The notes under the pieces: generated by a model
What the model was told of the DNA's origin: nothing
Database searches by the model: none
What the model saw: the letters and a program-made list of their open reading frames with translations, nothing else
Shown: positions 1 through 59,661 of the stretch, in pieces
How positions within the stretch are numbered: the first letter of the stretch is position 1
Layout of the letters: every line of letters begins with the position of its first letter
Position numbers and translations under genes: made by a program
NCBI GenBank assembly: GCA_903821335.1
Contig: CAIJKV010000267.1
Location: forward strand, 1 to 59,661
DNA length: 59,661 nt
From: an uncultured beta proteobacterium
GTDB taxonomy: Bacteria; Pseudomonadota; Gammaproteobacteria; Burkholderiales; Burkholderiaceae_B
Reading direction: 5' to 3'

Positions 1-1974
1 AGGGTCACCCACGGTGTCGCCGGTCACGGCTGCCTTATGGGCATCCGAACCTTTGCCGCCGTAGTGGCCTTCCTCAATGTATTTCTTGGCGTTGTCCCAG
101 GCACCGCCACCGGTGCACATGGAAATCGCGACGAACAGACCAGTCACGATCGTACCCATCAACAGGCCACCCAAGGCTGCAGGACCCAGCAACAAGCCGA
201 CCAAAATCGGCACGATGACAGGCAACAGCGAGGGGATGATCATTTCCTTGATGGCGGCAGTGGTCAGCATGTTCACGGCACGACCATATTCGGGCTTGCC
301 CGTCCCGTCCATGATGCCCTTGATGTCACGGAACTGACGGCGCACTTCTTCAACCACCGCACCCGCGCAGCGACCGACGGCTTCCATCGCCATCGCACCG
401 AACAGGTAGGGAATCAGGCCACCAATAAACAGACCGATAATGACCATGTGGTTGGACAGGTCGAAGGTCACCTTCATGCCCGCCGACTCCAGCGCATGGG
501 TATAGTCGGCAAACAAGACCAGCGAGGCCAGGCCTGCGGAACCGATTGCATAGCCCTTGGTGACAGCTTTGGTGGTGTTGCCCACCGCATCAAGCGGGTC
601 GGTCACATCACGCACCGACTGGGGCAAACCAGCCATCTCTGCAATACCACCGGCGTTATCGGTGATGGGGCCATAGGCATCGAGGGCAACCACGATACCA
701 GCCATCGACAGCATGGCCGTCGCGGCGATCGCGATGCCATAGATGCCGGCCAGCCAAAAGGAAGCATAGATTGCCATGCACACGAAAATCACGGGCCAGG
801 CTGTGGATTTCATCGACACGCCCAAACCGGCGATGATGTTGGTGCCGTGCCCCTGGCTCGAAGCCTGGGCAATATGCTTGACCGGCGCGTAATCGGTGCC
901 GGTGTAATACTCGGTGATCCAGACCAGGAGGGCCGTCAGCACCAGGCCAACCACCGTCGAACCAAACAGGCGCAATTTGCCGCCCGTGGCAAAGCCCAGT
1001 TCAGCCAGGACGTTGTCGGGCATCATCCAGTTGGTTGCGAAATAAAACGCGACGAGTGAAATCAAGCCAGCGATCACCAGGCCCTTGTACAGGGCAGGCA
1101 TCACGTTTTTCATGCCTGGCGTCGCTTTCACGAATGAGCAACCAACAATCGACGCGATGATCGAAATGCCACCCAGAACCAGCGGATAGATGACTGCCGT
1201 GCCGGCCGCGCCTTTGAGCATCATGGCACCGAGCACCATGGTCGCGATCAGCGTCACCGCGTAAGTTTCAAAGAGATCGGCGGCCATCCCTGCGCAGTCA
1301 CCCACGTTGTCACCGACGTTATCGGCAATCACGGCGGGGTTGCGTGGGTCGTCTTCCGGAATGCCGGCTTCGACTTTACCGACCAAGTCAGCACCAACGT
1401 CCGCGCCTTTGGTAAAGATGCCCCCGCCCAGACGGGCAAAGATCGAGATCAGGGAAGACCCAAACGCCAGGCCAATCAGGGGATGCAGCACCTGCGAAAG
1501 TGTCTGGGCCTGGCCAACCGACGCCAGGTACATATAGAACAAGCCCACACCGAGCAGCCCCAGGCCAACCACCAGCATACCGGTGATGGCGCCGCCCTTG
1601 AAGGCGACATTCAGGGCTTCGTTCATCCCCTTGGTCGCGGCTTGGGCCGTTCGCACGTTGGCGCGTACTGAGACATTCATGCCGATGAACCCACAGGCGC
1701 CCGACAGCACGGCACCCAGCACGAAGCCCACCGCCGTGATCCGGTCAAGGAACAGCGCAATCAATACAGCTAGAACAATGCCGACCACCGAGATCGTCTT
1801 GTACTGGCGAGACAGGTACGCGGCCGCGCCCTGCTGGATCGCATCCGCGATCTCGACCATCTTGGCGTTGCCCGTGCTTTGCTTGAGAATCCAGGATCGC
1901 ACCACGAACCCGTAGAGAACTGCGATTACGCCACAGCCAAGGGCAAAGTAAAGGCCCAGTGTTTCATTGCTCAT
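1..1974 (-). CDS. hppA: K+-independent proton-translocating membrane pyrophosphatase (3' end cut by window)
   Basis: The reverse strand reads open from an ATG at 1974 to base 1 (658 codons). The C-terminus lies outside the window; families of this type run to about 670-720 residues, so little is missing. The protein hydrolyses pyrophosphate and pumps protons across the inner membrane. Many hydrophobic segments are visible. The signature [13 protein letters not shown] followed by the [10 protein letters not shown] and DNVGDNVGD stretches gives the Mg-PPi site. The motif GNTTKA (around 566-583) has Lys where K+-dependent enzymes carry Ala, which predicts a K+-independent H+ pump. An AAGGAG sequence sits 9 bases before the ATG. 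The gene diverges from soluble ppa, so both PPi-consuming enzymes share one intergenic region. Confidence 0.96.
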
Positions 1975-2150
1975 GCTCTAAAACTCCTTGAAGTGTTGCC
2001 TCATTATTTTAAATTTTGGATATTGCACTTGCCGAACATTTTGCTCCTTTTTTTCAACCCAGGCGCGCAGGCGTGATGCCTGACGCTGTACCCTGTCATT
2101 CTGGGGTTTGTCTCACGTCAGCACCGAGCAAGGTGAGTATGTAACAGTTT

Positions 2151-2180
2151 GCAAAGAAATAGAGCGTTTTATTTCTTTGC
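2151..2180. repeat. Perfect 10-bp inverted repeat between hppA and ppa
   Basis: GCAAAGAAAT at 2151-2160 is exactly reverse-complemented at 2171-2180, with a 10-base spacer. It lies in the 265-bp divergent region. A TATATT at 2207-2212 could be the ppa -10 box, which would put the repeat just upstream of that promoter. It could be an operator or an RNA hairpin; I cannot assign a regulator. Confidence 0.6.
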
Positions 2181-2239
2181 TAACATCAGGGTATTCACTA
2201 GCATTCTATATTAATCAATCCCCTGTTTCTGGAGTTTGC

Positions 2240-2782
2240 ATGAGTCTCGACAACGTCAGCGCTGGCAAGAAATTGCCCGAGTCCTTCAACGTCATCATTG
2301 AAATTTCAATGAATGCGGATCCCATCAAATATGAAGTGGATAAAGAATCTGGCGCCATTTTTGTCGATCGTTTCATGGGTACTGCCATGCACTACCCCTG
2401 CAACTACGGCTACATCCCCAAGACCATCGCCGGCGACGGCGATCCGGTTGATGTGCTGGTGATCACGCCCTTCGCCGTAATCCCTGGCGTGGTGGTCAAG
2501 TGCCGCGCGCTTGGCGTGCTGCAGATGGAAGACGAGTCTGGCCAGGACGCCAAGCTGCTCGCCGTGCCGGAAGACAAGATCCTGCCCATCTATAGCCACT
2601 GGAAAGATGTCAATGACATCAACCCGATGCGCCTGAACGCCATCCAGCACTTCTTTGAACACTACAAAGATCTGGAAAAAGGCAAGTGGGTCAAGGTCGA
2701 GGGCTGGGGCGGCATCGAAGAAGCGCACAAGGAAATCATGGAAGGCCTCAAACGTTATCAGGACGAAGCCAACGCTGGCTGA
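2240..2782 (+). CDS. ppa: Inorganic pyrophosphatase (family I, soluble)
   Basis: A 180-residue cytoplasmic enzyme that hydrolyses PPi to two phosphates and so pulls biosynthetic reactions forward. Family I features are visible: YEVDKESG near residue 30, the HYPCNYGYIP block, and the metal-binding signature DGDPVDVLV with its three aspartates. The length is normal for bacterial hexameric Ppa. I chose the ATG at 2240 because GGAG lies 6 bases upstream and the protein then begins like known Ppa; a longer in-frame extension to 2108 has no ribosome site. It is divergent from the membrane pyrophosphatase and is followed by a strong hairpin. Confidence 0.97.
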   Translation: MSLDNVSAGKKLPESFNVIIEISMNADPIKYEVDKESGAIFVDRFMGTAMHYPCNYGYIPKTIAGDGDPVDVLVITPFAVIPGVVVKCRALGVLQMEDESGQDAKLLAVPEDKILPIYSHWKDVNDINPMRLNAIQHFFEHYKDLEKGKWVKVEGWGGIEEAHKEIMEGLKRYQDEANAG

Positions 2783-2801
2783 TCTGGCTTGCAGGGCGTT
2801 G

Positions 2802-2834
2802 CAGGGCGTAGCCGTCAAGTGCGGCTGCGCCCTG
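2802..2834 (+). terminator. Strong hairpin after ppa
   Basis: CAGGGCGTAGCCG (2802-2814) pairs with CGGCTGCGCCCTG (2822-2834) over 13 positions with one G-U pair and a 7-base loop. Only a weak T-rich stretch follows. The place and stability suggest the ppa transcript ends here. A tandem TTGCAGGGCG repeat overlaps its left side. Confidence 0.55.
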
Positions 2835-2905
2835 TTCACTTATGCGTCACAATATCCCTACGAAAAATTGCCCAAAGAGGCATCAACCCTCCCGGAGACA
2901 AATCC

Positions 2906-4012
2906 ATGCGACCAGGCACCACACACCCTTCACGTCCAATGCACCGCGCGGTTCGCGCCAGTGCTGCGGTCGCGCTTCTCGCCCTGGGCGTGGCGACGGC
3001 CCAGGCGCAAACTGCGATTCCCGCACTCAAGGCCGTCGCTCTTGACCAGCAGGCACTGACCGCCCCACTGACCATCGCCAAGCAAGGGAGTTTTTTCGTG
3101 GGGGGTCGTGACCTCCAGTCCGATACGCTGTCGACGCTGCCGGCTTACGCGAAAACGGGGACGATCACTGTTGACCAGATGTACACGCGCTACCAGATCC
3201 CGGCCTCAGCCAAGGACGTGTCGCTGGTCTTGATTCACGGCTGCTGTCTGACCGGCAAGACCTGGGAATCCACCCCAGACGGACGTATGGGCTGGGATGA
3301 GTATTTCGTGCGCCGGGGCTACCCCACCTATGTCATCGACCAGTCAGGCCGTGGCCGCTCGGCAGTGAATGCCACCGCCATGAACGCGACCAAGCTTGGG
3401 CAAGCCACCGCTGAACAGTTGCCTGTCGTATTCGCCGCCAGCCACGAGTCGGCCTGGGTCATTTTCCGCTTTGGGCCCCAATACCCCAAGCTCTTCGAGG
3501 GCCAGCAGTTTCCGGTCGCCTCGCAGAAAGCGCTATGGCAGCAGATGGTACCCGACTGGCTCAACGCAATGCCCACACCGAACCCAACGGTGCCAGCGCT
3601 CTCCCAGCTTTCAAAGCAGCTCAAAAAAACAGTCCTGATGAGTCATTCGCAATCTGGCATCTACCCCTTCCAGACCGCTTCGCTGGACACGACCGGTATC
3701 GCGGGCATCGTGTCGATCGAACCGGGCGCCTGTCCCGCAGCAACAGGAAACCTGACGCCGTACACCAAGATGCCCGTGATGGTTCTTTTTGGCGACTATG
3801 TTGAACTGGCGCCGCGCTGGGCCCCGCGTCTGGTGGCTTGCCGCGAGTTTGTGAAAAAGGTCAACGAAGCGGGCGGTCGCGCAGAGTTGCTGGTATTACC
3901 TGAAATCGGCATCAGGGGAAATACACATATGCTGATGCAGGACCTCAACAGTATCCAGATCGCGGACCTGCTGGGTTCCTGGATCGAACAGCGGGTGCTG
4001 ACGGCAAAGTAG
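2906..4012 (+). CDS. Exported alpha/beta-hydrolase (esterase-like)
   Basis: 368 residues from ATG 2906 (GGAG 8 bases upstream). The N-terminus is basic then hydrophobic and ends AQAQ, a likely Sec signal peptide cut before the mature domain, so the enzyme should be periplasmic. Hydrolase features in order: an oxyanion-loop HGCCLTGKTWE, a Tyr-Val-Ile-Asp-Gln-Ser-Gly-Arg-Gly strand/loop, a nucleophile elbow SHSQSG (Ser replaces the usual first Gly), a likely acid in SIEPGAC, and a catalytic His in GNTHMLMQD near the C-terminus. The substrate is unknown. It is convergent with the alcohol dehydrogenase, so it is probably not part of that operon. Confidence 0.85.
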   Translation: MRPGTTHPSRPMHRAVRASAAVALLALGVATAQAQTAIPALKAVALDQQALTAPLTIAKQGSFFVGGRDLQSDTLSTLPAYAKTGTITVDQMYTRYQIPASAKDVSLVLIHGCCLTGKTWESTPDGRMGWDEYFVRRGYPTYVIDQSGRGRSAVNATAMNATKLGQATAEQLPVVFAASHESAWVIFRFGPQYPKLFEGQQFPVASQKALWQQMVPDWLNAMPTPNPTVPALSQLSKQLKKTVLMSHSQSGIYPFQTASLDTTGIAGIVSIEPGACPAATGNLTPYTKMPVMVLFGDYVELAPRWAPRLVACREFVKKVNEAGGRAELLVLPEIGIRGNTHMLMQDLNSIQIADLLGSWIEQRVLTAK

Positions 4013-4021
4013 GGTCAGACG

Positions 4022-4041
4022 CCGCGTCGCAAGCGACGCGG
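4022..4041. terminator. 9-bp perfect hairpin between convergent genes
   Basis: CCGCGTCGC-AA-GCGACGCGG sits between the ends of the alpha/beta hydrolase and the Fe-alcohol dehydrogenase. There is no T-run, so it would be a hairpin used in both directions rather than a classic intrinsic terminator. Confidence 0.5.
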
Positions 4042-4047
4042 TGGCGA

Positions 4048-5187
4048 CTACATGGATTGCGTCAACAGCGCCGTGTAGTCCTCTTCCGTCGCAATACGTG
4101 GGTTGGTCTTGTGACAGTGATCCAGCATGGCGCTGGCGATGATTTTCGGGAACATGTCTGGCGTCACGCCCATCTCTTTCAAGCCCGCTGGCAAGCCCAG
4201 ACGCTGATTCAGCGCCTTGACTGCCGGGGCGACCTCGGCCGGGCCCGCAACGCCGATCGCTTGCGCGAGCCGGTCCATTTTTTTCGCTTTCTGCATCGAC
4301 TCGGCACTCTGGTTAAACGTGATCACCGCCGGCAGGAACATCGCGTTCAGCGTGCCGTGATGCAGGCGCGGGTTCAGGCCACCCAGCGCATGGCTCAGAC
4401 TGTGTACGGCACCCAACCCCTTCTGAAATGACATTGCGCCTTGCGTCGAGGCGCTCATCATGTGAAAGCGTGCCTCACGGTCGCCGGGATTTTTGGTGGC
4501 GCGCTCGATGTGCGCCCAACCTCGCCACAAACCGTCGATCGCGATGCCTTCGGCCGGAAAATTCAACGCGGGTGACATAAACGTCTCAAAACAATGTGTG
4601 ATCGCGTCCATGCCCGTGGCAGCTGTCAGCAGCGCTGGCAGACCGAGTGTCAATTCCGGATCACAGATGGCAGATTTCGGAACAATGTAAGGCGACAGGA
4701 TGCCCGCCTTGCGACCGTCATCCAGAATAATCATGGCGCCGCGCCCGACTTCGCTGCCAGTACCCGCCGTCGTTGGAATCGCAATCACGGGTGCTGTCGC
4801 CGCTGTGATTCTGGCCACGCCACCATCGACCGCGATGAAGTTCTTGAGTGGTCCTTCGTGCGTCGCGCAAACTGCCACGGCCTTGGCCAGGTCCATGGCC
4901 GAGCCTCCGCCCACGGCGATCAGGCCATCGAAATTCCCGGCACGATAAACCTCGAGGGCTGCGCGCACGGCGGCCTCTGTCGGGTTTGGCGGTGTCTGGT
5001 CAAACACGACCACCGCCGAGGCATTTTTAAGCTGTGCCAGCACACGGTCGACGAGACCGGCCGCACGAACACCCGCGTCGGTGACGATCATCGGTCGACT
5101 GATGCCGACACGGACGCACTCGTCCTGCAACAGGGAAATTGCCCCAAAATCGAATTGAATCTGGGTGATGTAATTGATCAATGCCAT
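4048..5187 (-). CDS. Iron-containing alcohol dehydrogenase
   Basis: 379 residues, group III (FucO/GbsB-like) alcohol dehydrogenase, usually NAD(P)-dependent. Visible motifs: GGGSAMDLAKAVA (nucleotide site, about residues 93-105), TTAGTGSEV, and the metal ligands in GMDAITHCFE (D194, H198), VHSLSHALGG (H262/H266) and LHHGTLNA (H276/H277); all four ligand positions are filled. It is the last gene of a leftward operon with tartrate dehydratase, SDR, Bug receptor and a DHDPS-like lyase, so it probably oxidises or reduces a hydroxy acid or semialdehyde in that pathway. The exact substrate cannot be read from sequence. Confidence 0.92.
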   Translation of the reverse strand: MALINYITQIQFDFGAISLLQDECVRVGISRPMIVTDAGVRAAGLVDRVLAQLKNASAVVVFDQTPPNPTEAAVRAALEVYRAGNFDGLIAVGGGSAMDLAKAVAVCATHEGPLKNFIAVDGGVARITAATAPVIAIPTTAGTGSEVGRGAMIILDDGRKAGILSPYIVPKSAICDPELTLGLPALLTAATGMDAITHCFETFMSPALNFPAEGIAIDGLWRGWAHIERATKNPGDREARFHMMSASTQGAMSFQKGLGAVHSLSHALGGLNPRLHHGTLNAMFLPAVITFNQSAESMQKAKKMDRLAQAIGVAGPAEVAPAVKALNQRLGLPAGLKEMGVTPDMFPKIIASAMLDHCHKTNPRIATEEDYTALLTQSM

Positions 5188-5353
5188 GGTGACTGCCTCC
5201 GGGGTGATTGTTTTTCTAGTTATCCAGACTTTACGTCAAAGTATGCGTGGCACAAAATGAACCAGGCCGCCGGCTCTTGACGAGACACGGCGGCCTGGGG
5301 ATGGACGACCGGCATGCCGTCCATGACTGGCCGGCCTGCCGAGGACGAGGCGC

Positions 5354-6520
5354 TCAGGAACCGGCCAGCGCCTTCATCTCGGCGTAAAGGTCGGCCTTGC
5401 CTTCAAAACCGATGCCTGGCAGTTCGGGCAACGTCACGTAGCTGTTCTCAACCTTGACGCCATCCGGAAACCCGCCATAGGGCTGGAACAGGTCCGGATA
5501 GCTTTCGTTGCCACCCAAACCCAGTCCAGCCGCGATCGCCAGTGACATTTGGTGCCCGCCATGCGGCACGCAACGCGTTGGTGACCAGCCATGCTCTTTG
5601 AGCATATCCAACGTGCGCAAATATTCCACCAGACCATACGCCAGCGCACAGTCGAATTGCAGCCAGTCGCGATCAGGGCGCATGCCGCCATAACGGATCA
5701 GGTTGCGGGCATCTTGCATGGAAAACAGGTTTTCGCCGGTAGCCATCGGCTTGTCATAGTGGTTGGCAAGCTCGGCCTGCAGCGCGTAGTCGAGCGGGTC
5801 GCCCGCCTCTTCGTACCAGAACAGGTCATACTGGGACAGCGCCCTGGCATATTCAACCGCCGTCTTCAGGTCAAAACGGCCATTGGCGTCGACCGCGAGG
5901 CGCTGGCCGGGCGCAAGTAACTTGAGCACCGCCTCAATGCGCTTGCAATCTTCGGCAAGAGACGCGCCGCCAATTTTTTTCTTTACCACCGAATAACCAC
6001 GATCCAGATAGCTTTGCATCTCGCGTGTCAAACCTTCGATCCCCTGGCCTGGCCAGTAATAGCCGCCGGCGGCGTACACAAACACCTTGCGATTTGCTTG
6101 ACCATCTCCGTAGCGGTTAGCCAGTAACTGGTACAGCGGCAGGCCTTCGATCTTTGCGACGGCGTCCCAGACAGCCATGTCTATCGTACCGACCGCGACC
6201 GAGCGCTCTCCGTGTCCACCGGGCTTTTCGTTGGTCATCATCGTGTCCCAGATCTTGTGGGGGCACAACACACCACGGTCATCAAGCAGGCTCTCGGGCG
6301 CAGCTTGCGTGACACGGGGAATAAACCGTTCACGCATCAGTGAACCCTGACCATAACGTCCATTGGAATTAAAACCATAGCCAATCACTGGCTTGCCGTC
6401 ACGGATCACATCCGTCACGACCGCGACCAGACTCAAGGTCATTTTCGAGAAATCAATATAGGCGTTACGGATGTTGGACTTGATGAAACGAGTGGATTCG
6501 CGGATTTCGACGATTTTCAT
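5354..6520 (-). CDS. tarD: D(-)-tartrate dehydratase, enolase superfamily (mandelate racemase subgroup)
   Basis: 388 residues, the length of Bradyrhizobium TarD, and I recognise close similarity throughout (NIRNAYIDFSKMT, VIGYGFNSNGRYGQG, NEKPGGHGERSVAVGTID). TarD dehydrates D-tartrate to oxaloacetate. Catalytic features are in place: the KxK pair K180/K182 in VVKKKIGG, metal ligands D211 (VDANGRFD), E237 (WYEEAGDP) and E263 (TGENLF), and the general acid/base His in CVPHGGHQMS (H320 or H323). It lies between SDR (upstream) and Fe-alcohol dehydrogenase in a leftward operon whose first genes encode a lyase and a solute receptor. TarD homologues are specific enough that D-tartrate is the leading substrate, but an epimeric sugar acid remains possible. 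Confidence 0.9.
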   Translation of the reverse strand: MKIVEIRESTRFIKSNIRNAYIDFSKMTLSLVAVVTDVIRDGKPVIGYGFNSNGRYGQGSLMRERFIPRVTQAAPESLLDDRGVLCPHKIWDTMMTNEKPGGHGERSVAVGTIDMAVWDAVAKIEGLPLYQLLANRYGDGQANRKVFVYAAGGYYWPGQGIEGLTREMQSYLDRGYSVVKKKIGGASLAEDCKRIEAVLKLLAPGQRLAVDANGRFDLKTAVEYARALSQYDLFWYEEAGDPLDYALQAELANHYDKPMATGENLFSMQDARNLIRYGGMRPDRDWLQFDCALAYGLVEYLRTLDMLKEHGWSPTRCVPHGGHQMSLAIAAGLGLGGNESYPDLFQPYGGFPDGVKVENSYVTLPELPGIGFEGKADLYAEMKALAGS

Positions 6521-6565
6521 GTTGAGCAGTTGGGTTGAAAGCTTGGTTAAACGCTATGGTAAAAA

Positions 6566-7264
6566 TCAACGCGGCAGGGATGCGCCGCCGCAAATTTGAA
6601 TGTCCTGCCCGGTGATGGCGTCCGCCGCCGGCGACAACAAGTACGCTGCCAGGGATGCAATTTCCTCGGGCCGTATCAATCGGCCCAGTGGCGGCAACTT
6701 GGGTGGGGCCGCTTGGCGCGCCGGGTCTGCCAGCATGGCCGTCTCAGTTGCTGCGGGAGAGATCACATTGACCGTCACACCGTCGGCGATCATCTCGGCT
6801 GCCCAACTCCGCGCCAGGGCGATCAGTGCCGCCTTGGTCGCGGCGTACTGGCTGCGACCCGCCAATCCCTGCGCGACCCGGCTACCGATCAATACAATGC
6901 GGCCGCGACCGCGCCGCGCCATCCTGGGCGCCAGCACATTGGCAAGGCGCGTCAGTGACGCCACATGCAGTCTCCACATCAAGTCCAGGTCAGCGACCTC
7001 AAGCGCACCCAGCTCGGCGACACGCAGCACACCCGCGCAGTGAACCAGCGCGTCGACCTGGCCCAGCAAACCGGCCGCACCCTCGGTGATCTGGGCATCC
7101 GTCAGGTCCACACGGACGGCCTCGAAGTCAGGATGCGTGATCGCGGCAGGCGCGATGTCAAACCCGATCACCTTCCAGTTCGCAGCCAGCAAATACTGTG
7201 CAATCGCCAGTCCGATTCCAGAACTGGTCCCGGTGACCAACACCCGTTGACGCTCACTCTGCAC
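6566..7264 (-). CDS. SDR family oxidoreductase
   Basis: About 232 residues. Short-chain dehydrogenase features: TGTSSGIG cofactor loop near the N-terminus, HCAGV in place of NNAG, catalytic Ser in IGSRVA, and YAATK (Tyr/Lys). The C-terminal CGGASLPR is typical. The start is a GTG at 7264 preceded by AAGGA seven bases upstream; a TTG at 7282 is an in-frame alternative. Either way the 5' end overlaps the stop of the Bug gene, so the two are probably translationally coupled. Substrate unknown; operon context points to a hydroxy-acid intermediate. Confidence 0.88.
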   Translation of the reverse strand: MQSERQRVLVTGTSSGIGLAIAQYLLAANWKVIGFDIAPAAITHPDFEAVRVDLTDAQITEGAAGLLGQVDALVHCAGVLRVAELGALEVADLDLMWRLHVASLTRLANVLAPRMARRGRGRIVLIGSRVAQGLAGRSQYAATKAALIALARSWAAEMIADGVTVNVISPAATETAMLADPARQAAPPKLPPLGRLIRPEEIASLAAYLLSPAADAITGQDIQICGGASLPR

Positions 7265-8216
7265 GAATATTTCCTTCGACAATGATCTGCTTGGCGCGTG
7301 CCATGTCCGCCTTCTGGAAATCGGCGAAGTCCTGGCGCGTGCCAGGCGTCATCAGCAGACCCTGCTCGCTTAATTTGGGGCCCATCGACGCAAGCGCTTT
7401 GTTCACCTCAGCGTTCAGGTACTCGGCGATGGGTGTAGGCATCTTGGCGGGGGCCCACAACCCGTACCAACTGTAGAACGCGTAGCCTTTGATGGTTTCA
7501 CCCACGGTCGGAATCTCGGGCATGCTGGGCACGCGACTCTCGGACGTGACGGCCAGCACTCTTAACTGGCCTGCCTTGGCAAAGCCCGCTGAACCGAGGA
7601 TTGGATCGATGAAGCCCTCGATGCGCCCGCCTATCAAGTCGTTATAGGCGGGTGACGATCCTTTGTATTGGATGACGGTGTAGTCCATGCCGCTGTCGCG
7701 CTTGAGCAACTCGGTCGACAGGTGGCCCGCCGAGGCCAGGGAACCAATTGCGAAGGAAAGCTTGCCAGGGTTGGCCTTTGAATAGGCGATGAGTCCCGCC
7801 ATGTCCTTTGCCGGCAAATCCTTGTTTACCGCGACAGCCAGGGGTGCCTTGGCAACCAGGGCGACAGGCTGAAAATCCGCATCCACGTCATAGACCACAC
7901 CTTTGACAACCATCGGCGCCGTTGCAAATGTCGACGCACTGAACAGAAGGGTATAGCCGTCCGGATTGGCGCGTGCGACGGCGTTGGCGCCGATGACCCC
8001 ACCTGCGCCGGCGCGGTTTTCGACAATGAAAGACTGTCCCGTCTGTTCACCCAGTTTCTGGGCCAGCAGGCGCCCGACCGTATCCAGTGTCCCACCTGGC
8101 GGAAACGGGATCACCACGGTTACCGCATGCGTCGGATAATTTTGGGCGCACACATTCACCGTCATGCCGAGCCCTGACGCTGCGACCAGCATCGCGAATA
8201 ACTGCTTGATGTTCAT
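7254..8216 (-). CDS. Bug-family (TctC-like) periplasmic tricarboxylate-type receptor
   Basis: 320 residues from ATG 8216, with AAGGGGAG upstream. The signal peptide ends VNVCAQ. The mature protein begins with the family hallmark VTVVIPFPPGGTLDTVGR, with the usual Asp that contacts a carboxylate ligand, then NRAGAGGVIGAN and NPDGYTLLF. Bug proteins bind carboxylic acids in the periplasm and hand them to TctAB or, as orphans, to unknown partners. No tctA/tctB is present here. Position between the lyase and the SDR/tartrate dehydratase genes suggests the ligand is the same acid (perhaps tartrate); that is inference. Confidence 0.93.
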   Translation of the reverse strand: MNIKQLFAMLVAASGLGMTVNVCAQNYPTHAVTVVIPFPPGGTLDTVGRLLAQKLGEQTGQSFIVENRAGAGGVIGANAVARANPDGYTLLFSASTFATAPMVVKGVVYDVDADFQPVALVAKAPLAVAVNKDLPAKDMAGLIAYSKANPGKLSFAIGSLASAGHLSTELLKRDSGMDYTVIQYKGSSPAYNDLIGGRIEGFIDPILGSAGFAKAGQLRVLAVTSESRVPSMPEIPTVGETIKGYAFYSWYGLWAPAKMPTPIAEYLNAEVNKALASMGPKLSEQGLLMTPGTRQDFADFQKADMARAKQIIVEGNIRAE

Positions 8217-8245
8217 TTGTTGTCTCCCCTTGCGTTCAATCACAT

Positions 8246-9178
8246 TCAACGCTTGAGCAACCCTGCGTTGGCAACCGCGGCGCGCAACCGCGCGATCTCG
8301 GCCTCGGTTGGAGCTTCTGTGGGTGGACGCACGGTGGGCGCGTCCAGCACGCCGGCGAGATACATGCCCATTTTCATGCGTGCATGCGCCTCGCCAGTGG
8401 GTTCTCCGCCTCCGTAGACCGCGTCCTTGAGCGGCGTGATCAACGCCTGGACCTGCATGGCGCGCTTGAGGTCTCCTGCCTGGACGGCTTCCCAGAGATC
8501 ATTGATCAGACTAGGAATGAAGGTTGCAAAACCGACCAGCGCACCATCCACGCCCTGCACCATGGAGGCGAGCAGGTACTCATCGTGGCACGTCAGGATC
8601 GCCTTCGTGGCATCGGCGGCTCGGATCGCCGCGATGTCGGCTGCATACTTGTTCATGTCCCGCTGTCCGACTTTGAATGCCTGCACATAAGGCAGTCGGG
8701 CCAATTCAGCGAGCGTCGCCGACGAGTATGAAGCACGGGTCCACGCGGGGTAGACGTGGGCCACCAGGTCAAGTCCGACCGTCGAAATATTTTCAAAATA
8801 GCGCGTGACGTGATCGGGGCGAAAGCCAAAACGCAGCCAATGGTGGGGGGGCATGACATCCAGTCCCTTGGCGCCAGCGTCACGGGCCATCTGCGCCTGC
8901 TCTTTCGCGTCGCGCAGCCCTTCGCACACCACTGAGGAGATCACCGGCAATATGCCCTCAAGCTCGCTGGCCACAATACGCGTCACTTCGGCGCGTTCGC
9001 GCGGGGTCAGTGAAAAAACCTCGCCCGTATGACCGTTTGTCATCACGGCAACCACCCCTGGTTGCGTAGCCAGCCACGCCGCATGCGTGCGCAGCGCGGC
9101 TTCATCGATCTTGTAATCGACGGTGAATGGGCAGGCGATGGCGGGAATAATGCCCCGATAGTGATTGATTGTTGGCAC
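8246..9178 (-). CDS. Dihydrodipicolinate synthase/N-acetylneuraminate lyase family protein
   Basis: 310 residues, a class I pyruvate-type aldolase barrel. Features: GHTGEVFSLTPRER (the GTTGE-like pyruvate loop), a Schiff-base Lys in AFKVGQRD, and CHDEYLL. The catalytic Tyr that precedes Pro by three places in classical DapA (YNVP) is His here (HVYPAWT), so this is unlikely to be lysine-biosynthetic DapA. The start is GTG 9178 with GGAGAC 4 bases upstream; no ATG fits. It is first in the leftward operon (29 bases to the Bug gene) and divergent from LysR, so a keto-acid lyase or dehydratase in sugar/hydroxy-acid catabolism is likely. Confidence 0.87.
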   Translation of the reverse strand: MPTINHYRGIIPAIACPFTVDYKIDEAALRTHAAWLATQPGVVAVMTNGHTGEVFSLTPRERAEVTRIVASELEGILPVISSVVCEGLRDAKEQAQMARDAGAKGLDVMPPHHWLRFGFRPDHVTRYFENISTVGLDLVAHVYPAWTRASYSSATLAELARLPYVQAFKVGQRDMNKYAADIAAIRAADATKAILTCHDEYLLASMVQGVDGALVGFATFIPSLINDLWEAVQAGDLKRAMQVQALITPLKDAVYGGGEPTGEAHARMKMGMYLAGVLDAPTVRPPTEAPTEAEIARLRAAVANAGLLKR

Positions 9179-9311
9179 GAAAGTCTCCGATGGATTGACT
9201 GAACACCGCAAAGTGTTTGAACAGCTTGATGACAGGAGTAAATTGTGAGCGCCACGGCAACTTCTTGCCAATGCTATTTTTTCCTGCTTCCATGCCTTCA
9301 AAGCATCACCC

Positions 9312-10211
9312 ATGAACCTGACCTGGCTTGAAGATTTCCAGACTCTCGCGGCCACCGGCAACTTTTCCCGGGCGGCAGAGCAGCGGCACTTGACCCAGCC
9401 CGCCTTTAGCCGTCGTATCCGGGCGCTTGAAGACTGGCTCGGAACCACGCTATTCGATCGAACCAGTCACCCTGCGATGCTGACGCCCGCGGGTCTCTGG
9501 TTTTGCAACGTTGCCAACGAAATGCTCGCTCGCGCCGCGCGCCTGCCAGACGAAGCACGCGCCATCGCGCAAGCCAACTCCACGACGCTGCGTTTCGCCG
9601 CCACGCACGCGCTGTCACTGACTTTCCTGCCAAAATGGCTAAGGGGTCTTGAATCCCGTATCACTCTGGGACCCATCCAGCTGGTCTCAGACGTCTTGCA
9701 GCAATGTGAGGCCCTGATGCTCCAGGGCAAGGTGCAGTTCCTGCTGTCCCATGCGCACGCCATGGTTCCATCCAGACTCGATCCCTCGGGTTACACCTCC
9801 ATCCGGGTCGGTACCGAAACGCTGGTCCCGGTCGCAGCACCAGATAAACAGGGCAAACCGCTCTATAGCTTGGCCAATATCACTAAAGAACGCGTTCCCA
9901 TCCTGACATATAGCGCCGAATCCGGCCTCGGCCGAGTGCTGCGAGCCTTGCGTGGCGCGCAACTTGACGACTCAAAGGTTGAAACGGTATTTACCGCCCA
10001 TCTTGCGACTGTGCTAAAAACGATGGCTCTGGAAGGGCGTGGCATCGCGTGGCTTCCCTGCGGCCTGATCGAGGAGAGCCTGCATGACGGTCGTCTCGTG
10101 CAGGCCGGTGCGCCCGACTGGCATGTCGATATTGAAATTCGTTTGTTCCGGCGCCTGGGTACCGAGTCTGCCACGGCCGAGTCCTTCTGGAAGGCTGCGA
10201 GTGATGCCTGA
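9312..10211 (+). CDS. LysR-type transcriptional regulator
   Basis: 299 residues. The N-terminal winged helix-turn-helix reads LEDFQTLAATGNFSRAAEQ then LTQPAFSRRIRALEDWLGT, a textbook LTTR domain; the rest is the periplasmic-binding-like effector domain. It is divergent from the lyase–Bug–SDR–tarD–ADH operon with 133 bases between, the usual arrangement for a regulator of that operon. The effector is probably the operon's substrate or an intermediate, which is inference. Confidence 0.93.
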   Translation: MNLTWLEDFQTLAATGNFSRAAEQRHLTQPAFSRRIRALEDWLGTTLFDRTSHPAMLTPAGLWFCNVANEMLARAARLPDEARAIAQANSTTLRFAATHALSLTFLPKWLRGLESRITLGPIQLVSDVLQQCEALMLQGKVQFLLSHAHAMVPSRLDPSGYTSIRVGTETLVPVAAPDKQGKPLYSLANITKERVPILTYSAESGLGRVLRALRGAQLDDSKVETVFTAHLATVLKTMALEGRGIAWLPCGLIEESLHDGRLVQAGAPDWHVDIEIRLFRRLGTESATAESFWKAASDA

Positions 10212-10266
10212 CGCACGACGCTGGAACCAATTATGATCAGCCTTCACAAGAGGCAGGAGTTTTAAG

Positions 10267-10650
10267 ATGGATAAGCACTTGCGCATGACGCTGACAGTTT
10301 TAATCCTGACGCTGGCCAGTGGTGCCGCGGGACCTGTGGCGGCGCAGGGACTGAGAGGCAACCCAGCCAGCTTTGGCACCGGCTGGCAAGTCGGTGGCAG
10401 CACTCCCGACCAGGGGTCAACCAGCGCGACGACCGGCAGCTACGGTTCAACAGGCGCCGGTTCGGCTGCTTCGGGCAGCGCATACAGTGGCAGCTCCGGT
10501 AGCAGCTACCAGGGCTCTGGCAGCAGCTATGGCGCCGCAACCACCCCGGGTTATGGCGCATCAACCAGCGGTGGTGCCAGCGCCGCGCCGCCCACTCCCG
10601 TTGCACCACCTGTCGCGCGGACACGCGGAAACGGCTTGCGTCCTCAATAA
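10267..10650 (+). CDS. Small exported Gly/Ser-rich protein, function unknown
   Basis: 127 residues. The first ~27 are a clear signal peptide (basic start, hydrophobic core, ending PVAAQG). The mature part is low-complexity Gly/Ser/Thr/Tyr (SYGSTGAGSAASGSAY and similar), then a Pro/Ala stretch and a basic C-terminus. AGGAG lies 8 bases before the ATG. No catalytic motif is visible; it may be a surface or envelope-associated disordered protein. It is not recognised. Confidence 0.7.
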   Translation: MDKHLRMTLTVLILTLASGAAGPVAAQGLRGNPASFGTGWQVGGSTPDQGSTSATTGSYGSTGAGSAASGSAYSGSSGSSYQGSGSSYGAATTPGYGASTSGGASAAPPTPVAPPVARTRGNGLRPQ

Positions 10651-10660
10651 GGGCAACAAC

Positions 10661-10954
10661 CTACCACCCCAGCAATTCCGCCAGTCTGTGCATGACCCAC
10701 TGCGCCTCGGCGTCGTTGACGCCGGCCTCTCCCGTCATCAGGCCCCGCAGCATGCGCTCAAGCACATCTGCCTCGGTAATGCCAAGCTCCCATAGCTTGT
10801 TGCTGGCGGGCTCGGTCAGCAGATTCGCCAGATCCTCACAATAGTCATAGCGTTCGTGGATGGTCTCCTTTGAGGCGCTGGGCTTGATCCGCCCAGGTTC
10901 CACAAACAAGGCAATAAACGAGGGCGGGACAAGAATCTGATTGTCGTCACTCAT
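10661..10954 (-). CDS. Conserved hypothetical protein (97 aa)
   Basis: A 97-residue acidic, mostly helical protein with motifs PPSFIALFVEPGR and a C-terminal WVMHRLAELLGW. I recall similar small proteins in Bordetella/Achromobacter, sometimes labelled only 'ATPase with chaperone activity', but no nucleotide motif is visible here and I do not assign that function. It follows the DUF6817-like gene on the same strand after a short gap. Confidence 0.7.
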   Translation of the reverse strand: MSDDNQILVPPSFIALFVEPGRIKPSASKETIHERYDYCEDLANLLTEPASNKLWELGITEADVLERMLRGLMTGEAGVNDAEAQWVMHRLAELLGW

Positions 10955-10990
10955 GACCTGCCACCGCGGAGGTGCGCTTTAGGTGTGTGC

Positions 10991-12076
10991 TCATGGCTTG
11001 AGCGCCACGTTATTGAGCTTGACCAGATGCTCAGGCCAGCTTTGTCGCTGGGCCGACTGCAGCAAAATCCTGCCCCAGGCCATCCAGGCATCCCAGCCAA
11101 TCCGTTTGTCCCACGAATTTCCCCAGCAGGCCGCGGTCTGTACCGCGCTTGCCGCCGCTGCTTGCGCCAGTTCGTACTGCTTTTCGGTCAGGTACAGCTG
11201 CGCCAGCAGCATCTGGGGCTCAGCCACCCACGGATTCATGGCGACAGCCTGCTCGAGAACAGCGACCGACGCAGCGGGCGAAACCAGTGGCTGATTTTGC
11301 TGCACCACCGACCAGTACAACGTGGCGGCGGCGGCTTCCTGCGCCTCGGTCAGGATGGCGCGTCCGGCATCAAACACCGGAGGCAGGGGAAGTTGGCCCT
11401 TCAGGGCAGGGTGCTGCAACAAATTGGCCAGGCGTGACATCTGACCCACCCGATACGTGGTCGGGCGCATCGGACCCGGCCACAAGCCGGCTGCCCAGTG
11501 CACCTGGCCCGACAAGAACTGATAATCAGGATAGCCGGTATAGATGTCGTCCTGCCAGCTGTACCATTGCTCGCAAATATCGGCCATGGTGACAATGATG
11601 TACACCGCCACATCATGGGCCGGCAAGATCAGGGGCGCCTCGTCCAGGGTGAGTGTCAGGCTGCCATCTGCCGCCAGGTTGCCAGCAAACAATTCGTGCA
11701 CGAATTGTTTGCGCGACATCACGCAAAACTGATAAATCAGGCGCTCGGCCTCGACCCCGACGGCCTCGGCCACGCGTGCGCGTTCGCTTTTGGGGTCGAA
11801 CTTCATCAGGTCGACATGGGCGTTGCCATACACGCTGTGCAACAACCCCAATAACCGGACGTGCGCGGGCTGCTTCCACAAAGTCAGCGTACGGGCTACC
11901 CCCACCAGATGGTGACGAAAGGTCCCTGCCTTATGCCAGTCCTGACCCACACCACGGCCAAGCACCATGGGCATGACGGGTCCCAGGTCCGGATCATGTT
12001 GCAGCCATTCCTCATCAAGCAGGCTGACCGCACGCTCGAGCTGCGTGTCGTCGAGTTTTTGAAAATTCTTGTTCAT
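10991..12076 (-). CDS. DUF6817-type metal-hydrolase-like domain protein with C-terminal TPR-like helices
   Basis: 361 residues from ATG 12076 (GGAGG four bases upstream). The N-terminal half has GTFRHHLVGVARTL and LLGLLHSVYG, the conserved pattern of DUF6817 (resembling an HD-type metal site with paired His residues). The C-terminal ~120 residues (ASVAVLEQAVAMNPW, LLAQLYLTEKQYELA) read as TPR-like helical repeats. No signal peptide. Function unknown; a cytoplasmic hydrolase or oxygenase-like enzyme with a protein-binding tail is the plainest guess. Confidence 0.72.
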   Translation of the reverse strand: MNKNFQKLDDTQLERAVSLLDEEWLQHDPDLGPVMPMVLGRGVGQDWHKAGTFRHHLVGVARTLTLWKQPAHVRLLGLLHSVYGNAHVDLMKFDPKSERARVAEAVGVEAERLIYQFCVMSRKQFVHELFAGNLAADGSLTLTLDEAPLILPAHDVAVYIIVTMADICEQWYSWQDDIYTGYPDYQFLSGQVHWAAGLWPGPMRPTTYRVGQMSRLANLLQHPALKGQLPLPPVFDAGRAILTEAQEAAAATLYWSVVQQNQPLVSPAASVAVLEQAVAMNPWVAEPQMLLAQLYLTEKQYELAQAAAASAVQTAACWGNSWDKRIGWDAWMAWGRILLQSAQRQSWPEHLVKLNNVALKP

Positions 12077-12177
12077 CGTGCCTCCGGCTATCAAGCGTAC
12101 GATCAAAGCACATTTTGGCCTCTGTTGTCATCCGTCATCCTTTCTCTGATAATCGACTGCGACACCTCAACTGGATT

Positions 12178-13197
12178 ATGAGCAAAATGATCAATGCAGC
12201 AATCGTCGGAATGGGAACCTGGGGCCAGAATCTGGTCAAAAGCGTGCAAGGCGTGAGCCCTCACATTCAATTTGTTGCGGGGGCGACCCGCACGCCCGCC
12301 AAGGCGACAGACTTTGCGGCCCGGCACAAGATCCGGATGACCGACAGTTATGAAGCCTTGCTGGAGGACCCCGCCATTGACGCCGTCGTGCTTGCGACAC
12401 CACACTCGATGCACACCACGCAGATCGTGGCGGCAGCACAAGCCGGCAAGCATGTGTTCTGTGAAAAGCCCCTGGGCCTGGACAGCGCAAGCGCCAGGCG
12501 TGCCGCCGAGGCGGCGGCACTGAACAAGGTTGTACTCGGCGTGGGGTACAACTGGCGGTTTCAGCCGGCGTTGCAGGAAATTCGCCGCATGATCGACGAT
12601 GGGCGTCTGGGCAAAGTCCTGCATATCGAGGGTAACTTTTGCGGCCCGAGTGCCTACCGCTTTCCCAACGGCCACTGGCGCCACGCAGGCGACGAGTCCC
12701 CGGCGGGTGGCATGACGGGTCGCGGCGTGCACGTGCTTGACGCCATGATGTACCTGGCGGGCCCTATTGACCAGGTCACCGCGCAAAGCTATCGCCTCGC
12801 GCAGGACTTCGGGTCCGACGACACCACCTCGATGCTGTTGCATTTTGCCGGCGGCTCGACCGGCTACCTTGGCACCGTCATCGCCACCGCCGAGACCTGG
12901 CGCATGCAAGTCTTCGGGTCCAACGGCTGGGTTCAGGTCGGCGACGTCGAGCATCTCAGCACCTGGGACCTGCTGGTCTGCATGATAGACCGCGACAATG
13001 TCACCAACAAACAAAAGCCGGTGCGCACCAGTTTCGCGCCGGTCAGCACTGAACGTGCCGAGCTCGAACACTTCGCGGCCTGCATCGTAAACCACCACGC
13101 CCTGGTGACGCCCGACGGCGACGCTGTGCGTAACGCCGAGGTGCTTGAGGCCATCGTCCGGTCGTCGTCTTCCCACACAACCGTCAAGATAGACTGA
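12178..13197 (+). CDS. Gfo/Idh/MocA family oxidoreductase
   Basis: 339 residues from ATG 12178. The Rossmann motif AAIVGMGTWGQNLV opens the protein; HVFCEKPLGLD supplies the family's EKP catalytic Lys, and the C-terminal alpha/beta domain has the GGMTGRGVHVLDAMMYL helix with the conserved His/Asp. Such enzymes are NAD(P)-dependent dehydrogenases of sugars, cyclitols or related compounds. It is followed 36 bases on by a Bug receptor and then deacetylase and gamma-glutamyltransferase genes on the same strand, so it probably opens that operon. Confidence 0.9.
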   Translation: MSKMINAAIVGMGTWGQNLVKSVQGVSPHIQFVAGATRTPAKATDFAARHKIRMTDSYEALLEDPAIDAVVLATPHSMHTTQIVAAAQAGKHVFCEKPLGLDSASARRAAEAAALNKVVLGVGYNWRFQPALQEIRRMIDDGRLGKVLHIEGNFCGPSAYRFPNGHWRHAGDESPAGGMTGRGVHVLDAMMYLAGPIDQVTAQSYRLAQDFGSDDTTSMLLHFAGGSTGYLGTVIATAETWRMQVFGSNGWVQVGDVEHLSTWDLLVCMIDRDNVTNKQKPVRTSFAPVSTERAELEHFAACIVNHHALVTPDGDAVRNAEVLEAIVRSSSSHTTVKID

Positions 13198-13233
13198 GCC
13201 CGGTTTTCTTGAAAACCCCCGGAGGGTTTCATC

Positions 13234-14253
13234 ATGCGTGAATTACATCCTGTTGTGCGCGCCCTACTGCCGATGTTTGTGGCCACCCTGCTGGTCGCTC
13301 CCCTGCACGCACAGACCACGACCACGGCGTCCTCCACGGCTGCCGCCGAAAGTTACCCGAACAAACCCATACGCGTGATCGTGCCCTCACCGCCTGGCGG
13401 GCCACCCGACCTGATCATGCGTGCGCTCGCGCCCAAGCTTTCGCAATCCCTTGGCCAACCCGTGATTATCGAAAACCGGCTGGGCGCGGGGGGCATGGTC
13501 GGGACCGCTTACGTTGCCAAGCTGCCCCCGGACGGCTACACCTGGCTGTTCACAACGGCCTCGCATGTCAACATTCCCCCCTTCAACGAAAACGTCACGT
13601 ATGACGCCGTGCGCGACTTCACGCACGTGACCCTGGTTGCGCAGAACTTCGGCCAGGCACTGGTCGTGCCGGCAGGCTCAACGTCTAAAACCTTCGGTGA
13701 ACTGATTGCCCAGGCAAAAAAGAAGCCTGGCAGCCTGACCTATGGCCACGCCGGGTTGGGCACGGCCAGTCATATCCCCGCTGAAGTCATGAAGACCATG
13801 ACCGGCACCGACATCCTGCCAGTCCCCTACAAAGGCGTCGCAGAGGCTACCAACGATGTGCTGGCAGGGCGGATCGACCTGTTTTTTGTCGGCACCCAGA
13901 TTGCCTTGCAATACGTCCAGGCCGAAAAATTGCATGCCCTGGCCATCACAGGCGCCAAGCGCTGGAAGGGCATGCCTGAAGTACCCACCTTGCAGGAACT
14001 GGGACTTGACGGCTTTAACGTGGTGAACTGGTTTGGTTTGTGGATGCCGGCGGGTGTACCACCGAGTATCGTCAACCGTGTGCAGGCCGATATCGTCCAG
14101 GCCATCGGACAGCCGGATGTCATGCAGCAATTTGACACACTGGGGCTTGAAGGCGTGGGAATGAAGCCAGACGCATTCGCAAAGTATGTCGCCAAGGAAG
14201 CGGCCGCCGCGCAGGATATCGCACGCAAGGTGACCCCGGAGACCCTCAAATGA
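13234..14253 (+). CDS. Bug-family (TctC-like) periplasmic receptor
   Basis: 339 residues, ATG with GGAGGG upstream. The signal peptide ends LHAQ and a Thr/Ala-rich linker precedes the mature fold. Family motifs: IRVIVPSPPGGPPDLIMRAL, NRLGAGGMVGTAYVA, and LPPDGYTWLF. The stop overlaps the next start by four bases (ATGA), so receptor and deacetylase are translated together. The ligand may be an N-acylated or carboxylated compound handled by the deacetylase/GGT pair; this is inference. Confidence 0.93.
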   Translation: MRELHPVVRALLPMFVATLLVAPLHAQTTTTASSTAAAESYPNKPIRVIVPSPPGGPPDLIMRALAPKLSQSLGQPVIIENRLGAGGMVGTAYVAKLPPDGYTWLFTTASHVNIPPFNENVTYDAVRDFTHVTLVAQNFGQALVVPAGSTSKTFGELIAQAKKKPGSLTYGHAGLGTASHIPAEVMKTMTGTDILPVPYKGVAEATNDVLAGRIDLFFVGTQIALQYVQAEKLHALAITGAKRWKGMPEVPTLQELGLDGFNVVNWFGLWMPAGVPPSIVNRVQADIVQAIGQPDVMQQFDTLGLEGVGMKPDAFAKYVAKEAAAAQDIARKVTPETLK

Positions 14254-15167
14254 GCACAAGCGCAGACATCCCGATGGAGCCCTGGCAGTGGCCCGAAGAA
14301 CGTTGGCGCGAAATCGTCAACCGTGTGCGTGCTGGCCGCAGCTTGCGGCCACGTCTGTGGCCGCAAGGCGCACGATGCGCCGTCGCCCTGTCCTTCGATT
14401 CGGATCACGAAACCAATGAGCTGAGAGACGGCGGCGAATCGCCGGGCAAGCTGTCGCAAGGGCAGTACGGCAATCGGCAGGGGGTCCCCCGCATACTGAG
14501 CCTGCTGGCGAGGCACGACGTCCCGGCAAGTTTTTTTGTGCCAGCGGTCACCGCCCTGCTTTATCCGGACGAACAGCGTCGCCTGACCGCCGAGGGGCAT
14601 GAAGTCGGCATTCACGGCTGGATACACGAACGTAACGCCGTCCTGCCGCTTGAGGCCGAACGCGACCTGATGTTGCGCAGTGCCGATGTACTCGAAAAAA
14701 TATCCGGTGTCCGCCCGGTTGGCATGCGCACGCCTTCATGGGACTTCAGCCCCAACACCCTGGCGCTCACCCAAGAGATGGGCCTGATCTATGACTCGTC
14801 CCTGATGGCAGATGTCGACTGCTATGAACTGATGCTCAATGGCGAAGACACCGGCGTGATTGAACTCCCTGTCGAGTGGATCCGCGACGATGCCGTGTAC
14901 TTCAACATGAATCGTTTTTCGGGCTTGCGTCCGCACACGGCACCCACGGCAGTCTTTGATATTTTCAAACGCGAATTCGACGCCGCCTACCAGGAAGGCG
15001 GCCTGTTTCAACTCACCATGCATCCGCACATCACGGGCTACCGGTCACGCATCTGGATTCTGGAAGAACTGATCCGCCATATGCGCAGCTTGCCCGGCGT
15101 CTGGTTCGCCACGCACGCTGACGTCGTCCGTTATGTCAAACAACATGGCCACAACAATGATCGATAA
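14250..15167 (+). CDS. Polysaccharide deacetylase family protein (PuuE/PgdA-like)
   Basis: 305 residues of the NodB-homology fold in the long form shared by allantoinase PuuE and Helicobacter PgdA. Motifs in order: ALSFDSDHE (motif 1, with the second Asp position altered), HGWIHE (His-x3-His metal ligands), RTPSWDFS, and LTMHPHITG. No signal peptide, so it is cytoplasmic and probably acts on a small molecule, not on cell wall. It overlaps the Bug gene upstream (4 bases) and gamma-glutamyltransferase downstream (35 bases), so the three are tightly coupled. C–N hydrolysis of an amide or formamide group is the likely reaction. Confidence 0.86.
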   Translation: MSTSADIPMEPWQWPEERWREIVNRVRAGRSLRPRLWPQGARCAVALSFDSDHETNELRDGGESPGKLSQGQYGNRQGVPRILSLLARHDVPASFFVPAVTALLYPDEQRRLTAEGHEVGIHGWIHERNAVLPLEAERDLMLRSADVLEKISGVRPVGMRTPSWDFSPNTLALTQEMGLIYDSSLMADVDCYELMLNGEDTGVIELPVEWIRDDAVYFNMNRFSGLRPHTAPTAVFDIFKREFDAAYQEGGLFQLTMHPHITGYRSRIWILEELIRHMRSLPGVWFATHADVVRYVKQHGHNNDR

Positions 15168-16746
15168 CTTCTCAAATTCACAACACGTCAGAAAAACGGT
15201 CATCGCCACGGAAGGTGGGATCGTCGCGGCGCAGCACCGCCGTGCAGCGGCGGTTGGCGCGGCCGTCCTCGCGGCGGGTGGTGACGCCGTCGACGCCGCC
15301 ATCGCCACCTCGTTTGCGATTGGGGTGGTCGAACCCTGGATGAGCGGCCCTGCAGCAGGCGGCGTGATGATGCTCTGGCGCGCCGACGAACAACGCGCGC
15401 GGGTGATCGATTTTGGTTGCCGCTCGCCACGCGAGCTTGACCCCGCCAACTACCCCTTGAGCGGCGCAGGAAAATCCTCCGACCTGTTTCCGTGGCCTGC
15501 AGTCGTCGATGATCGCAACGTCATGGGCGCAACCGCAGTCGCGGTGCCCGGCGTAGTGTCGGGCATGGGGCTTGCGCATGAACATTTTGGACGCCTGCCC
15601 TGGCACGATCTGGTCTCGCCAGCGGCAAAACTGGCCGAGGAAGGCCTGATTGTCGACTGGTACACCTCGCTCTTGATCGGAGCGAACGCGCGCGCGCTGT
15701 CGCAGGATGCGCACGCCGCAGCCTTGTTTCTTGAAGAAGGCCAATGGCCCATCTCGGGTGACTGGACGGCGCTCAACGATCGACACCTGAATCAACAAGC
15801 CTTCGCGCGGACGTTGCAGCACATTGCAGAGTTCGGACCTGAAGCGTTCTATACAGGCGATATTGCCCACGCACTGGTGCGTGACGTGCGCGCAAAGGGA
15901 GGATGTCTGAGCCTGGAAGACCTGGCGTCCTATCAGGCAGAAATGGTTGAGCCACTCGAGATCCCCTACAGTGGCGGGCGTGTGTATGCGGCTCCTGGCA
16001 TGACAGGGGGTCCGACGCTTGGAAAGGCACTGGAATTACTCGCTCGCGAACACCTGCGCGCGCAAAGCGCCGAGGCGCCCGGGGTCGCGACCTACACGGG
16101 GTTCGCACGCGCGCTTGATGCGGCGTTCCGTGTCCGGTTTGAAAGTATGGGCGATCATGAATCACCCAGGGCACCAGGGTGCACGACTCATTTCAGCGTC
16201 GTGGATCGCCATGGCAACATGGTCGCCGTCACCCAGACCCTGCTGTCGATCTTTGGTTCGCGCGTGGTGTCACCGTCAACCGGGCTGCTGCTCAACAATG
16301 GCGTGATGTGGTTCGATCCGGAACCTGGCAAACCCAATTCGCTCGCCCCGAACAAACGCTGCCTGGCCAATTATTGCCCGGTGATCGGAGAAGACTCACG
16401 CGCACGACGCTTCGCAATCGGCGCCTCGGGCGGTCGCAAGATTCTTGGTTCGGTGATGCAACTCAGTTCATTCATCATGGACCACGGGCTCGATCTCGAA
16501 GAAGCGTTCCACCAACCCCGCATCGATGTCAGCGGGGGTGGCCAAGTCATCGCAGACCACACGCTGCCCGCCGACGTGCTGTCAGCGCTCAGCAAAACCA
16601 TGCCCGTCACTGAGGCGCGCCGCAACGCCTATCCTTACGCCTTCGCCTGCCCGGCGGGCGTCATGCGTGACGGCGACCTGAACACCGGTTGCACGGAAAT
16701 CATGTCGCCCTACGGGGACGCAGTCAGCGAAGGTCAGGTGGCGTAG
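15133..16746 (+). CDS. Gamma-glutamyltransferase family Ntn-hydrolase
   Basis: 537 residues. The N-terminal part has GGIVAAQHRRAAAVGAAVLAAGGDAVDAA (seen in two pieces) typical of GGT; the self-cleavage site and nucleophile are in GCTTHFSVVD, where the Thr before His becomes the new N-terminus. Substrate-site blocks SIFGSRVVSPSTG and FAIGASGGRKI follow. No signal peptide is present, so unlike E. coli Ggt it stays in the cytoplasm. Starts at 15133, 15145 or 15157 are possible; all overlap the deacetylase gene. Together with the deacetylase and the nearby amidase it suggests stepwise hydrolysis of an amide-linked acid. Confidence 0.9.
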   Translation: MSNNMATTMIDNFSNSQHVRKTVIATEGGIVAAQHRRAAAVGAAVLAAGGDAVDAAIATSFAIGVVEPWMSGPAAGGVMMLWRADEQRARVIDFGCRSPRELDPANYPLSGAGKSSDLFPWPAVVDDRNVMGATAVAVPGVVSGMGLAHEHFGRLPWHDLVSPAAKLAEEGLIVDWYTSLLIGANARALSQDAHAAALFLEEGQWPISGDWTALNDRHLNQQAFARTLQHIAEFGPEAFYTGDIAHALVRDVRAKGGCLSLEDLASYQAEMVEPLEIPYSGGRVYAAPGMTGGPTLGKALELLAREHLRAQSAEAPGVATYTGFARALDAAFRVRFESMGDHESPRAPGCTTHFSVVDRHGNMVAVTQTLLSIFGSRVVSPSTGLLLNNGVMWFDPEPGKPNSLAPNKRCLANYCPVIGEDSRARRFAIGASGGRKILGSVMQLSSFIMDHGLDLEEAFHQPRIDVSGGGQVIADHTLPADVLSALSKTMPVTEARRNAYPYAFACPAGVMRDGDLNTGCTEIMSPYGDAVSEGQVA

Positions 16747-16760
16747 GCCGCAGGGACCAC

Positions 16761-18083
16761 TCAGCTGGTCGAGGCTTTGTTTGCACGCGCGAGCGCGCTT
16801 TCGACCCACTTGGCAGTGCGCAACAGATGCGCATCCTGCCGATAGGGCGCCACCAGTTGCACACCGAGCGGCAACCCGTTCGCGGAACGCCCAATCGGCA
16901 TGGTGATCGCGGGCAATCCGGTAAAGCTCCACAGCGCGCAAAAGATCGGATCACCTGTAAATGAAAGGCCCAAAGGTGCCTCACCCGTGGCGGGCGTGGT
17001 CAGCACCGCGTCAAAGCCTTGCAGCTGACTGGTCGCACCCTGACGCAAGGTTTGCTGCAATGCGCGCGCAGCCAGGTATTGCATCGCTGAACGACCCTGC
17101 CCGCGTGTGACCAGGTCCCTGATATGCATACTTGTGCGGTCTGGAAATTGGTCAACATGGCTGCGGTGAATCGCGCCGCCTTCGGCTTCAAGCAGGCAAT
17201 GCAGGCCATCGATCCCTTGCCAGTAAATATCCGGCAACGAAAACGCTTCGACTGTCGCGCCGCCCGCGCGCAGCGCCGCGACCGTGCGCTCAAGGGCTGC
17301 TGACTGTTCGGCGGTCACCTTGTCATCATGAGGCGTGCGCAGCAGGGCCAAACGTGGCGCGGCGGTCGGTGCCAGCCCATGCTCCGGGTCAAGCAGGACG
17401 GCAGGCAACACGACGCTGTCAGGCTCTGAGGCGACTCTGTTGCGCAACAGATTGAACGCAAACGCCGCATCATCAACGGATCGTGTCATGAAACCAACGT
17501 GATCCAGCGATCCCGACAACGGAAATACCCCTGCGCGCGGGATCGCTCCGTAACTGGCCTTGAACCCCACCACTCCACAATAGGCAGCTGGCCGAATGAC
17601 GGATCCGACCGTCTGCGTACCCAGTGCCAGGGGCAATACCCCTGCTGCCACGGCCGCAGCCGACCCGCTCGAGGAACCTCCGGGAGTATGTGCAGGATTC
17701 CAGGGGTTCACGGTCGGCCCTGGCTCGCGCCAGGCAAACTCGGTGGTCACGGTTTTGCCAAACACCACGCCGCCCAGTTGCCGGATCTGGGTCACGATGG
17801 CCGCGTCGCACGTTGCCATGTGGTCCACATAAATCGGTGAACCCATGGTCGTGGGCAAGTCAACGGTGGCGACCAGGTCCTTGACGCCCACTGGAATGCC
17901 CGCGAGCGGTCCGTCGCCAATATTGCGAAACATGTCGGCCAGCGACGCACGCGACACAAACGCATGCAGCCACGGCTCGACCTCGTCGGCACGACGCGCG
18001 CACTGTTGCACATAGTCTTCTGGATCGAGTGCGCCAGATTGAATGGCGCGACTTGCTGCAAGCAAACCGGGAAGTGTGGTCAT
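16761..18083 (-). CDS. Amidase (amidase signature family)
   Basis: 440 residues from ATG 18083. The Ser–cisSer–Lys triad is visible: Lys in PVGVKDL, cis-Ser in PGGSSSGSAAAVAAG, and the nucleophile Ser in GTQTVGSVIRPAAYCG. It hydrolyses amides to acid and ammonia; GatA-type function is unlikely because gatB/C are absent and the gene sits in catabolic surroundings. It is convergent with the gamma-glutamyltransferase gene (15-base gap) and lies downstream of a small lipoprotein gene on its own strand. Confidence 0.9.
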   Translation of the reverse strand: MTTLPGLLAASRAIQSGALDPEDYVQQCARRADEVEPWLHAFVSRASLADMFRNIGDGPLAGIPVGVKDLVATVDLPTTMGSPIYVDHMATCDAAIVTQIRQLGGVVFGKTVTTEFAWREPGPTVNPWNPAHTPGGSSSGSAAAVAAGVLPLALGTQTVGSVIRPAAYCGVVGFKASYGAIPRAGVFPLSGSLDHVGFMTRSVDDAAFAFNLLRNRVASEPDSVVLPAVLLDPEHGLAPTAAPRLALLRTPHDDKVTAEQSAALERTVAALRAGGATVEAFSLPDIYWQGIDGLHCLLEAEGGAIHRSHVDQFPDRTSMHIRDLVTRGQGRSAMQYLAARALQQTLRQGATSQLQGFDAVLTTPATGEAPLGLSFTGDPIFCALWSFTGLPAITMPIGRSANGLPLGVQLVAPYRQDAHLLRTAKWVESALARANKASTS

Positions 18084-18121
18084 GATTGTTCTCAGGTCAG
18101 ACTCATCAGGCCCGGGGTGGG

Positions 18122-18487
18122 CTAGCCACCTATGCGCCGCGAACAATCGACGGTTGCGCGCAGCAGCAGACGGTCGGTGTCACCGTTCGGGTCGTATTCA
18201 GAAGCGGTCACCACGCAGCCAGACACTTTTTCGATCGCCTGGATCTGCCTGGCCTGCTGAGCCGCCAGGTCGGGTGACATACCACCCTGTTTGCCGCCAT
18301 AGGCCTCAAACCTGTTGTCCCCAAGCGGCAGCACACTGATCTCGCGATGATCCAGCACGACGACCTGCTTTTGGGTGCTCTGGTGGTAATAAACCGGGCT
18401 GCCCTGGCAACCTGCGAGAACAAACAGCATGGACACGGCAACCCATGACAAAATTTTGCCGTCCCTGAACTTCAGCGTGTCCACCAT
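18122..18487 (-). CDS. Putative small lipoprotein, function unknown
   Basis: 121 residues. A hydrophobic stretch ends in the lipobox LAGC at about residues 24-27, so the mature protein should be lipidated. The mature part begins QGSPVYYHQST and contains two further Cys (VSGCVVTA and VDCSRRIGG) that could form a disulfide in the periplasm. No known domain recognised. It precedes the amidase gene by 38 bases on the same strand. Confidence 0.72.
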   Translation of the reverse strand: MVDTLKFRDGKILSWVAVSMLFVLAGCQGSPVYYHQSTQKQVVVLDHREISVLPLGDNRFEAYGGKQGGMSPDLAAQQARQIQAIEKVSGCVVTASEYDPNGDTDRLLLRATVDCSRRIGG

Positions 18488-18623
18488 GTACTTTATTTTC
18501 CTTGGCCTGCGTCTGCTTGAACTTCTTTAACCCACATCGAATTTGCAGCACAATAAGATACGATTCCATATTAGCCCAATACAAACCATAGCAATCAGAC
18601 CAGAACACAGGAGCAACCCAGTC

Positions 18624-19412
18624 ATGTCACAAGAAGGCCTACTGCACATACCCTCACTCAAAGGCAGCGTATCGGACGCTGAATGGCAAGCCCGTGTCGA
18701 CCTGGCGGCCTGTTATCGACTGGTTGAGCACTACGGCATGGCCGACATGATGGCCAACCACATCTCGGCACGCGTGCCAGGCGAAGAAGGCACCTATCTG
18801 ATCAACGCGTACGGCATGATGTACGAAGAGATCACAGCTTCGAGCCTGCTCAAGGTCGATCATCAGGGCAATGTCCTCACCAAACCAGACTTTGGCACAC
18901 TGAACTACGGCATCAACCGGGCCGGCGCAGTGATTCACAGCGCGGTCCATCATGCCCGCCCCGACGTGGGTTGCGTCATTCACACGCACAGCTGGGCCTC
19001 GATGGCGGTGTCATCCCTTGCGTGCGGCTTATTGCCCCTGACCCAGACGGCCATGCGCTTTTTGAAGATCAGCTATCACGACTACCAGGGCGTTGTGCTC
19101 GACGAGGCCGAGCAAGCATCACTGGTCAAGGACCTGGGCACGGGTGAAGCCATGATCCTGCGCAACCACGGCGCGCTGACAGTGGGTCGCACCATCGGTG
19201 AAGCCTTCAACTGGATGCACCGGCTTGAGTTATCCTGCCGCGCACAACTGGGCACCATGGGCTGCAATAGTCCGTTGGTCAAGGTGTCGGACGACATCCT
19301 CGAAGAGACCTGGAATAACTACCAGCCTGGCACGCGTCGCCCTTACGGCGTGATGGAATGGCCGGCACTGCTGCGCAAGCTCGACCGCATGGATCCGTCT
19401 TACCGAACCTGA
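18624..19412 (+). CDS. Class II aldolase/adducin domain protein
   Basis: 262 residues from ATG 18624, with AGGAG about ten bases upstream; the longer in-frame extension lacks family similarity. Zinc-site pattern: HTHS near residue 128 and RNHGALTVG further on, as in fuculose-phosphate aldolase and adducin domains, plus the early NHISARVPGEE loop. It may be a real aldolase/decarboxylase acting on a hydroxy acid; adducin-like family members vary. Bug receptor genes follow on the same strand, so a carboxylate pathway is likely. Confidence 0.88.
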   Translation: MSQEGLLHIPSLKGSVSDAEWQARVDLAACYRLVEHYGMADMMANHISARVPGEEGTYLINAYGMMYEEITASSLLKVDHQGNVLTKPDFGTLNYGINRAGAVIHSAVHHARPDVGCVIHTHSWASMAVSSLACGLLPLTQTAMRFLKISYHDYQGVVLDEAEQASLVKDLGTGEAMILRNHGALTVGRTIGEAFNWMHRLELSCRAQLGTMGCNSPLVKVSDDILEETWNNYQPGTRRPYGVMEWPALLRKLDRMDPSYRT

Positions 19413-19514
19413 TCACGCCCCGGGCTTGGCCGCAATTCGGCGTGCGCCTGGTCCGGTCTGGTTCGGCCCGAAGCTTTAAAAAAATGACAACTCGAAAAAT
19501 CGAGGAGACAAATC

Positions 19515-20480
19515 ATGATTCACAGCACATTTTTACGGGTGATGGCTGTCGCGGCCACGCTCGCCGCACTGCCAGCGGCGGCGCAGATGCCCGCCAAACC
19601 GATTACGATGATCGTGCCCTTCGCGGCTGGTGGCAATCTGGATCTGGTCGCGCGTATCATCGCGCCACCGATGGCCAAAGCGCTCGGGCAGCCGGTGGTG
19701 GTGCAAAACAAGGCTGGCGCGGGCGGCGCCATCGCGGCGTCTGAAGTGGCGCGTGCCGAACCAGACGGAACCACCCTGTTGGTCAGCACACCCAATGCCA
19801 TCGTCGTGGTGCCTAAGATGATCACGACACCCTACGATCTGAACAGCTTCGCCAGCGTCGGGCTGATCGCGTCCACCTCTCAAGTTGTGGTGATTCGCGC
19901 AGACAATCCGAAATTCAAAGATCTCCCTGACCTGATTGCCTACGCCAAGAAAAACCCGGGCAAGGTCAGCATGGCGCATTCCGGCATAGGCACCACCAAT
20001 CACCTCGCCATCATGCAGCTGCAAAGCACCGCCGGGGTGTCCTTCAACATCGTGGCCTACAAGGGGTCTGGCCCGGCCATCATGGATCTGCTGGGTGGTC
20101 AGGTCGACGTATTGGTCGATCAGCTTTCGAGTTCGATTGCCAACATCAAGGCTGGGAAAATGACGGCGCTGACGGTCCTGTCCAACGCCCGGGATCCTTT
20201 ACTACCGGAGATCCCCGGCACCAGAGAAGGCGGCCTCGCGGCACTCGATACCAGCACCACGACTGGCCTGCTGGCACCAGCCAAAACCCCTGCCGCCACA
20301 CTGGCTGCCCTGAACGGCGCGTTGAACAAAGCGTTACAGGATGACGATGTGAAAGCCCAGCTGCTGCGTGTTGGCAGCATTGCCCGGCCTGGCGCTGCTG
20401 ATACCTTCACGCAGTTGCTCACACTCGAGGACAGCCAGGCCCGCTCGCTGGCCGATGCTGGAAAGCTCAAGACCGATTGA
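19515..20480 (+). CDS. Bug-family (TctC-like) periplasmic receptor
   Basis: 321 residues; GAGGAG lies upstream of the ATG. The signal peptide ends LPAAAQ. Motifs ITMIVPFAAGGNLDLVARI, NKAGAGGAIAASEVA and EPDGTTLLV are as expected for the family. It follows the aldolase gene and is immediately followed by another Bug gene, so two receptors of the same family are encoded side by side. No membrane transport subunits are present nearby. Confidence 0.93.
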   Translation: MIHSTFLRVMAVAATLAALPAAAQMPAKPITMIVPFAAGGNLDLVARIIAPPMAKALGQPVVVQNKAGAGGAIAASEVARAEPDGTTLLVSTPNAIVVVPKMITTPYDLNSFASVGLIASTSQVVVIRADNPKFKDLPDLIAYAKKNPGKVSMAHSGIGTTNHLAIMQLQSTAGVSFNIVAYKGSGPAIMDLLGGQVDVLVDQLSSSIANIKAGKMTALTVLSNARDPLLPEIPGTREGGLAALDTSTTTGLLAPAKTPAATLAALNGALNKALQDDDVKAQLLRVGSIARPGAADTFTQLLTLEDSQARSLADAGKLKTD

Positions 20481-20593
20481 CCGGTCACGCCGGCAGTTTC
20501 GCCGAGGCCGACAATCTCAAGAAAATTCTTGTCGATAGGCTCGCCGTTCTTTATGTTTGCAACCAACACTTCCTTCTAGCAGTGAGGTATGAC

Positions 20594-21571
20594 TTGATTC
20601 GCAATGCCACATCAAACGTTCTATTTGTCCTTGGGCTGACGCTCGGTGGACCAGGCGCCGTCAGCGCGCAAACAGACACTGATTACCCGACACGGCCGGT
20701 CAAAGTGGTCGTGTCGTTTACTGCGGGCGGGACAACCGATGTCATCGCGCGCAGCGTCGGCCAGTCACTAGCCGAACAGTTCAGGCAGCCCTTTGTCATC
20801 GAAAACAAACCGGGTTCGGGTGGAAACATAGGCAACGAAATCGTGGCGCGTGCTGCCGCTGACGGCTACACCCTCACTGTCGCCTCGGTCGGCCCGATCG
20901 CCATCAATCCGACTCTGTTCAAGAACCTGAAATACGACCCACTGACAGAGCTTGTGCCCGTCATCCTGATTGCCGACGTTCCCAACGTGCTGGTGATCAA
21001 CCCGACACTGCCGATCAAGACATTTTCCGAATTCGTGGCCTACGGCAAAGCCAAGAACGGCACCCTTAATTATGCTTCGACCGGCGTGGGCACGTCCGCG
21101 CATCTGTCGAGCTTCATGCTCATCCAGCGCATGGGTGTCGAGGCCCAGCATATTCCCTACAAGGGGGCCGAGGCGCTCAATGACTTGTTGGCTGGAAGGA
21201 TCGATTTCATGTTCGCGACCATTCCGTCTGTGATCAGCCAGATCAAGGCTGGCAAGCTTCGGGCCCTGGCTGTTAGCAGCGCCCAACCCTCTCGTTCGTT
21301 GCCTGGCGTACCGACTATTGCCCAAAGTGGTTATCCGGGGTTTGAAGCCGGATCGTGGTTTGGCATGCTGGCACCCCGTGGCACGCCCGACGCAGTCATC
21401 AGAAAGCTTAATCATGGCGTGACGCGCGCGATGGCCGGGTTAGAGGAAAGTTTTATCGCCCAAGGCGCAGACCCCGTGGGTGGCTCGCCCGAATTCTTCA
21501 GGGACTTCATCCAGAAGGAATATGAAAAATGGAAAGTCGTGGTGATTGAGTCCGGCGCCAGCGCCAGGTAG
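20594..21571 (+). CDS. Bug-family (TctC-like) periplasmic receptor (TTG start)
   Basis: 325 residues. I chose TTG 20594 because GAGG at 20584-20587 is correctly spaced and the protein then opens with a normal signal peptide ending AVSAQ; a longer frame reaching back into the previous gene has no ribosome site. Motifs: VKVVVSFTAGGTTDVIARS, NKPGSGGNIGNEIVA, ADGYTLTVA. It is distinct from the Bug protein just upstream, so this is not a recent duplication. The 2-hydroxyacid dehydrogenase gene follows after 49 bases. Confidence 0.9.
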   Translation: MIRNATSNVLFVLGLTLGGPGAVSAQTDTDYPTRPVKVVVSFTAGGTTDVIARSVGQSLAEQFRQPFVIENKPGSGGNIGNEIVARAAADGYTLTVASVGPIAINPTLFKNLKYDPLTELVPVILIADVPNVLVINPTLPIKTFSEFVAYGKAKNGTLNYASTGVGTSAHLSSFMLIQRMGVEAQHIPYKGAEALNDLLAGRIDFMFATIPSVISQIKAGKLRALAVSSAQPSRSLPGVPTIAQSGYPGFEAGSWFGMLAPRGTPDAVIRKLNHGVTRAMAGLEESFIAQGADPVGGSPEFFRDFIQKEYEKWKVVVIESGASAR

Positions 21572-21620
21572 TCACGCGCAAGGCAGCGCCTCACCATTCC
21601 CCCTTGCCCCAGGAGACCCC

Positions 21621-22634
21621 ATGCCGGCAGAACACGCAATCACCAAACCACGCATTCTATTGTCTGACTCGACAGCGCTTGAGCTTGCGGATCAAATCGC
21701 CGCCATTTTTGGCCGCGATGGCTACGTGCGTGTGTCAGCAGAAGCGATTCATGCCGGGACCGCCGACGCAGATATTTCGTTTGTCTCAAGGGACATTACC
21801 AGCAACTCGACGAAACAAAATATCCTGCCATCCACGCAATACTTTTACGACGCACTGCGCGCCGCCAAAGACCTGAAATGGCTGCATGTCCATTCCGCCG
21901 GTGCCGACCGTCAGGTTTTCCTGGATCTGCTTGCCCGCGGCGTCACCGTCACGACATCGTCCGGTGCCAGCGCCAGTCTGGTGGCACAAACGGCACTGAC
22001 CGGGCTGTTGTCACTGGCGCGCAGGTTTCCACAGCTCGCGGCCGCCCAGCGTGCCCATGAATGGGCGCCATTTTTCAAGACCGGTCTACCTCCTGACCTG
22101 GAAGGGCAGACGGCGACGATCGTGGGTTGGGGTCCCATCGGACAAAAGCTTGGTGCATGGCTGACCGCGATCGGCCTGAACGTCATCGTCGTCAGGCAAT
22201 CGGCAGAGTCGCTGGTGGACGGTGCCACGGTCGTGTCCTTTGCGAACTTTGAAAATGTGCTGCCACAAACAGACTGGCTGCTGCTGGCCTGCCCGCTCAC
22301 GACACAGACAACCAATCTGGTCAGCGCCCAGGCCCTGTCACGACTCAAGCCCTCGGCACACCTGATCAATGTCTCGCGCGGGGCGGTGGTCGACGAGCAG
22401 GCTCTGATCGACGCTCTGCAACACGACAGGCTGGCCGGTGCTTATCTCGATGTGTTCGCACAAGAACCTCTGCCTGTGGCGTCACCGCTCTGGGATTTGA
22501 AAAATGTCATTGCCACGCCTCACACGGCCGGGTTTTCAGACGGAATTTTGCAGCGGATGGCGCAAATGTTTGTCCAGAATCTCGCACGCTGGCAACGGGG
22601 CGAAGCCCTTGTCAACATTGTGGGGAAAACCTAG
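21621..22634 (+). CDS. D-2-hydroxyacid dehydrogenase family protein
   Basis: 337 residues from ATG 21621 (AGGAG five bases upstream). NAD(P) site IVGWGPIGQKLGAW, catalytic Arg in NVSRGAVVDE, Glu in DVFAQEPLP and His in ATPHTAGFS are all present. The family interconverts D-2-hydroxy acids and 2-keto acids. It closes a rightward run of aldolase, Bug and Bug genes, which together fit uptake and breakdown of a hydroxylated carboxylic acid. The exact acid is unknown. Confidence 0.9.
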   Translation: MPAEHAITKPRILLSDSTALELADQIAAIFGRDGYVRVSAEAIHAGTADADISFVSRDITSNSTKQNILPSTQYFYDALRAAKDLKWLHVHSAGADRQVFLDLLARGVTVTTSSGASASLVAQTALTGLLSLARRFPQLAAAQRAHEWAPFFKTGLPPDLEGQTATIVGWGPIGQKLGAWLTAIGLNVIVVRQSAESLVDGATVVSFANFENVLPQTDWLLLACPLTTQTTNLVSAQALSRLKPSAHLINVSRGAVVDEQALIDALQHDRLAGAYLDVFAQEPLPVASPLWDLKNVIATPHTAGFSDGILQRMAQMFVQNLARWQRGEALVNIVGKT

Positions 22635-22657
22635 GACGCGGTCTCTCTGCTCTAGCC

Positions 22658-23818
22658 TCAGAACGGGTTCGAGTTCTGATTCTGGTTCCAGCCCTGAGTC
22701 TGCGTCCCGTTCTGGTTTTGGTTTTGGTTTTGGTTTTGGTTTTGGTTTTGGTTCTGGTTTTGGCTCTGACTCTGACTCTGGTTTGGCGAAGTACTTGGCG
22801 CAATGCTGGGCCCCGTTGCTGGAACTGACACGGTGGCTGAACGTTGTACCTGACCCTGGCTTTGACCTTGCGTCTGGCTTTGACCTTGCCCCTGACTGTC
22901 GCGTGGTGCGGACTGAGGCTGGCTATCCCTAATTTCCACCTCTTCCGAGGTCACCGCAATCTTCAGCGTGTGCTCGCCGCCACCACGAATAACGCCCCGC
23001 AAGGGCGACACATCGCCAAAATCACGTCCGATCGCCAGGCGGACATGGCCCGACCCCGCAAGCACATCGTTGGTCGGATCAAGCTCGAGCCAGTTACCGG
23101 GCGCGCCGGGACAATAGACAGACACCCACGCATGCGATGCATCGGCGCCGCGCAGCTTGACCTTGCCTGGTGGCGGCTTGGTCAGCAAATACCCGCTGAC
23201 ATACTGCGCACTCAGTCCCAGGGATCGCAGGCAACCAATCAGGATGTGTGAAAAATCCTGGCACACGCCGGCACGCTTATTGAAGGCGTCAATCACCGAA
23301 GTGTGGACGTCGGTTGCAGCCGGAGAATATTTGAAATCATTGTGTATGCGGTGAGACAAGTCAATGCTGGCCTCGGCGATCGTGCGCCGCTTGGTAAAGG
23401 ATGGGGCGGCATACGCACGCAGCTCCATCAGCCGTGGCACATAAGGACTGAAAAATGCGAATTCGCAGGCGGCCAGATACGGACGATCAAGCGCGTAGGA
23501 CAAGGCTTCGGCTACATCTTCCCACTCTGGCGTTTTCAACGCAACGAAGCCCGTGTAGCGGTCGATCAGGCTGACCGTGGACAGCGCACGAACCGCCAGA
23601 GCGGCGTGCGGCGTCGATAGCGTAAAAAACGTGCGGTGGTTGCCAAAGGTGTCTTTGCAGTCGGTCTGACTGTCTGGGGTGGGTTCGACGGTAACCGTCG
23701 ATTCCAGCACCTTTTGCCAGTCGGTTGACAGTGGTCGCAAATACGCCAGATGGTGGGCCAGCTCGACCTCCGTCTGGTACTTGTAAAAGGTTTCGTGTTC
23801 GACCTGTATATACGTCAT
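22658..23818 (-). CDS. Transglutaminase-like cysteine peptidase-fold protein with Gln/Asn repeat tail
   Basis: 386 residues. An N-terminal beta domain (about 1-140) is followed by a transglutaminase core: Cys in GVCQDFSH, His in ADASHAWVSVY, Asp in LELDPTND. After about residue 290 the chain becomes a low-complexity tail of SQ/GQ pairs and then roughly ten Asn-Gln pairs, ending NSNPF. It is the last gene of the leftward amidoligase operon, and its start overlaps the stop of the ATP-grasp–alpha-E fusion by four bases. In this system such proteins are predicted to cut or transfer amide-linked peptides. The repeat tail is not part of the usual fold. Confidence 0.88.
   Translation of the reverse strand: MTYIQVEHETFYKYQTEVELAHHLAYLRPLSTDWQKVLESTVTVEPTPDSQTDCKDTFGNHRTFFTLSTPHAALAVRALSTVSLIDRYTGFVALKTPEWEDVAEALSYALDRPYLAACEFAFFSPYVPRLMELRAYAAPSFTKRRTIAEASIDLSHRIHNDFKYSPAATDVHTSVIDAFNKRAGVCQDFSHILIGCLRSLGLSAQYVSGYLLTKPPPGKVKLRGADASHAWVSVYCPGAPGNWLELDPTNDVLAGSGHVRLAIGRDFGDVSPLRGVIRGGGEHTLKIAVTSEEVEIRDSQPQSAPRDSQGQGQSQTQGQSQGQVQRSATVSVPATGPSIAPSTSPNQSQSQSQNQNQNQNQNQNQNQNQNGTQTQGWNQNQNSNPF
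22708..22767. repeat. Hexanucleotide GGTTTT microsatellite inside the transglutaminase gene
   Basis: Six perfect GGTTTT units run from 22714 to 22749, followed by GGTTCT, GGTTTT and GGCTCT. On the coding strand they read as Asn-Gln pairs. The 6-base unit keeps frame whatever the copy number, so slippage would change tail length without breaking the gene. Confidence 0.9.
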
Positions 23819-26397
23819 GATGCAAAGTGCTGATCCACGGCATGCGCGAAGAAGCGGCGGCTGATTTCATCAGACAGCTGGCTGCCCCATTCGCCCACGG
23901 CACGCACAGTCGCCACTTGTTTCAAGACCGAATCTGCATCCGGATCAAAGGTGGGCATGGTCTTGAGCAGGCTTTCGCCGTACGGCACGTGCGCAAGCTC
24001 GCGCCCGAGTTCCTGCAGGATACAGCTGAATGAACGGGGATTGGTTTCGTCAGTAATCACCAGATCCATCAGCGCGGGAATATCCTGCTGTCGCTGGTAG
24101 CGCGTGCGATACGTAATCGAGCTATCAAACAGCACCAGCATGGTTTCAAACCCGCGCGGCGTATAGACCGCGGCATGGTTGAAAAACGCCGTCAAAATTT
24201 CGCTCAGGGAAATCAGTCGTTCGATCAACCGGCCTGCCGTCAACATGTGCCAGCCCAGGTCGCGCGTCATGCGGTCGGACTGGAAACCGACCAGGGCCAC
24301 AAGCTGTAAGGAAATAGCGTCAAGCACTTCGATCGTGTCGATGGCCGAGGCCTCGGCCATCCGTCCATTGCGTCGTGGGCGACCCTTGGCGGTCAGCTCC
24401 GACCTGTTGTCGCCGTTGCGCCTTGACCGCCCCCCCACCAGCATGCGTCGCATTGCCCGTGCGATCTCGGCGTGCTCGGCCGGCAGTCGATCTCGCACTG
24501 CCTTGAGTGAATACGCGAGCAAACCTATGGTGTCTGACAAGCCATGCACATCTTTCTGTGTCAACTGCCTGATCAACGCGCGCCCGAAAATCGCCGCGCC
24601 TTGTGTCAAGGTGGGTGTGCCCTGCGGAATCAGTCCATGGGTATGGGCGAGTTTGCCTATCGTTTCGTTCAGGGCTGGCAAGCTGTCTTGCTGGTTGGTA
24701 CTGACCAGCACCAAGGCCTCTTTCGCCAGCCGGACCATCGACTCGCACCGCTCAGTGTAGCGACCCAGCCAGAAAAGATTCTCGGCGGACCGACTCGAGA
24801 CCAACTGCTGCGACGCGGTCCAGCGCGGCACCTTTTCACGACTTGGCAACATCGAATAGGTATCGACTTGTTCGCCGGTCATCACCCAGGTGTCGAGGGT
24901 GCTGCCACCACTCTGGATCGAGACGATGTGCGGGTCCCCCGTCGCAATACGCGTCAAGCCACCCGGCAGCAGGTCCCATTCGCCATTGCCGGAGGCGACG
25001 GCGTACACACGCAGCATCGCCGTGCGCGGCTCAATCTGGTTGTCCTGCCAGGTCGGGGCCTGGGAAAACGGCAGATAGCTTTGGGTGGTGTAGATTTCCG
25101 GTTGCAAGTCCATGCGTTCGCGCCAAGTTTGCAACCCTGCTGCGTCTAGCACGCTGCCAATAACGGGTTGAAAATTAGTCCGCGGGTTGGTCGCATAGGT
25201 AGGCTTGATCACCTGGGTATGCAAATCAGGGGAAATATCCTGCCACGCTGCAGATTCACCGCACCACCAGGTGTTGAGCGAAGGCATCTTGAGCGGCTCA
25301 CCCAGCAAATGCTCGGATAAGGCGGGCAAAAAGCCCTGGATCGCCGGTGACTCGAGAAAACCGGTGCCCAGCGCGTTGGCCATGACGACGTTACCCGCAC
25401 GCACGGCCTGCAGTAAACCCGGCACGCCCAGGCTTGAGTCAGACTTGAGTTCCAGTGGGTCGCAAAAATCATCGTCCAGGCGACGCAGCAACCCATGGAT
25501 GGCTTGCAGGCCGTTCATGGTCTTCAAATAGAGCTTGTCGTCACGTACCGTCAGGTCAGCACCCTCGACCAGGGGCAAACCCAGATAGCGCGCCAGGTAA
25601 GCGTGTTCGAAGTAAGTTTCACTGTACGGGCCGGGAGTGAGCAGCGCAAAACGGGGCGTGCCCTGTGCAATCGGCGCGACGGCACTCTTGAGCGAGTCCA
25701 GCAAACGCCGGTAACTGGACGCGATATGCTGCACCCGCATCTCGCGATAGGCTTCTGGAAACAGGCGCGACACGATCAGGCGGTTTTCAAGCAGGTAGCC
25801 CAGGCCTGACGGAGACTGCGTACGTTGGCCGATCACCCACCAACGGCCATCAGGACCCCGGGCGATGTCGAAAGCCACGACATGCAAGTACGTGCCACCC
25901 AGGGGATTGATACCCTGCATCGACCGCAAGTATCCCGGGTTGCCCAAAACCAGTGCGGCCGGCAGGTAGCCCTCATGGATCAGGGTCTGTTTGTCGTAGA
26001 CATCCTGCAACACCGCGTTCAGTAGCTTGGCCCGCTGTTGCAGGCTGGCGCGGATGCCGCTCCATTCGCCCGGGCCGATCAGCATGGGCAGCGGATTGAG
26101 CGACCAGGGCCGCGTCTGTTCGCTGTCGTCGGCGTAGACGTTATAGGTCACGCCGTTTTGCTGGATCAGTCGTGCGATGGTGTCGGCGTTGGCGGGCAAG
26201 TCCTGAATCCCGGACTCGCCCACATAGCCAAAAAACGTCTGCCAGGTCTTGCGCAACTGGCCCTTCGCGTCACGCAATTCGTCGTAATGCCCGAGCTTGG
26301 TCTGCGCCGTCAATTCGCGCACCATCTGCGCGGTCAGCTCGATTTTCTGGTCTGCGAGCGCGACGGGGTCAACCTTGAGAATCGGGATGGACGACAT
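23815..26397 (-). CDS. Circularly permuted ATP-grasp–alpha-E fusion protein
   Basis: 860 residues. The first ~500 are the circularly permuted ATP-grasp region (DUF404/DUF407): NGVTYNVYADD, the TPGPYSETYFEHAYLA block, RLDDDFCDPLEL, and NVVMANALGTGF. From about residue 540 the alpha-E helical domain (DUF403) begins with SAENLFWLGRYTERCE. The usual acidic loop before PSG is VIGQRTQSPSG here, against VLEDNLRVPSG in the stand-alone paralogue, so the metal-binding set differs. It sits between the two transglutaminase genes; 16 bases separate it from the one upstream. Predicted role: peptide or amide bond formation with ATP, from the Iyer–Aravind amidoligase work; not shown experimentally. Confidence 0.92.
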   Translation of the reverse strand: MSSIPILKVDPVALADQKIELTAQMVRELTAQTKLGHYDELRDAKGQLRKTWQTFFGYVGESGIQDLPANADTIARLIQQNGVTYNVYADDSEQTRPWSLNPLPMLIGPGEWSGIRASLQQRAKLLNAVLQDVYDKQTLIHEGYLPAALVLGNPGYLRSMQGINPLGGTYLHVVAFDIARGPDGRWWVIGQRTQSPSGLGYLLENRLIVSRLFPEAYREMRVQHIASSYRRLLDSLKSAVAPIAQGTPRFALLTPGPYSETYFEHAYLARYLGLPLVEGADLTVRDDKLYLKTMNGLQAIHGLLRRLDDDFCDPLELKSDSSLGVPGLLQAVRAGNVVMANALGTGFLESPAIQGFLPALSEHLLGEPLKMPSLNTWWCGESAAWQDISPDLHTQVIKPTYATNPRTNFQPVIGSVLDAAGLQTWRERMDLQPEIYTTQSYLPFSQAPTWQDNQIEPRTAMLRVYAVASGNGEWDLLPGGLTRIATGDPHIVSIQSGGSTLDTWVMTGEQVDTYSMLPSREKVPRWTASQQLVSSRSAENLFWLGRYTERCESMVRLAKEALVLVSTNQQDSLPALNETIGKLAHTHGLIPQGTPTLTQGAAIFGRALIRQLTQKDVHGLSDTIGLLAYSLKAVRDRLPAEHAEIARAMRRMLVGGRSRRNGDNRSELTAKGRPRRNGRMAEASAIDTIEVLDAISLQLVALVGFQSDRMTRDLGWHMLTAGRLIERLISLSEILTAFFNHAAVYTPRGFETMLVLFDSSITYRTRYQRQQDIPALMDLVITDETNPRSFSCILQELGRELAHVPYGESLLKTMPTFDPDADSVLKQVATVRAVGEWGSQLSDEISRRFFAHAVDQHFAS

Positions 26398-26413
26398 TGG
26401 AATCAGATCAGGG

Positions 26414-29400
26414 TCATGGTGTGTACCGGAGATCGAGTGTAAAGGGAAATTCCAAACCTGGGGCGCGCGGCTCTAACTGGATCCTGCCCGGCGTGTGCTC
26501 AAGCTGGAAATATCTCGCCAGACGGCGGCTTTCAGCCTCGAACCCGTTGACAGGCAAGGTATCGTAATTGCGCCCCCCGGGATGCACGACGTGGTAGCGG
26601 CAGCCCCCAAGTGACCGGGACATCCAGTTATCGACCACATCAAACGTAAGCGGCGCATGAACCGGGATCGTCGGATGGAGCGCCGAAGGCGGATTCCAGG
26701 CGCGATAACGCACCCCGATGATGTACTCACCCTCAACGCCGGTCGGCTGCATGGTGGGCACCACACCGTTGACCGCAATCGCATAGCGATTGTCGTTATA
26801 GCCCGACACCTTGAGTTCCAGCCGCTCAACGGACGAGTCAACATAGCGCACGGTGCCGCCCCCGCCACCCTCTTCACCCATGACGTGCCAGGGCTCGAGC
26901 GCGGATCGCAGTGAAAGCTTCATGCCGCGCACGTCGGTCTCACCGATGAACGGGAACCGGAACTCGGCATGCGGCGCGAACCAGTCCGAATCAAACGCGT
27001 ACCCGGCATGATTTAGCTCGGCGATGACGTCTTCAAAATCCATCAGCACAAACGTCGGTAGCATGAAGCGGTCATGCAACTGCGTGCCCCACCGTGTCAG
27101 ACGGGTCTTGCTGCGCGGCGCATAGGGTGTTTTCCAGAACCAGGCCACCAGCGCCCGAATCAGCAACTGCTGGGCAAGGCTCATGTGCGCATGGGGCGGC
27201 ATTTCAAAGCCGCGTAATTCAAGCAGCCCAAGGCGTCCTGTCGGGCCATCCGGCGAGTACAGCTTGTCGATACTGAACTCGGAACGGTGCGTATTGCCGG
27301 TGACGTCGATCAGGATGTTACGCAACGCGCGGTCAACCATCCAGGGCGGGCAGCCCTTGGGGCTCCGCATCTGCAGTTCAATTTCCCGAAGCGCGATTTC
27401 CAGCTCATAGGTCTGGTCATTGCGCGCCTCGTCAACCCGTGGCGCCTGGCTGGTCGGGCCAATAAACAGACCCGAAAACAGGTAGGACATCGACGGGTGG
27501 TTATGCCAGAACGTCAGCAGGCTGGCCAGCACATCCGGGCGCCGCAGGAACGGGCTGTCGGCCGGCGTGGCGGCCCCCATCACAAAGTGATTGCCACCAC
27601 CCGTGCCGGTGTGGCGACCATCCATCATGAATTTTTCAGTGCTCAGGCGTGTCTGGTGTGCCGCCTCGTACAGGAACTCAGTATGGTCAACCAGTTGTGA
27701 CCAGTTGCGCGCGGGGTGAATATTGACCTCGATGACGCCAGGATCCGGGGTCACTTGCAGCACGGTCAGGCGCGGATCACGTGGAGGCGGATAGCCCTCG
27801 ATCACAAGACTGAAGTCCAGCGCGGCAGCGGTGTCCTCGACAGCCGTCAGGAGGATGAGGTAATCGTCCAGGTGCGTCACGGGCGGCATGAACACATACA
27901 ACACGGAGCTCTCAGGGGCCGCAAACTCGACCTTGGGCCCGTTGCTGCGGTTGGGATTGCGCACCTCCACGCAAAGCGCGGTGCGCGCGACACCCGCGGC
28001 CGACTCAAATTTGACGGGTGGCTGCTCGTCCGGATCAACAGAATCGAGCTTGCGGGCTTCACCCTCTGCTGCGCCGCGCGCCAACTGCTGGCGCGTTTCG
28101 GCCACCGAGGCAAGCGGCGCGCGCGGCGCAAAGGGATCGGCTTCGATCAGGAATGGATAGTCAGCAGGAGCCACCCAGGGCAAGGAGTCCAGCGGCAGGC
28201 GGTAGCCCATCGCCGAATCGCCAGGGATGAGGGACATGCGGTCATCGCGCAGGAACCATGGACCCGAACGCCAGCGTGGCGCGGCCACGGCAGACGAGTC
28301 TTCACGCTGGATCGGCAGGGCATAACCCACGGGGGTGCCAAGCTTATGGTCGAACACCCGGCGCAGACGCGCGCGCTCGAGCTCGTCATCCAGCCGTGAA
28401 TCAGACGGGTCGACGTTAATCGGCAGGCTGCGCTCGCGCCACATGTAATACAAGGCATCTTCGAAACCGGGCTGGATGTTGCTGCGCCCAAGGCCCAGTT
28501 TGTCTGCCAGGACATGGATGAACATATGGGCGTCGTCGGGGGTGTACTGGTGCACCTCACGTTCGTCGGCAAAGAGGTCCGGATTATTCCAGCACGGCTT
28601 GCCGTCGGTCCGCCAGTAGGCCGACAGCGACCAGCGGGGCAACTGCTCACCCGGGTACCATTTGCCCTGGCCAAAGTGCAGGAACCCGCCCTGTGCGTAT
28701 TGCGCCTGCAATTTCTGCATCAGCTCGGCGGCCAGCCCGCGCTTGGTGGGGCCCAGCGCGTCGGTGTTCCACTCCGCGCCATCGCGGTCCAGCGCCGACA
28801 CAAAGGTCGGCTCGCCACCCATCGTCAGACGCACGTCCAGGTCATTGAGCCGGTCATCGACCTCGTGGCCAAGCTGTTCAATCGCTTTCCACTGGCTTTC
28901 GTCATAAGGCTTGGTCACTCGCGGCGACTCGTACACCCGCTGTGCTGACATTTGGTGCATAAACTCGACTTCGCACGGATCTAACGCACCAGAAATGGGC
29001 GCAGCCGACGAAGGCTCAGGCGTGCAGGCGATCGGAATATGTCCTTCACCAGCCAACAAACCCGACGTTGGATCAAGACCCACCCAACCTGCGCCGGGCA
29101 GGTAAACCTCGCACCAGGCATGCAAATCGGTAAAGTCAGTCTCGGCGCCGGTCGGGCCATCCACCGCCTCGACATCAGGCTTGAGCTGGATCAGGTAGCC
29201 AGAAACAAAACGCGCCGCCAGGCCAAGCTGTCGGAACAACTGCACCAGCAGCCAGCCAGAATCGCGGCATGAGCCTGACCCGAGTTCCAGCGTCTGTTCA
29301 GGCGTCTGGACGCCCGGCTCCATCCGGATCGTATAGGCAACCCGCTTATGCACGCTGCTATTGAGGGCAACCAGGAAGTCTATCGTCCGCATCTTTTCGC

Positions 29401-29806
29401 GCGGGGCCGACTTGAGGAAGGCCTCAAACTCGCTACCGACTTCGGCGAGCCGCAAGTACGGAGCCAGGTCGGCCTGCAGGCCGGCGTCATACTCGAAGGG
29501 GTACGTCTCTGCCTCAGGAGACAGGAAAAAATCAAAGGGGTTGTAGACGGACATCTCGGCGACAAGATCGACCGTAATCTCGAATTTACGCGTCTTGTCC
29601 GGGAACACCAGCCGCGCCTCGTAATTGGAGAACGGGTCCTGCTGCCAGTTGATGAAATGGTTCTCTGGCGTGACGCGCATCGAGTACGACAGAATGCGCG
29701 TGCGGCAATGCGGCGCCGGCCGCAAGCGAACCACCTGGGGACCCAGGTTGATCAATTTGTCGTAACTGTAAGAAGTTACGTGATGGAGTGCGACATGGAT
29801 AGACAT
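26414..29806 (-). CDS. Transglutaminase–DUF2126 (putative amidoligase) protein
   Basis: 1130 residues from ATG 29806. The N-terminal ~300 residues hold a transglutaminase fold: VALHHVTSYSYDK, catalytic Cys in GSGSCRDSGWLL, His in DLHAWCEVYLPG, Asp in LDPTSGLL. The rest is DUF2126, a glutamine-synthetase-like putative amidoligase domain (VRLTMGGEPTFV, FGQGKWYPGEQLPRW, GGGNHFVMGAA, LLELRGFEMPPHAHM). It is the first gene of the leftward operon and starts about 13 bases from one arm of a sigma-54 promoter pair. The combination suggests one protein that can both make and break amide links; substrate unknown. Confidence 0.93.
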   Translation of the reverse strand: MSIHVALHHVTSYSYDKLINLGPQVVRLRPAPHCRTRILSYSMRVTPENHFINWQQDPFSNYEARLVFPDKTRKFEITVDLVAEMSVYNPFDFFLSPEAETYPFEYDAGLQADLAPYLRLAEVGSEFEAFLKSAPREKMRTIDFLVALNSSVHKRVAYTIRMEPGVQTPEQTLELGSGSCRDSGWLLVQLFRQLGLAARFVSGYLIQLKPDVEAVDGPTGAETDFTDLHAWCEVYLPGAGWVGLDPTSGLLAGEGHIPIACTPEPSSAAPISGALDPCEVEFMHQMSAQRVYESPRVTKPYDESQWKAIEQLGHEVDDRLNDLDVRLTMGGEPTFVSALDRDGAEWNTDALGPTKRGLAAELMQKLQAQYAQGGFLHFGQGKWYPGEQLPRWSLSAYWRTDGKPCWNNPDLFADEREVHQYTPDDAHMFIHVLADKLGLGRSNIQPGFEDALYYMWRERSLPINVDPSDSRLDDELERARLRRVFDHKLGTPVGYALPIQREDSSAVAAPRWRSGPWFLRDDRMSLIPGDSAMGYRLPLDSLPWVAPADYPFLIEADPFAPRAPLASVAETRQQLARGAAEGEARKLDSVDPDEQPPVKFESAAGVARTALCVEVRNPNRSNGPKVEFAAPESSVLYVFMPPVTHLDDYLILLTAVEDTAAALDFSLVIEGYPPPRDPRLTVLQVTPDPGVIEVNIHPARNWSQLVDHTEFLYEAAHQTRLSTEKFMMDGRHTGTGGGNHFVMGAATPADSPFLRRPDVLASLLTFWHNHPSMSYLFSGLFIGPTSQAPRVDEARNDQTYELEIALREIELQMRSPKGCPPWMVDRALRNILIDVTGNTHRSEFSIDKLYSPDGPTGRLGLLELRGFEMPPHAHMSLAQQLLIRALVAWFWKTPYAPRSKTRLTRWGTQLHDRFMLPTFVLMDFEDVIAELNHAGYAFDSDWFAPHAEFRFPFIGETDVRGMKLSLRSALEPWHVMGEEGGGGGTVRYVDSSVERLELKVSGYNDNRYAIAVNGVVPTMQPTGVEGEYIIGVRYRAWNPPSALHPTIPVHAPLTFDVVDNWMSRSLGGCRYHVVHPGGRNYDTLPVNGFEAESRRLARYFQLEHTPGRIQLEPRAPGLEFPFTLDLRYTP

Positions 29807-29818
29807 ATGATTCTCATC

Positions 29819-29835
29819 AAGCAATATCTGTGCCA
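29819..29835 (-). promoter_or_regulatory. Predicted sigma-54 (-24/-12) promoter of the transglutaminase–DUF2126 operon
   Basis: On the reverse strand CTGGCACAGATATTGCT fits the sigma-54 consensus YTGGCACGN4TTGCW with one mismatch, and GG and GC are exactly 10 bases apart. With C of the GC at -12, transcription would begin near 29809, only about three bases before the ATG at 29806, so the message would be nearly leaderless. Confidence 0.75.
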
Positions 29836-29857
29836 GAGTAAGCTAAATCTAACCATT

Positions 29858-29874
29858 TGGCACAGATATTGCTT
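29858..29874 (+). promoter_or_regulatory. Predicted sigma-54 (-24/-12) promoter of the ATP-grasp/alpha-E operon
   Basis: TTGGCACAGATATTGCT fits the sigma-54 consensus with one mismatch and correct GG-N10-GC spacing. The start of transcription would be near 29884, leaving about 75 bases of leader before ATG 29959. An enhancer-binding activator would be required; its site is not certain. Confidence 0.75.
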
Positions 29875-29958
29875 AAACTGAACAAACTCAAAATCCTTTT
29901 GTGCAACATGGCACGTAAGGGATGTTACTTTCTTTATAAACGCGTGACAGGTGCCCTG

Positions 29959-31434
29959 ATGCAGCAACAAGCGCAAGCAACCGCTTTTGACGAAATGGTG
30001 GATGGAAGCGGATATCGCACCGTTCAGGCCATTGGCGCCGCCGACAAGATCCGACCGCACTACGAGGATTTTGCAAACTGGCTCGCGCACCAACCTGAAC
30101 AAGCTTTGCGCGCGCGACGCGACGAGGCCGAGCTCATCTTTCGGCGTGTGGGCATTACGTTTGCGGTCTACGGCGACAACGACGGCACCGAGCGCACGAT
30201 CCCGTTTGACATCGTGCCCCGGATTTTTCCGACGCATGAATGGGCGCGCCTGGAGCAAGGTCTCAAGCAGCGTGTCCAGGCGCTCAACATGTTCTTGCAC
30301 GACGTCTATCACGATCAACATATCCTGAAAGCAGGCGTGGTTCCGCGCGAGCAGGTGCTGAATAATTCCCAGTATCGGCCCGAGATGCAGGGCATCGACG
30401 TGCCGCTGGGCATTTACGCGCACATCGCCGGAATCGATATCGTACGCGCCAATCACGGCGCGAACACAGGCGAATTCTTCGTACTCGAGGATAACCTACG
30501 CGTACCCTCGGGCGTGTCATACATGCTTGAAAATCGCAAAATGATGATGCGATTGTTCCCGGAGTTATTCGCCAGCCATCGGGTCGCGCCGGTCGCGCAC
30601 TACCCGGACCTGCTGCTCGACGCGCTGCGCAACGCCGCACCCGCCCCCGCGGATGTGCGTCAGCCCAATGTCGTTGTGCTCACACCCGGCATGTACAACT
30701 CGGCCTACTTCGAGCATGCCTTTCTCGCCCAACAAATGGGTGTCGAACTCGTCGAAGGCATGGACCTGTTTGTAAAAGACGACGTCGTGTTCATGCGCAC
30801 GACACAGGGCCCGCGACGCGTCGATGTCATATACCGCCGTGTGGATGACGACTTCCTTGATCCCGAGGCTTTCCGCGAGGACTCCACGCTTGGTCCGAAA
30901 GGCCTGCTTCGCGCCTATCGCGCGGGTAACGTGGCGATCTGCAACGCAATCGGCACCGGCGTCGCGGACGACAAGTCCATCTACCCGTACGTGCCGGACA
31001 TGATCCGCTTTTATCTCAGCGAAGAGCCCCTGATCGCCAACGTCCCGACCTTCATGTGCCGCAAGCCAGACGAACTGGATTACGTCATCAGCAACATGGC
31101 GCAGTTGGTGGTCAAGGAAGTGCACGGCGCGGGCGGCTACGGCATGCTGGTGGGCCCCGCGTCGACTCAGGCGGAAATCGCGTCGTTCAAAGAACGCGTG
31201 CTCGCCAATCCGACGAACTACATCGCACAGCCGACACTGGCTTTGTCGACCTGCCCAACCTATGTCGAATCGGGCATCGCACCGCGCCATATTGACCTGA
31301 GGCCGTTCGTGCTGTCGGGCAAACAAGTCAGGCTTGTGCCCGGCGGGCTGACGCGCGTCGCGCTCAAGGAAGGGTCCTTGGTCGTGAACTCGTCGCAAGG
31401 CGGTGGCACCAAAGACACCTGGATTCTCGAATAA
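29959..31434 (+). CDS. Circularly permuted type 2 ATP-grasp protein
   Basis: 491 residues from ATG 29959, where similarity to the family begins (AFDEM); in-frame sequence upstream overlaps the promoter. ATP-grasp features: RRVGITFAVYGD, FVLEDNLRVPSGVSYMLENR with the acidic Glu-Asp-Asn metal set intact, TPGMYNSAYFEHAFLA, YRRVDDDFLDP and GAGGYGMLVGP. Predicted ATP-dependent carboxylate–amine ligase. It is followed 17 bases later by the alpha-E gene, the normal partner, and is divergent from the transglutaminase operon. Confidence 0.93.
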   Translation: MQQQAQATAFDEMVDGSGYRTVQAIGAADKIRPHYEDFANWLAHQPEQALRARRDEAELIFRRVGITFAVYGDNDGTERTIPFDIVPRIFPTHEWARLEQGLKQRVQALNMFLHDVYHDQHILKAGVVPREQVLNNSQYRPEMQGIDVPLGIYAHIAGIDIVRANHGANTGEFFVLEDNLRVPSGVSYMLENRKMMMRLFPELFASHRVAPVAHYPDLLLDALRNAAPAPADVRQPNVVVLTPGMYNSAYFEHAFLAQQMGVELVEGMDLFVKDDVVFMRTTQGPRRVDVIYRRVDDDFLDPEAFREDSTLGPKGLLRAYRAGNVAICNAIGTGVADDKSIYPYVPDMIRFYLSEEPLIANVPTFMCRKPDELDYVISNMAQLVVKEVHGAGGYGMLVGPASTQAEIASFKERVLANPTNYIAQPTLALSTCPTYVESGIAPRHIDLRPFVLSGKQVRLVPGGLTRVALKEGSLVVNSSQGGGTKDTWILE

Positions 31435-31451
31435 ACAAGGCAGACCTCACC

Positions 31452-32408
31452 ATGCTCTCCAGAACCGCAGATCACCTCTACTGGATGTCGCGCTACACCG
31501 AGCGTGCCGAAAACACCGCGCGCATGCTCGACGTCAATTACCAAATGTCGCTGCTGCCACAATCCGAGGCCGCCATCGAGGGTGCCTGGCGCGCCATGCT
31601 TGAAATTTCCGAACTCACTTACGCATACGCCGCCGAGCATCCGCGCGTCACGGCCGGAGACGTCATCCTGTTCATGGTCAGTGACATGGACAACCTGTCG
31701 TCCATCATGCGCTGCCTGCAGGGCGCACGCGAAAACGCGCGAGCGGTGCGCGGGTCTATCACCACGGAGTTGTGGGAAACCATCAACACGACCTGGCTTG
31801 AAGCGCAACGCATGATGCGCGAAGGCCTTCTGAGTACCGCGCCAGGCGAGTTTTTTGAGTGGGTCAAGTTCCGCTCACACCTGACGCGCGGCGTGCACGG
31901 CGGCACCATGATGCGCGGCGAGGTCTACGACTTCATCCAGTTGGGCACTTTTCTTGAGCGCGCGGACAATACTGCACGCCTGCTTGACGTCAAGTTTCTG
32001 GCGGCAGAGGCGCTGCAGCAAGAACAGGCCAAACCGGTGGCCGAATTCTATTACTGGACGGCCATCCTGCGTTCCGTATCGGCATTTGAAAATTATCGAA
32101 AGGTTTACCGGGACGTCATCACGCCCGAGCGTATCGCCGAGTTGCTGATCCTCAACCGCAACATGCCACGCTCGCTCGCGGCCTGCCTGCAGGAAGTCGT
32201 CGACACGCTGTCGCGGGTGCGCAACACTCAGTCAGCCGGCACGCAAATTGCCGCGCTCACCTTGCTGTCTGAGCTGCACGACATGCGTATCGACGAGATC
32301 CTGACCAAGGGGTTGCATGTCTACCTGACCGAGTTTCTCGATCGCGTCAACCAGGTGGGTGGCGGGATCAGCAAAGACTTCCTGGTGCCGCTCGAGATCG
32401 CCGCCTGA
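31452..32408 (+). CDS. Alpha-E domain protein (DUF403)
   Basis: 318 residues, all-helical alpha-E fold. It opens with the family signature MLSRTADHLYWMSRYTERAE and includes FIQLGTFLERADNTARLLD and LNRNMPRSLAACL. These proteins always accompany circularly permuted ATP-grasp ligases and are thought to act with them, perhaps as a peptide or carrier-binding partner; the activity is unproven. In many genomes a transglutaminase and a proteasome-like Anbu peptidase follow, but here the next gene is an RNA helicase. Confidence 0.92.
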   Translation: MLSRTADHLYWMSRYTERAENTARMLDVNYQMSLLPQSEAAIEGAWRAMLEISELTYAYAAEHPRVTAGDVILFMVSDMDNLSSIMRCLQGARENARAVRGSITTELWETINTTWLEAQRMMREGLLSTAPGEFFEWVKFRSHLTRGVHGGTMMRGEVYDFIQLGTFLERADNTARLLDVKFLAAEALQQEQAKPVAEFYYWTAILRSVSAFENYRKVYRDVITPERIAELLILNRNMPRSLAACLQEVVDTLSRVRNTQSAGTQIAALTLLSELHDMRIDEILTKGLHVYLTEFLDRVNQVGGGISKDFLVPLEIAA

Positions 32409-32473
32409 GTGACAATTGTGACTGCAATTGAGCGGCTTCCCAGCCTGGGGCGGCAGCACCGAAGAACGGGCGC

Positions 32474-32491
32474 TGCCAGATAACGCTGGCA
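32474..32491. repeat. Small inverted repeat at the helicase promoter
   Basis: TGCCAG-ATAACG-CTGGCA is a perfect 6-bp dyad. Its right arm overlaps the likely -35 box of the rhlE promoter, so it may be an operator. Just upstream, CAATTG occurs twice (32413 and 32425). Confidence 0.4.
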
Positions 32492-32515
32492 AAAGGTGGT
32501 CCGTGCGGCTATAAT
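32486..32515 (+). promoter_or_regulatory. Predicted sigma-70 promoter of the RNA helicase gene
   Basis: TATAAT at 32510-32515 is a perfect -10 box; CTGGCA at 32486-32491 is an acceptable -35 at 18-base spacing. Transcription from about 32522 would give a leader of roughly 140 bases before the TTG start. Confidence 0.6.
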
Positions 32516-32664
32516 TGCTGCACGGCACAACGGTCCAATCCTCGTGTCGCGCTAAGCCCCGACTCTGTGGGCGCTCGCCTCTCTGGCGTTTTTACTCCCT
32601 GTTCGTCTGCCCCGATTGGAGCCCGCGTTTATCTGCGGGCCGGCACGACGATGGAGCACTTCTC

Positions 32665-34155
32665 TTGTCTTCTACGATTACCTTTGCTGACCTCGGGTTG
32701 GCTGATCCTCTTATGCGTGCGATCGCCGATGTCGGCTACACCACGCCCACCCCTATTCAGGCCCAGGCCATTCCGCGCGTTCTGGCGGGCGGCGACCTGC
32801 TTGCCGCTGCACAAACCGGTACCGGCAAAACGGCGGGCTTCACCCTGCCCATCCTGCACATGCTGCTGGCCAAACCGATTGAATTGCGCAAACCTGGCCG
32901 TCCACGCGTGCTGATCCTGACCCCGACGCGCGAACTGACCGCTCAGGTCGAAGAGTCCGTAAAAACCTACGGCAGCCACACCAAAATCTCTTCCATGGTG
33001 ATTTTCGGCGGCGTCAACATCAACCCCCAGATCTCCGCGCTGCGCAAGCCCATCGATATCCTGGTGGCCACGCCCGGCCGACTGCTTGATCATTGCGGCC
33101 AACGAACAGTCGACCTGTCAGGTGTTGAAATCCTGGTGCTCGACGAAGCCGACCGCATGCTCGACATGGGTTTCATTCGCGACATTCGCAAAATCCTGGC
33201 TCAATTGCCCCGTGAACGCCAGAACCTGTTGTTCTCGGCCACGTTCTCGGACGAAATCCGCGAACTGTCAAAAGGCGTACTGAAAAACGCGTCCGAAATC
33301 TCAGTCGCTGCCCGCAACACGACCGCAGAACGTGTCGACCAGACCGTGCATATCGTCGATCAGGCACACAAGCGCGACATCCTGAGCCACATCATTCGTG
33401 AAAGTGGCTGGCACCAGGTGTTGGTCTTCACGCGCACCAAGCACGGCGCGAACCGCCTCGCTGAAAAACTCGTCAAGGACGGCCTGTCTGCCTCCGCCAT
33501 CCACGGCAACAAGAGCCAGGCCGCACGCACGCGCGCGCTCGATGACTTCAAGAATGGCAAGGTCGCCGTGCTGGTCGCCACCGACATCGCCGCCCGGGGT
33601 CTGGATATTGACCAACTGCCCCAAGTCGTGAACTTTGAACTGCCCAACGTGCCCGAAGACTACGTGCACCGCATTGGTCGTACGGGCCGTGCCGGTGCTG
33701 CCGGTTCAGCCGTTTCGCTGGTTGATTCCAGCGAGATCAAGTACCTCAAGGCCATCGAACGCGTGATCAAAAAACAGATTCCGCAATTGCCTGCCCCAAC
33801 CGGCTGGACCGCATCCCCGGCTTCCACGCACGGCGCGGACGACGATGCACGCGCGGCAGGACGGCGCGATGGCCCACGTCGCCCGCAACAGCGCACCACC
33901 GCCCGCCCCGCCGGTCGTCCAGGCGCGGCGCCCTCCCGCTCGGCCCAGCATCCCGGTTCAGGCCCTGCGCGCGCAGGGCAGGGTGCCAATCCAGGTGCCC
34001 GTCGTGACGGCCAGAGCGAGGCGCACTCAGGTCAGCGTCGTGACGGCGGCCAGGGTAGCGGTCGCCCCCAGCACGCCGCTGCCGGCGCGCCGGTACGAAA
34101 TGGCAGCCCCGGCACGGCTAATCGTGCACGCCGTCCCTCGCTCCTGACCAAGTAA
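32665..34155 (+). CDS. rhlE: DEAD-box ATP-dependent RNA helicase (RhlE-like), TTG start
   Basis: 496 residues. Helicase motifs in order: F...[15 protein letters not shown] with Q-motif [19 protein letters not shown] (Walker A), [35 protein letters not shown] and HRIGRTGR. The last ~110 residues are a basic, Arg/Gly/Pro/Gln-rich disordered tail typical of RhlE. The start is TTG 32665 with GGAG 8 bases upstream; this gives the normal N-terminus ([11 protein letters not shown]). It remodels structured RNA, often ribosomal or at low temperature. The long leader may allow control at the RNA level. Confidence 0.93.
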
Positions 34156-34167
34156 TCCGGCCTTGAC

Positions 34168-34195
34168 ATTGCGGTTGCCTCATCGCAACCGCAGT
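34168..34195 (+). terminator. Hairpin between helicase gene and prfC
   Basis: GCGGTTGC (34171-34178) and GCAACCGC (34185-34192) form an 8-bp stem, extended by a T-A pair, with a 6-base loop. There is no T-run. It probably marks the 3' end of the helicase message. Confidence 0.45.
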
Positions 34196-34226
34196 CAATG
34201 CCCGTCTGCCTGTAAAATCCGCCCCC

Positions 34227-35837
34227 ATGAGTATTTCAACTGAAGTTGCGCGACGCAGAACGTTCGCCATTATTTCCCACCCTGACGCCGGAAAAACCAC
34301 CCTCACTGAAAAGCTGCTGCTTTTTGCGGGTGCGATTCAGATCGCCGGTAGCGTCAAGGCCCGCAAGGCTTCACGCCACGCCTCGTCGGACTGGATGGAA
34401 ATCGAAAAGCAACGGGGAATCTCGGTCGCCTCTTCCGTCATGCAAATGGAATACCGCGATTGCGTGATCAACCTGCTTGATACCCCCGGGCATCAGGACT
34501 TTTCCGAAGACACCTATCGTGTGCTGACCGCAGTCGATGCCGCACTCATGGTCATTGACGCGGCCAACGGTGTCGAGCCACAGACGATCCGCCTGCTGCA
34601 GGTCTGTCGCGCGCGCAACACCCCCATCATCACTTTCATCAACAAGATGGATCGCGAGGTTCGCGAACCTCTTGAACTGCTCTCTGAAATCGAGCAACAC
34701 ATCGGCATGGATGCCGTGCCGTTTTCCTGGCCAGTCGGTATGGGCAAGGCCTTTGGTGGCGTGTTTGATATCCGCCGCGATCGCATGCGCCTGTTTCGCC
34801 CCGGACAAGAACGCCGCAACGACGACGGCGACTCGTTTATCGATGGCCTGAACAATCCCGAGATCGGCAAACGCTTTGGTGGCGCCTTTGCGCAGGCCGA
34901 AAGCGAGATCGAACTGATCCAGGCCGCTTCGCCCGTCTTTGATCGCGACGCCTTTCTGGCCGGCAAGCAAACGCCCGTTTTCTTTGGCTCGGCCATCAAT
35001 AACTTTGGTGTCCAGGAAGTCCTCGACGCGCTGGTTGACCTCGCACCCCAACCCGGATCACGCCAGGCGCTCGAACGCGTAGTCGTGCCTGAAGAGCCAA
35101 AATTCACGGGCGTAGTCTTCAAGGTACAGGCCAACATGGATCCCGCCCACCGCGACCGCGTCGCCTTCGTGCGGGTCAGTTCCGGTAAGTTCGATCGTGG
35201 GATGCGGCTAAAAGTATCGCGCAATAACAAGGAAATTCGTCCCAATAACGTGGTGTCCTTTTTGTCGCAACGTCGGGAACTCGTCGACGAAGCCTATGCA
35301 GGCGACGTAATCGGCATTCCGAACCACGGGATCTTGCACCTGGGTGACGTATTGACCGAGGGAGAGTCGCTGCACTTTACTGGCTTGCCATTTTTCGCAC
35401 CCGAGCTCTTTCAGGCGGTCGAGGTCAAAGACCCCTTGCGCATCAAACAATTGCGTACTGGCCTGACCCAGCTCGGCGAAGAAGGCGCCATCCAGGTGTT
35501 TCGACCGATCGCCACGGGCGGCGCGTTGCTGTTGGGCGCCATCGGACAGTTGCAGTTTGAGGTGGTCGCCCACAGGTTGCACGCTGAGTATGGCGTCGAT
35601 GCGCGGCTCATGCCCTCGCGTTACAACATGGCGCGCTGGATCACCGCCGAAGATCCCAAGGAGCTGCGCAAGTTCATCGATGCCAACGCTGCCCATATCG
35701 CCTATGATGTCGTCGAAGCACCCGCCTTTCTTGTGACATCTACCGCCCAGCTGCGCGTGGCAGAGGAGCGCTACCCCGCGATCCGTTTCCATGCCATGCG
35801 AGAGCACGGTGGCCAGGTGTTCACCACCAAAACTTAA
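34227..35837 (+). CDS. prfC: Peptide chain release factor 3
   Basis: 536 residues, usual RF3 length. GTPase motifs: SHPDAGKTTLTEK (G1), RGISVASSVMQ (G2), DTPGHQDF (G3), NKMD (G4). RF3 removes RF1/RF2 from the ribosome after termination. TGTAAAAT about ten bases before the ATG is probably the -10 box, giving a very short leader. Stand-alone gene between the helicase and an unknown envelope protein. Confidence 0.97.
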   Translation: MSISTEVARRRTFAIISHPDAGKTTLTEKLLLFAGAIQIAGSVKARKASRHASSDWMEIEKQRGISVASSVMQMEYRDCVINLLDTPGHQDFSEDTYRVLTAVDAALMVIDAANGVEPQTIRLLQVCRARNTPIITFINKMDREVREPLELLSEIEQHIGMDAVPFSWPVGMGKAFGGVFDIRRDRMRLFRPGQERRNDDGDSFIDGLNNPEIGKRFGGAFAQAESEIELIQAASPVFDRDAFLAGKQTPVFFGSAINNFGVQEVLDALVDLAPQPGSRQALERVVVPEEPKFTGVVFKVQANMDPAHRDRVAFVRVSSGKFDRGMRLKVSRNNKEIRPNNVVSFLSQRRELVDEAYAGDVIGIPNHGILHLGDVLTEGESLHFTGLPFFAPELFQAVEVKDPLRIKQLRTGLTQLGEEGAIQVFRPIATGGALLLGAIGQLQFEVVAHRLHAEYGVDARLMPSRYNMARWITAEDPKELRKFIDANAAHIAYDVVEAPAFLVTSTAQLRVAEERYPAIRFHAMREHGGQVFTTKT

Positions 35838-35865
35838 CCACGCTTACGCTTCTCAAATATCTGTC

Positions 35866-36543
35866 ATGTCCTGGCGCCTGTTGATTCTGACCTTGATAAT
35901 TGCCGCTGCCGGAGCCGCGGTCGGCGGTATTGAGCTCGGCGAATGGCTGATCACCCGTGCCCCGGAAACCATCGCCTCGGTCTCTGGTTCAAAATCGAAT
36001 CAGGACCTCGTACTGGACGCCAACGGCAAGCCCTTCCGGGCGCAACCGCCCCAGCCCCGCATTGATGGCACGCTGGGCGTTCCGCGTGAAATGGCCGCCG
36101 TTGAATGGACCATCACGGCAGTGATCGCGACACAAATCCCCCAAGACGCAAACGCCATGCTGGTGGGTGATGAGTCGGACAAGACCACGCAAGAGCTCCC
36201 CGCTGCCGGCACAGGTCTTGCCTCGTCCAATGGCGAAATGTCGACCATTGACGTATCCGGGGCCCGGCAATCGCCCGCCACGGGCAATGCCACCACGCCA
36301 CCTGCTGCCAACCTTGCCAGCCAGGGGGCGGTCAAGCCTGTTCCCGGGCAGGCTGTCGCCCAGCCAACCGAGCAGACCTGGCAGCAGTTGCTCAAGAAAG
36401 ACATCGACCAATGCGGGCGCCTCGGGTTTTTCCAGCGCCCGACCTGTGTTCAGAATGCCCGCAACAAATATTGCACGCCTAACAACGGCTGGGGCAAGAC
36501 ACCCGACTGCCCACCCAGGACGTACGATCAACCTGGCGCCTGA
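35866..36543 (+). CDS. Putative membrane-anchored protein with Cys-rich C-terminus, function unknown
   Basis: 225 residues from ATG 35866. Residues about 4-25 (LLILTLIIAAAGAAVGG) form one hydrophobic segment, either an uncleaved signal anchor or a signal peptide. A long Ala/Pro/Thr/Gln-rich linker follows. The last ~45 residues (DIDQCGRLGFFQRPTCVQ, NKYCTPNNGWG, DCPP) hold four Cys and read as a small folded domain, probably disulfide-bonded in the periplasm. It follows prfC by 28 bases and is convergent with rpoN. Not recognised. Confidence 0.75.
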   Translation: MSWRLLILTLIIAAAGAAVGGIELGEWLITRAPETIASVSGSKSNQDLVLDANGKPFRAQPPQPRIDGTLGVPREMAAVEWTITAVIATQIPQDANAMLVGDESDKTTQELPAAGTGLASSNGEMSTIDVSGARQSPATGNATTPPAANLASQGAVKPVPGQAVAQPTEQTWQQLLKKDIDQCGRLGFFQRPTCVQNARNKYCTPNNGWGKTPDCPPRTYDQPGA

Positions 36544-36585
36544 CGCCCGGGTGACCACGACGCCACCACCGACTCCCAGTCGGGC

Positions 36586-38085
36586 CTAGCCGGCACCAGC
36601 CTGCGACTTGCGCAGTGGTGCGGTGGGTATGCGCAACAACTCCCGATACTTTGCCACCGTGCGCCGCGCGATCGTGATGCCATCCTGTTCGAGTCGTGTC
36701 ACAAGCTGGCTGTCTGACAACGGACGCTTGCGATCTTCCTCTGCAATCAGAACCTCGATGCGCGTCTGGATCGCCGTGGCCGACGTGGCCTCGCCGCCCA
36801 TGGCGGAAAGTCCGGTGCTGAAAAACCGCTTGAGTTCCAGGGTGCCAAAGGGTGTCAACAGGAATTTCTGCGTGGTGGCGCGCGAAATCGTCGACTCATG
36901 CATCCCCAATTCGGCCGCAATGTCTTTCAGCGTCAACGGCCGGATCGCACCCCATCCCTGTGAAAAGAACAGTTGCTGATGCGTGACGATGGCCTGCGAG
37001 ACTCTCAGGATCGTGTCAAACCGCTGTGCAACGTTGCGTATCATCCACCGAGCCTCCTGCAACTGCCCATGCAAGGCGCTGTGCGCACCGCTGCGCGGGC
37101 TGCCCAGTGCTGCGGCATACAGCGTGTTGACGCGCAACCGGGGCACAACCGCCTCATTGAGCGTCGCCTGCCAACCCTGACGGGTTTTGCGCACAATGAC
37201 GTCGGGCACCGCAAAATCCGCCGCCGGCACGTTCCAGGCGCTGCCCGGCCGGGGGGTCAGGCGCAACACCAGCGCGTGCGCTCGCCGCAACAGGTCGGCA
37301 TCACACTGCAAGGCCTCACGCAGTCGCGCCATGTTGCCCGTGGCCAGAATAGGCAGGTGATGCTTGCACAGCGCGCGTGCGACGCGCAGCAATGCCTCCT
37401 CGCGCACCTCGGGGAAGCGATCCGGGTCGGCGTAGTGCAACTGTAAATCCAGGCATTCAGCCAAATCGCGGGCACCGACGCCAGGCGGGTCAAAAGACTG
37501 CAACAACTTGAGTGCCGGACCAAAATCGTCGACCTCGATACCCAGGTCCGGATTCAGCCATCCAGCGATTTCTTCCAGGGGCGAAGCGAGCAACCCGTCG
37601 TCATTGAGTTCATCAATCAACATCTCTGCGAGCGCGGCATCTCGTTTACCCACGCGCGTGGTGGCAAGCTGTTCGAGCAAATACTCTCGAAGGCTGCTGT
37701 TTCGTGCGGCCTCTGGTCGCTCGTCGTTGTCATCATCGCGTGACCCGCGGTTCTCGGGTGAAAAATCCAGTCGTTCGGCGGCGCGATCGGTGGCCGGTTC
37801 GATATCGGACTGGGGGCCCGGCCCACCGTCCTCTGCGCACGCTGGGCCATGATCCGGCTCAGTGCCAGGCGCGGCGATTTCGCCAGGGCGCGCCGGGGCA
37901 CTGGCAACGCCGGCCTCGAGCATGAAGTCACCCTCCTGTTCAAGCAGCGGGTTTTCAGCGAGTGCGTTAGCGACTTCAGCCTCAAGATCAAGCGTGGAAA
38001 GCTGCAACAATCTAATCGATTGCTGAAGCGCTGGGGTCAGGGCAAGGTGCTGTCCGTGACGAAGTTCGAGAAATAGACGACTCAT
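36586..38085 (-). CDS. rpoN: RNA polymerase sigma-54 factor
   Basis: 499 residues from ATG 38085; the next in-frame ATG upstream, at 38103, adds six residues not seen in the family. The N-terminal activator region LELRHGQHLALTPALQQSIRL is clear, followed by an acidic linker, the core-binding domain (SFDPPGVGARDLAECL), the HTH (LTLKDIAAELGMHESTISR) and the RpoN box ARRTVAKYRELLRIP that reads the -24 element. It directs transcription from -24/-12 promoters with enhancer-binding ATPases. It lacks the usual lptB and hpf neighbours, and its start nearly coincides with that of a divergent membrane-protein gene. Confidence 0.96.
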   Translation of the reverse strand: MSRLFLELRHGQHLALTPALQQSIRLLQLSTLDLEAEVANALAENPLLEQEGDFMLEAGVASAPARPGEIAAPGTEPDHGPACAEDGGPGPQSDIEPATDRAAERLDFSPENRGSRDDDNDERPEAARNSSLREYLLEQLATTRVGKRDAALAEMLIDELNDDGLLASPLEEIAGWLNPDLGIEVDDFGPALKLLQSFDPPGVGARDLAECLDLQLHYADPDRFPEVREEALLRVARALCKHHLPILATGNMARLREALQCDADLLRRAHALVLRLTPRPGSAWNVPAADFAVPDVIVRKTRQGWQATLNEAVVPRLRVNTLYAAALGSPRSGAHSALHGQLQEARWMIRNVAQRFDTILRVSQAIVTHQQLFFSQGWGAIRPLTLKDIAAELGMHESTISRATTQKFLLTPFGTLELKRFFSTGLSAMGGEATSATAIQTRIEVLIAEEDRKRPLSDSQLVTRLEQDGITIARRTVAKYRELLRIPTAPLRKSQAGAG

Positions 38086-38101
38086 AGGTACAATATTTTG
38101 C

Positions 38102-38704
38102 ATGATGAATCACTCAAAAAACGAAAATACCCGTCAAGACCGTCGTTTACTTGGCAATACGCTGCTTAAACTCGCCTTGCCGCGCCTCCTGACACGCCTT
38201 GCCGTCGTCCTGGTGGTCGCGCTTGGCTGGCTTTGGCTCAGCACCTATGTCGTCAACAAGGGGAAAACTGTCCGGTACGACGGGCTTGAGGCCTTTGGGC
38301 AACAAGTTGTCGACTTCCTGACACGCATCAATATCTATATCTGGTGGGGCCTCGTGCTGATCCTGACCCTGATCGTGATCGGTGCCCTCCGTAGCTGGTT
38401 GCGACGCAGTCTCGCGCGTGGGCGGGCGTCCCTGGTGCCCCTGGTTGTCATCAACAATCTCGCCGCCACACTGTCAACCGAAGCTCTGGACGTGCTGCGC
38501 TGGGTCTGGCAGGACACTGAAGTACCGATTACCGTGGGCAACCTGCAACAAACGCTGCGCCAGTTGCGTTCCGGCAGGGTCCGCAAACTCGCCCTGGCAC
38601 GCGCCCAGAAGGCATCGCTTGACCATGCCGGAGAGATTCTCCTTGCCGAAAAGACCGCCCCCCGAGACGTTCCAGGTCATCGCGAACCCGTCTGGAGGCC
38701 CTGA
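38102..38704 (+). CDS. Inner-membrane protein of unknown function
   Basis: 200 residues starting ATGATG at 38102. Two transmembrane segments are visible: LAVVLVVALGWLWLS (about 34-48) and IWWGLVLILTLIVIGAL (about 80-96), separated by a ~30-residue loop, then a basic, helical cytoplasmic tail. Its start overlaps or abuts that of rpoN on the other strand, so the promoters must lie inside each other's coding regions. Function unknown. Confidence 0.75.
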   Translation: MMNHSKNENTRQDRRLLGNTLLKLALPRLLTRLAVVLVVALGWLWLSTYVVNKGKTVRYDGLEAFGQQVVDFLTRINIYIWWGLVLILTLIVIGALRSWLRRSLARGRASLVPLVVINNLAATLSTEALDVLRWVWQDTEVPITVGNLQQTLRQLRSGRVRKLALARAQKASLDHAGEILLAEKTAPRDVPGHREPVWRP

Positions 38705-38867
38705 GCCGACCACTGGCCCACCCCGCCCTGGCACCTGGTGCTACTTGCAAAACGCAAAGGAATATGTTTGACTAGCAAGTATGAATACGATTGACGCAGC
38801 AGCTGCCTGCACCCACCCGGTCACCTTTCGGGTAACCTCCCCGGCCTCAACAGGTCAGGAGTGGGTC

Positions 38868-38936
38868 GTGCGCGGCAATCTGGTTACACGCTCGGGCTTG
38901 CTATCGCTACTACTAGTGACCGGTTGCCGAGCCTAG
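38868..38936 (+). CDS. leuL: Leucine leader peptide of the leuA attenuator
   Basis: A 22-residue ORF: GTG start at 38868, with AGGAG at 38857-38861 and ideal spacing. It ends NLVTRSGLLSLLLVTGCRA before TAG at 38934. Five Leu codons fall within six positions (TTG CTA TCG CTA CTA CTA, 38898-38915); CTA is a rare Leu codon in this GC-rich region. A longer in-frame start at ATG 38781 exists but has no ribosome site. The stretch 38705-39085 has no other gene. Ribosome stalling here under leucine shortage would control leuA. Confidence 0.78.
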   Translation: MRGNLVTRSGLLSLLLVTGCRA

Positions 38937-38940
38937 TGCC

Positions 38941-38978
38941 CCGTGGCAGTTTGGCAACCACCCGCCACACGGTTTTCT
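38941..38978 (+). terminator. Candidate leuA attenuator terminator
   Basis: CCGTGGC (38941-38947) pairs with GCCAC..GG (38964-38972, 2-base bulge), followed by TTTTCTCC. An alternative 7-bp pairing of GGTTGCC (38922-38928) with GGCAACC (38953-38959) crosses this stem and so excludes it; GGTTGCCG can also pair with CGGCAATC (38873-38880). This gives the three mutually exclusive structures needed for attenuation. After it, 38979-39085 shows only the leuA ribosome site (GAGGT 39076). Confidence 0.6.
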
Positions 38979-39085
38979 CCCCCCATTGATTGATCCGGCA
39001 CCACCGGAAGTTGGCTCCAAGCCAGCAGCGGACAACCTTGATTCCTCTGAATCGTGTCGTCCTGGTACCAGACCTGAGGTGAATA

Positions 39086-40798
39086 ATGCTTTCGAACCCC
39101 GCCACCAAATACGTCCCGTTCAAACCTTTTGAACGTGATTTTTCTGAACGCACCTGGCCCAGCAAGCGGATCACGCATCCGCCGATCTGGATGAGCACCG
39201 ACCTGCGCGACGGCAACCAGTCGCTGATCGAACCCATGAGCGTTGAGCGCAAACTGCGACTCTTTGACATGCTGCTCAAGATCGGTTTCAAGGAAATCGA
39301 AGTCGGATTCCCGTCCGCGTCACAGACTGACTTTGATTTTGTTCGGACGCTGGTCGACGAACACCGCATTCCGGATGATGTCACCATCATCGCGCTGACG
39401 CAGGCAAGGCCCGAACTGATCGAACGCACGGTCCAAGCCGCCGCCGGGGCCAAGCAGGCGATGATTCATCTCTACAACGCCTGCGCCCCAGGCTTTCGCC
39501 GTATCGTGTTCAACATGAACCGCGAGGAAGTCAAGCAGGTTGCGGTCGAAGGCACCCAGTGCGTGATGGCCTGCATGGCCAAGCACCCGGAAACGAACTG
39601 GTTCTACGAATATTCACCCGAGGTATTCAGCACCACCGAGCCAGACTTCGCACTCGAAGTCTGCAACCTGGTCACCGATGTCTGGCAACCCACACCGCAA
39701 AAAAAGATTGTCTACAACTTACCCGCCACGATTGAGGCGACGACACCCAACATGTACGCCGACCAGATCGAGTACATGCACAACAACCTGAACAAGCGCG
39801 ACAGCATTGTCATCAGCGTGCATCCGCACAATGACCGCGGTACTGCGGTCGCAGCAGCTGAACTGGGCATCATGGCCGGCGCTGATCGTGTCGAAGGCTG
39901 CCTGTTCGGAAACGGGGAACGCACAGGCAACGTCGATCTGGTGACGCTCGCCCTCAACCTCTACACCCAGGGCATTCATCCAGGCCTCGACTTTTCTGAC
40001 ATCGACGAGGTCCGTCGTTGCGTTGAGTTCTGCAACCAGTTACCCGTGCACCCACGCCATCCGTACGCTGGCGACCTGGTATTCACGGCCTTTTCGGGCT
40101 CACACCAGGACGCGATCAAAAAAGGCTTTGCCATTCAAAAAGCGGACGCGATCTGGGAAGTCCCGTATTTGCCTATCGACCCCGCCGACCTGGGTCGCAG
40201 CTACGATGCCGTGATCCGTGTCAACAGTCAGTCAGGCAAAGGGGGGGTGTCGTACCTGCTTGAACAGGAACATGGGCTGGCCTTGCCCCGTCGCCTGCAA
40301 ATCGAATTCAGCCGTGCCATCCAGCGCGTGACCGACGAAACGGGCCGCGAGGTCACCGCCGCTGACGTCTTCACCATTTTCAACACTGAGTACCTGACAC
40401 AGGCGACACCCTGGACGCTGATCAAACACAGCATCGCTGGCGATCCGTCTGCGACCGAAGACCAGCAGTTCACCATTGAGGCCACGTTTGATGTCGATGG
40501 CGAGCGCCGTCTGCTCAAGGGTTCGGGAAATGGCACCATTGCGGCCTTTGTCAATTGCCTGGGGCTGCCCGTGCGCATTGCGGACTACCACGAGCATGCC
40601 ATCGGCACTGGCACCGACACACGTGCCGCCTGCTACGTCGAGGCACGCGTGGGTGACTCAGCCACCGGCTTTGGGGTGGGCATTGACCGCGACATCGTGA
40701 CAGCCTCTTTCAAGGCCGTGCTCAGCGCCGTGAACCGTCACCTGAATCAGGGTGGCACACTGCCCGCGCCCATGGCGGCAGACGCCATCACGGCGTAG
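39086..40798 (+). CDS. leuA: 2-isopropylmalate synthase (long form)
   Basis: 570 residues. First step of leucine synthesis: acetyl-CoA plus 2-ketoisovalerate to 2-isopropylmalate. DRE-TIM barrel motifs [25 protein letters not shown], the metal His pair [12 protein letters not shown] and [14 protein letters not shown] are present; the C-terminal leucine-sensing domain ends the protein ([20 protein letters not shown]). The length and the N-terminal [16 protein letters not shown] place it with the actinobacterial-type LeuA2 group. It stands alone with its own leader peptide and attenuator-like structure, so leucine should act both on translation of the leader and on the enzyme. Confidence 0.96.
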
Positions 40799-40901
40799 TC
40801 CGTAGCGCGCCGCGCGCCAGCGAGCAACGGGTCAGCCATGATGAAGAGAATTTTTTGTACGCTCGACGTCAGGTTGACCGATTTTTCGTCTGGCCCGGCT
40901 G

Positions 40902-41681
40902 CTAGCCTCGCTGCAAGGCCGCCAGTTCTTGCTCATCAAAGCCGGCGGCGCGGCGCGCCTCAAGATTAAAGGGGCCTTTCAGGACTGGCGCGCGATACGT
41001 CCTGGCAAGCTCTGCATCAGTCGCCAGCGCCTCAAGCCCGCGCTGCGCGCATACCCACCGGTACCACTGGTTACCAATCGCCACGTGCCCGATTTCATCT
41101 CGCAAAATGATATCAATAATGGCGGCACCCGCAGGGTCACCCCCGCTGGCGAGCTTGTGACGAACGAGAGGAGACGCATCCAGGCCGCGAGCCTCCAGCG
41201 TGCGTGGCACAAGCGCCAGCCTGGCCAGCACATCATCCTGGGTACGTTGAGCCATTTCCCACAGACCGTCATGGGCCGGAAAGTCCCCGTAGGCGTAACC
41301 CAGTGTCTGCAGGTGCGTGTCGAGCAGATGAAAATGCTCGGACTCCTCAAGCGCCACACCCACCCAGTCGCGATAAAAAGCCTCTGGCAGCCCGGCAAAC
41401 CGCCACACAATATCCAGTGCAAGGTTGATTGCATTGAATTCAATATGGGCCAGGGCATGGATCAGGCCGGCGCGGCCCTCCAACGTGTGGACACTACGTG
41501 TGCGCAACAGCGAGGGCATCACCACACGCACGGCGGCAGGATGGCCGGGAATGTCAGCCGGGGCCTCGAGGTGAACCATTCGGTCCAGAGGCACGCCGGG
41601 ACGCATCAACCCCAGCAAACGGGCTTTTGCAGGCCAGTCGGTCTGGCGCAGCGCGTCTAGGGCAAGCTGTCTGATTTCCAT
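40902..41681 (-). CDS. Ferritin-like DUF455 family protein
   Basis: 259 residues. The helical core carries ferritin-like di-metal ligand pairs: HIEFNAINLALD, LEESEHFHLLD and LRDEIGHVAIG, each with Glu and His at the right spacing. DUF455 proteins are predicted di-iron oxidoreductases of unknown substrate. It is the last gene of the leftward smg–gluQRS–topB–panB–SET operon, 20 bases after the SET gene. Confidence 0.88.
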   Translation of the reverse strand: MEIRQLALDALRQTDWPAKARLLGLMRPGVPLDRMVHLEAPADIPGHPAAVRVVMPSLLRTRSVHTLEGRAGLIHALAHIEFNAINLALDIVWRFAGLPEAFYRDWVGVALEESEHFHLLDTHLQTLGYAYGDFPAHDGLWEMAQRTQDDVLARLALVPRTLEARGLDASPLVRHKLASGGDPAGAAIIDIILRDEIGHVAIGNQWYRWVCAQRGLEALATDAELARTYRAPVLKGPFNLEARRAAGFDEQELAALQRG

Positions 41682-41701
41682 GGGGTTAACTTAAAAGATG
41701 C

Positions 41702-42193
41702 TCAGTCCTTCTTGACGGCTTTCTTCGCTTTTTTCTTGAGCGCCAGCATGGTGCCACGGCATCCTGGTGTGCCGCACCGGCAAAGGTATTGCTCTTTGAG
41801 GGTCTTGGTCATTTTTTCGTCAACGATCAGCCCGTAGTCGTAATTCAATTCTTCACCACGCTTGATGTCGCGCTTGGCCACAATGTGGACACGCTTGCCC
41901 CCGCGCCCTTCAGTGCTTTCGCAATTCGGCTCGCAGCAATGGTTGATCCATCGGGCCTCGTTGCCCTGGTCATTGCCATCAATGACTTTACCCGAACTCA
42001 GGGAGAAAAAAAACGTGTGGAACGGATCGTCCGGATTGGTAGGATGGCGCCGGTCGGCTTCCTTGGCGGTGATGGTCGCGCCGCCATATTCGACGATGCG
42101 CGTCCCTGCGGGAATCCGTCGCGCGGCAAATACGCCGTTGCCGTGTATCTTGGACTTCCTGACAAGATGCCAGGGCTTTTCTGTTGTTGTCAT
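41702..42193 (-). CDS. SET-domain lysine methyltransferase
   Basis: 163 residues. SET motifs: KIHGNGVFAARRIPAGT, GNEARWINHCCEPNC (the NHxCxPNC AdoMet-binding knot), EELNYDYG, and a post-SET CRCGTPGCRG zinc motif. The C-terminus is itself Lys-rich (KKKAKKAVKKD). Bacterial SET proteins are rare; those known methylate chromatin-like or ribosomal lysines. TopB, encoded two genes upstream, ends in a histone-H1-like Lys/Ala tail, a possible substrate. That link is inference. Confidence 0.9.
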   Translation of the reverse strand: MTTTEKPWHLVRKSKIHGNGVFAARRIPAGTRIVEYGGATITAKEADRRHPTNPDDPFHTFFFSLSSGKVIDGNDQGNEARWINHCCEPNCESTEGRGGKRVHIVAKRDIKRGEELNYDYGLIVDEKMTKTLKEQYLCRCGTPGCRGTMLALKKKAKKAVKKD

Positions 42194-42225
42194 GACCGTT
42201 GCGTCTGTGCTTAAGATTGTGTGGT

Positions 42226-43047
42226 TCAGGGACGTTTAGTGCCAAAACAGTGCTGCGTTTCGGGAAATTTTCCGGCGCGGACTTCGTCAGCGTAGCGCTC
42301 GACGGCATGACGCATGATCTCTTCGAGGTTGACGTAACGCTTTACAAATTTGGGGACCCGCTCGCCACTTAGGCCCAGCATATCTTCAGTCACCAGGATC
42401 TGTCCGTCGCAGGCTGGCGACGCTCCGATCCCGATCGTCGGAATCGTGACCTGCGCAGTGATCTCGGCTCCCAGGGCCTCAATCACTCCTTCGAGTACGA
42501 CCCCGAACGCGCCCGCCCGTTCAAGCGCCTTGGCATCGGCCAGGATGACCGCCGCGGCCTCGGGGGTTTTTCCCTGAGCCAGGTAGCCTCCCATGGCGTT
42601 GACATACTGCGGCATCAACCCGACGTGCGCCAGCACTGGAATGCCGCGCCTGACAAGATATTCCACCGTATCGGCCATGACCTCACCACCTTCGAGCTTG
42701 ACGGCGTCGGCCCCCATGCCAACCAGATATGCGGCACTTCGAAATGCCTGCGCGGGAGACTCCTGGTAGCTGCCAAACGGCATATCGGCGACCACGCAGG
42801 CGTGGCGCGTACCGCGCACGACCGCCGCAGTGTGCTGGCCGGCCTGTTCAAGCGTGAACGAGAGTGTGTTCGGCAGCCCGTAGGCCACCATCGCCGTAGA
42901 ATCACCGATCAGGACAAAATCCAGATAGTCATCGATGATGCGTGCCGTTGACACGTTGTGCGCGGTCAGCGCCACGATCTTGCGCTGACCTTTGCACGCC
43001 CGTAATTGCGGCACGGTCATCCGTTTAACTTCTACATGCACACTCAC
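42226..43047 (-). CDS. panB: 3-methyl-2-oxobutanoate hydroxymethyltransferase
   Basis: 273 residues, GTG start with GAGG 7 bases upstream (an internal ATG at 43020 is possible). Ketopantoate synthesis for pantothenate/CoA. Metal and catalytic residues match E. coli PanB: Asp in LIGDST, Asp in VADMPFGSY, Lys/Glu in VKLEGGE, Glu in VLEGV. Several framework motifs differ (TAHNVSTA for TAYDY, GDSTAMVAYG for GDSLGMVxQG), so this is a divergent panB. No panC or panD is nearby; it sits between topB and the SET gene in one operon. Confidence 0.85.
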   Translation of the reverse strand: MSVHVEVKRMTVPQLRACKGQRKIVALTAHNVSTARIIDDYLDFVLIGDSTAMVAYGLPNTLSFTLEQAGQHTAAVVRGTRHACVVADMPFGSYQESPAQAFRSAAYLVGMGADAVKLEGGEVMADTVEYLVRRGIPVLAHVGLMPQYVNAMGGYLAQGKTPEAAAVILADAKALERAGAFGVVLEGVIEALGAEITAQVTIPTIGIGASPACDGQILVTEDMLGLSGERVPKFVKRYVNLEEIMRHAVERYADEVRAGKFPETQHCFGTKRP

Positions 43048-43064
43048 GACCAGACCTCAACGGG

Positions 43065-45767
43065 TTATTCGGCCACCGTCTTGCCGGCAGCCTTGGTGGC
43101 TTTTTTGACTGCCTTCTTTGCTGCGGACTTTACAGCGGTCTTGACAGCGGTTTTCTTGGTAGCGGTCTTGGCAGCCGTTTTCTTGGTAGCCGTCTTGGTC
43201 GCCGTCTTGGTAGCCTTTTTCGCAGCCGTTTTCGTCGCTTTCTTGGCGGCAGTCTTGGTCGCGGGTTTGGCTACCGTCCCGGCTGCGGTCTTGACCGCAG
43301 TCTTGCGACCCGGCTTGTCCGGTCGTACCTCGAACTCAAAGCTCACCTTGCCGTCGGCACCGCGCGAAAGATATGCCTTGAACTTGCGGTTGGTGCGACT
43401 CGACACAAATCCTTCTAGCAAGTCGGTCTTGCCGGTTTCAAGCAATTTAGTCATCTGCAACGCACTGACTTCCTGTTGCAGAATCACTTTGCCCGAGCGG
43501 AAATCGCAACTACGTTCAGGACCCACCGACTTTTCGCACACATAGCTCATGCCGTGCTCGAACACGCGCGCCGCACACTTGGGGCAAGCGCCCAACGGCG
43601 TAGCCTCTGAAAAGTCTACGGGTTCGGCATTGTCTTCGTCACGTTGCCCGAAATCAAACTCTAGTTTGCACTCACTATCAAGCTTGAGTATGGCAGCAAA
43701 GGGGCGTCCCATCTTGCTGATAAATCCCTGCAGCGGACCGAGCTGTCGGTCGGTCAGCAACTGCTCAACCTCGGCGGGCTCAAAAGTACGGCCGCCCGGA
43801 TGCTTGCCAATTGAAAAGTCACAACTCGTGCAGGCATAACGTCGATAGTTTTCCTTGACCACATTGCCGCATTTCGGGCACGGCGTCGTCAGGGTCGCGT
43901 AATCGCCTGGTACGGTATCGCGGTCATATTCCTTGGCGCGCTTGACGATCACCTGGGTCATTTGCGCAATTTCGAGCATGAAGGCCTGGCGCTCGAGTTG
44001 GCCCTGCTCAATCTGCTTAAGCTGGTGTTCCCACTCGCCAGTCAACTCTGGTGAGGTCAGTTCCCTGACGTCCAGCCCGTTGAGCAACGTGATGAGTTGC
44101 CGCGCCTTGGCAGTCGGCACGAGATCCCGGCCGTCGCGACGCAAATAGCTTTCGTTGATCAAGCCTTCAATAATGGAAGCGCGCGTGGCCGGCGTACCCA
44201 GGCCACGCCCGGACATCGCTTCACGTAACTCTTCATCGTCGACAAACTTACCCGCACCTTCCATCGCCGACAGCAACGTACCTTCGTTGTACCGCGCCGG
44301 CGGCTTAGTCGCCAGGCCGACGGACTCAATGTCTTCGGTCCGGACGGTTTCGCCTTCCGCAACCGCGATCAGCGTCGCGTCTTCGCCCTGGGCTTCACGT
44401 CCATAGACGGCCAGCCAGCCGGGCGCGACCAGCACCTTGCCCTCGGTCTTGAAGTGATGCTGCTGGACGATCGTGATCCGGGTGGTCAGGCGGTACTCGG
44501 CTGGCGGGAAGAACACTGCCAGGAAGCGCTTGACCACCAAGTCATACAACTTGGCCTCAGCCTCGCTCAATTCGCGCGGGATCTGCATCGTGGGGATGAT
44601 GGCAAAGTGATCCGACACTTTTTTGTTGTCAAAGATCCGGCGGTTCGGCTTGACCCATCCGTTCTTGGCGATCTGTGCAGCATGCGGCGCCAGCGAATGC
44701 GCGACCCCGCCGCCCTCGGCCAGCGCGCCCACCGTGTCGCGCACGGTAGCCAAGTAGTCCTCTGGCAGAAAGCGGGAGTCCGTTCGCGGGTAGGTCAGTG
44801 CCTTGTGACGTTCATACAAGGATTGCGCAAGCGAAAGCGTGGTCTTGGCTGAAAAGCCGAAACGCCCGTTGGCCTCGCGCTGCAAGGAGGTCAGGTCGTA
44901 GAGGGCAGGCGACAGTTGCGTCGACGGCTTGGACTCTTCGGTGACCGCTCCAGGTTGCGCACGGCACGCTGCCACAACGCTCTTGGCGGCGGCCTCGACC
45001 CACAAGCGTGATTCGCGTTGTTCAGGATCAGTCGGGTTTTTGGAGAATTTCGGGTCGTACCAACGACCTTCATACAGACCGGCTGCCGCAACAAACGTGG
45101 CGCGCACTTCCCAGTAGTCCCGGGGAACAAAATGACGAATCTTTTCTTCGCGTTCGGCAACGATGGCAAGGGTCGGCGTTTGCACGCGTCCGACCGGTGT
45201 CTTGAAAAATCCGCCGTCCTTGCTGTTGAAGGCCGTCATCGCACGCGTACCGTTGATCCCCACCAGCCAGTCGGCCTCGGCACGAGAACGGGCAGCGGCC
45301 TCAAGGGGCTTCATGGCCTCATCCGGGCGCAGCGAAGCAAAAGCCTGACGGATCGCATCCTGGGTCATCGACTGCAGCCAAAGGCGCTGCACAGGTTTGT
45401 GCTGGCCCGCGTATTGCTCGATGTAACGGAAAATCAGCTCACCCTCACGCCCCGCGTCGCAGGCGTTGATCAGGGCGCTGACGTCCTTGCGCTTGATCAG
45501 TCGCACCAACATCTTGAGTCGCTCGGCCGATCGTTTGTCTGCGGGTCCCAACGCAAACTCTGGCGGGATCACTGGCAGGTGCGCAAAGCTCCATTTACCT
45601 TTGACCGGGTCGTTTGGGGCCACCAGGCTCAGCAAGTGGCCAACGCTTGAGGACAACACATATTGGTCGTTCTCGAAGAAGTCACCCTCGCGCGTGAAGC
45701 CACCCAGCGCACGCGAAATATCGAGCGCGACGGAGGGTTTTTCAGCAATGATCAGTGTTTTAGTCAT
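43065..45767 (-). CDS. topB: DNA topoisomerase III with histone-H1-like C-terminal tail
   Basis: 900 residues from ATG 45767. Type IA topoisomerase: TOPRIM residues in IIAEKPSVA and NACDAGREGELIF, the catalytic Tyr in TYPRTDSRFLP, and two zinc-ribbon-like modules (CPKCGNVVKENYRRYACTSC; CPKCAARV with Cys pairs after it). The last ~75 residues are Lys/Ala/Thr repeats (TAAKKATKTAAKKATK and the like), an H1-like DNA-binding tail absent from E. coli TopB. It decatenates and relaxes DNA. Neighbours: gluQRS upstream (48-base gap), panB downstream (17). Confidence 0.94.
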   Translation of the reverse strand: MTKTLIIAEKPSVALDISRALGGFTREGDFFENDQYVLSSSVGHLLSLVAPNDPVKGKWSFAHLPVIPPEFALGPADKRSAERLKMLVRLIKRKDVSALINACDAGREGELIFRYIEQYAGQHKPVQRLWLQSMTQDAIRQAFASLRPDEAMKPLEAAARSRAEADWLVGINGTRAMTAFNSKDGGFFKTPVGRVQTPTLAIVAEREEKIRHFVPRDYWEVRATFVAAAGLYEGRWYDPKFSKNPTDPEQRESRLWVEAAAKSVVAACRAQPGAVTEESKPSTQLSPALYDLTSLQREANGRFGFSAKTTLSLAQSLYERHKALTYPRTDSRFLPEDYLATVRDTVGALAEGGGVAHSLAPHAAQIAKNGWVKPNRRIFDNKKVSDHFAIIPTMQIPRELSEAEAKLYDLVVKRFLAVFFPPAEYRLTTRITIVQQHHFKTEGKVLVAPGWLAVYGREAQGEDATLIAVAEGETVRTEDIESVGLATKPPARYNEGTLLSAMEGAGKFVDDEELREAMSGRGLGTPATRASIIEGLINESYLRRDGRDLVPTAKARQLITLLNGLDVRELTSPELTGEWEHQLKQIEQGQLERQAFMLEIAQMTQVIVKRAKEYDRDTVPGDYATLTTPCPKCGNVVKENYRRYACTSCDFSIGKHPGGRTFEPAEVEQLLTDRQLGPLQGFISKMGRPFAAILKLDSECKLEFDFGQRDEDNAEPVDFSEATPLGACPKCAARVFEHGMSYVCEKSVGPERSCDFRSGKVILQQEVSALQMTKLLETGKTDLLEGFVSSRTNRKFKAYLSRGADGKVSFEFEVRPDKPGRKTAVKTAAGTVAKPATKTAAKKATKTAAKKATKTATKTATKKTAAKTATKKTAVKTAVKSAAKKAVKKATKAAGKTVAE

Positions 45768-45815
45768 TCTTATCCAGATACGGCCCTTACCGGGTTGGGA
45801 GTGGTTCAACTACCC

Positions 45816-46730
45816 CTAGCGCGGATCATCAGAGCGGAGATTATTGCCGTGCAAGTTAGCACAGCTAGGCGCTTGCGCCCAAATGCGGGTCGCCTGAGCC
45901 CAAAAATCATCGACATTTTTTGCTGCAATTCGCTCAAAACCCAACTGTAGCCAGGTTTGCTGCAAGACTTCCAGCGGTTGCGTCAGATTCAGGCTCGGCG
46001 CACCATTTTGTTTTGACAATTTTTGACCGGTCGCATCGGTCACCAGCGGCACGTGCAGCACCGAGGCGATCGTGACCCCCAGCATGCCTGCCAACAGTTG
46101 CTGTCTGGCCGTGCTGCCCAGCAAATCCTGCCCACGCACGATGTCGGTCACCTGCTGCGCGGCATCGTCGACCACTACGGCCAGTTGATACGCCCAAACG
46201 CCGTCCGCCCGCCGGATGACAAAATCCCCAACTGCCGCCGCCACGTCCTGCTGCATGGGGCCCAGCCAGCGGTCCTCAAAGTGAATGACCCCCTGGGGCA
46301 CGCAAAGACGCCATGACAGCGCACGAAGCCCCGAGGCAGGGACGTGCCTGCAAGTACCCGGATAAGGCCGCTCACCGTCCGGAAAATGCCCTTGCAGGCG
46401 CAATACTGAGTCGGCGATCTCTCGGCGGGTGCAACCACAGGGATAAACCAGGCCTGAGGCCAGCAATTGGTCGAACGCAGCCTGATAGGCCGCCAGACGA
46501 TGCGACTGGTACCAGACCTCACCATCCCAGTGCATGCCCAGGGTATACAACTGCTGAAGAATCAGGTCGGCGGCACCCGCGGCCACCCGTGGCGTGTCGA
46601 GGTCTTCGATGCGAACCCGCCAGATGCCACCATGCGCCCGGGCATCGAGAAAGCTGGCCACAGCCGCCACGGCGGAGCCCGCATGAAGCGGTCCGCTGGG
46701 GCTGGGAGCAAAACGACCAATATAAGACAA
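45816..46730 (-). CDS. gluQ: Glutamyl-Q tRNA(Asp) synthetase (TTG start)
   Basis: 304 residues, a truncated GluRS-like enzyme lacking the anticodon domain; it attaches glutamate to queuosine in tRNA(Asp). Class I motifs: [13 protein letters not shown] (HIGH equivalent) and KLSKQNGA (KMSKS equivalent). Zinc Cys residues in CGCTRREI and YPGTCR. The frame has a stop 18 bases upstream and no ATG, so TTG 46730 is the start. It follows smg by 15 bases in the leftward operon. Confidence 0.93.
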
Positions 46731-46745
46731 TCTGAACGCTGAAAA

Positions 46746-47204
46746 TCAGTGCAACAGGCGGTCTTCGTCGTCGCGCAGCAGTTCTTCCAGAATCAGGTGA
46801 TCGACCTCGGACTCCTGGCTCCAGAGCACCATCAGCGCGATGATCTTGATCTTTTGCAACGAGACGAAGGATTCCCCGGTTGCCATCGCACGGTCAATCA
46901 CGATTTCCCGCAGGGCGGGCGACAACGCGCCGGTCGCCTCAAGGAAGGTGATGAACCCGATCGCATCGGTACCCAGGTGCTGGTATTCGGAATCCGCGTA
47001 GACGCGGGTACCGCTGCCAGGGGACTGGGCAAGGCCGACGCACTGCTCGGTTGTTTGCGCCAGACCCACCAGCCACCCCAGAGCATGGTCGATGTCGTCG
47101 TGCTCAAACCCCGCCGCCGCCAGGCGTCTGGCCAGTACGTCCGCTGTGGGACAGGCCTCGGGGGTATAGTAGTTCTCGAACAGGTATACCAGAATGTCAA
47201 ACAT
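46746..47204 (-). CDS. smg: Smg/DUF494 family protein
   Basis: 152 residues from ATG 47204, where the family's MFDILVYLFENYY begins. All-helical small protein; in betaproteobacteria it is usually near dprA and topoisomerase genes, as here. Function unknown. First gene of the leftward operon ending in DUF455. A 172-base gap upstream contains an 8-bp dyad (ACGACGCC 47279, GGCGTCGT 47328). Confidence 0.93.
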   Translation of the reverse strand: MFDILVYLFENYYTPEACPTADVLARRLAAAGFEHDDIDHALGWLVGLAQTTEQCVGLAQSPGSGTRVYADSEYQHLGTDAIGFITFLEATGALSPALREIVIDRAMATGESFVSLQKIKIIALMVLWSQESEVDHLILEELLRDDEDRLLH

Positions 47205-47354
47205 AAACGGGCCGCCTGTTTCAAATCGGGTGCCATGGGCTGGCTCCCGACATCTTGATTTTACTCTACGCTCAAAAAACGACGCCGACAATCTCTTCCA
47301 AAATGTTTTTTTGAATCAAAGATCTCTGGCGTCGTAATTATGCACGGTATAAGT

Positions 47355-47378
47355 TAAACCGCTGACTCAGCCGGTTTA
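47355..47378 (-). terminator. Hairpin overlapping the stop of the dehydratase gene
   Basis: TAAACC-GCTGACTCAGC-C-GGTTTA is nearly palindromic (one bulged C). It overlaps the TAA of the cyclohexadienyl dehydratase gene on the reverse strand and may end that transcript. No long T-run. Confidence 0.4.
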
Positions 47379-48206
47379 GTTGAACCATTTTGCATAAATG
47401 GTGGCATACCCACCGTTTTCCATCTGTAGGTGCAGCCACTGGTCGGCGAACTCTTTCAGTGCGATATCACGCTGCATCCAGTAGGCTTTCTCAGCAAAAT
47501 CAAACGGCTTTTCGGGATGGACGGAACACAGTTGCGGATTGAGCTTCTGCTGGTAAATGGTTTCCGACGAGTCAGTCATCATCAGGTCCGCGCGGCCCGC
47601 CACGATTTCCTTGAAAATATTGACGTTGTCCTTGAATACTTCGATATTGGCGACCTTCAGGTTGGCCCGTGCGAACTTTTCGTTGGTTCCGCCGGGGTTG
47701 ACGATGACACGGACACCTGCCTTATCGATATCGGCCAGGGTTTGAAACTTGTCCTTGTTACTGCACAGCGCGATGGGCGTTTTGCCTTCGCGCATGATGG
47801 GGATCGTGAAATAACCCTTTTTGGCCCGATCAAGCGTCACTGAAACGCCACTCATGGCAAAGTCAAATTGGTCTGCCTGGAAATCTTTCATCAAATTGGC
47901 CCAGGTCGTCGGCACGAACTCGACCTTGACACCGAGCGCCTGGCCAAGAGACTGCGCCATGTCAATATCGAGCCCCTCGAACTGCTTGGTTTCGGGGTTC
48001 ATGTAACTGAAGGGTTTGTAGTCACCCGTTGTCCCGACGCGCACGGTTCCCTTTGCCATGATGGCATCCAGCCGGGTTGCCGGAGCTGCCGGTGCGACCG
48101 CCGGCGTGGCCAATACTGGTGGCGTCTGGGCTTGCGCCAGCGACACGGCAACAGGTGTAGTCAACAGCGCCACGGTGGCGAAAGCAGCGAACACGTTTTT
48201 CTTCAA
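47376..48206 (-). CDS. pheC: Periplasmic cyclohexadienyl (arogenate/prephenate) dehydratase
   Basis: 276 residues from TTG 48206, with GAGGAG six bases upstream; the signal peptide ends SLAQAQ. The fold is that of amino-acid ABC binding proteins, but the sequence follows Pseudomonas PheC: VGTTGDYKPFSY, NPGGTNEKFARANLK with the catalytic Glu (E176), ADLMMTD, and HPEKPFDFAEKAY. PheC turns prephenate or arogenate into phenylpyruvate or phenylalanine. No ABC permease or ATPase gene is nearby, which also argues against a transport role. Gap of 86 bases to the Bug gene upstream. Confidence 0.86.
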   Translation of the reverse strand: MKKNVFAAFATVALLTTPVAVSLAQAQTPPVLATPAVAPAAPATRLDAIMAKGTVRVGTTGDYKPFSYMNPETKQFEGLDIDMAQSLGQALGVKVEFVPTTWANLMKDFQADQFDFAMSGVSVTLDRAKKGYFTIPIMREGKTPIALCSNKDKFQTLADIDKAGVRVIVNPGGTNEKFARANLKVANIEVFKDNVNIFKEIVAGRADLMMTDSSETIYQQKLNPQLCSVHPEKPFDFAEKAYWMQRDIALKEFADQWLHLQMENGGYATIYAKWFN

Positions 48207-48292
48207 TCTTGACTCCTCGAAAGTGAACTGGTAGCAACGTTGTCTGGCACAGTGACTGCTGCCAAAATTTACCACGACGACACACACGCGGC

Positions 48293-49276
48293 TTAGTCGC
48301 TTTCGGCGCCTGAACGTCTGACCGCTTGCGCCCACTTGCTGACCTCGCTCTGCACAAAGCTTGCCGTATCTGCGCGCGTCTTGGGTAAGGGCACCGCCCC
48401 TTTGTCCCGGATGTAGGCCTGCATGGCGGGTGTGCCGAGCGCTTGCGTGGCGGCGTTGTTCAGGGTCTCCATCACTTTCACCGGGGTGCCGTGTGGCGCG
48501 AACAGCACGGCCCAGCCAACCGCCTCAAAACCCGGGTAGCCCGACTCAGCGACCGTCGGGACTTCGGGCAACTGCGGCACGCGCTCGGCCGTCGTGACCG
48601 CCAGAGGGATCGCTTTGCCGGCCTTGATATTGGCCATGGCTGCAGTGACCGAATCGGCCATCAGGGGGATCTGATTGCCCAGGAAGTCCGCCTGGGCCGG
48701 CCCACTGCCCTTGTAGGGGATATGCCGGATTTCTATGTTGGCGGCAGCCTTGAACATTTCTGCGGACAGATGTTGTGTGCCACCAATTCCAGCGCTGCCG
48801 TATGCGAGTTCATCCGGTTTGGCACGGGCCATCGTCACCAGTTGTGACAAGGTCGTGATCCCTGAACCAGGCGTTGCCAACAACACCAGCGGCACCAGGA
48901 ACACACTGGTCACGGGATCAAAATCTTTGATCAGGTTGTAGTTGAGTTTGCGATAGAGCGTCTGGTTAACCGCCGCCGCGCTGCCGCCCACCACCAGCGT
49001 GTAGCCATCGGGTTGAGCGCGCGCGACTTGTTCCATGCCGATATTGCTGCCAGCGCCCGCCTTGTTCTCGACAATCAGGGGCTGCCTGAGGATCTCGCCC
49101 ATTTTTTCAGCCAGCGCGCGCGCAAAAATATCGGTCGCCTGCCCTGGAGGAAACGGCACGATCAGCCGGATCGGATGATCAGGATATTGCTGGGCCGCAG
49201 CGGCCAGACTGGTGGCGCTCAACAAGCAAGCAGCCAGTATCCGTTTCATGGGTATCACGCGCGTTGCTCGCTTCAT
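48293..49276 (-). CDS. Bug-family (TctC-like) periplasmic receptor
   Basis: 327 residues. ATG 49276 overlaps the liuD stop by four bases; an in-frame ATG at 49249 lacks a ribosome site. The signal peptide ends LAAAAQQ. Motifs [33 protein letters not shown] and QPDGYTLVV. Overlap with the biotin-carboxylase gene suggests it may be part of the liu operon and could bind an isovalerate-type or other carboxylate; this is inference. No tctAB present. Confidence 0.91.
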
Positions 49277-51273
49277 TCCAGACTCAGCAAGGCGGCGCCA
49301 TCAGTCACCTGATCACCCACCGAAAAATAGACTTCCTTGACCCGACCATCCGCAGGTGCGGCGATCGTATGCTCCATTTTCATGGCTTCCATCACCAGCA
49401 ACGGTTGCCCGCGCGTGACCTTGGCGCCGGCCTGGACATGCACCGCGATCACTTTGCCTGGCATGGGGGCGGTCAAGCCTCCAGCATGTTCGACATCCTC
49501 GTCGTCCGCGTGCGCCAGCGGGTCATGCCGCACCAGGGGCGTGGTGTAACCGTGGTCGAACACTTGCAGGCGTTCATCACGTCTGACCACCGTGCCCACC
49601 AGGCAGGTCGACCCGAGCGTCAGGGAAATGTGCTGCACACCTGCCACCGCATCGCTGCGCGCCGTCCAGCGCACCGGCAACAACAGGCCGTCGAGTTCAA
49701 AGGACTGCTGCGCACCCTCTCGATGCAGCATCACCTGTCGCGACACCTCGCCATCGAGAAACGTGACGGCGCGATGATAATGACCCGCCAGGCGCCAACC
49801 GTCGGTCACCGACCAGGGGTCGCCGTCGCCCTGGCGCTCGGACGATTCGTCCGTCAGCACCGAGGTCGCCGCAAGCGCCAGCGCCTCGGCACGTGCAGGG
49901 GCCACCGGCGGCAAGAGCGTTGCGCGCTGCCGTTCAATCAGTCCGGTGTCGAGATCGGCGGCGGCAAACGCTGCGTCCGTCATCAACCGGCCCAGAAAGG
50001 CCACGTTCGTATGAACACCCACGACCTGTGTCTGTGACAACGCCTGCAACATGCGGGCGCGTGCCTGGTCACGATCGGCGCCACGCACAATCAGCTTGGC
50101 AATCATCGGGTCGTAATAGCTCGAAATGGTGTCTCCCGTGCGCACGCCTCCATCCACACGGATATCACCATTTGTAAAAGCGGCGTGCTCTGGTAACCCG
50201 AGAAAAGACAGGGTACCCACGGAGGGCAGAAAACCTGTGTCCGGGTTTTCAGCGTAGATACGCGCCTCGATCGAGTGTCCGGTCAACTGCAACTGATCCT
50301 GCAACAGCGGCAACGGTTCGCCCGCGGCGACGCGCAGTTGCCACTCCACCAGGTCAAGCCCGGTAATCATTTCCGTGACGGGATGCTCAACCTGCAGGCG
50401 GGTATTCATTTCCATGAAATAAAACCGGCCATCCGGTTCGACGATGAACTCGACCGTCCCCGCGCCAACATAGTTCACCGCGCGTGCGGCTGCGACGGCC
50501 GCTTCACCCATGGAACGGCGCCGCGCCTCAGTCATGCCAGGGGCGGGCGCCTCTTCGATCACCTTCTGGTGGCGACGCTGTACTGAGCAATCACGCTCAA
50601 AGAGATACACGCAGTAGCCATGCTGATCGGCAAACACCTGGATTTCAATATGACGTGGCTTTTGCAGGTAGCGCTCGAGCAGTACGCGGTCATCACCAAA
50701 GCTTGAAATGGCTTCGCGTTTGCACGACACCAGCGCCTGGGCAAACGCCTGGCTGGTGTCGACCACGCGCATCCCTTTACCACCGCCGCCCGCACTGGCC
50801 TTGATCAGTACCGGATAGCCGATCTGATCCGCCTGCTGGTGCAAGAACTGCGGGTCCTGGTTATCGCCGTGATAGCCAGGCACCAGCGGCACCCCTGCTT
50901 TTTCCATCAACGTCTTGGCGGCTGACTTGCTGCCCATCGCGGCGATGGCCGAGGCGGGCGGACCGACAAACGTAATGCCCGCATTGGCGCACGCAAGCGC
51001 AAAACCTTCGTTCTCAGACAGAAACCCATAGCCTGGGTGCACGGCCTGCGCGCCATGCGCCAGCGCTGCCTGAAGGATCACATCACCCTTCAGATAGCTG
51101 TCGCGCGCAGCCGGGCCGCCAATGTGTACCCCCACGTCGCAGCTCGCGACATGACGGGCGGTCGCATCGACGTCAGAATAGACCGCGATGGTCCTGATGC
51201 CCAGACGTCGGGCGGTCGCGGCAACGCGACATGCAATTTCGCCACGATTGGCGATGAGCAGGGTGGTGAACAC
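49273..51273 (-). CDS. liuD: Methylcrotonyl-CoA carboxylase biotin-carboxylase subunit
   Basis: 666 residues from GTG 51273. Biotin carboxylase: [25 protein letters not shown] loop [12 protein letters not shown], and [16 protein letters not shown]. The C-terminal biotin carrier has MEAMKMEHT with the biotinylated Lys. With liuB it converts 3-methylcrotonyl-CoA to 3-methylglutaconyl-CoA in leucine breakdown. The length and pairing with liuB support the methylcrotonyl enzyme over acetyl- or propionyl-CoA carboxylase, and isovaleryl-CoA dehydrogenase is in the same block. Confidence 0.93.
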
Positions 51274-51294
51274 GGTCGCTCCTTGATCCAGTGC

Positions 51295-52914
51295 TTACAT
51301 GCGGAACACGCCAAAGCGCGTGTCGCCGATCGGTGCATTCAATGCTGCAGACAACCCCAGGCCCAGCACGCGTCGCGTATCGGAGGGCACAATCACGCCA
51401 TCGTCCCAAAGCCTTGCCGTCGCGTAGTACGGATGGCCTTCACGTTCGTATTGGTCGCGAATGGGCGACTTGAAGGCCTCTTCCTCGGCAGCGGGCCATG
51501 TACCACCCTTACTTTCAATGCCTTCACGGCGCACCGTCGCCAGCACGCTGGCGGCCTGCTCGCCGCCCATCACGGAAATGCGGGCATTGGGCCACATGAA
51601 CAACAGGCGGGGCGAGTAGGCACGCCCGCACATTCCGTAGTTGCCGGCACCAAACGAGCCGCCGATCAGCACCGTGAACTTTGGCACCGCAGCCGTGGCA
51701 ACCGCCGTCACCATTTTGGCGCCATGGCGGGCGATCCCTTCGTTTTCATACTTGCGTCCCACCATGAACCCGGTAATGTTCTGCAGGAACACCAGGGGAA
51801 TCTTGCGTTGCGCGCATAACTCGATGAAATGCGCGCCCTTTTGCGCGGACTCAGAAAACAGGATGCCGTTGTTGGCAATGATGCCGACCGGCATGCCATG
51901 TATATAGGCAAAGCCGGTCACCAGTGTCGTGCCAAAACGTGCCTTGAACTCGTCAAACTCCGAACCGTCCACGATGCGGGCAATGATCTCGCGCACGTCA
52001 TAAGGCTTACGGGTGTCGACGGGAATGATGCCGTTGATTTCCTGCGGGTCGTATTTCGGCGGCACCACCTCGCGACACGCCAGCGGATGGGGCTTTTGAC
52101 GATTCAACCGGCCCACGGCATTGCGCGCCAGTTGCAACGCATGCATGTCGTTGGCCGCCAGGTGGTCGACCACGCCCGACAGGCGGGTATGCACGTCGCC
52201 TCCGCCCAGGTCCTCGGCGGTCACCTCTTCACCCGTTGCCGCCTTAACCAGCGGGGGGCCGCCCAAAAAGATGGTGCCCTGGTTGCGCACGATGATGGAC
52301 TCGTCGCTCATGGCCGGGACATAGGCGCCGCCGGCTGTGCAAGACCCCATCACCACGGCGATCTGCGCAATGCCTTGCGCCGACATGTTGGCCTGGTTAT
52401 AAAAAATCCGCCCAAAGTGCTCGCGGTCTGCGAACACGTCATCCTGACGCGGCAGGTTTGCACCACCCGAATCCACCAGATACACGCAAGGCAGGTTGTT
52501 CTGCGCGGCAATTTCCTGTGCACGCAGATGCTTCTTGACCGTCAAGGGGTAATAGGTGCCGCCCTTGACCGTCGCATCATTGCAGACAATCATGCACTCG
52601 GTCCCGGACACGCGCCCGATTCCCGTGATCAGGCCCGCGCCGGGCGCTTCACCGCTATACATGCCGTGGGCTGCCAGCGCGGACAGTTCAAGAAAGGGTG
52701 TGCCCGGGTCCACCAACTGCTCGACACGGTCGCGGGGCAGCAACTTGCCGCGCGCAACGTGCTTCTTGCGTGCCGCTTCGGAGCCGCCCAACGCCGTCTG
52801 GGCCATTTGTTGCTGCAGGTCATCGATCTGCGCCTGCATGGCGCGTGCGTTGTCTGCAAAGTCCGGCGCACGCGTGTTGATGCGTGATTCAATCTGGGGC
52901 ATATCGACCACCAT
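51295..52914 (-). CDS. liuB: Methylcrotonyl-CoA carboxylase carboxyltransferase subunit
   Basis: 539 residues. Carboxyltransferase features: the ACC-like crotonase folds with [19 protein letters not shown], oxyanion-hole glycines in [13 protein letters not shown] and [15 protein letters not shown], and the C-terminal [15 protein letters not shown]. Partner of LiuD, 21 bases upstream of its GTG. The gap to the thiolase gene is 127 bases with no feature seen. Confidence 0.94.
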
Positions 52915-53041
52915 GACATTAAGGTCTCACATGCATGACACGATTGCGCGGCCAGCACACTTCGACAGGTTTTTTATTCTTCGTACGCGTCCTCGCGCGA
53001 ACCCGCAGGCATCAGCCAGACGCCTGCGGATCTCCAAGGAA

Positions 53042-54223
53042 TCACAGCATTTCTATACCCATGGCAACGGCTTCGCCACCGCCTATGCAAAGCGTCGCCA
53101 CGCCACGCTTGCCACCCGTCTTGCGCAAGGCGCTCACTAGCGTCACCAACAAACGCGCGCCCGAGGCACCAATTGGATGACCCAGCGCGGTGGCGCCGCC
53201 ATGGACGTTGACGCGGTCATGCGGCAAGTCAAAGTCATGCATCGCCGCCATGGTCACCACGGCAAACGCCTCGTTGATTTCATACAAATCGACATCACTG
53301 GCCTTCCAGCCAGTCTTGGCAAAGAGATTTTTCAGTGCGCCGACCGGTGCGGTGGTAAACCAGCCCGGCTCTTGTGAATGCTGACTGTGGGCGACAATGC
53401 GGGCCAGTGGCTTGAGCCCCATTTTTGCTGCGGTAGACGCCCGCATCAAGACAAGCGCGGCTGCGCCGTCCGAAATTGAGGATGAGTTTGCCGCGGTCAC
53501 CGTGCCATCTTTCTTAAAGGCGGGCTTAAGTGTCGGAATCTTGTCGGGCATCGCCTTTTGCGGGGATTCGTCCGTGTCGATCACGGTATCGCCCTTGCGA
53601 CCCGCAATCGTCACCGGTGCGATCTCCCACTTGAAGCTGCCGTCTTCGGTTGCCGCACGCGCACGCTTGAGGGACTCGAGCGAAAACGCGTCCTGCGCCT
53701 CGCGCGTAAACGCATATTTGGCGGCACAATCTTCGGCAAAGACACCCATGGCCTTGCCGCGTTCATAGGCATCTTCCAGTCCATCCAGAGCCATGTGGTC
53801 GTACACGGTCGAATGCCCATAACGATAGCCCTGACGTCCGCGCAACAGCAGGTAGGGTGCATTGCTCATGCTTTCCATGCCGCCCGCCACCACCACGTCG
53901 GTCGTACCCGCCAGCAGCATGTCATGGCCAAACATCGCGGCCTTCATGCCCGAGCCGCAAACCTTGTGGACGGTCGTGCACGACACGCTCAGGGGGAGCC
54001 CGGCGCCAATCGCCGCCTGACGTGCGGGCGCCTGGCCCTGACCCGCCTGCAGCACATTGCCCATGATCACTTCATTGACCGTACCCGGCTCGATGCCTGC
54101 GCGTTCTACCGCGGCCTTGATGGCGATGGCCCCCAGTTCGTTGGCGGCTAAGCCTGACAGGCTACCCATCATCGCACCCATAGGTGTGCGGGCGACAGAG
54201 ACAATTACAACGGGATCAGACAT
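53042..54223 (-). CDS. Acetyl-CoA C-acetyltransferase (thiolase)
   Basis: 393 residues. Nucleophile Cys89 in VHKVCGSGMKA, His in HGGATALGHPIGASGAR, and the second Cys in TLCIGGGEAVAMG. A short-chain thiolase; here it may cleave acetoacetyl-CoA formed at the end of leucine degradation. It lies between liuA and liuB, where many liu operons instead carry methylglutaconyl-CoA hydratase (liuC), which is absent from this window, as is HMG-CoA lyase. Confidence 0.94.
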   Translation of the reverse strand: MSDPVVIVSVARTPMGAMMGSLSGLAANELGAIAIKAAVERAGIEPGTVNEVIMGNVLQAGQGQAPARQAAIGAGLPLSVSCTTVHKVCGSGMKAAMFGHDMLLAGTTDVVVAGGMESMSNAPYLLLRGRQGYRYGHSTVYDHMALDGLEDAYERGKAMGVFAEDCAAKYAFTREAQDAFSLESLKRARAATEDGSFKWEIAPVTIAGRKGDTVIDTDESPQKAMPDKIPTLKPAFKKDGTVTAANSSSISDGAAALVLMRASTAAKMGLKPLARIVAHSQHSQEPGWFTTAPVGALKNLFAKTGWKASDVDLYEINEAFAVVTMAAMHDFDLPHDRVNVHGGATALGHPIGASGARLLVTLVSALRKTGGKRGVATLCIGGGEAVAMGIEML

Positions 54224-54278
54224 GGTTGACTCCTAGTGAAAGTTTTACTTTAATCCTCTCTGACGTGACAGTGGACCG

Positions 54279-55457
54279 TCACATCGTTTCGTTAAAGAGC
54301 TCGCGACCAATCAGCATGCGGCGAATCTCACTGGTGCCCGCGCCAATTTCATACAACTTGGCGTCGCGCCAATATCGACCCAACGGGTATTCATTGATAT
54401 AGCCATTACCGCCAAAGATCTGGATGCCTTCTCCTGCCATCCAGGTTGCGCGCTCGGCGCAATACAGGATGACAGCCGCACAGTCCTTGCGAACCTGACG
54501 CCCATGCCCCGCACCGAGTCGGTCGAGATTCTTGCCCACGGTGTAGCAAAATGCGCGACAGGCCTGAAGCGTGGTGTACATGTCTGCGACCTTGCCCTGG
54601 ATCAGCTGGAATTCGCCTATCGACTGACCAAACTGCTTGCGGTCATGAATATAGGGCACGACCTGGTCCATGACTGCCTGCATGATTCCCAACGGTCCGC
54701 CTGACAGCACGGCTCGCTCGTAGTCCAGGCCGCTCATCAGTACTTTGACTCCACCATTGACTTCACCCAGCACGTGGTCGCCCGGCACGCGGCAGTTTTC
54801 AAATACCAGTTCGCCCGTGTGGCTGCCGCGCATGCCCAGTTTGTCCAGCTTTTGTGCAATGCTGAAGCCAGGCATGCTTTTTTCGATCAGGAAGGCCGTC
54901 ATGCCGCGCGCACCCAACTCGGGTTGCGTCTTGGCGTAGACCACCAGCGTGTCAGCGTCGGGGCCGTTTGTAATCCACATTTTGGTGCCATTGAGCACGT
55001 AATCCTGCCCTTGCGGGTCGGCCCGCAGTTTCATGCTGACAACGTCCGACCCCGCACCGGGCTCACTCATCGCCAGGGCACCGATGTGCTCGCCCGTCAA
55101 TAGTTTTGGCAAGTACTTGCGCTTCTGTGCCTCGTTGCCGTTCCTGTGAATCTGGTTCACGCACAAGTTCGAATGCGCGCCGTACGACAAGCCGATCGCG
55201 GCGCTCGCGCGCGAAAACTCTTCCATCACGACCATGTGCGCCAGGTAACCCATGTTGGTGCCACCGTACTCTTCGCCTACGGTCATGCCCATGACACCCA
55301 GGTCACCAAACTTTTTCCATAAGGCCATCGGAAACTGGTCTGTTCGGTCAGCCTCGGCTGCCAGCGGTGCGATTTCGTGCGTGGCAAATTCACGCACTGC
55401 GTCGCGCAGCATATCGATGTCTTCGCCTAATTCGAAATTCAGGCCTGGAAGTTGCAT
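54279..55457 (-). CDS. liuA: Isovaleryl-CoA dehydrogenase
   Basis: 392 residues, acyl-CoA dehydrogenase. Signature [12 protein letters not shown] and WITNGP. The catalytic base lies in GLDYERAV (E247), and the usual MCAD-type Glu position is Gly in [12 protein letters not shown]; both marks fit isovaleryl-CoA dehydrogenase. It makes 3-methylcrotonyl-CoA for LiuBD. A perfect 22-bp palindrome lies 72 bases upstream, with the regulator gene beyond it. Confidence 0.94.
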
Positions 55458-55529
55458 GTGTATCTCCGTGGTGAGTACGGGAACCTGAGATGCGTCATTG
55501 ACAGGACTCAGGTCAGCTATCGTTCGAAG

Positions 55530-55551
55530 TTTACGTTTACGTAAACGTAAA
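55530..55551. promoter_or_regulatory. Predicted LiuR operator upstream of liuA (22-bp palindrome)
   Basis: TTTACGTTTACGTAAACGTAAA is a perfect palindrome. It holds two overlapping copies of TTACGTNNACGTAA (55531-55544 and 55537-55550). Position between liuA and its MerR-family regulator supports an operator role. Confidence 0.8.
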
Positions 55552-55569
55552 GTAATCTCGGGATAACCC

Positions 55570-55944
55570 TTATTCTTTTTCTCTTAGCAATGCCTGGCAT
55601 TGCAATTCCTGCTCCGCAATTTCAGACAATGTTTCCTCAATATCTCTTTGCTGCTGTTCAAACAGGGCGCGCTGGGTTCGCAGGACAGACCAATAATGTT
55701 TCAGTTGCGGCGTGGTGTCACGCGGGCCATCGTACATGTCGATCAGCTCACGGATTTCGGAAAGTTGCAGGCCCAGCCGCTTGCCGCGTAAGGCCAACTT
55801 GAGACGGGTGCGGTCGCGCGCGACATAGACGCGCCGCCGCCCCGCGCGCGCAGGACTCAGGATTCCCTGGTCTTCGTAGAAGCGAATCGTGCGGGGCGTG
55901 ATGTCGAACTCTTTGGACAGGTCCGAAATCGTCCAGGTCAGCAT
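55570..55944 (-). CDS. liuR: MerR-family regulator of leucine/isovalerate degradation (LiuR-like)
   Basis: 124 residues from ATG 55944 (a GTG four codons earlier is possible). MerR winged [23 protein letters not shown] followed by [17 protein letters not shown] and a long coiled-coil helix ([20 protein letters not shown]) for dimerisation. No effector Cys. Adjacent liuA and palindromic operators on both sides indicate it controls the liu genes and itself or its divergent neighbour. Confidence 0.88.
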
Positions 55945-55989
55945 GGCCGGATACACAGAGGCATGGTTTTAAAGTTATGAAGTGGCAGT

Positions 55990-56003
55990 TAACGTAAACG
56001 TAA
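55990..56003. promoter_or_regulatory. Second predicted LiuR operator, between liuR and the MBL hydrolase gene
   Basis: TAACGTAAACGTAA differs at one base from the TTACGTNNACGTAA unit in the liuA operator. Its site suggests that liuR and the MBL-fold gene, which are divergent, are under the same control. Confidence 0.72.
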
Positions 56004-56050
56004 ATTATGATGCTCTGATCATGCCGTCAAGTTTTGGAGACAATTAAAAG

Positions 56051-57109
56051 ATGAACCCACAAGAGCAGCTCTTGCAATACCCTCATGGTGATGTCCTGCC
56101 CGAACCCGGCAGCAGCATCGAACTGGCCCCCGGTGTACGCTGGCTCAGGATGCCACTTCCGTTCGCACTGGACCACATCAACCTGTGGCTGTTGCGCGAC
56201 TGCATCGATGGTCGGGAAGGCTGGACAATCGTCGACTGCGGGATCAGCCGTGACGAGGTCAAGACACTCTGGGAACAGGTGTTCAGCACCCAACTTGAAG
56301 GCCTGCCGGTCCTGCGGGTCATCGTGACGCACATGCATCCCGATCACGTGGGCCTGGCCAACTGGCTGTGCGAGCGCTGGAACGTACCGCTGTACATGAG
56401 CATGACCGACTTCATGACGGCCAAACTCTGGTCAGTTCGCACCGAAGGCGGTGCATCGGGCGGGGAAAGCGCCGTGAAACACTTCACCCGGCACGGGCTG
56501 GTTGACCCAGAGTCACAGGAAAAAATCCGTGCGCGCGCCTCGTACTACAGCGGTATGGTCCCCAGCGTCCCCAACTCCTTTATCCGAATTCTGGACGGCA
56601 GCCGCCTTGAGATCGGCGGTCACGTCTGGCAGGCCATCGCGGGCTATGGGCATGCGCCGGAACACATGTCTCTTTATTGTGCCGACAAGAATGTCCTGAT
56701 CTCGGGCGACATGGTCTTGCCCCGCATTTCGACCAACGTCAGCGTATTCGACTTCGAGCCCATGGGCAATCCGCTGCCGCTGTACCTGAGTTCCCTTGAC
56801 GCCTACCAGCCACTCCCGCTCGATACGCTGGTGCTGCCGTCACATGGTCGCCCGTTCAAGGGCCTGCATGAGCGCATCGCGCAGCAACATGCCCACCATG
56901 CCGAGCGCTTGCAAGAAGTGCTGGATGCCTGCGTCACGCCCCAAAGCACGACCGACATCCTGCCGGTGCTGTTCAAGCGAAAACTCGACCTGCACCAAAC
57001 CACATTTGCGATGGGCGAAGCAATCGCCCACCTGCACGCGCTATATTTCGATGGCAAACTCTCGCGTCAGGTTGGTGACGACGGCATCATCCGTTTCACC
57101 AGCGTCTGA
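56051..57109 (+). CDS. MBL-fold metallo-hydrolase (LACTB2-like)
   Basis: 352 residues. Metal ligands: HMHPDH (94-99), GHAPEH (200-205), SGDMVL (Asp at 220) and PSHGRPF. The C-terminal ~80 residues are helical, as in LACTB2-type hydrolases. Thioester or phosphoester hydrolysis is plausible. Divergent from liuR with a LiuR-like operator between, so a role with acyl-CoA esters of the liu pathway is reasonable but unproven. Only 30 bases separate it from metC downstream. Confidence 0.87.
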   Translation: MNPQEQLLQYPHGDVLPEPGSSIELAPGVRWLRMPLPFALDHINLWLLRDCIDGREGWTIVDCGISRDEVKTLWEQVFSTQLEGLPVLRVIVTHMHPDHVGLANWLCERWNVPLYMSMTDFMTAKLWSVRTEGGASGGESAVKHFTRHGLVDPESQEKIRARASYYSGMVPSVPNSFIRILDGSRLEIGGHVWQAIAGYGHAPEHMSLYCADKNVLISGDMVLPRISTNVSVFDFEPMGNPLPLYLSSLDAYQPLPLDTLVLPSHGRPFKGLHERIAQQHAHHAERLQEVLDACVTPQSTTDILPVLFKRKLDLHQTTFAMGEAIAHLHALYFDGKLSRQVGDDGIIRFTSV

Positions 57110-57139
57110 GCATACGCCAGACTCAACCAAGGACAAGCT

Positions 57140-58321
57140 GTGGCCCATCATCTTGACACCCGCCTGCTGCACATTGGCAGCGCGCCATTCGATCCCGCTT
57201 CCGGCACCGCGCCCGTCAGCCTGCCGGCCGTGCGCACCAGCACCCTGCGTTTTGAAAGCCTGAATGCCCTCGAAAAAACCATCGCACGACGCATGGATGG
57301 CGAACGTGCCATCACCTATGGCCGGTCAGGCCTGGACACACACCGCGCCCTGGAAGACGTGTTCATGCAACTCGAAGGCGGCACCTATTGTGTGCTGGCA
57401 CCGTCAGGCATGGCCGCGATCAACATCGCGTTTCTTGGCTTGCTGCAAACCGGTGATCACGTGCTGGTGGCCGATTGCGTCTATGGTCCGGTGCGCAATC
57501 TTGATCGCGCCCTGCTCAAGGGGCTGGGCATCGAGGTCTCGTATTTCGCACCCGGGCAGGACGACGTCGCGGCACTGATACAGCCCAACACCAAGGTGAT
57601 TTATGTCGAATCCCCGGGGTCGCTGTTGTTTGAAATGATCGATCTGCCAGCGCTGGCCGAGATTGCACACGAAAATGGCGTGCTCCTGGTTGCCGACAAC
57701 ACCTGGGGGTCAGGCTACATCTACCGCCCACTGGCACTCGGTGCGGATGTGTCAGTGGTGGCCGGCACGAAATACGTCGCGGGTCATTCTGACCTGATGC
57801 TGGGTGCCGTCATCGCGAAAGATGAAAAAGTCGCCGCGCGCCTTCACTCGGCGCAATACGCGATGGGCAACTCAATCAGCGCAGACGACGCCTGGCTGGC
57901 CTTGCGTGGTGTGCGAACCATGTCTGTCCGGATGCCGCAGCATGCGCGCAACGCCCTTGAAGTCTGCGCGTTCCTGGCCACGCGCCCGGAAGTCCTGCGA
58001 ATCTTTCACCCTGCCTGGCACAAAGACCCCGGTCACGCCCTCTGGCAACGCGATTGCACAGGTTCGAATGGCATGCTGTCGATCGAACTGGCGTGCACGC
58101 CCGAGGCAGCCAAGCCCTTTGTCGACGCACTGACCTTGTTCGGAATCGGGTTTTCGTGGGGAGGCTTTGAAAGTCTGGTGCAGTGGGTCGACCCGGGCGC
58201 GCTCGCCGGTCACGCCTATTGGACGGGCAAAGGTCACGCCGTGATCCGACTGCACATTGGGCTCGAATCAGCCCAGGACCTGATTGAGGACCTGGCTCAG
58301 GCGCTGGGCCATATCAAGTAA
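57140..58321 (+). CDS. metC: Cystathionine beta-lyase
   Basis: 393 residues from GTG 57140, with AAGGA 8 bases upstream. PLP-dependent Cys/Met metabolism family: Tyr in ITYGRSGLDTH, phosphate loop APSGMAA, Asp in VADNTWGSG, and the PLP Lys in AGTKYVAGHSD (K211). Cleaves cystathionine to homocysteine, pyruvate and ammonia for methionine synthesis. A strong terminator follows. Confidence 0.93.
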   Translation: MAHHLDTRLLHIGSAPFDPASGTAPVSLPAVRTSTLRFESLNALEKTIARRMDGERAITYGRSGLDTHRALEDVFMQLEGGTYCVLAPSGMAAINIAFLGLLQTGDHVLVADCVYGPVRNLDRALLKGLGIEVSYFAPGQDDVAALIQPNTKVIYVESPGSLLFEMIDLPALAEIAHENGVLLVADNTWGSGYIYRPLALGADVSVVAGTKYVAGHSDLMLGAVIAKDEKVAARLHSAQYAMGNSISADDAWLALRGVRTMSVRMPQHARNALEVCAFLATRPEVLRIFHPAWHKDPGHALWQRDCTGSNGMLSIELACTPEAAKPFVDALTLFGIGFSWGGFESLVQWVDPGALAGHAYWTGKGHAVIRLHIGLESAQDLIEDLAQALGHIK

Positions 58322-58333
58322 CGTGGAACGAAC

Positions 58334-58378
58334 GTTTCCAAGGAATGTCCCGTGCGGGCATTCCGTGGAAACATTTTC
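58334..58378. terminator. Bidirectional terminator between metC and dsbA
   Basis: GTTTCCA (58334-58340) pairs with TGGAAAC (58366-58372), enclosing GGAATG/CATTCC and CCCG/CGGG, a long nearly perfect stem with a 2-base tip. ATTTTCTG follows. The two genes are convergent, so it can serve both. Confidence 0.8.
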
Positions 58379-58383
58379 TGCCG

Positions 58384-59013
58384 CTATTTGGTCGTACGCA
58401 CCTTGCGAACCAGTGAATCGGCCACGTCTATCGTTTCCTGATAGCCGCCAGCTTCCGAAGGCGACGTCAGGTAACGTCCTGCCACCGCGATCGATGGTGT
58501 GCCCTGCAGTTTGTAGACAGTCGTCAACTGGTCGGCACGTGCCGTTTTCGACGTCACGCCAAACGAATCAAACGCCGCTTCAAACTTGGCCTTATCCACG
58601 CCCTGGTCGACGACCCAGGCGACAATATCAGCCTTGGTAAACATTCGCTTTTTCTGTTCGTGGATCGCCTGGAAGACCAGGGGATGCAAATCCATGCGGT
58701 TCATGGCCTCGAGCGCGTAGAACAACTGCTGCTGGGGACGCATGCTGGCGTTAAACGCAACGGGCACCTGCCTGACCACCACGTCCTGGGGCAGCGCTTT
58801 GGTCCACTTTGCGAACAAGGGCTCAAGAACGGCACAGTGCGGGCAGGAATAGGCAAAAAACTCCAGAACCTCGGTTTTACCCGGCTCTGTCGGCTGTGCT
58901 GGACTGATCTCAAGGTACTTGTCAGCACCCTGAGCCGTCGACATAGGGGAAAAAAATGTCATGGCTGCCGCAGCCACCACAATCAGAAAGCGGGAAAATA
59001 ATTTGAAACGCAT
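58384..59013 (-). CDS. dsbA: Thiol:disulfide interchange protein DsbA
   Basis: 209 residues. Signal peptide ending STAQG; the thioredoxin active site is SCPHC (C57, C60) and the cis-Pro loop is GTPSIAV. It oxidises cysteines in periplasmic proteins. It lies 14 bases after the SPOR gene, a common order in betaproteobacteria. Confidence 0.95.
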   Translation of the reverse strand: MRFKLFSRFLIVVAAAAMTFFSPMSTAQGADKYLEISPAQPTEPGKTEVLEFFAYSCPHCAVLEPLFAKWTKALPQDVVVRQVPVAFNASMRPQQQLFYALEAMNRMDLHPLVFQAIHEQKKRMFTKADIVAWVVDQGVDKAKFEAAFDSFGVTSKTARADQLTTVYKLQGTPSIAVAGRYLTSPSEAGGYQETIDVADSLVRKVRTTK

Positions 59014-59027
59014 TTCTCGTCTGCCTT

Positions 59028-59661
59028 TTACTGTCGAATTACGGTTGCGGGAATTTTTTCTTCACCCAGTCGCGCACGCGACCGATTCATGTCGTCGAGG
59101 CGGGCATAGGGGCCGACCCGAACACGATTGACTTGCATGCCATTGACCTCGGCACGCTGGATTTCCACAGGCATGCCCATCAGCAAAATGCGCGCGCGCA
59201 ACGATTCCGCATCTTCGAGCACCCTGAACGAACCGACCTGCAAGAAGTACGTGCCGCCTGCACCAGCCGTGGTGCCTGAGCCCGAGGCGGCACCTGGTGC
59301 GGCACTCGCCACAGCACTCGAACCCGAGCCGCCGGCAGCAGCGCCTGTGGCGGTCGAGCCGGTACCGGGCGCCGCGAGGGCAGGCGTCGCAGCTTTTGGT
59401 GGACGCGCGGGTGACGCTGACGAACTTGGCACGGGCAAGGTCGCGATCAACGCACCCAAATCATCCGTGGTGGTCGGCGCAGCAGGCTTGGCAGGTGTCG
59501 TGGTGATGCCGGGCAGCGGGACAAGCGGCGCGTCTGTGGGGCCCGTGGGCGCAATGCCCGCCGCGCCGTCGCGGCCATACAACCCGGCATTCGGATCGGG
59601 TGCCGTGCGCGGATCAATCACGCCTTGTGCTTCGGGAGACCGGCTGGCCTTGTCCACAAAC
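59028..59661 (-). CDS. SPOR-domain protein (5' end outside window)
   Basis: At least 211 residues; the frame is open through the window end, so the N-terminus, probably with a membrane anchor, is missing. A long Ala/Pro/Gly-rich linker leads to a C-terminal SPOR domain (YFLQVGSFRVLEDAESLRAR, then VGPYARLDD), which binds peptidoglycan stripped of stem peptides. FtsN-like, acting at the division site, is the likeliest identity. Coupled to dsbA. Confidence 0.87.
   Translation of the reverse strand, partial: FVDKASRSPEAQGVIDPRTAPDPNAGLYGRDGAAGIAPTGPTDAPLVPLPGITTTPAKPAAPTTTDDLGALIATLPVPSSSASPARPPKAATPALAAPGTGSTATGAAAGGSGSSAVASAAPGAASGSGTTAGAGGTYFLQVGSFRVLEDAESLRARILLMGMPVEIQRAEVNGMQVNRVRVGPYARLDDMNRSRARLGEEKIPATVIRQ

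Follow-up and report, generated by a model that had tools for sequence, protein, structure and literature searches.

What would a perfect inverted repeat be doing between the two halves of an amidoligase gene cluster, at the point where their operons turn away from each other? We examined this for the window, the whole 59,661-nucleotide stretch of DNA analysed here, which belongs to a 3.99 Mb genome assembled in 408 contigs and 94.7% complete. The explanation that we favour, with a probability of roughly 0.6, is that the repeat represents two back-to-back sigma-54 promoters, which would be fired by NtrC from a one-sided, perhaps intragenic enhancer.

The inverted repeat sits between a transglutaminase–DUF2126 operon and an ATP-grasp/alpha-E operon. 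Domains of the CP-ATP-grasp, alpha-E, transglutaminase and DUF2126 families are clustered around it, as is characteristic of the CP-ATP-grasp/alpha-E/transglutaminase amidoligase cluster that Iyer et al. reportedly described in 2009. The genes that matter for the argument are:

26414–29806, minus strand: transglutaminase–DUF2126 gene of the left operon, ATG at 29806
23815–26397, minus strand: fused CP-ATP-grasp/alpha-E gene of the left operon
22658–23818, minus strand: short transglutaminase-like gene of the left operon
29959–31434, plus strand: CP-ATP-grasp gene of the right operon, start 29959 preferred, in-frame ATG at 29908 possible
31452–32408, plus strand: alpha-E gene of the right operon
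36586–38103, minus strand: rpoN (sigma-54) gene, all three sigma-54 domains present

The short transglutaminase (22658–23818) carries a long Gln/Asn-rich tract at its C-terminal end, and three TctC-type receptor genes lie in the window (19515–20480, 20477–21571 and 7254–8249), two of them adjacent. The rpoN gene is 6.7 kb from the promoter pair in the window, and rpoN and the ATP-grasp gene are on one contig in 10 of the 13 relatives in which both were located (G001, G002, G008, G009, G014, G015, G017, G018, G020 and G028; not G003, G004 and G016).

Each arm of the repeat, read outward, is TGGCACAGATATTGCTT, with exact GG-N10-GC spacing and an exact match to the -24/-12 pattern TGGCACN5TTGCW. 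The arms are complementary at 17 of 17 positions and lie 22 nt apart; an earlier note on this DNA had claimed both this repeat and its sigma-54 character, and the observation is confirmed. The elements are:

29819–29835, minus strand: predicted left sigma-54 core promoter, -24 GG at 29834/29833, -12 GC at 29822/29821, predicted +1 at ~29809
29836–29857, no strand: 22-bp spacer between the left and right sigma-54 elements
29858–29874, plus strand: predicted right sigma-54 core promoter, predicted +1 at ~29884

No other site in the window matches TGGCACN5TTGCW exactly, and sites with up to two mismatches number 56, against 45.4 expected from shuffling. Across the genome there are 25 exact matches, compared with 4 for a reversed-pattern control, and nitrogen genes lie 3' of several of them, including glnA, urtA, nirB and amino-acid ABC transporter genes; the genes 3' of exact sites (glnA, urtA, nirB, amino-acid transporter and gvpA) were confirmed by family searches with ten proteins. 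Judged by their sequence, both arms are very probably sigma-54 sites, from which transcription would start. Three gvpA-like gas-vesicle genes (L004, L023 and L024, the family search having been made on L004) also have the exact sigma-54 pattern ~100 bp upstream.

The genus of the window appears to consist of Jezberella and uncultured relatives within the Alcaligenaceae. A search of 32 genomes of this genus returned 16 with a match to the ATP-grasp protein, and conservation was counted over the 14 loci in which the two genes are divergent and both gene starts are visible, using a threshold of at least 9/11 for each element; G027 (L147/L210) was left out of this count, its contig lacking the DUF2126 gene start. 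Both outward elements are kept in 13 of these 14 loci, the sole divergent locus with neither being that of J. montanilacus (L039), and in a further genome, G013, the fifteenth, the contig carries pair and DUF2126 gene but stops short of the right-hand gene. The earlier note had named loss of the elements in close relatives as grounds for abandoning its proposal, and what we find is their retention; comparative sequence thus supports its placing of two putative sigma-54 promoters aimed at the two operons. The spacer measures 22–24 bp in 11 of the 14 genus pairs (17, 32 and 57 bp in the others) and its sequence is unconserved, with a mean pairwise column identity of 0.36 among nine species with 23 bp. 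This comparison also agrees with the note's suggestion that there would be no room for an enhancer between the promoters.

The importance that the note attached to an identical inverted repeat did not survive, since the arms are identical in only 4 of the 14 pairs and differ in the other 10. Within a species, the two arms agree at 99% of the ten consensus positions versus 46% of the N5 positions (14 pairs). Because so few pairs have identical arms, we regard the palindrome as incidental: on the sequences compared, the kept feature is two narrowly spaced sigma-54 promoters, held by their consensus. Selection on the palindrome itself is rejected in view of the ten pairs with differing arms. The perfect 17-bp dyad of the window could by itself suggest the operator of a dimeric regulator, its sigma-54 likeness being secondary; the divergence of the arms outside the consensus and the occurrence of 17-, 32- and 57-bp spacers make such an operator very improbable.

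We then asked how common the layout is. A strict back-to-back pattern with a 15–40-bp gap occurs in 29 of 268 family genomes, at 30 sites, versus none for the reversed-pattern control; convergent sigma-54 pairs occur in none of the 268, and back-to-back pairs with gaps of 41–71 bp in four. An order-wide sample of 399 genomes yielded two back-to-back pairs, both from this family. Spacers are 22–24 bp long at 26 of the 30 family sites, which are distributed as follows:

12 of 30 sites: between the DUF2126 and ATP-grasp genes (G000, G001, G002, G003, G004, G008, G009, G013, G017, G018, G020 and G028)
3 of 30 sites: between an ATP-grasp gene and a fused ATP-grasp/alpha-E gene, both belonging to this system (genus g72)
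13 of 30 sites: between genes for a substrate-binding protein and a small protein (genera g73, g16 and g6)
1 of 30 sites: between MlrC/M81 and TctC genes (L204)
1 of 30 sites: adjoining a PRC-barrel gene (L192)

Genus g72 has two further ATP-grasp/fused-gene pairs with 50-bp spacers. Among the substrate-binding-protein pairs, the Pfam search was made on L184, which gave Peripla_BP_6 and, at 26.8 bits, just below the 27-bit cut-off, SnoaL_2; the other 12 were matched to it by eye on their N-termini. Relatedness inside each gene context reduces the 30 sites to about three to five independent observations. By these sequence counts the back-to-back layout is unusual and beyond chance. The left leaders of L179–L191, beside substrate-binding-protein pairs, contain a ATTGTCGGCAAT...ATTGCCGACAA-type repeat seen by eye, perhaps the site of a second regulator.

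Sigma-54 transcripts start ~12 nt after the -12 element. From the -12 C to the DUF2126 ATG there are 14 nt in the window, 11–13 nt in 12 other pairs with TGGCAY arms and 46 nt in G016; with the ATG 11–14 nt past the -12 C, the leader of a left sigma-54 mRNA would be 0–3 nt long (~3 nt in the window). The corresponding distance at Variovorax loci is 57–79 nt. In at least 4 of 13 pairs (L029, L030, L033 and L034) a Shine-Dalgarno-like AAGG or AGGTG precedes the left ATG, and this would be absent from the sigma-54 transcript, which counts against a leaderless reading. On balance, these distances tip us slightly towards a leaderless or nearly leaderless left mRNA.

So short a leader also raises the possibility that a single arm is an active promoter and the other a silent or interfering holoenzyme site, in whose favour one may cite the left start, 0–3 nt from the ATG, and the fact that a downstream enhancer is the less usual arrangement; many E. 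coli sigma-54 sites appear to be transcriptionally inactive, according to the available part of PMC4591121. However, the left element is as strictly kept as the right one, with 13 pairs placing it 11–14 nt from the ATG, and the short distance recurs outside the genus in L092 and L099, where a sigma-54 element stands 11 and 12 nt before a DUF2126 gene that lies ~3 kb from the ATP-grasp gene. We therefore consider a single active arm improbable.

Several observations bear on the activator. The consensus of the NtrC dyad is TGCACN7GTGCA. For named Burkholderiales, the comparison was restricted to loci of 10 kb or longer, which removed 18 of 80. A sigma-54-like element lies upstream of the ATP-grasp gene in 49 of the remaining 62, against 58 of 496 equally sized control windows. 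NtrC-like dyads lie upstream of this element in some relatives and are missing from many; in L126, where the divergent genes are 315 bp apart and a sigma-54 element stands at the DUF2126 gene, dyads lie between the two starts. In the window's genome, dyads matching at least 8/10 consensus positions are found 56–125 bp upstream of 8 of the 17 other sigma-54 sites tested (the test passed over six of the 25 genome sites, which fall within long reading frames), and glnA, urtA and nirB have them ~90–125 bp upstream. The genome also encodes NtrC with its GAFTGA loop (L059; TIGR01818, 676.1 bits against a cut-off of 558.6).

Published work on relatives points the same way. In B. cenocepacia H111, the accessible text of PMC5491218 lists I35_5080-83 among the common targets of sigma-54 and NtrC by transcriptome, with expression reduced 6.0- to 9.4-fold in a nitrogen-limited ntrC mutant. 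The Anbu operon of P. putida is induced by nitrogen limitation and likely controlled by NtrB/NtrC, as far as the consulted portions of PMC7801951 and PMC8050072 go. From the comparative sequence, NtrC is probably the activator of both promoters. Given the elements and dyads of the relatives, the presence of ntrC and the B. cenocepacia H111 data, nitrogen control of the cluster is likely here and, being already published for relatives, not new. The joint, nitrogen-linked activation proposed in the earlier note thereby gains a putative NtrC link by sequence comparison and loses its novelty (cf. the parts seen of PMC5491218, PMC7801951 and PMC8050072).

A different enhancer-binding protein could in principle act on these promoters, as the genome has seven strong PF00158 matches, six besides NtrC and two NifA-like by eye, and no canonical NtrC site stands by the pair. 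The NtrC-like dyads at some relatives' promoters of the same genes and the response of the B. cenocepacia homologues to loss of ntrC (PMC5491218, in part) speak against this, and we rate it as distinctly unlikely. Two near-identical sigma-54 activators, NifA-like by eye (L057 and L058), occupy the same coordinates at the starts of contigs C281 and C408, and perhaps reflect a duplication or strain variants.

If NtrC is the activator, where would it bind? Sigma-54 enhancers usually lie ~70–150 bp upstream, according to the section consulted of PMC3844500. A search of 500 bp to either side of the pair in the window gave no NtrC-like dyad of at least 8/10, and a weight-matrix scan within 350 bp of the pair in 13 pair-bearing species reached at best 8.4 bits, the training sites of the matrix scoring 12.5–20.5 bits. 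In J. montanilacus (L039/L069, G014), which lacks the pair, a perfect NtrC dyad, TGCACTTTTTAGGTGCA, adjoins the DUF2126 start, possibly a case of NtrC acting at another promoter type. A dyad of the form GTGC-N6-GCAC in the right leader (~29904–29917) was rejected as an enhancer, being of non-NtrC form and, by eye, unkept across the genus.

At back-to-back pairs in two other gene contexts, the dyad stands to one side. All 13 substrate-binding-protein pairs have a dyad of 12.4–16.8 bits 163–200 bp to the left of the pair midpoint, that is, downstream of the left promoter, and 5 of the 13 have an additional match of 9.4–12.3 bits ~1180 bp to the right. Likewise, all five ATP-grasp/fused-gene pairs have one or two dyads of 10.4–17.4 bits at 81–123 bp on the fused-gene side. 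One-sided NtrC-like dyads are thus present at 18 of 18 pairs from these contexts, weakly so in L213 and L214 (10.4–10.6 bits, with higher matches elsewhere in 9 kb); the pairs at L192 and L204 have no dyad near. It is possible, and we put it forward tentatively, that back-to-back sigma-54 pairs spaced by 22–24 bp form a recurrent module of the Alcaligenaceae that arose in at least three gene contexts, with one one-sided NtrC enhancer per pair. In such a module a single NtrC enhancer, inside a leader or, here, inside coding sequence, would fire two promoters at once.

Candidate sites in coding sequence are found within the DUF2126 gene:

28985–29001, no strand: best NtrC-like dyad, CGCACCAGAAATGGGCG on the plus strand, 10.6 bits, nt 806–822 of the DUF2126 gene
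28943–28959, no strand: second, weaker NtrC-like dyad, nt 848–864 of the gene, 8/10 consensus positions, below 8 bits by the matrix

Pair-bearing Jezberella species have NtrC-like dyads at nt 806, 819 or 848 of this gene, and dyads ~0.8 kb into it are found in 11 of the 12 pair-bearing species that could be tested; the count stops at 11 because G016, whose pair has a 17-bp spacer, shows no dyad there (-0.1 bits at the cluster position; weaker matches of 11.7 and 10.4 bits at nt 1026 and 1075). In a scan of 654 overlapping coding windows of 72 nt, those starting at nt 793–805 rank first with a mean best score of 12.5 bits, compared with a mean of 0.73 (s.d. 2.4) over all windows and a next separate peak of 8.0. 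All ten species in the scan reach at least 9.8 bits at the cluster, L168 and L170 (incomplete genes) and G016 (for its 17-bp spacer) standing outside it. The best in-gene match of G009 lies outside the cluster, at nt 1100 (18.6 bits). J. montanilacus scores 5.6 bits at the cluster position, and 1 of 42 outgroup DUF2126 genes reaches 9.8 bits there. In G013, tested after the region had been chosen, the two best matches of the whole gene fall at the cluster (14.8 and 11.4 bits), although its closeness to G004 and G020 leaves it incompletely independent.

The dyad cluster further overlaps a peak of synonymous conservation at codons 265–275, the second-highest peak among 400 codons (observed/expected 1.68 versus a mean of 1.18, s.d. 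0.14); the highest peak, in the first 15 codons, may reflect the translation start. Shuffling synonymous codons 300 times gave 7.1 bits on average and 10.24 bits at most, versus 12.54 observed, with the qualification that these shuffles ignore relatedness and that the scan preceded the choice of region. When the motif columns were permuted, 1 of 300 motifs performed equally well, and 2 of 300 by lineage group.

The alternative with the most in its favour, which we nevertheless judge unlikely, retains NtrC-driven sigma-54 promoters and dispenses with a fixed nearby enhancer: NtrC would act from solution or from over-degenerate sites, and the intragenic dyads would be a by-product of the protein sequence. 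This would fit the lack of any 8/10 dyad closer than 500 bp to the pair in the window, and the protein sequence at nt 769–879 does already favour the motif, as the shuffle mean of 7.1 bits indicates. In addition, the dyad in the window is itself weak (10.6 bits, codon-shuffle p = 0.123), the single-species p exceeds 0.05 in 5 of 10 species, and G016 is without the cluster. Yet none of the 300 shuffles attained the observed score, most outgroup members of the gene family have no dyad, the two best matches of G013 fall in a preselected region, and synonymous sites are unusually conserved just there. Weighing these sequence signals, we put an intragenic enhancer in the DUF2126 gene at a little under even odds.

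Taken together, the explanation by two back-to-back sigma-54 promoters and a one-sided NtrC enhancer would work as follows. Nitrogen shortage would switch on both halves of the cluster together, through two sigma-54 holoenzymes bound back to back with their -24 GG pairs ~25 bp apart. Phosphorylated NtrC would loop the DNA from an enhancer outside the pair and to one side of it, which would consequently be upstream for one promoter and, for the other, downstream in the transcribed region. The likeliest enhancer here would be the dyad cluster at ~28943–29001 in the DUF2126 gene, ~0.8–0.9 kb from both promoters, and the left transcript would start 0–3 nt before the ATG and be translated leaderless or nearly so.

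If this is true, closely packed promoters that share an enhancer on one side would give two operons a single on/off decision in compact form. That raises the questions of whether there is space for a pair of holoenzymes in this back-to-back position and whether a single NtrC hexamer activates both promoters or selects one. The arrangement would also link a biochemically little-understood cluster to nitrogen starvation in one more bacterial group, and the locus would offer a clean test case for a natural intragenic bacterial enhancer and for a sigma-54 leaderless mRNA.

How does this arrangement compare with known systems? Divergent NtrA-dependent promoters are said to have been described by Lutz et al. 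in 1990 in the E. coli hydrogenase-3 region. The enhancer of B. subtilis rocG lies beyond the promoter's own gene and is bound by RocR, not NtrC. It is a natural enhancer 1.5 kb downstream of its sigma-54 promoter (PMC3844500 and PMC4941409, parts available). In the sox system of B. thuringiensis, one SoxR site serves two opposing sigma-54 promoters, at a distance of 1.7 kb or more from one of them; there the core promoters are far apart, not back to back, and the activator differs (PMC4941409, same portion). Long-range and downstream enhancers thus have precedent in rocG and sox.

Among systems with related genes, I35_5080-83 of B. cenocepacia H111 comprises the same families (DUF404/407, DUF403, which is alpha-E, transglutaminase and a large transglutaminase) in four consecutively numbered genes that are not known as divergent halves, unlike the cluster in the window; the part of PMC5491218 available describes neither a back-to-back pair nor an intragenic enhancer for them. 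The P. putida Anbu operon, PP_2685-2688, has related ATP-grasp/alpha-E/transglutaminase genes, contains Anbu and differs in layout from the window's cluster (excerpts of PMC7801951, PMC8050072, PMC5666114 and PMC6376114); its PP_2688 promoter fragment is nitrogen-responsive, whereas the PP_2685 fragment is not (PMC7801951 and PMC8050072, likewise in part). No back-to-back sigma-54 pair of the present kind was found among the matches listed for the literature searched, as far as the text of those sources was available. What would be new is the close packing of the two promoters together with an enhancer on one side; in other respects the proposed arrangement resembles known sigma-54/NtrC systems, with an unusual position of the enhancer.
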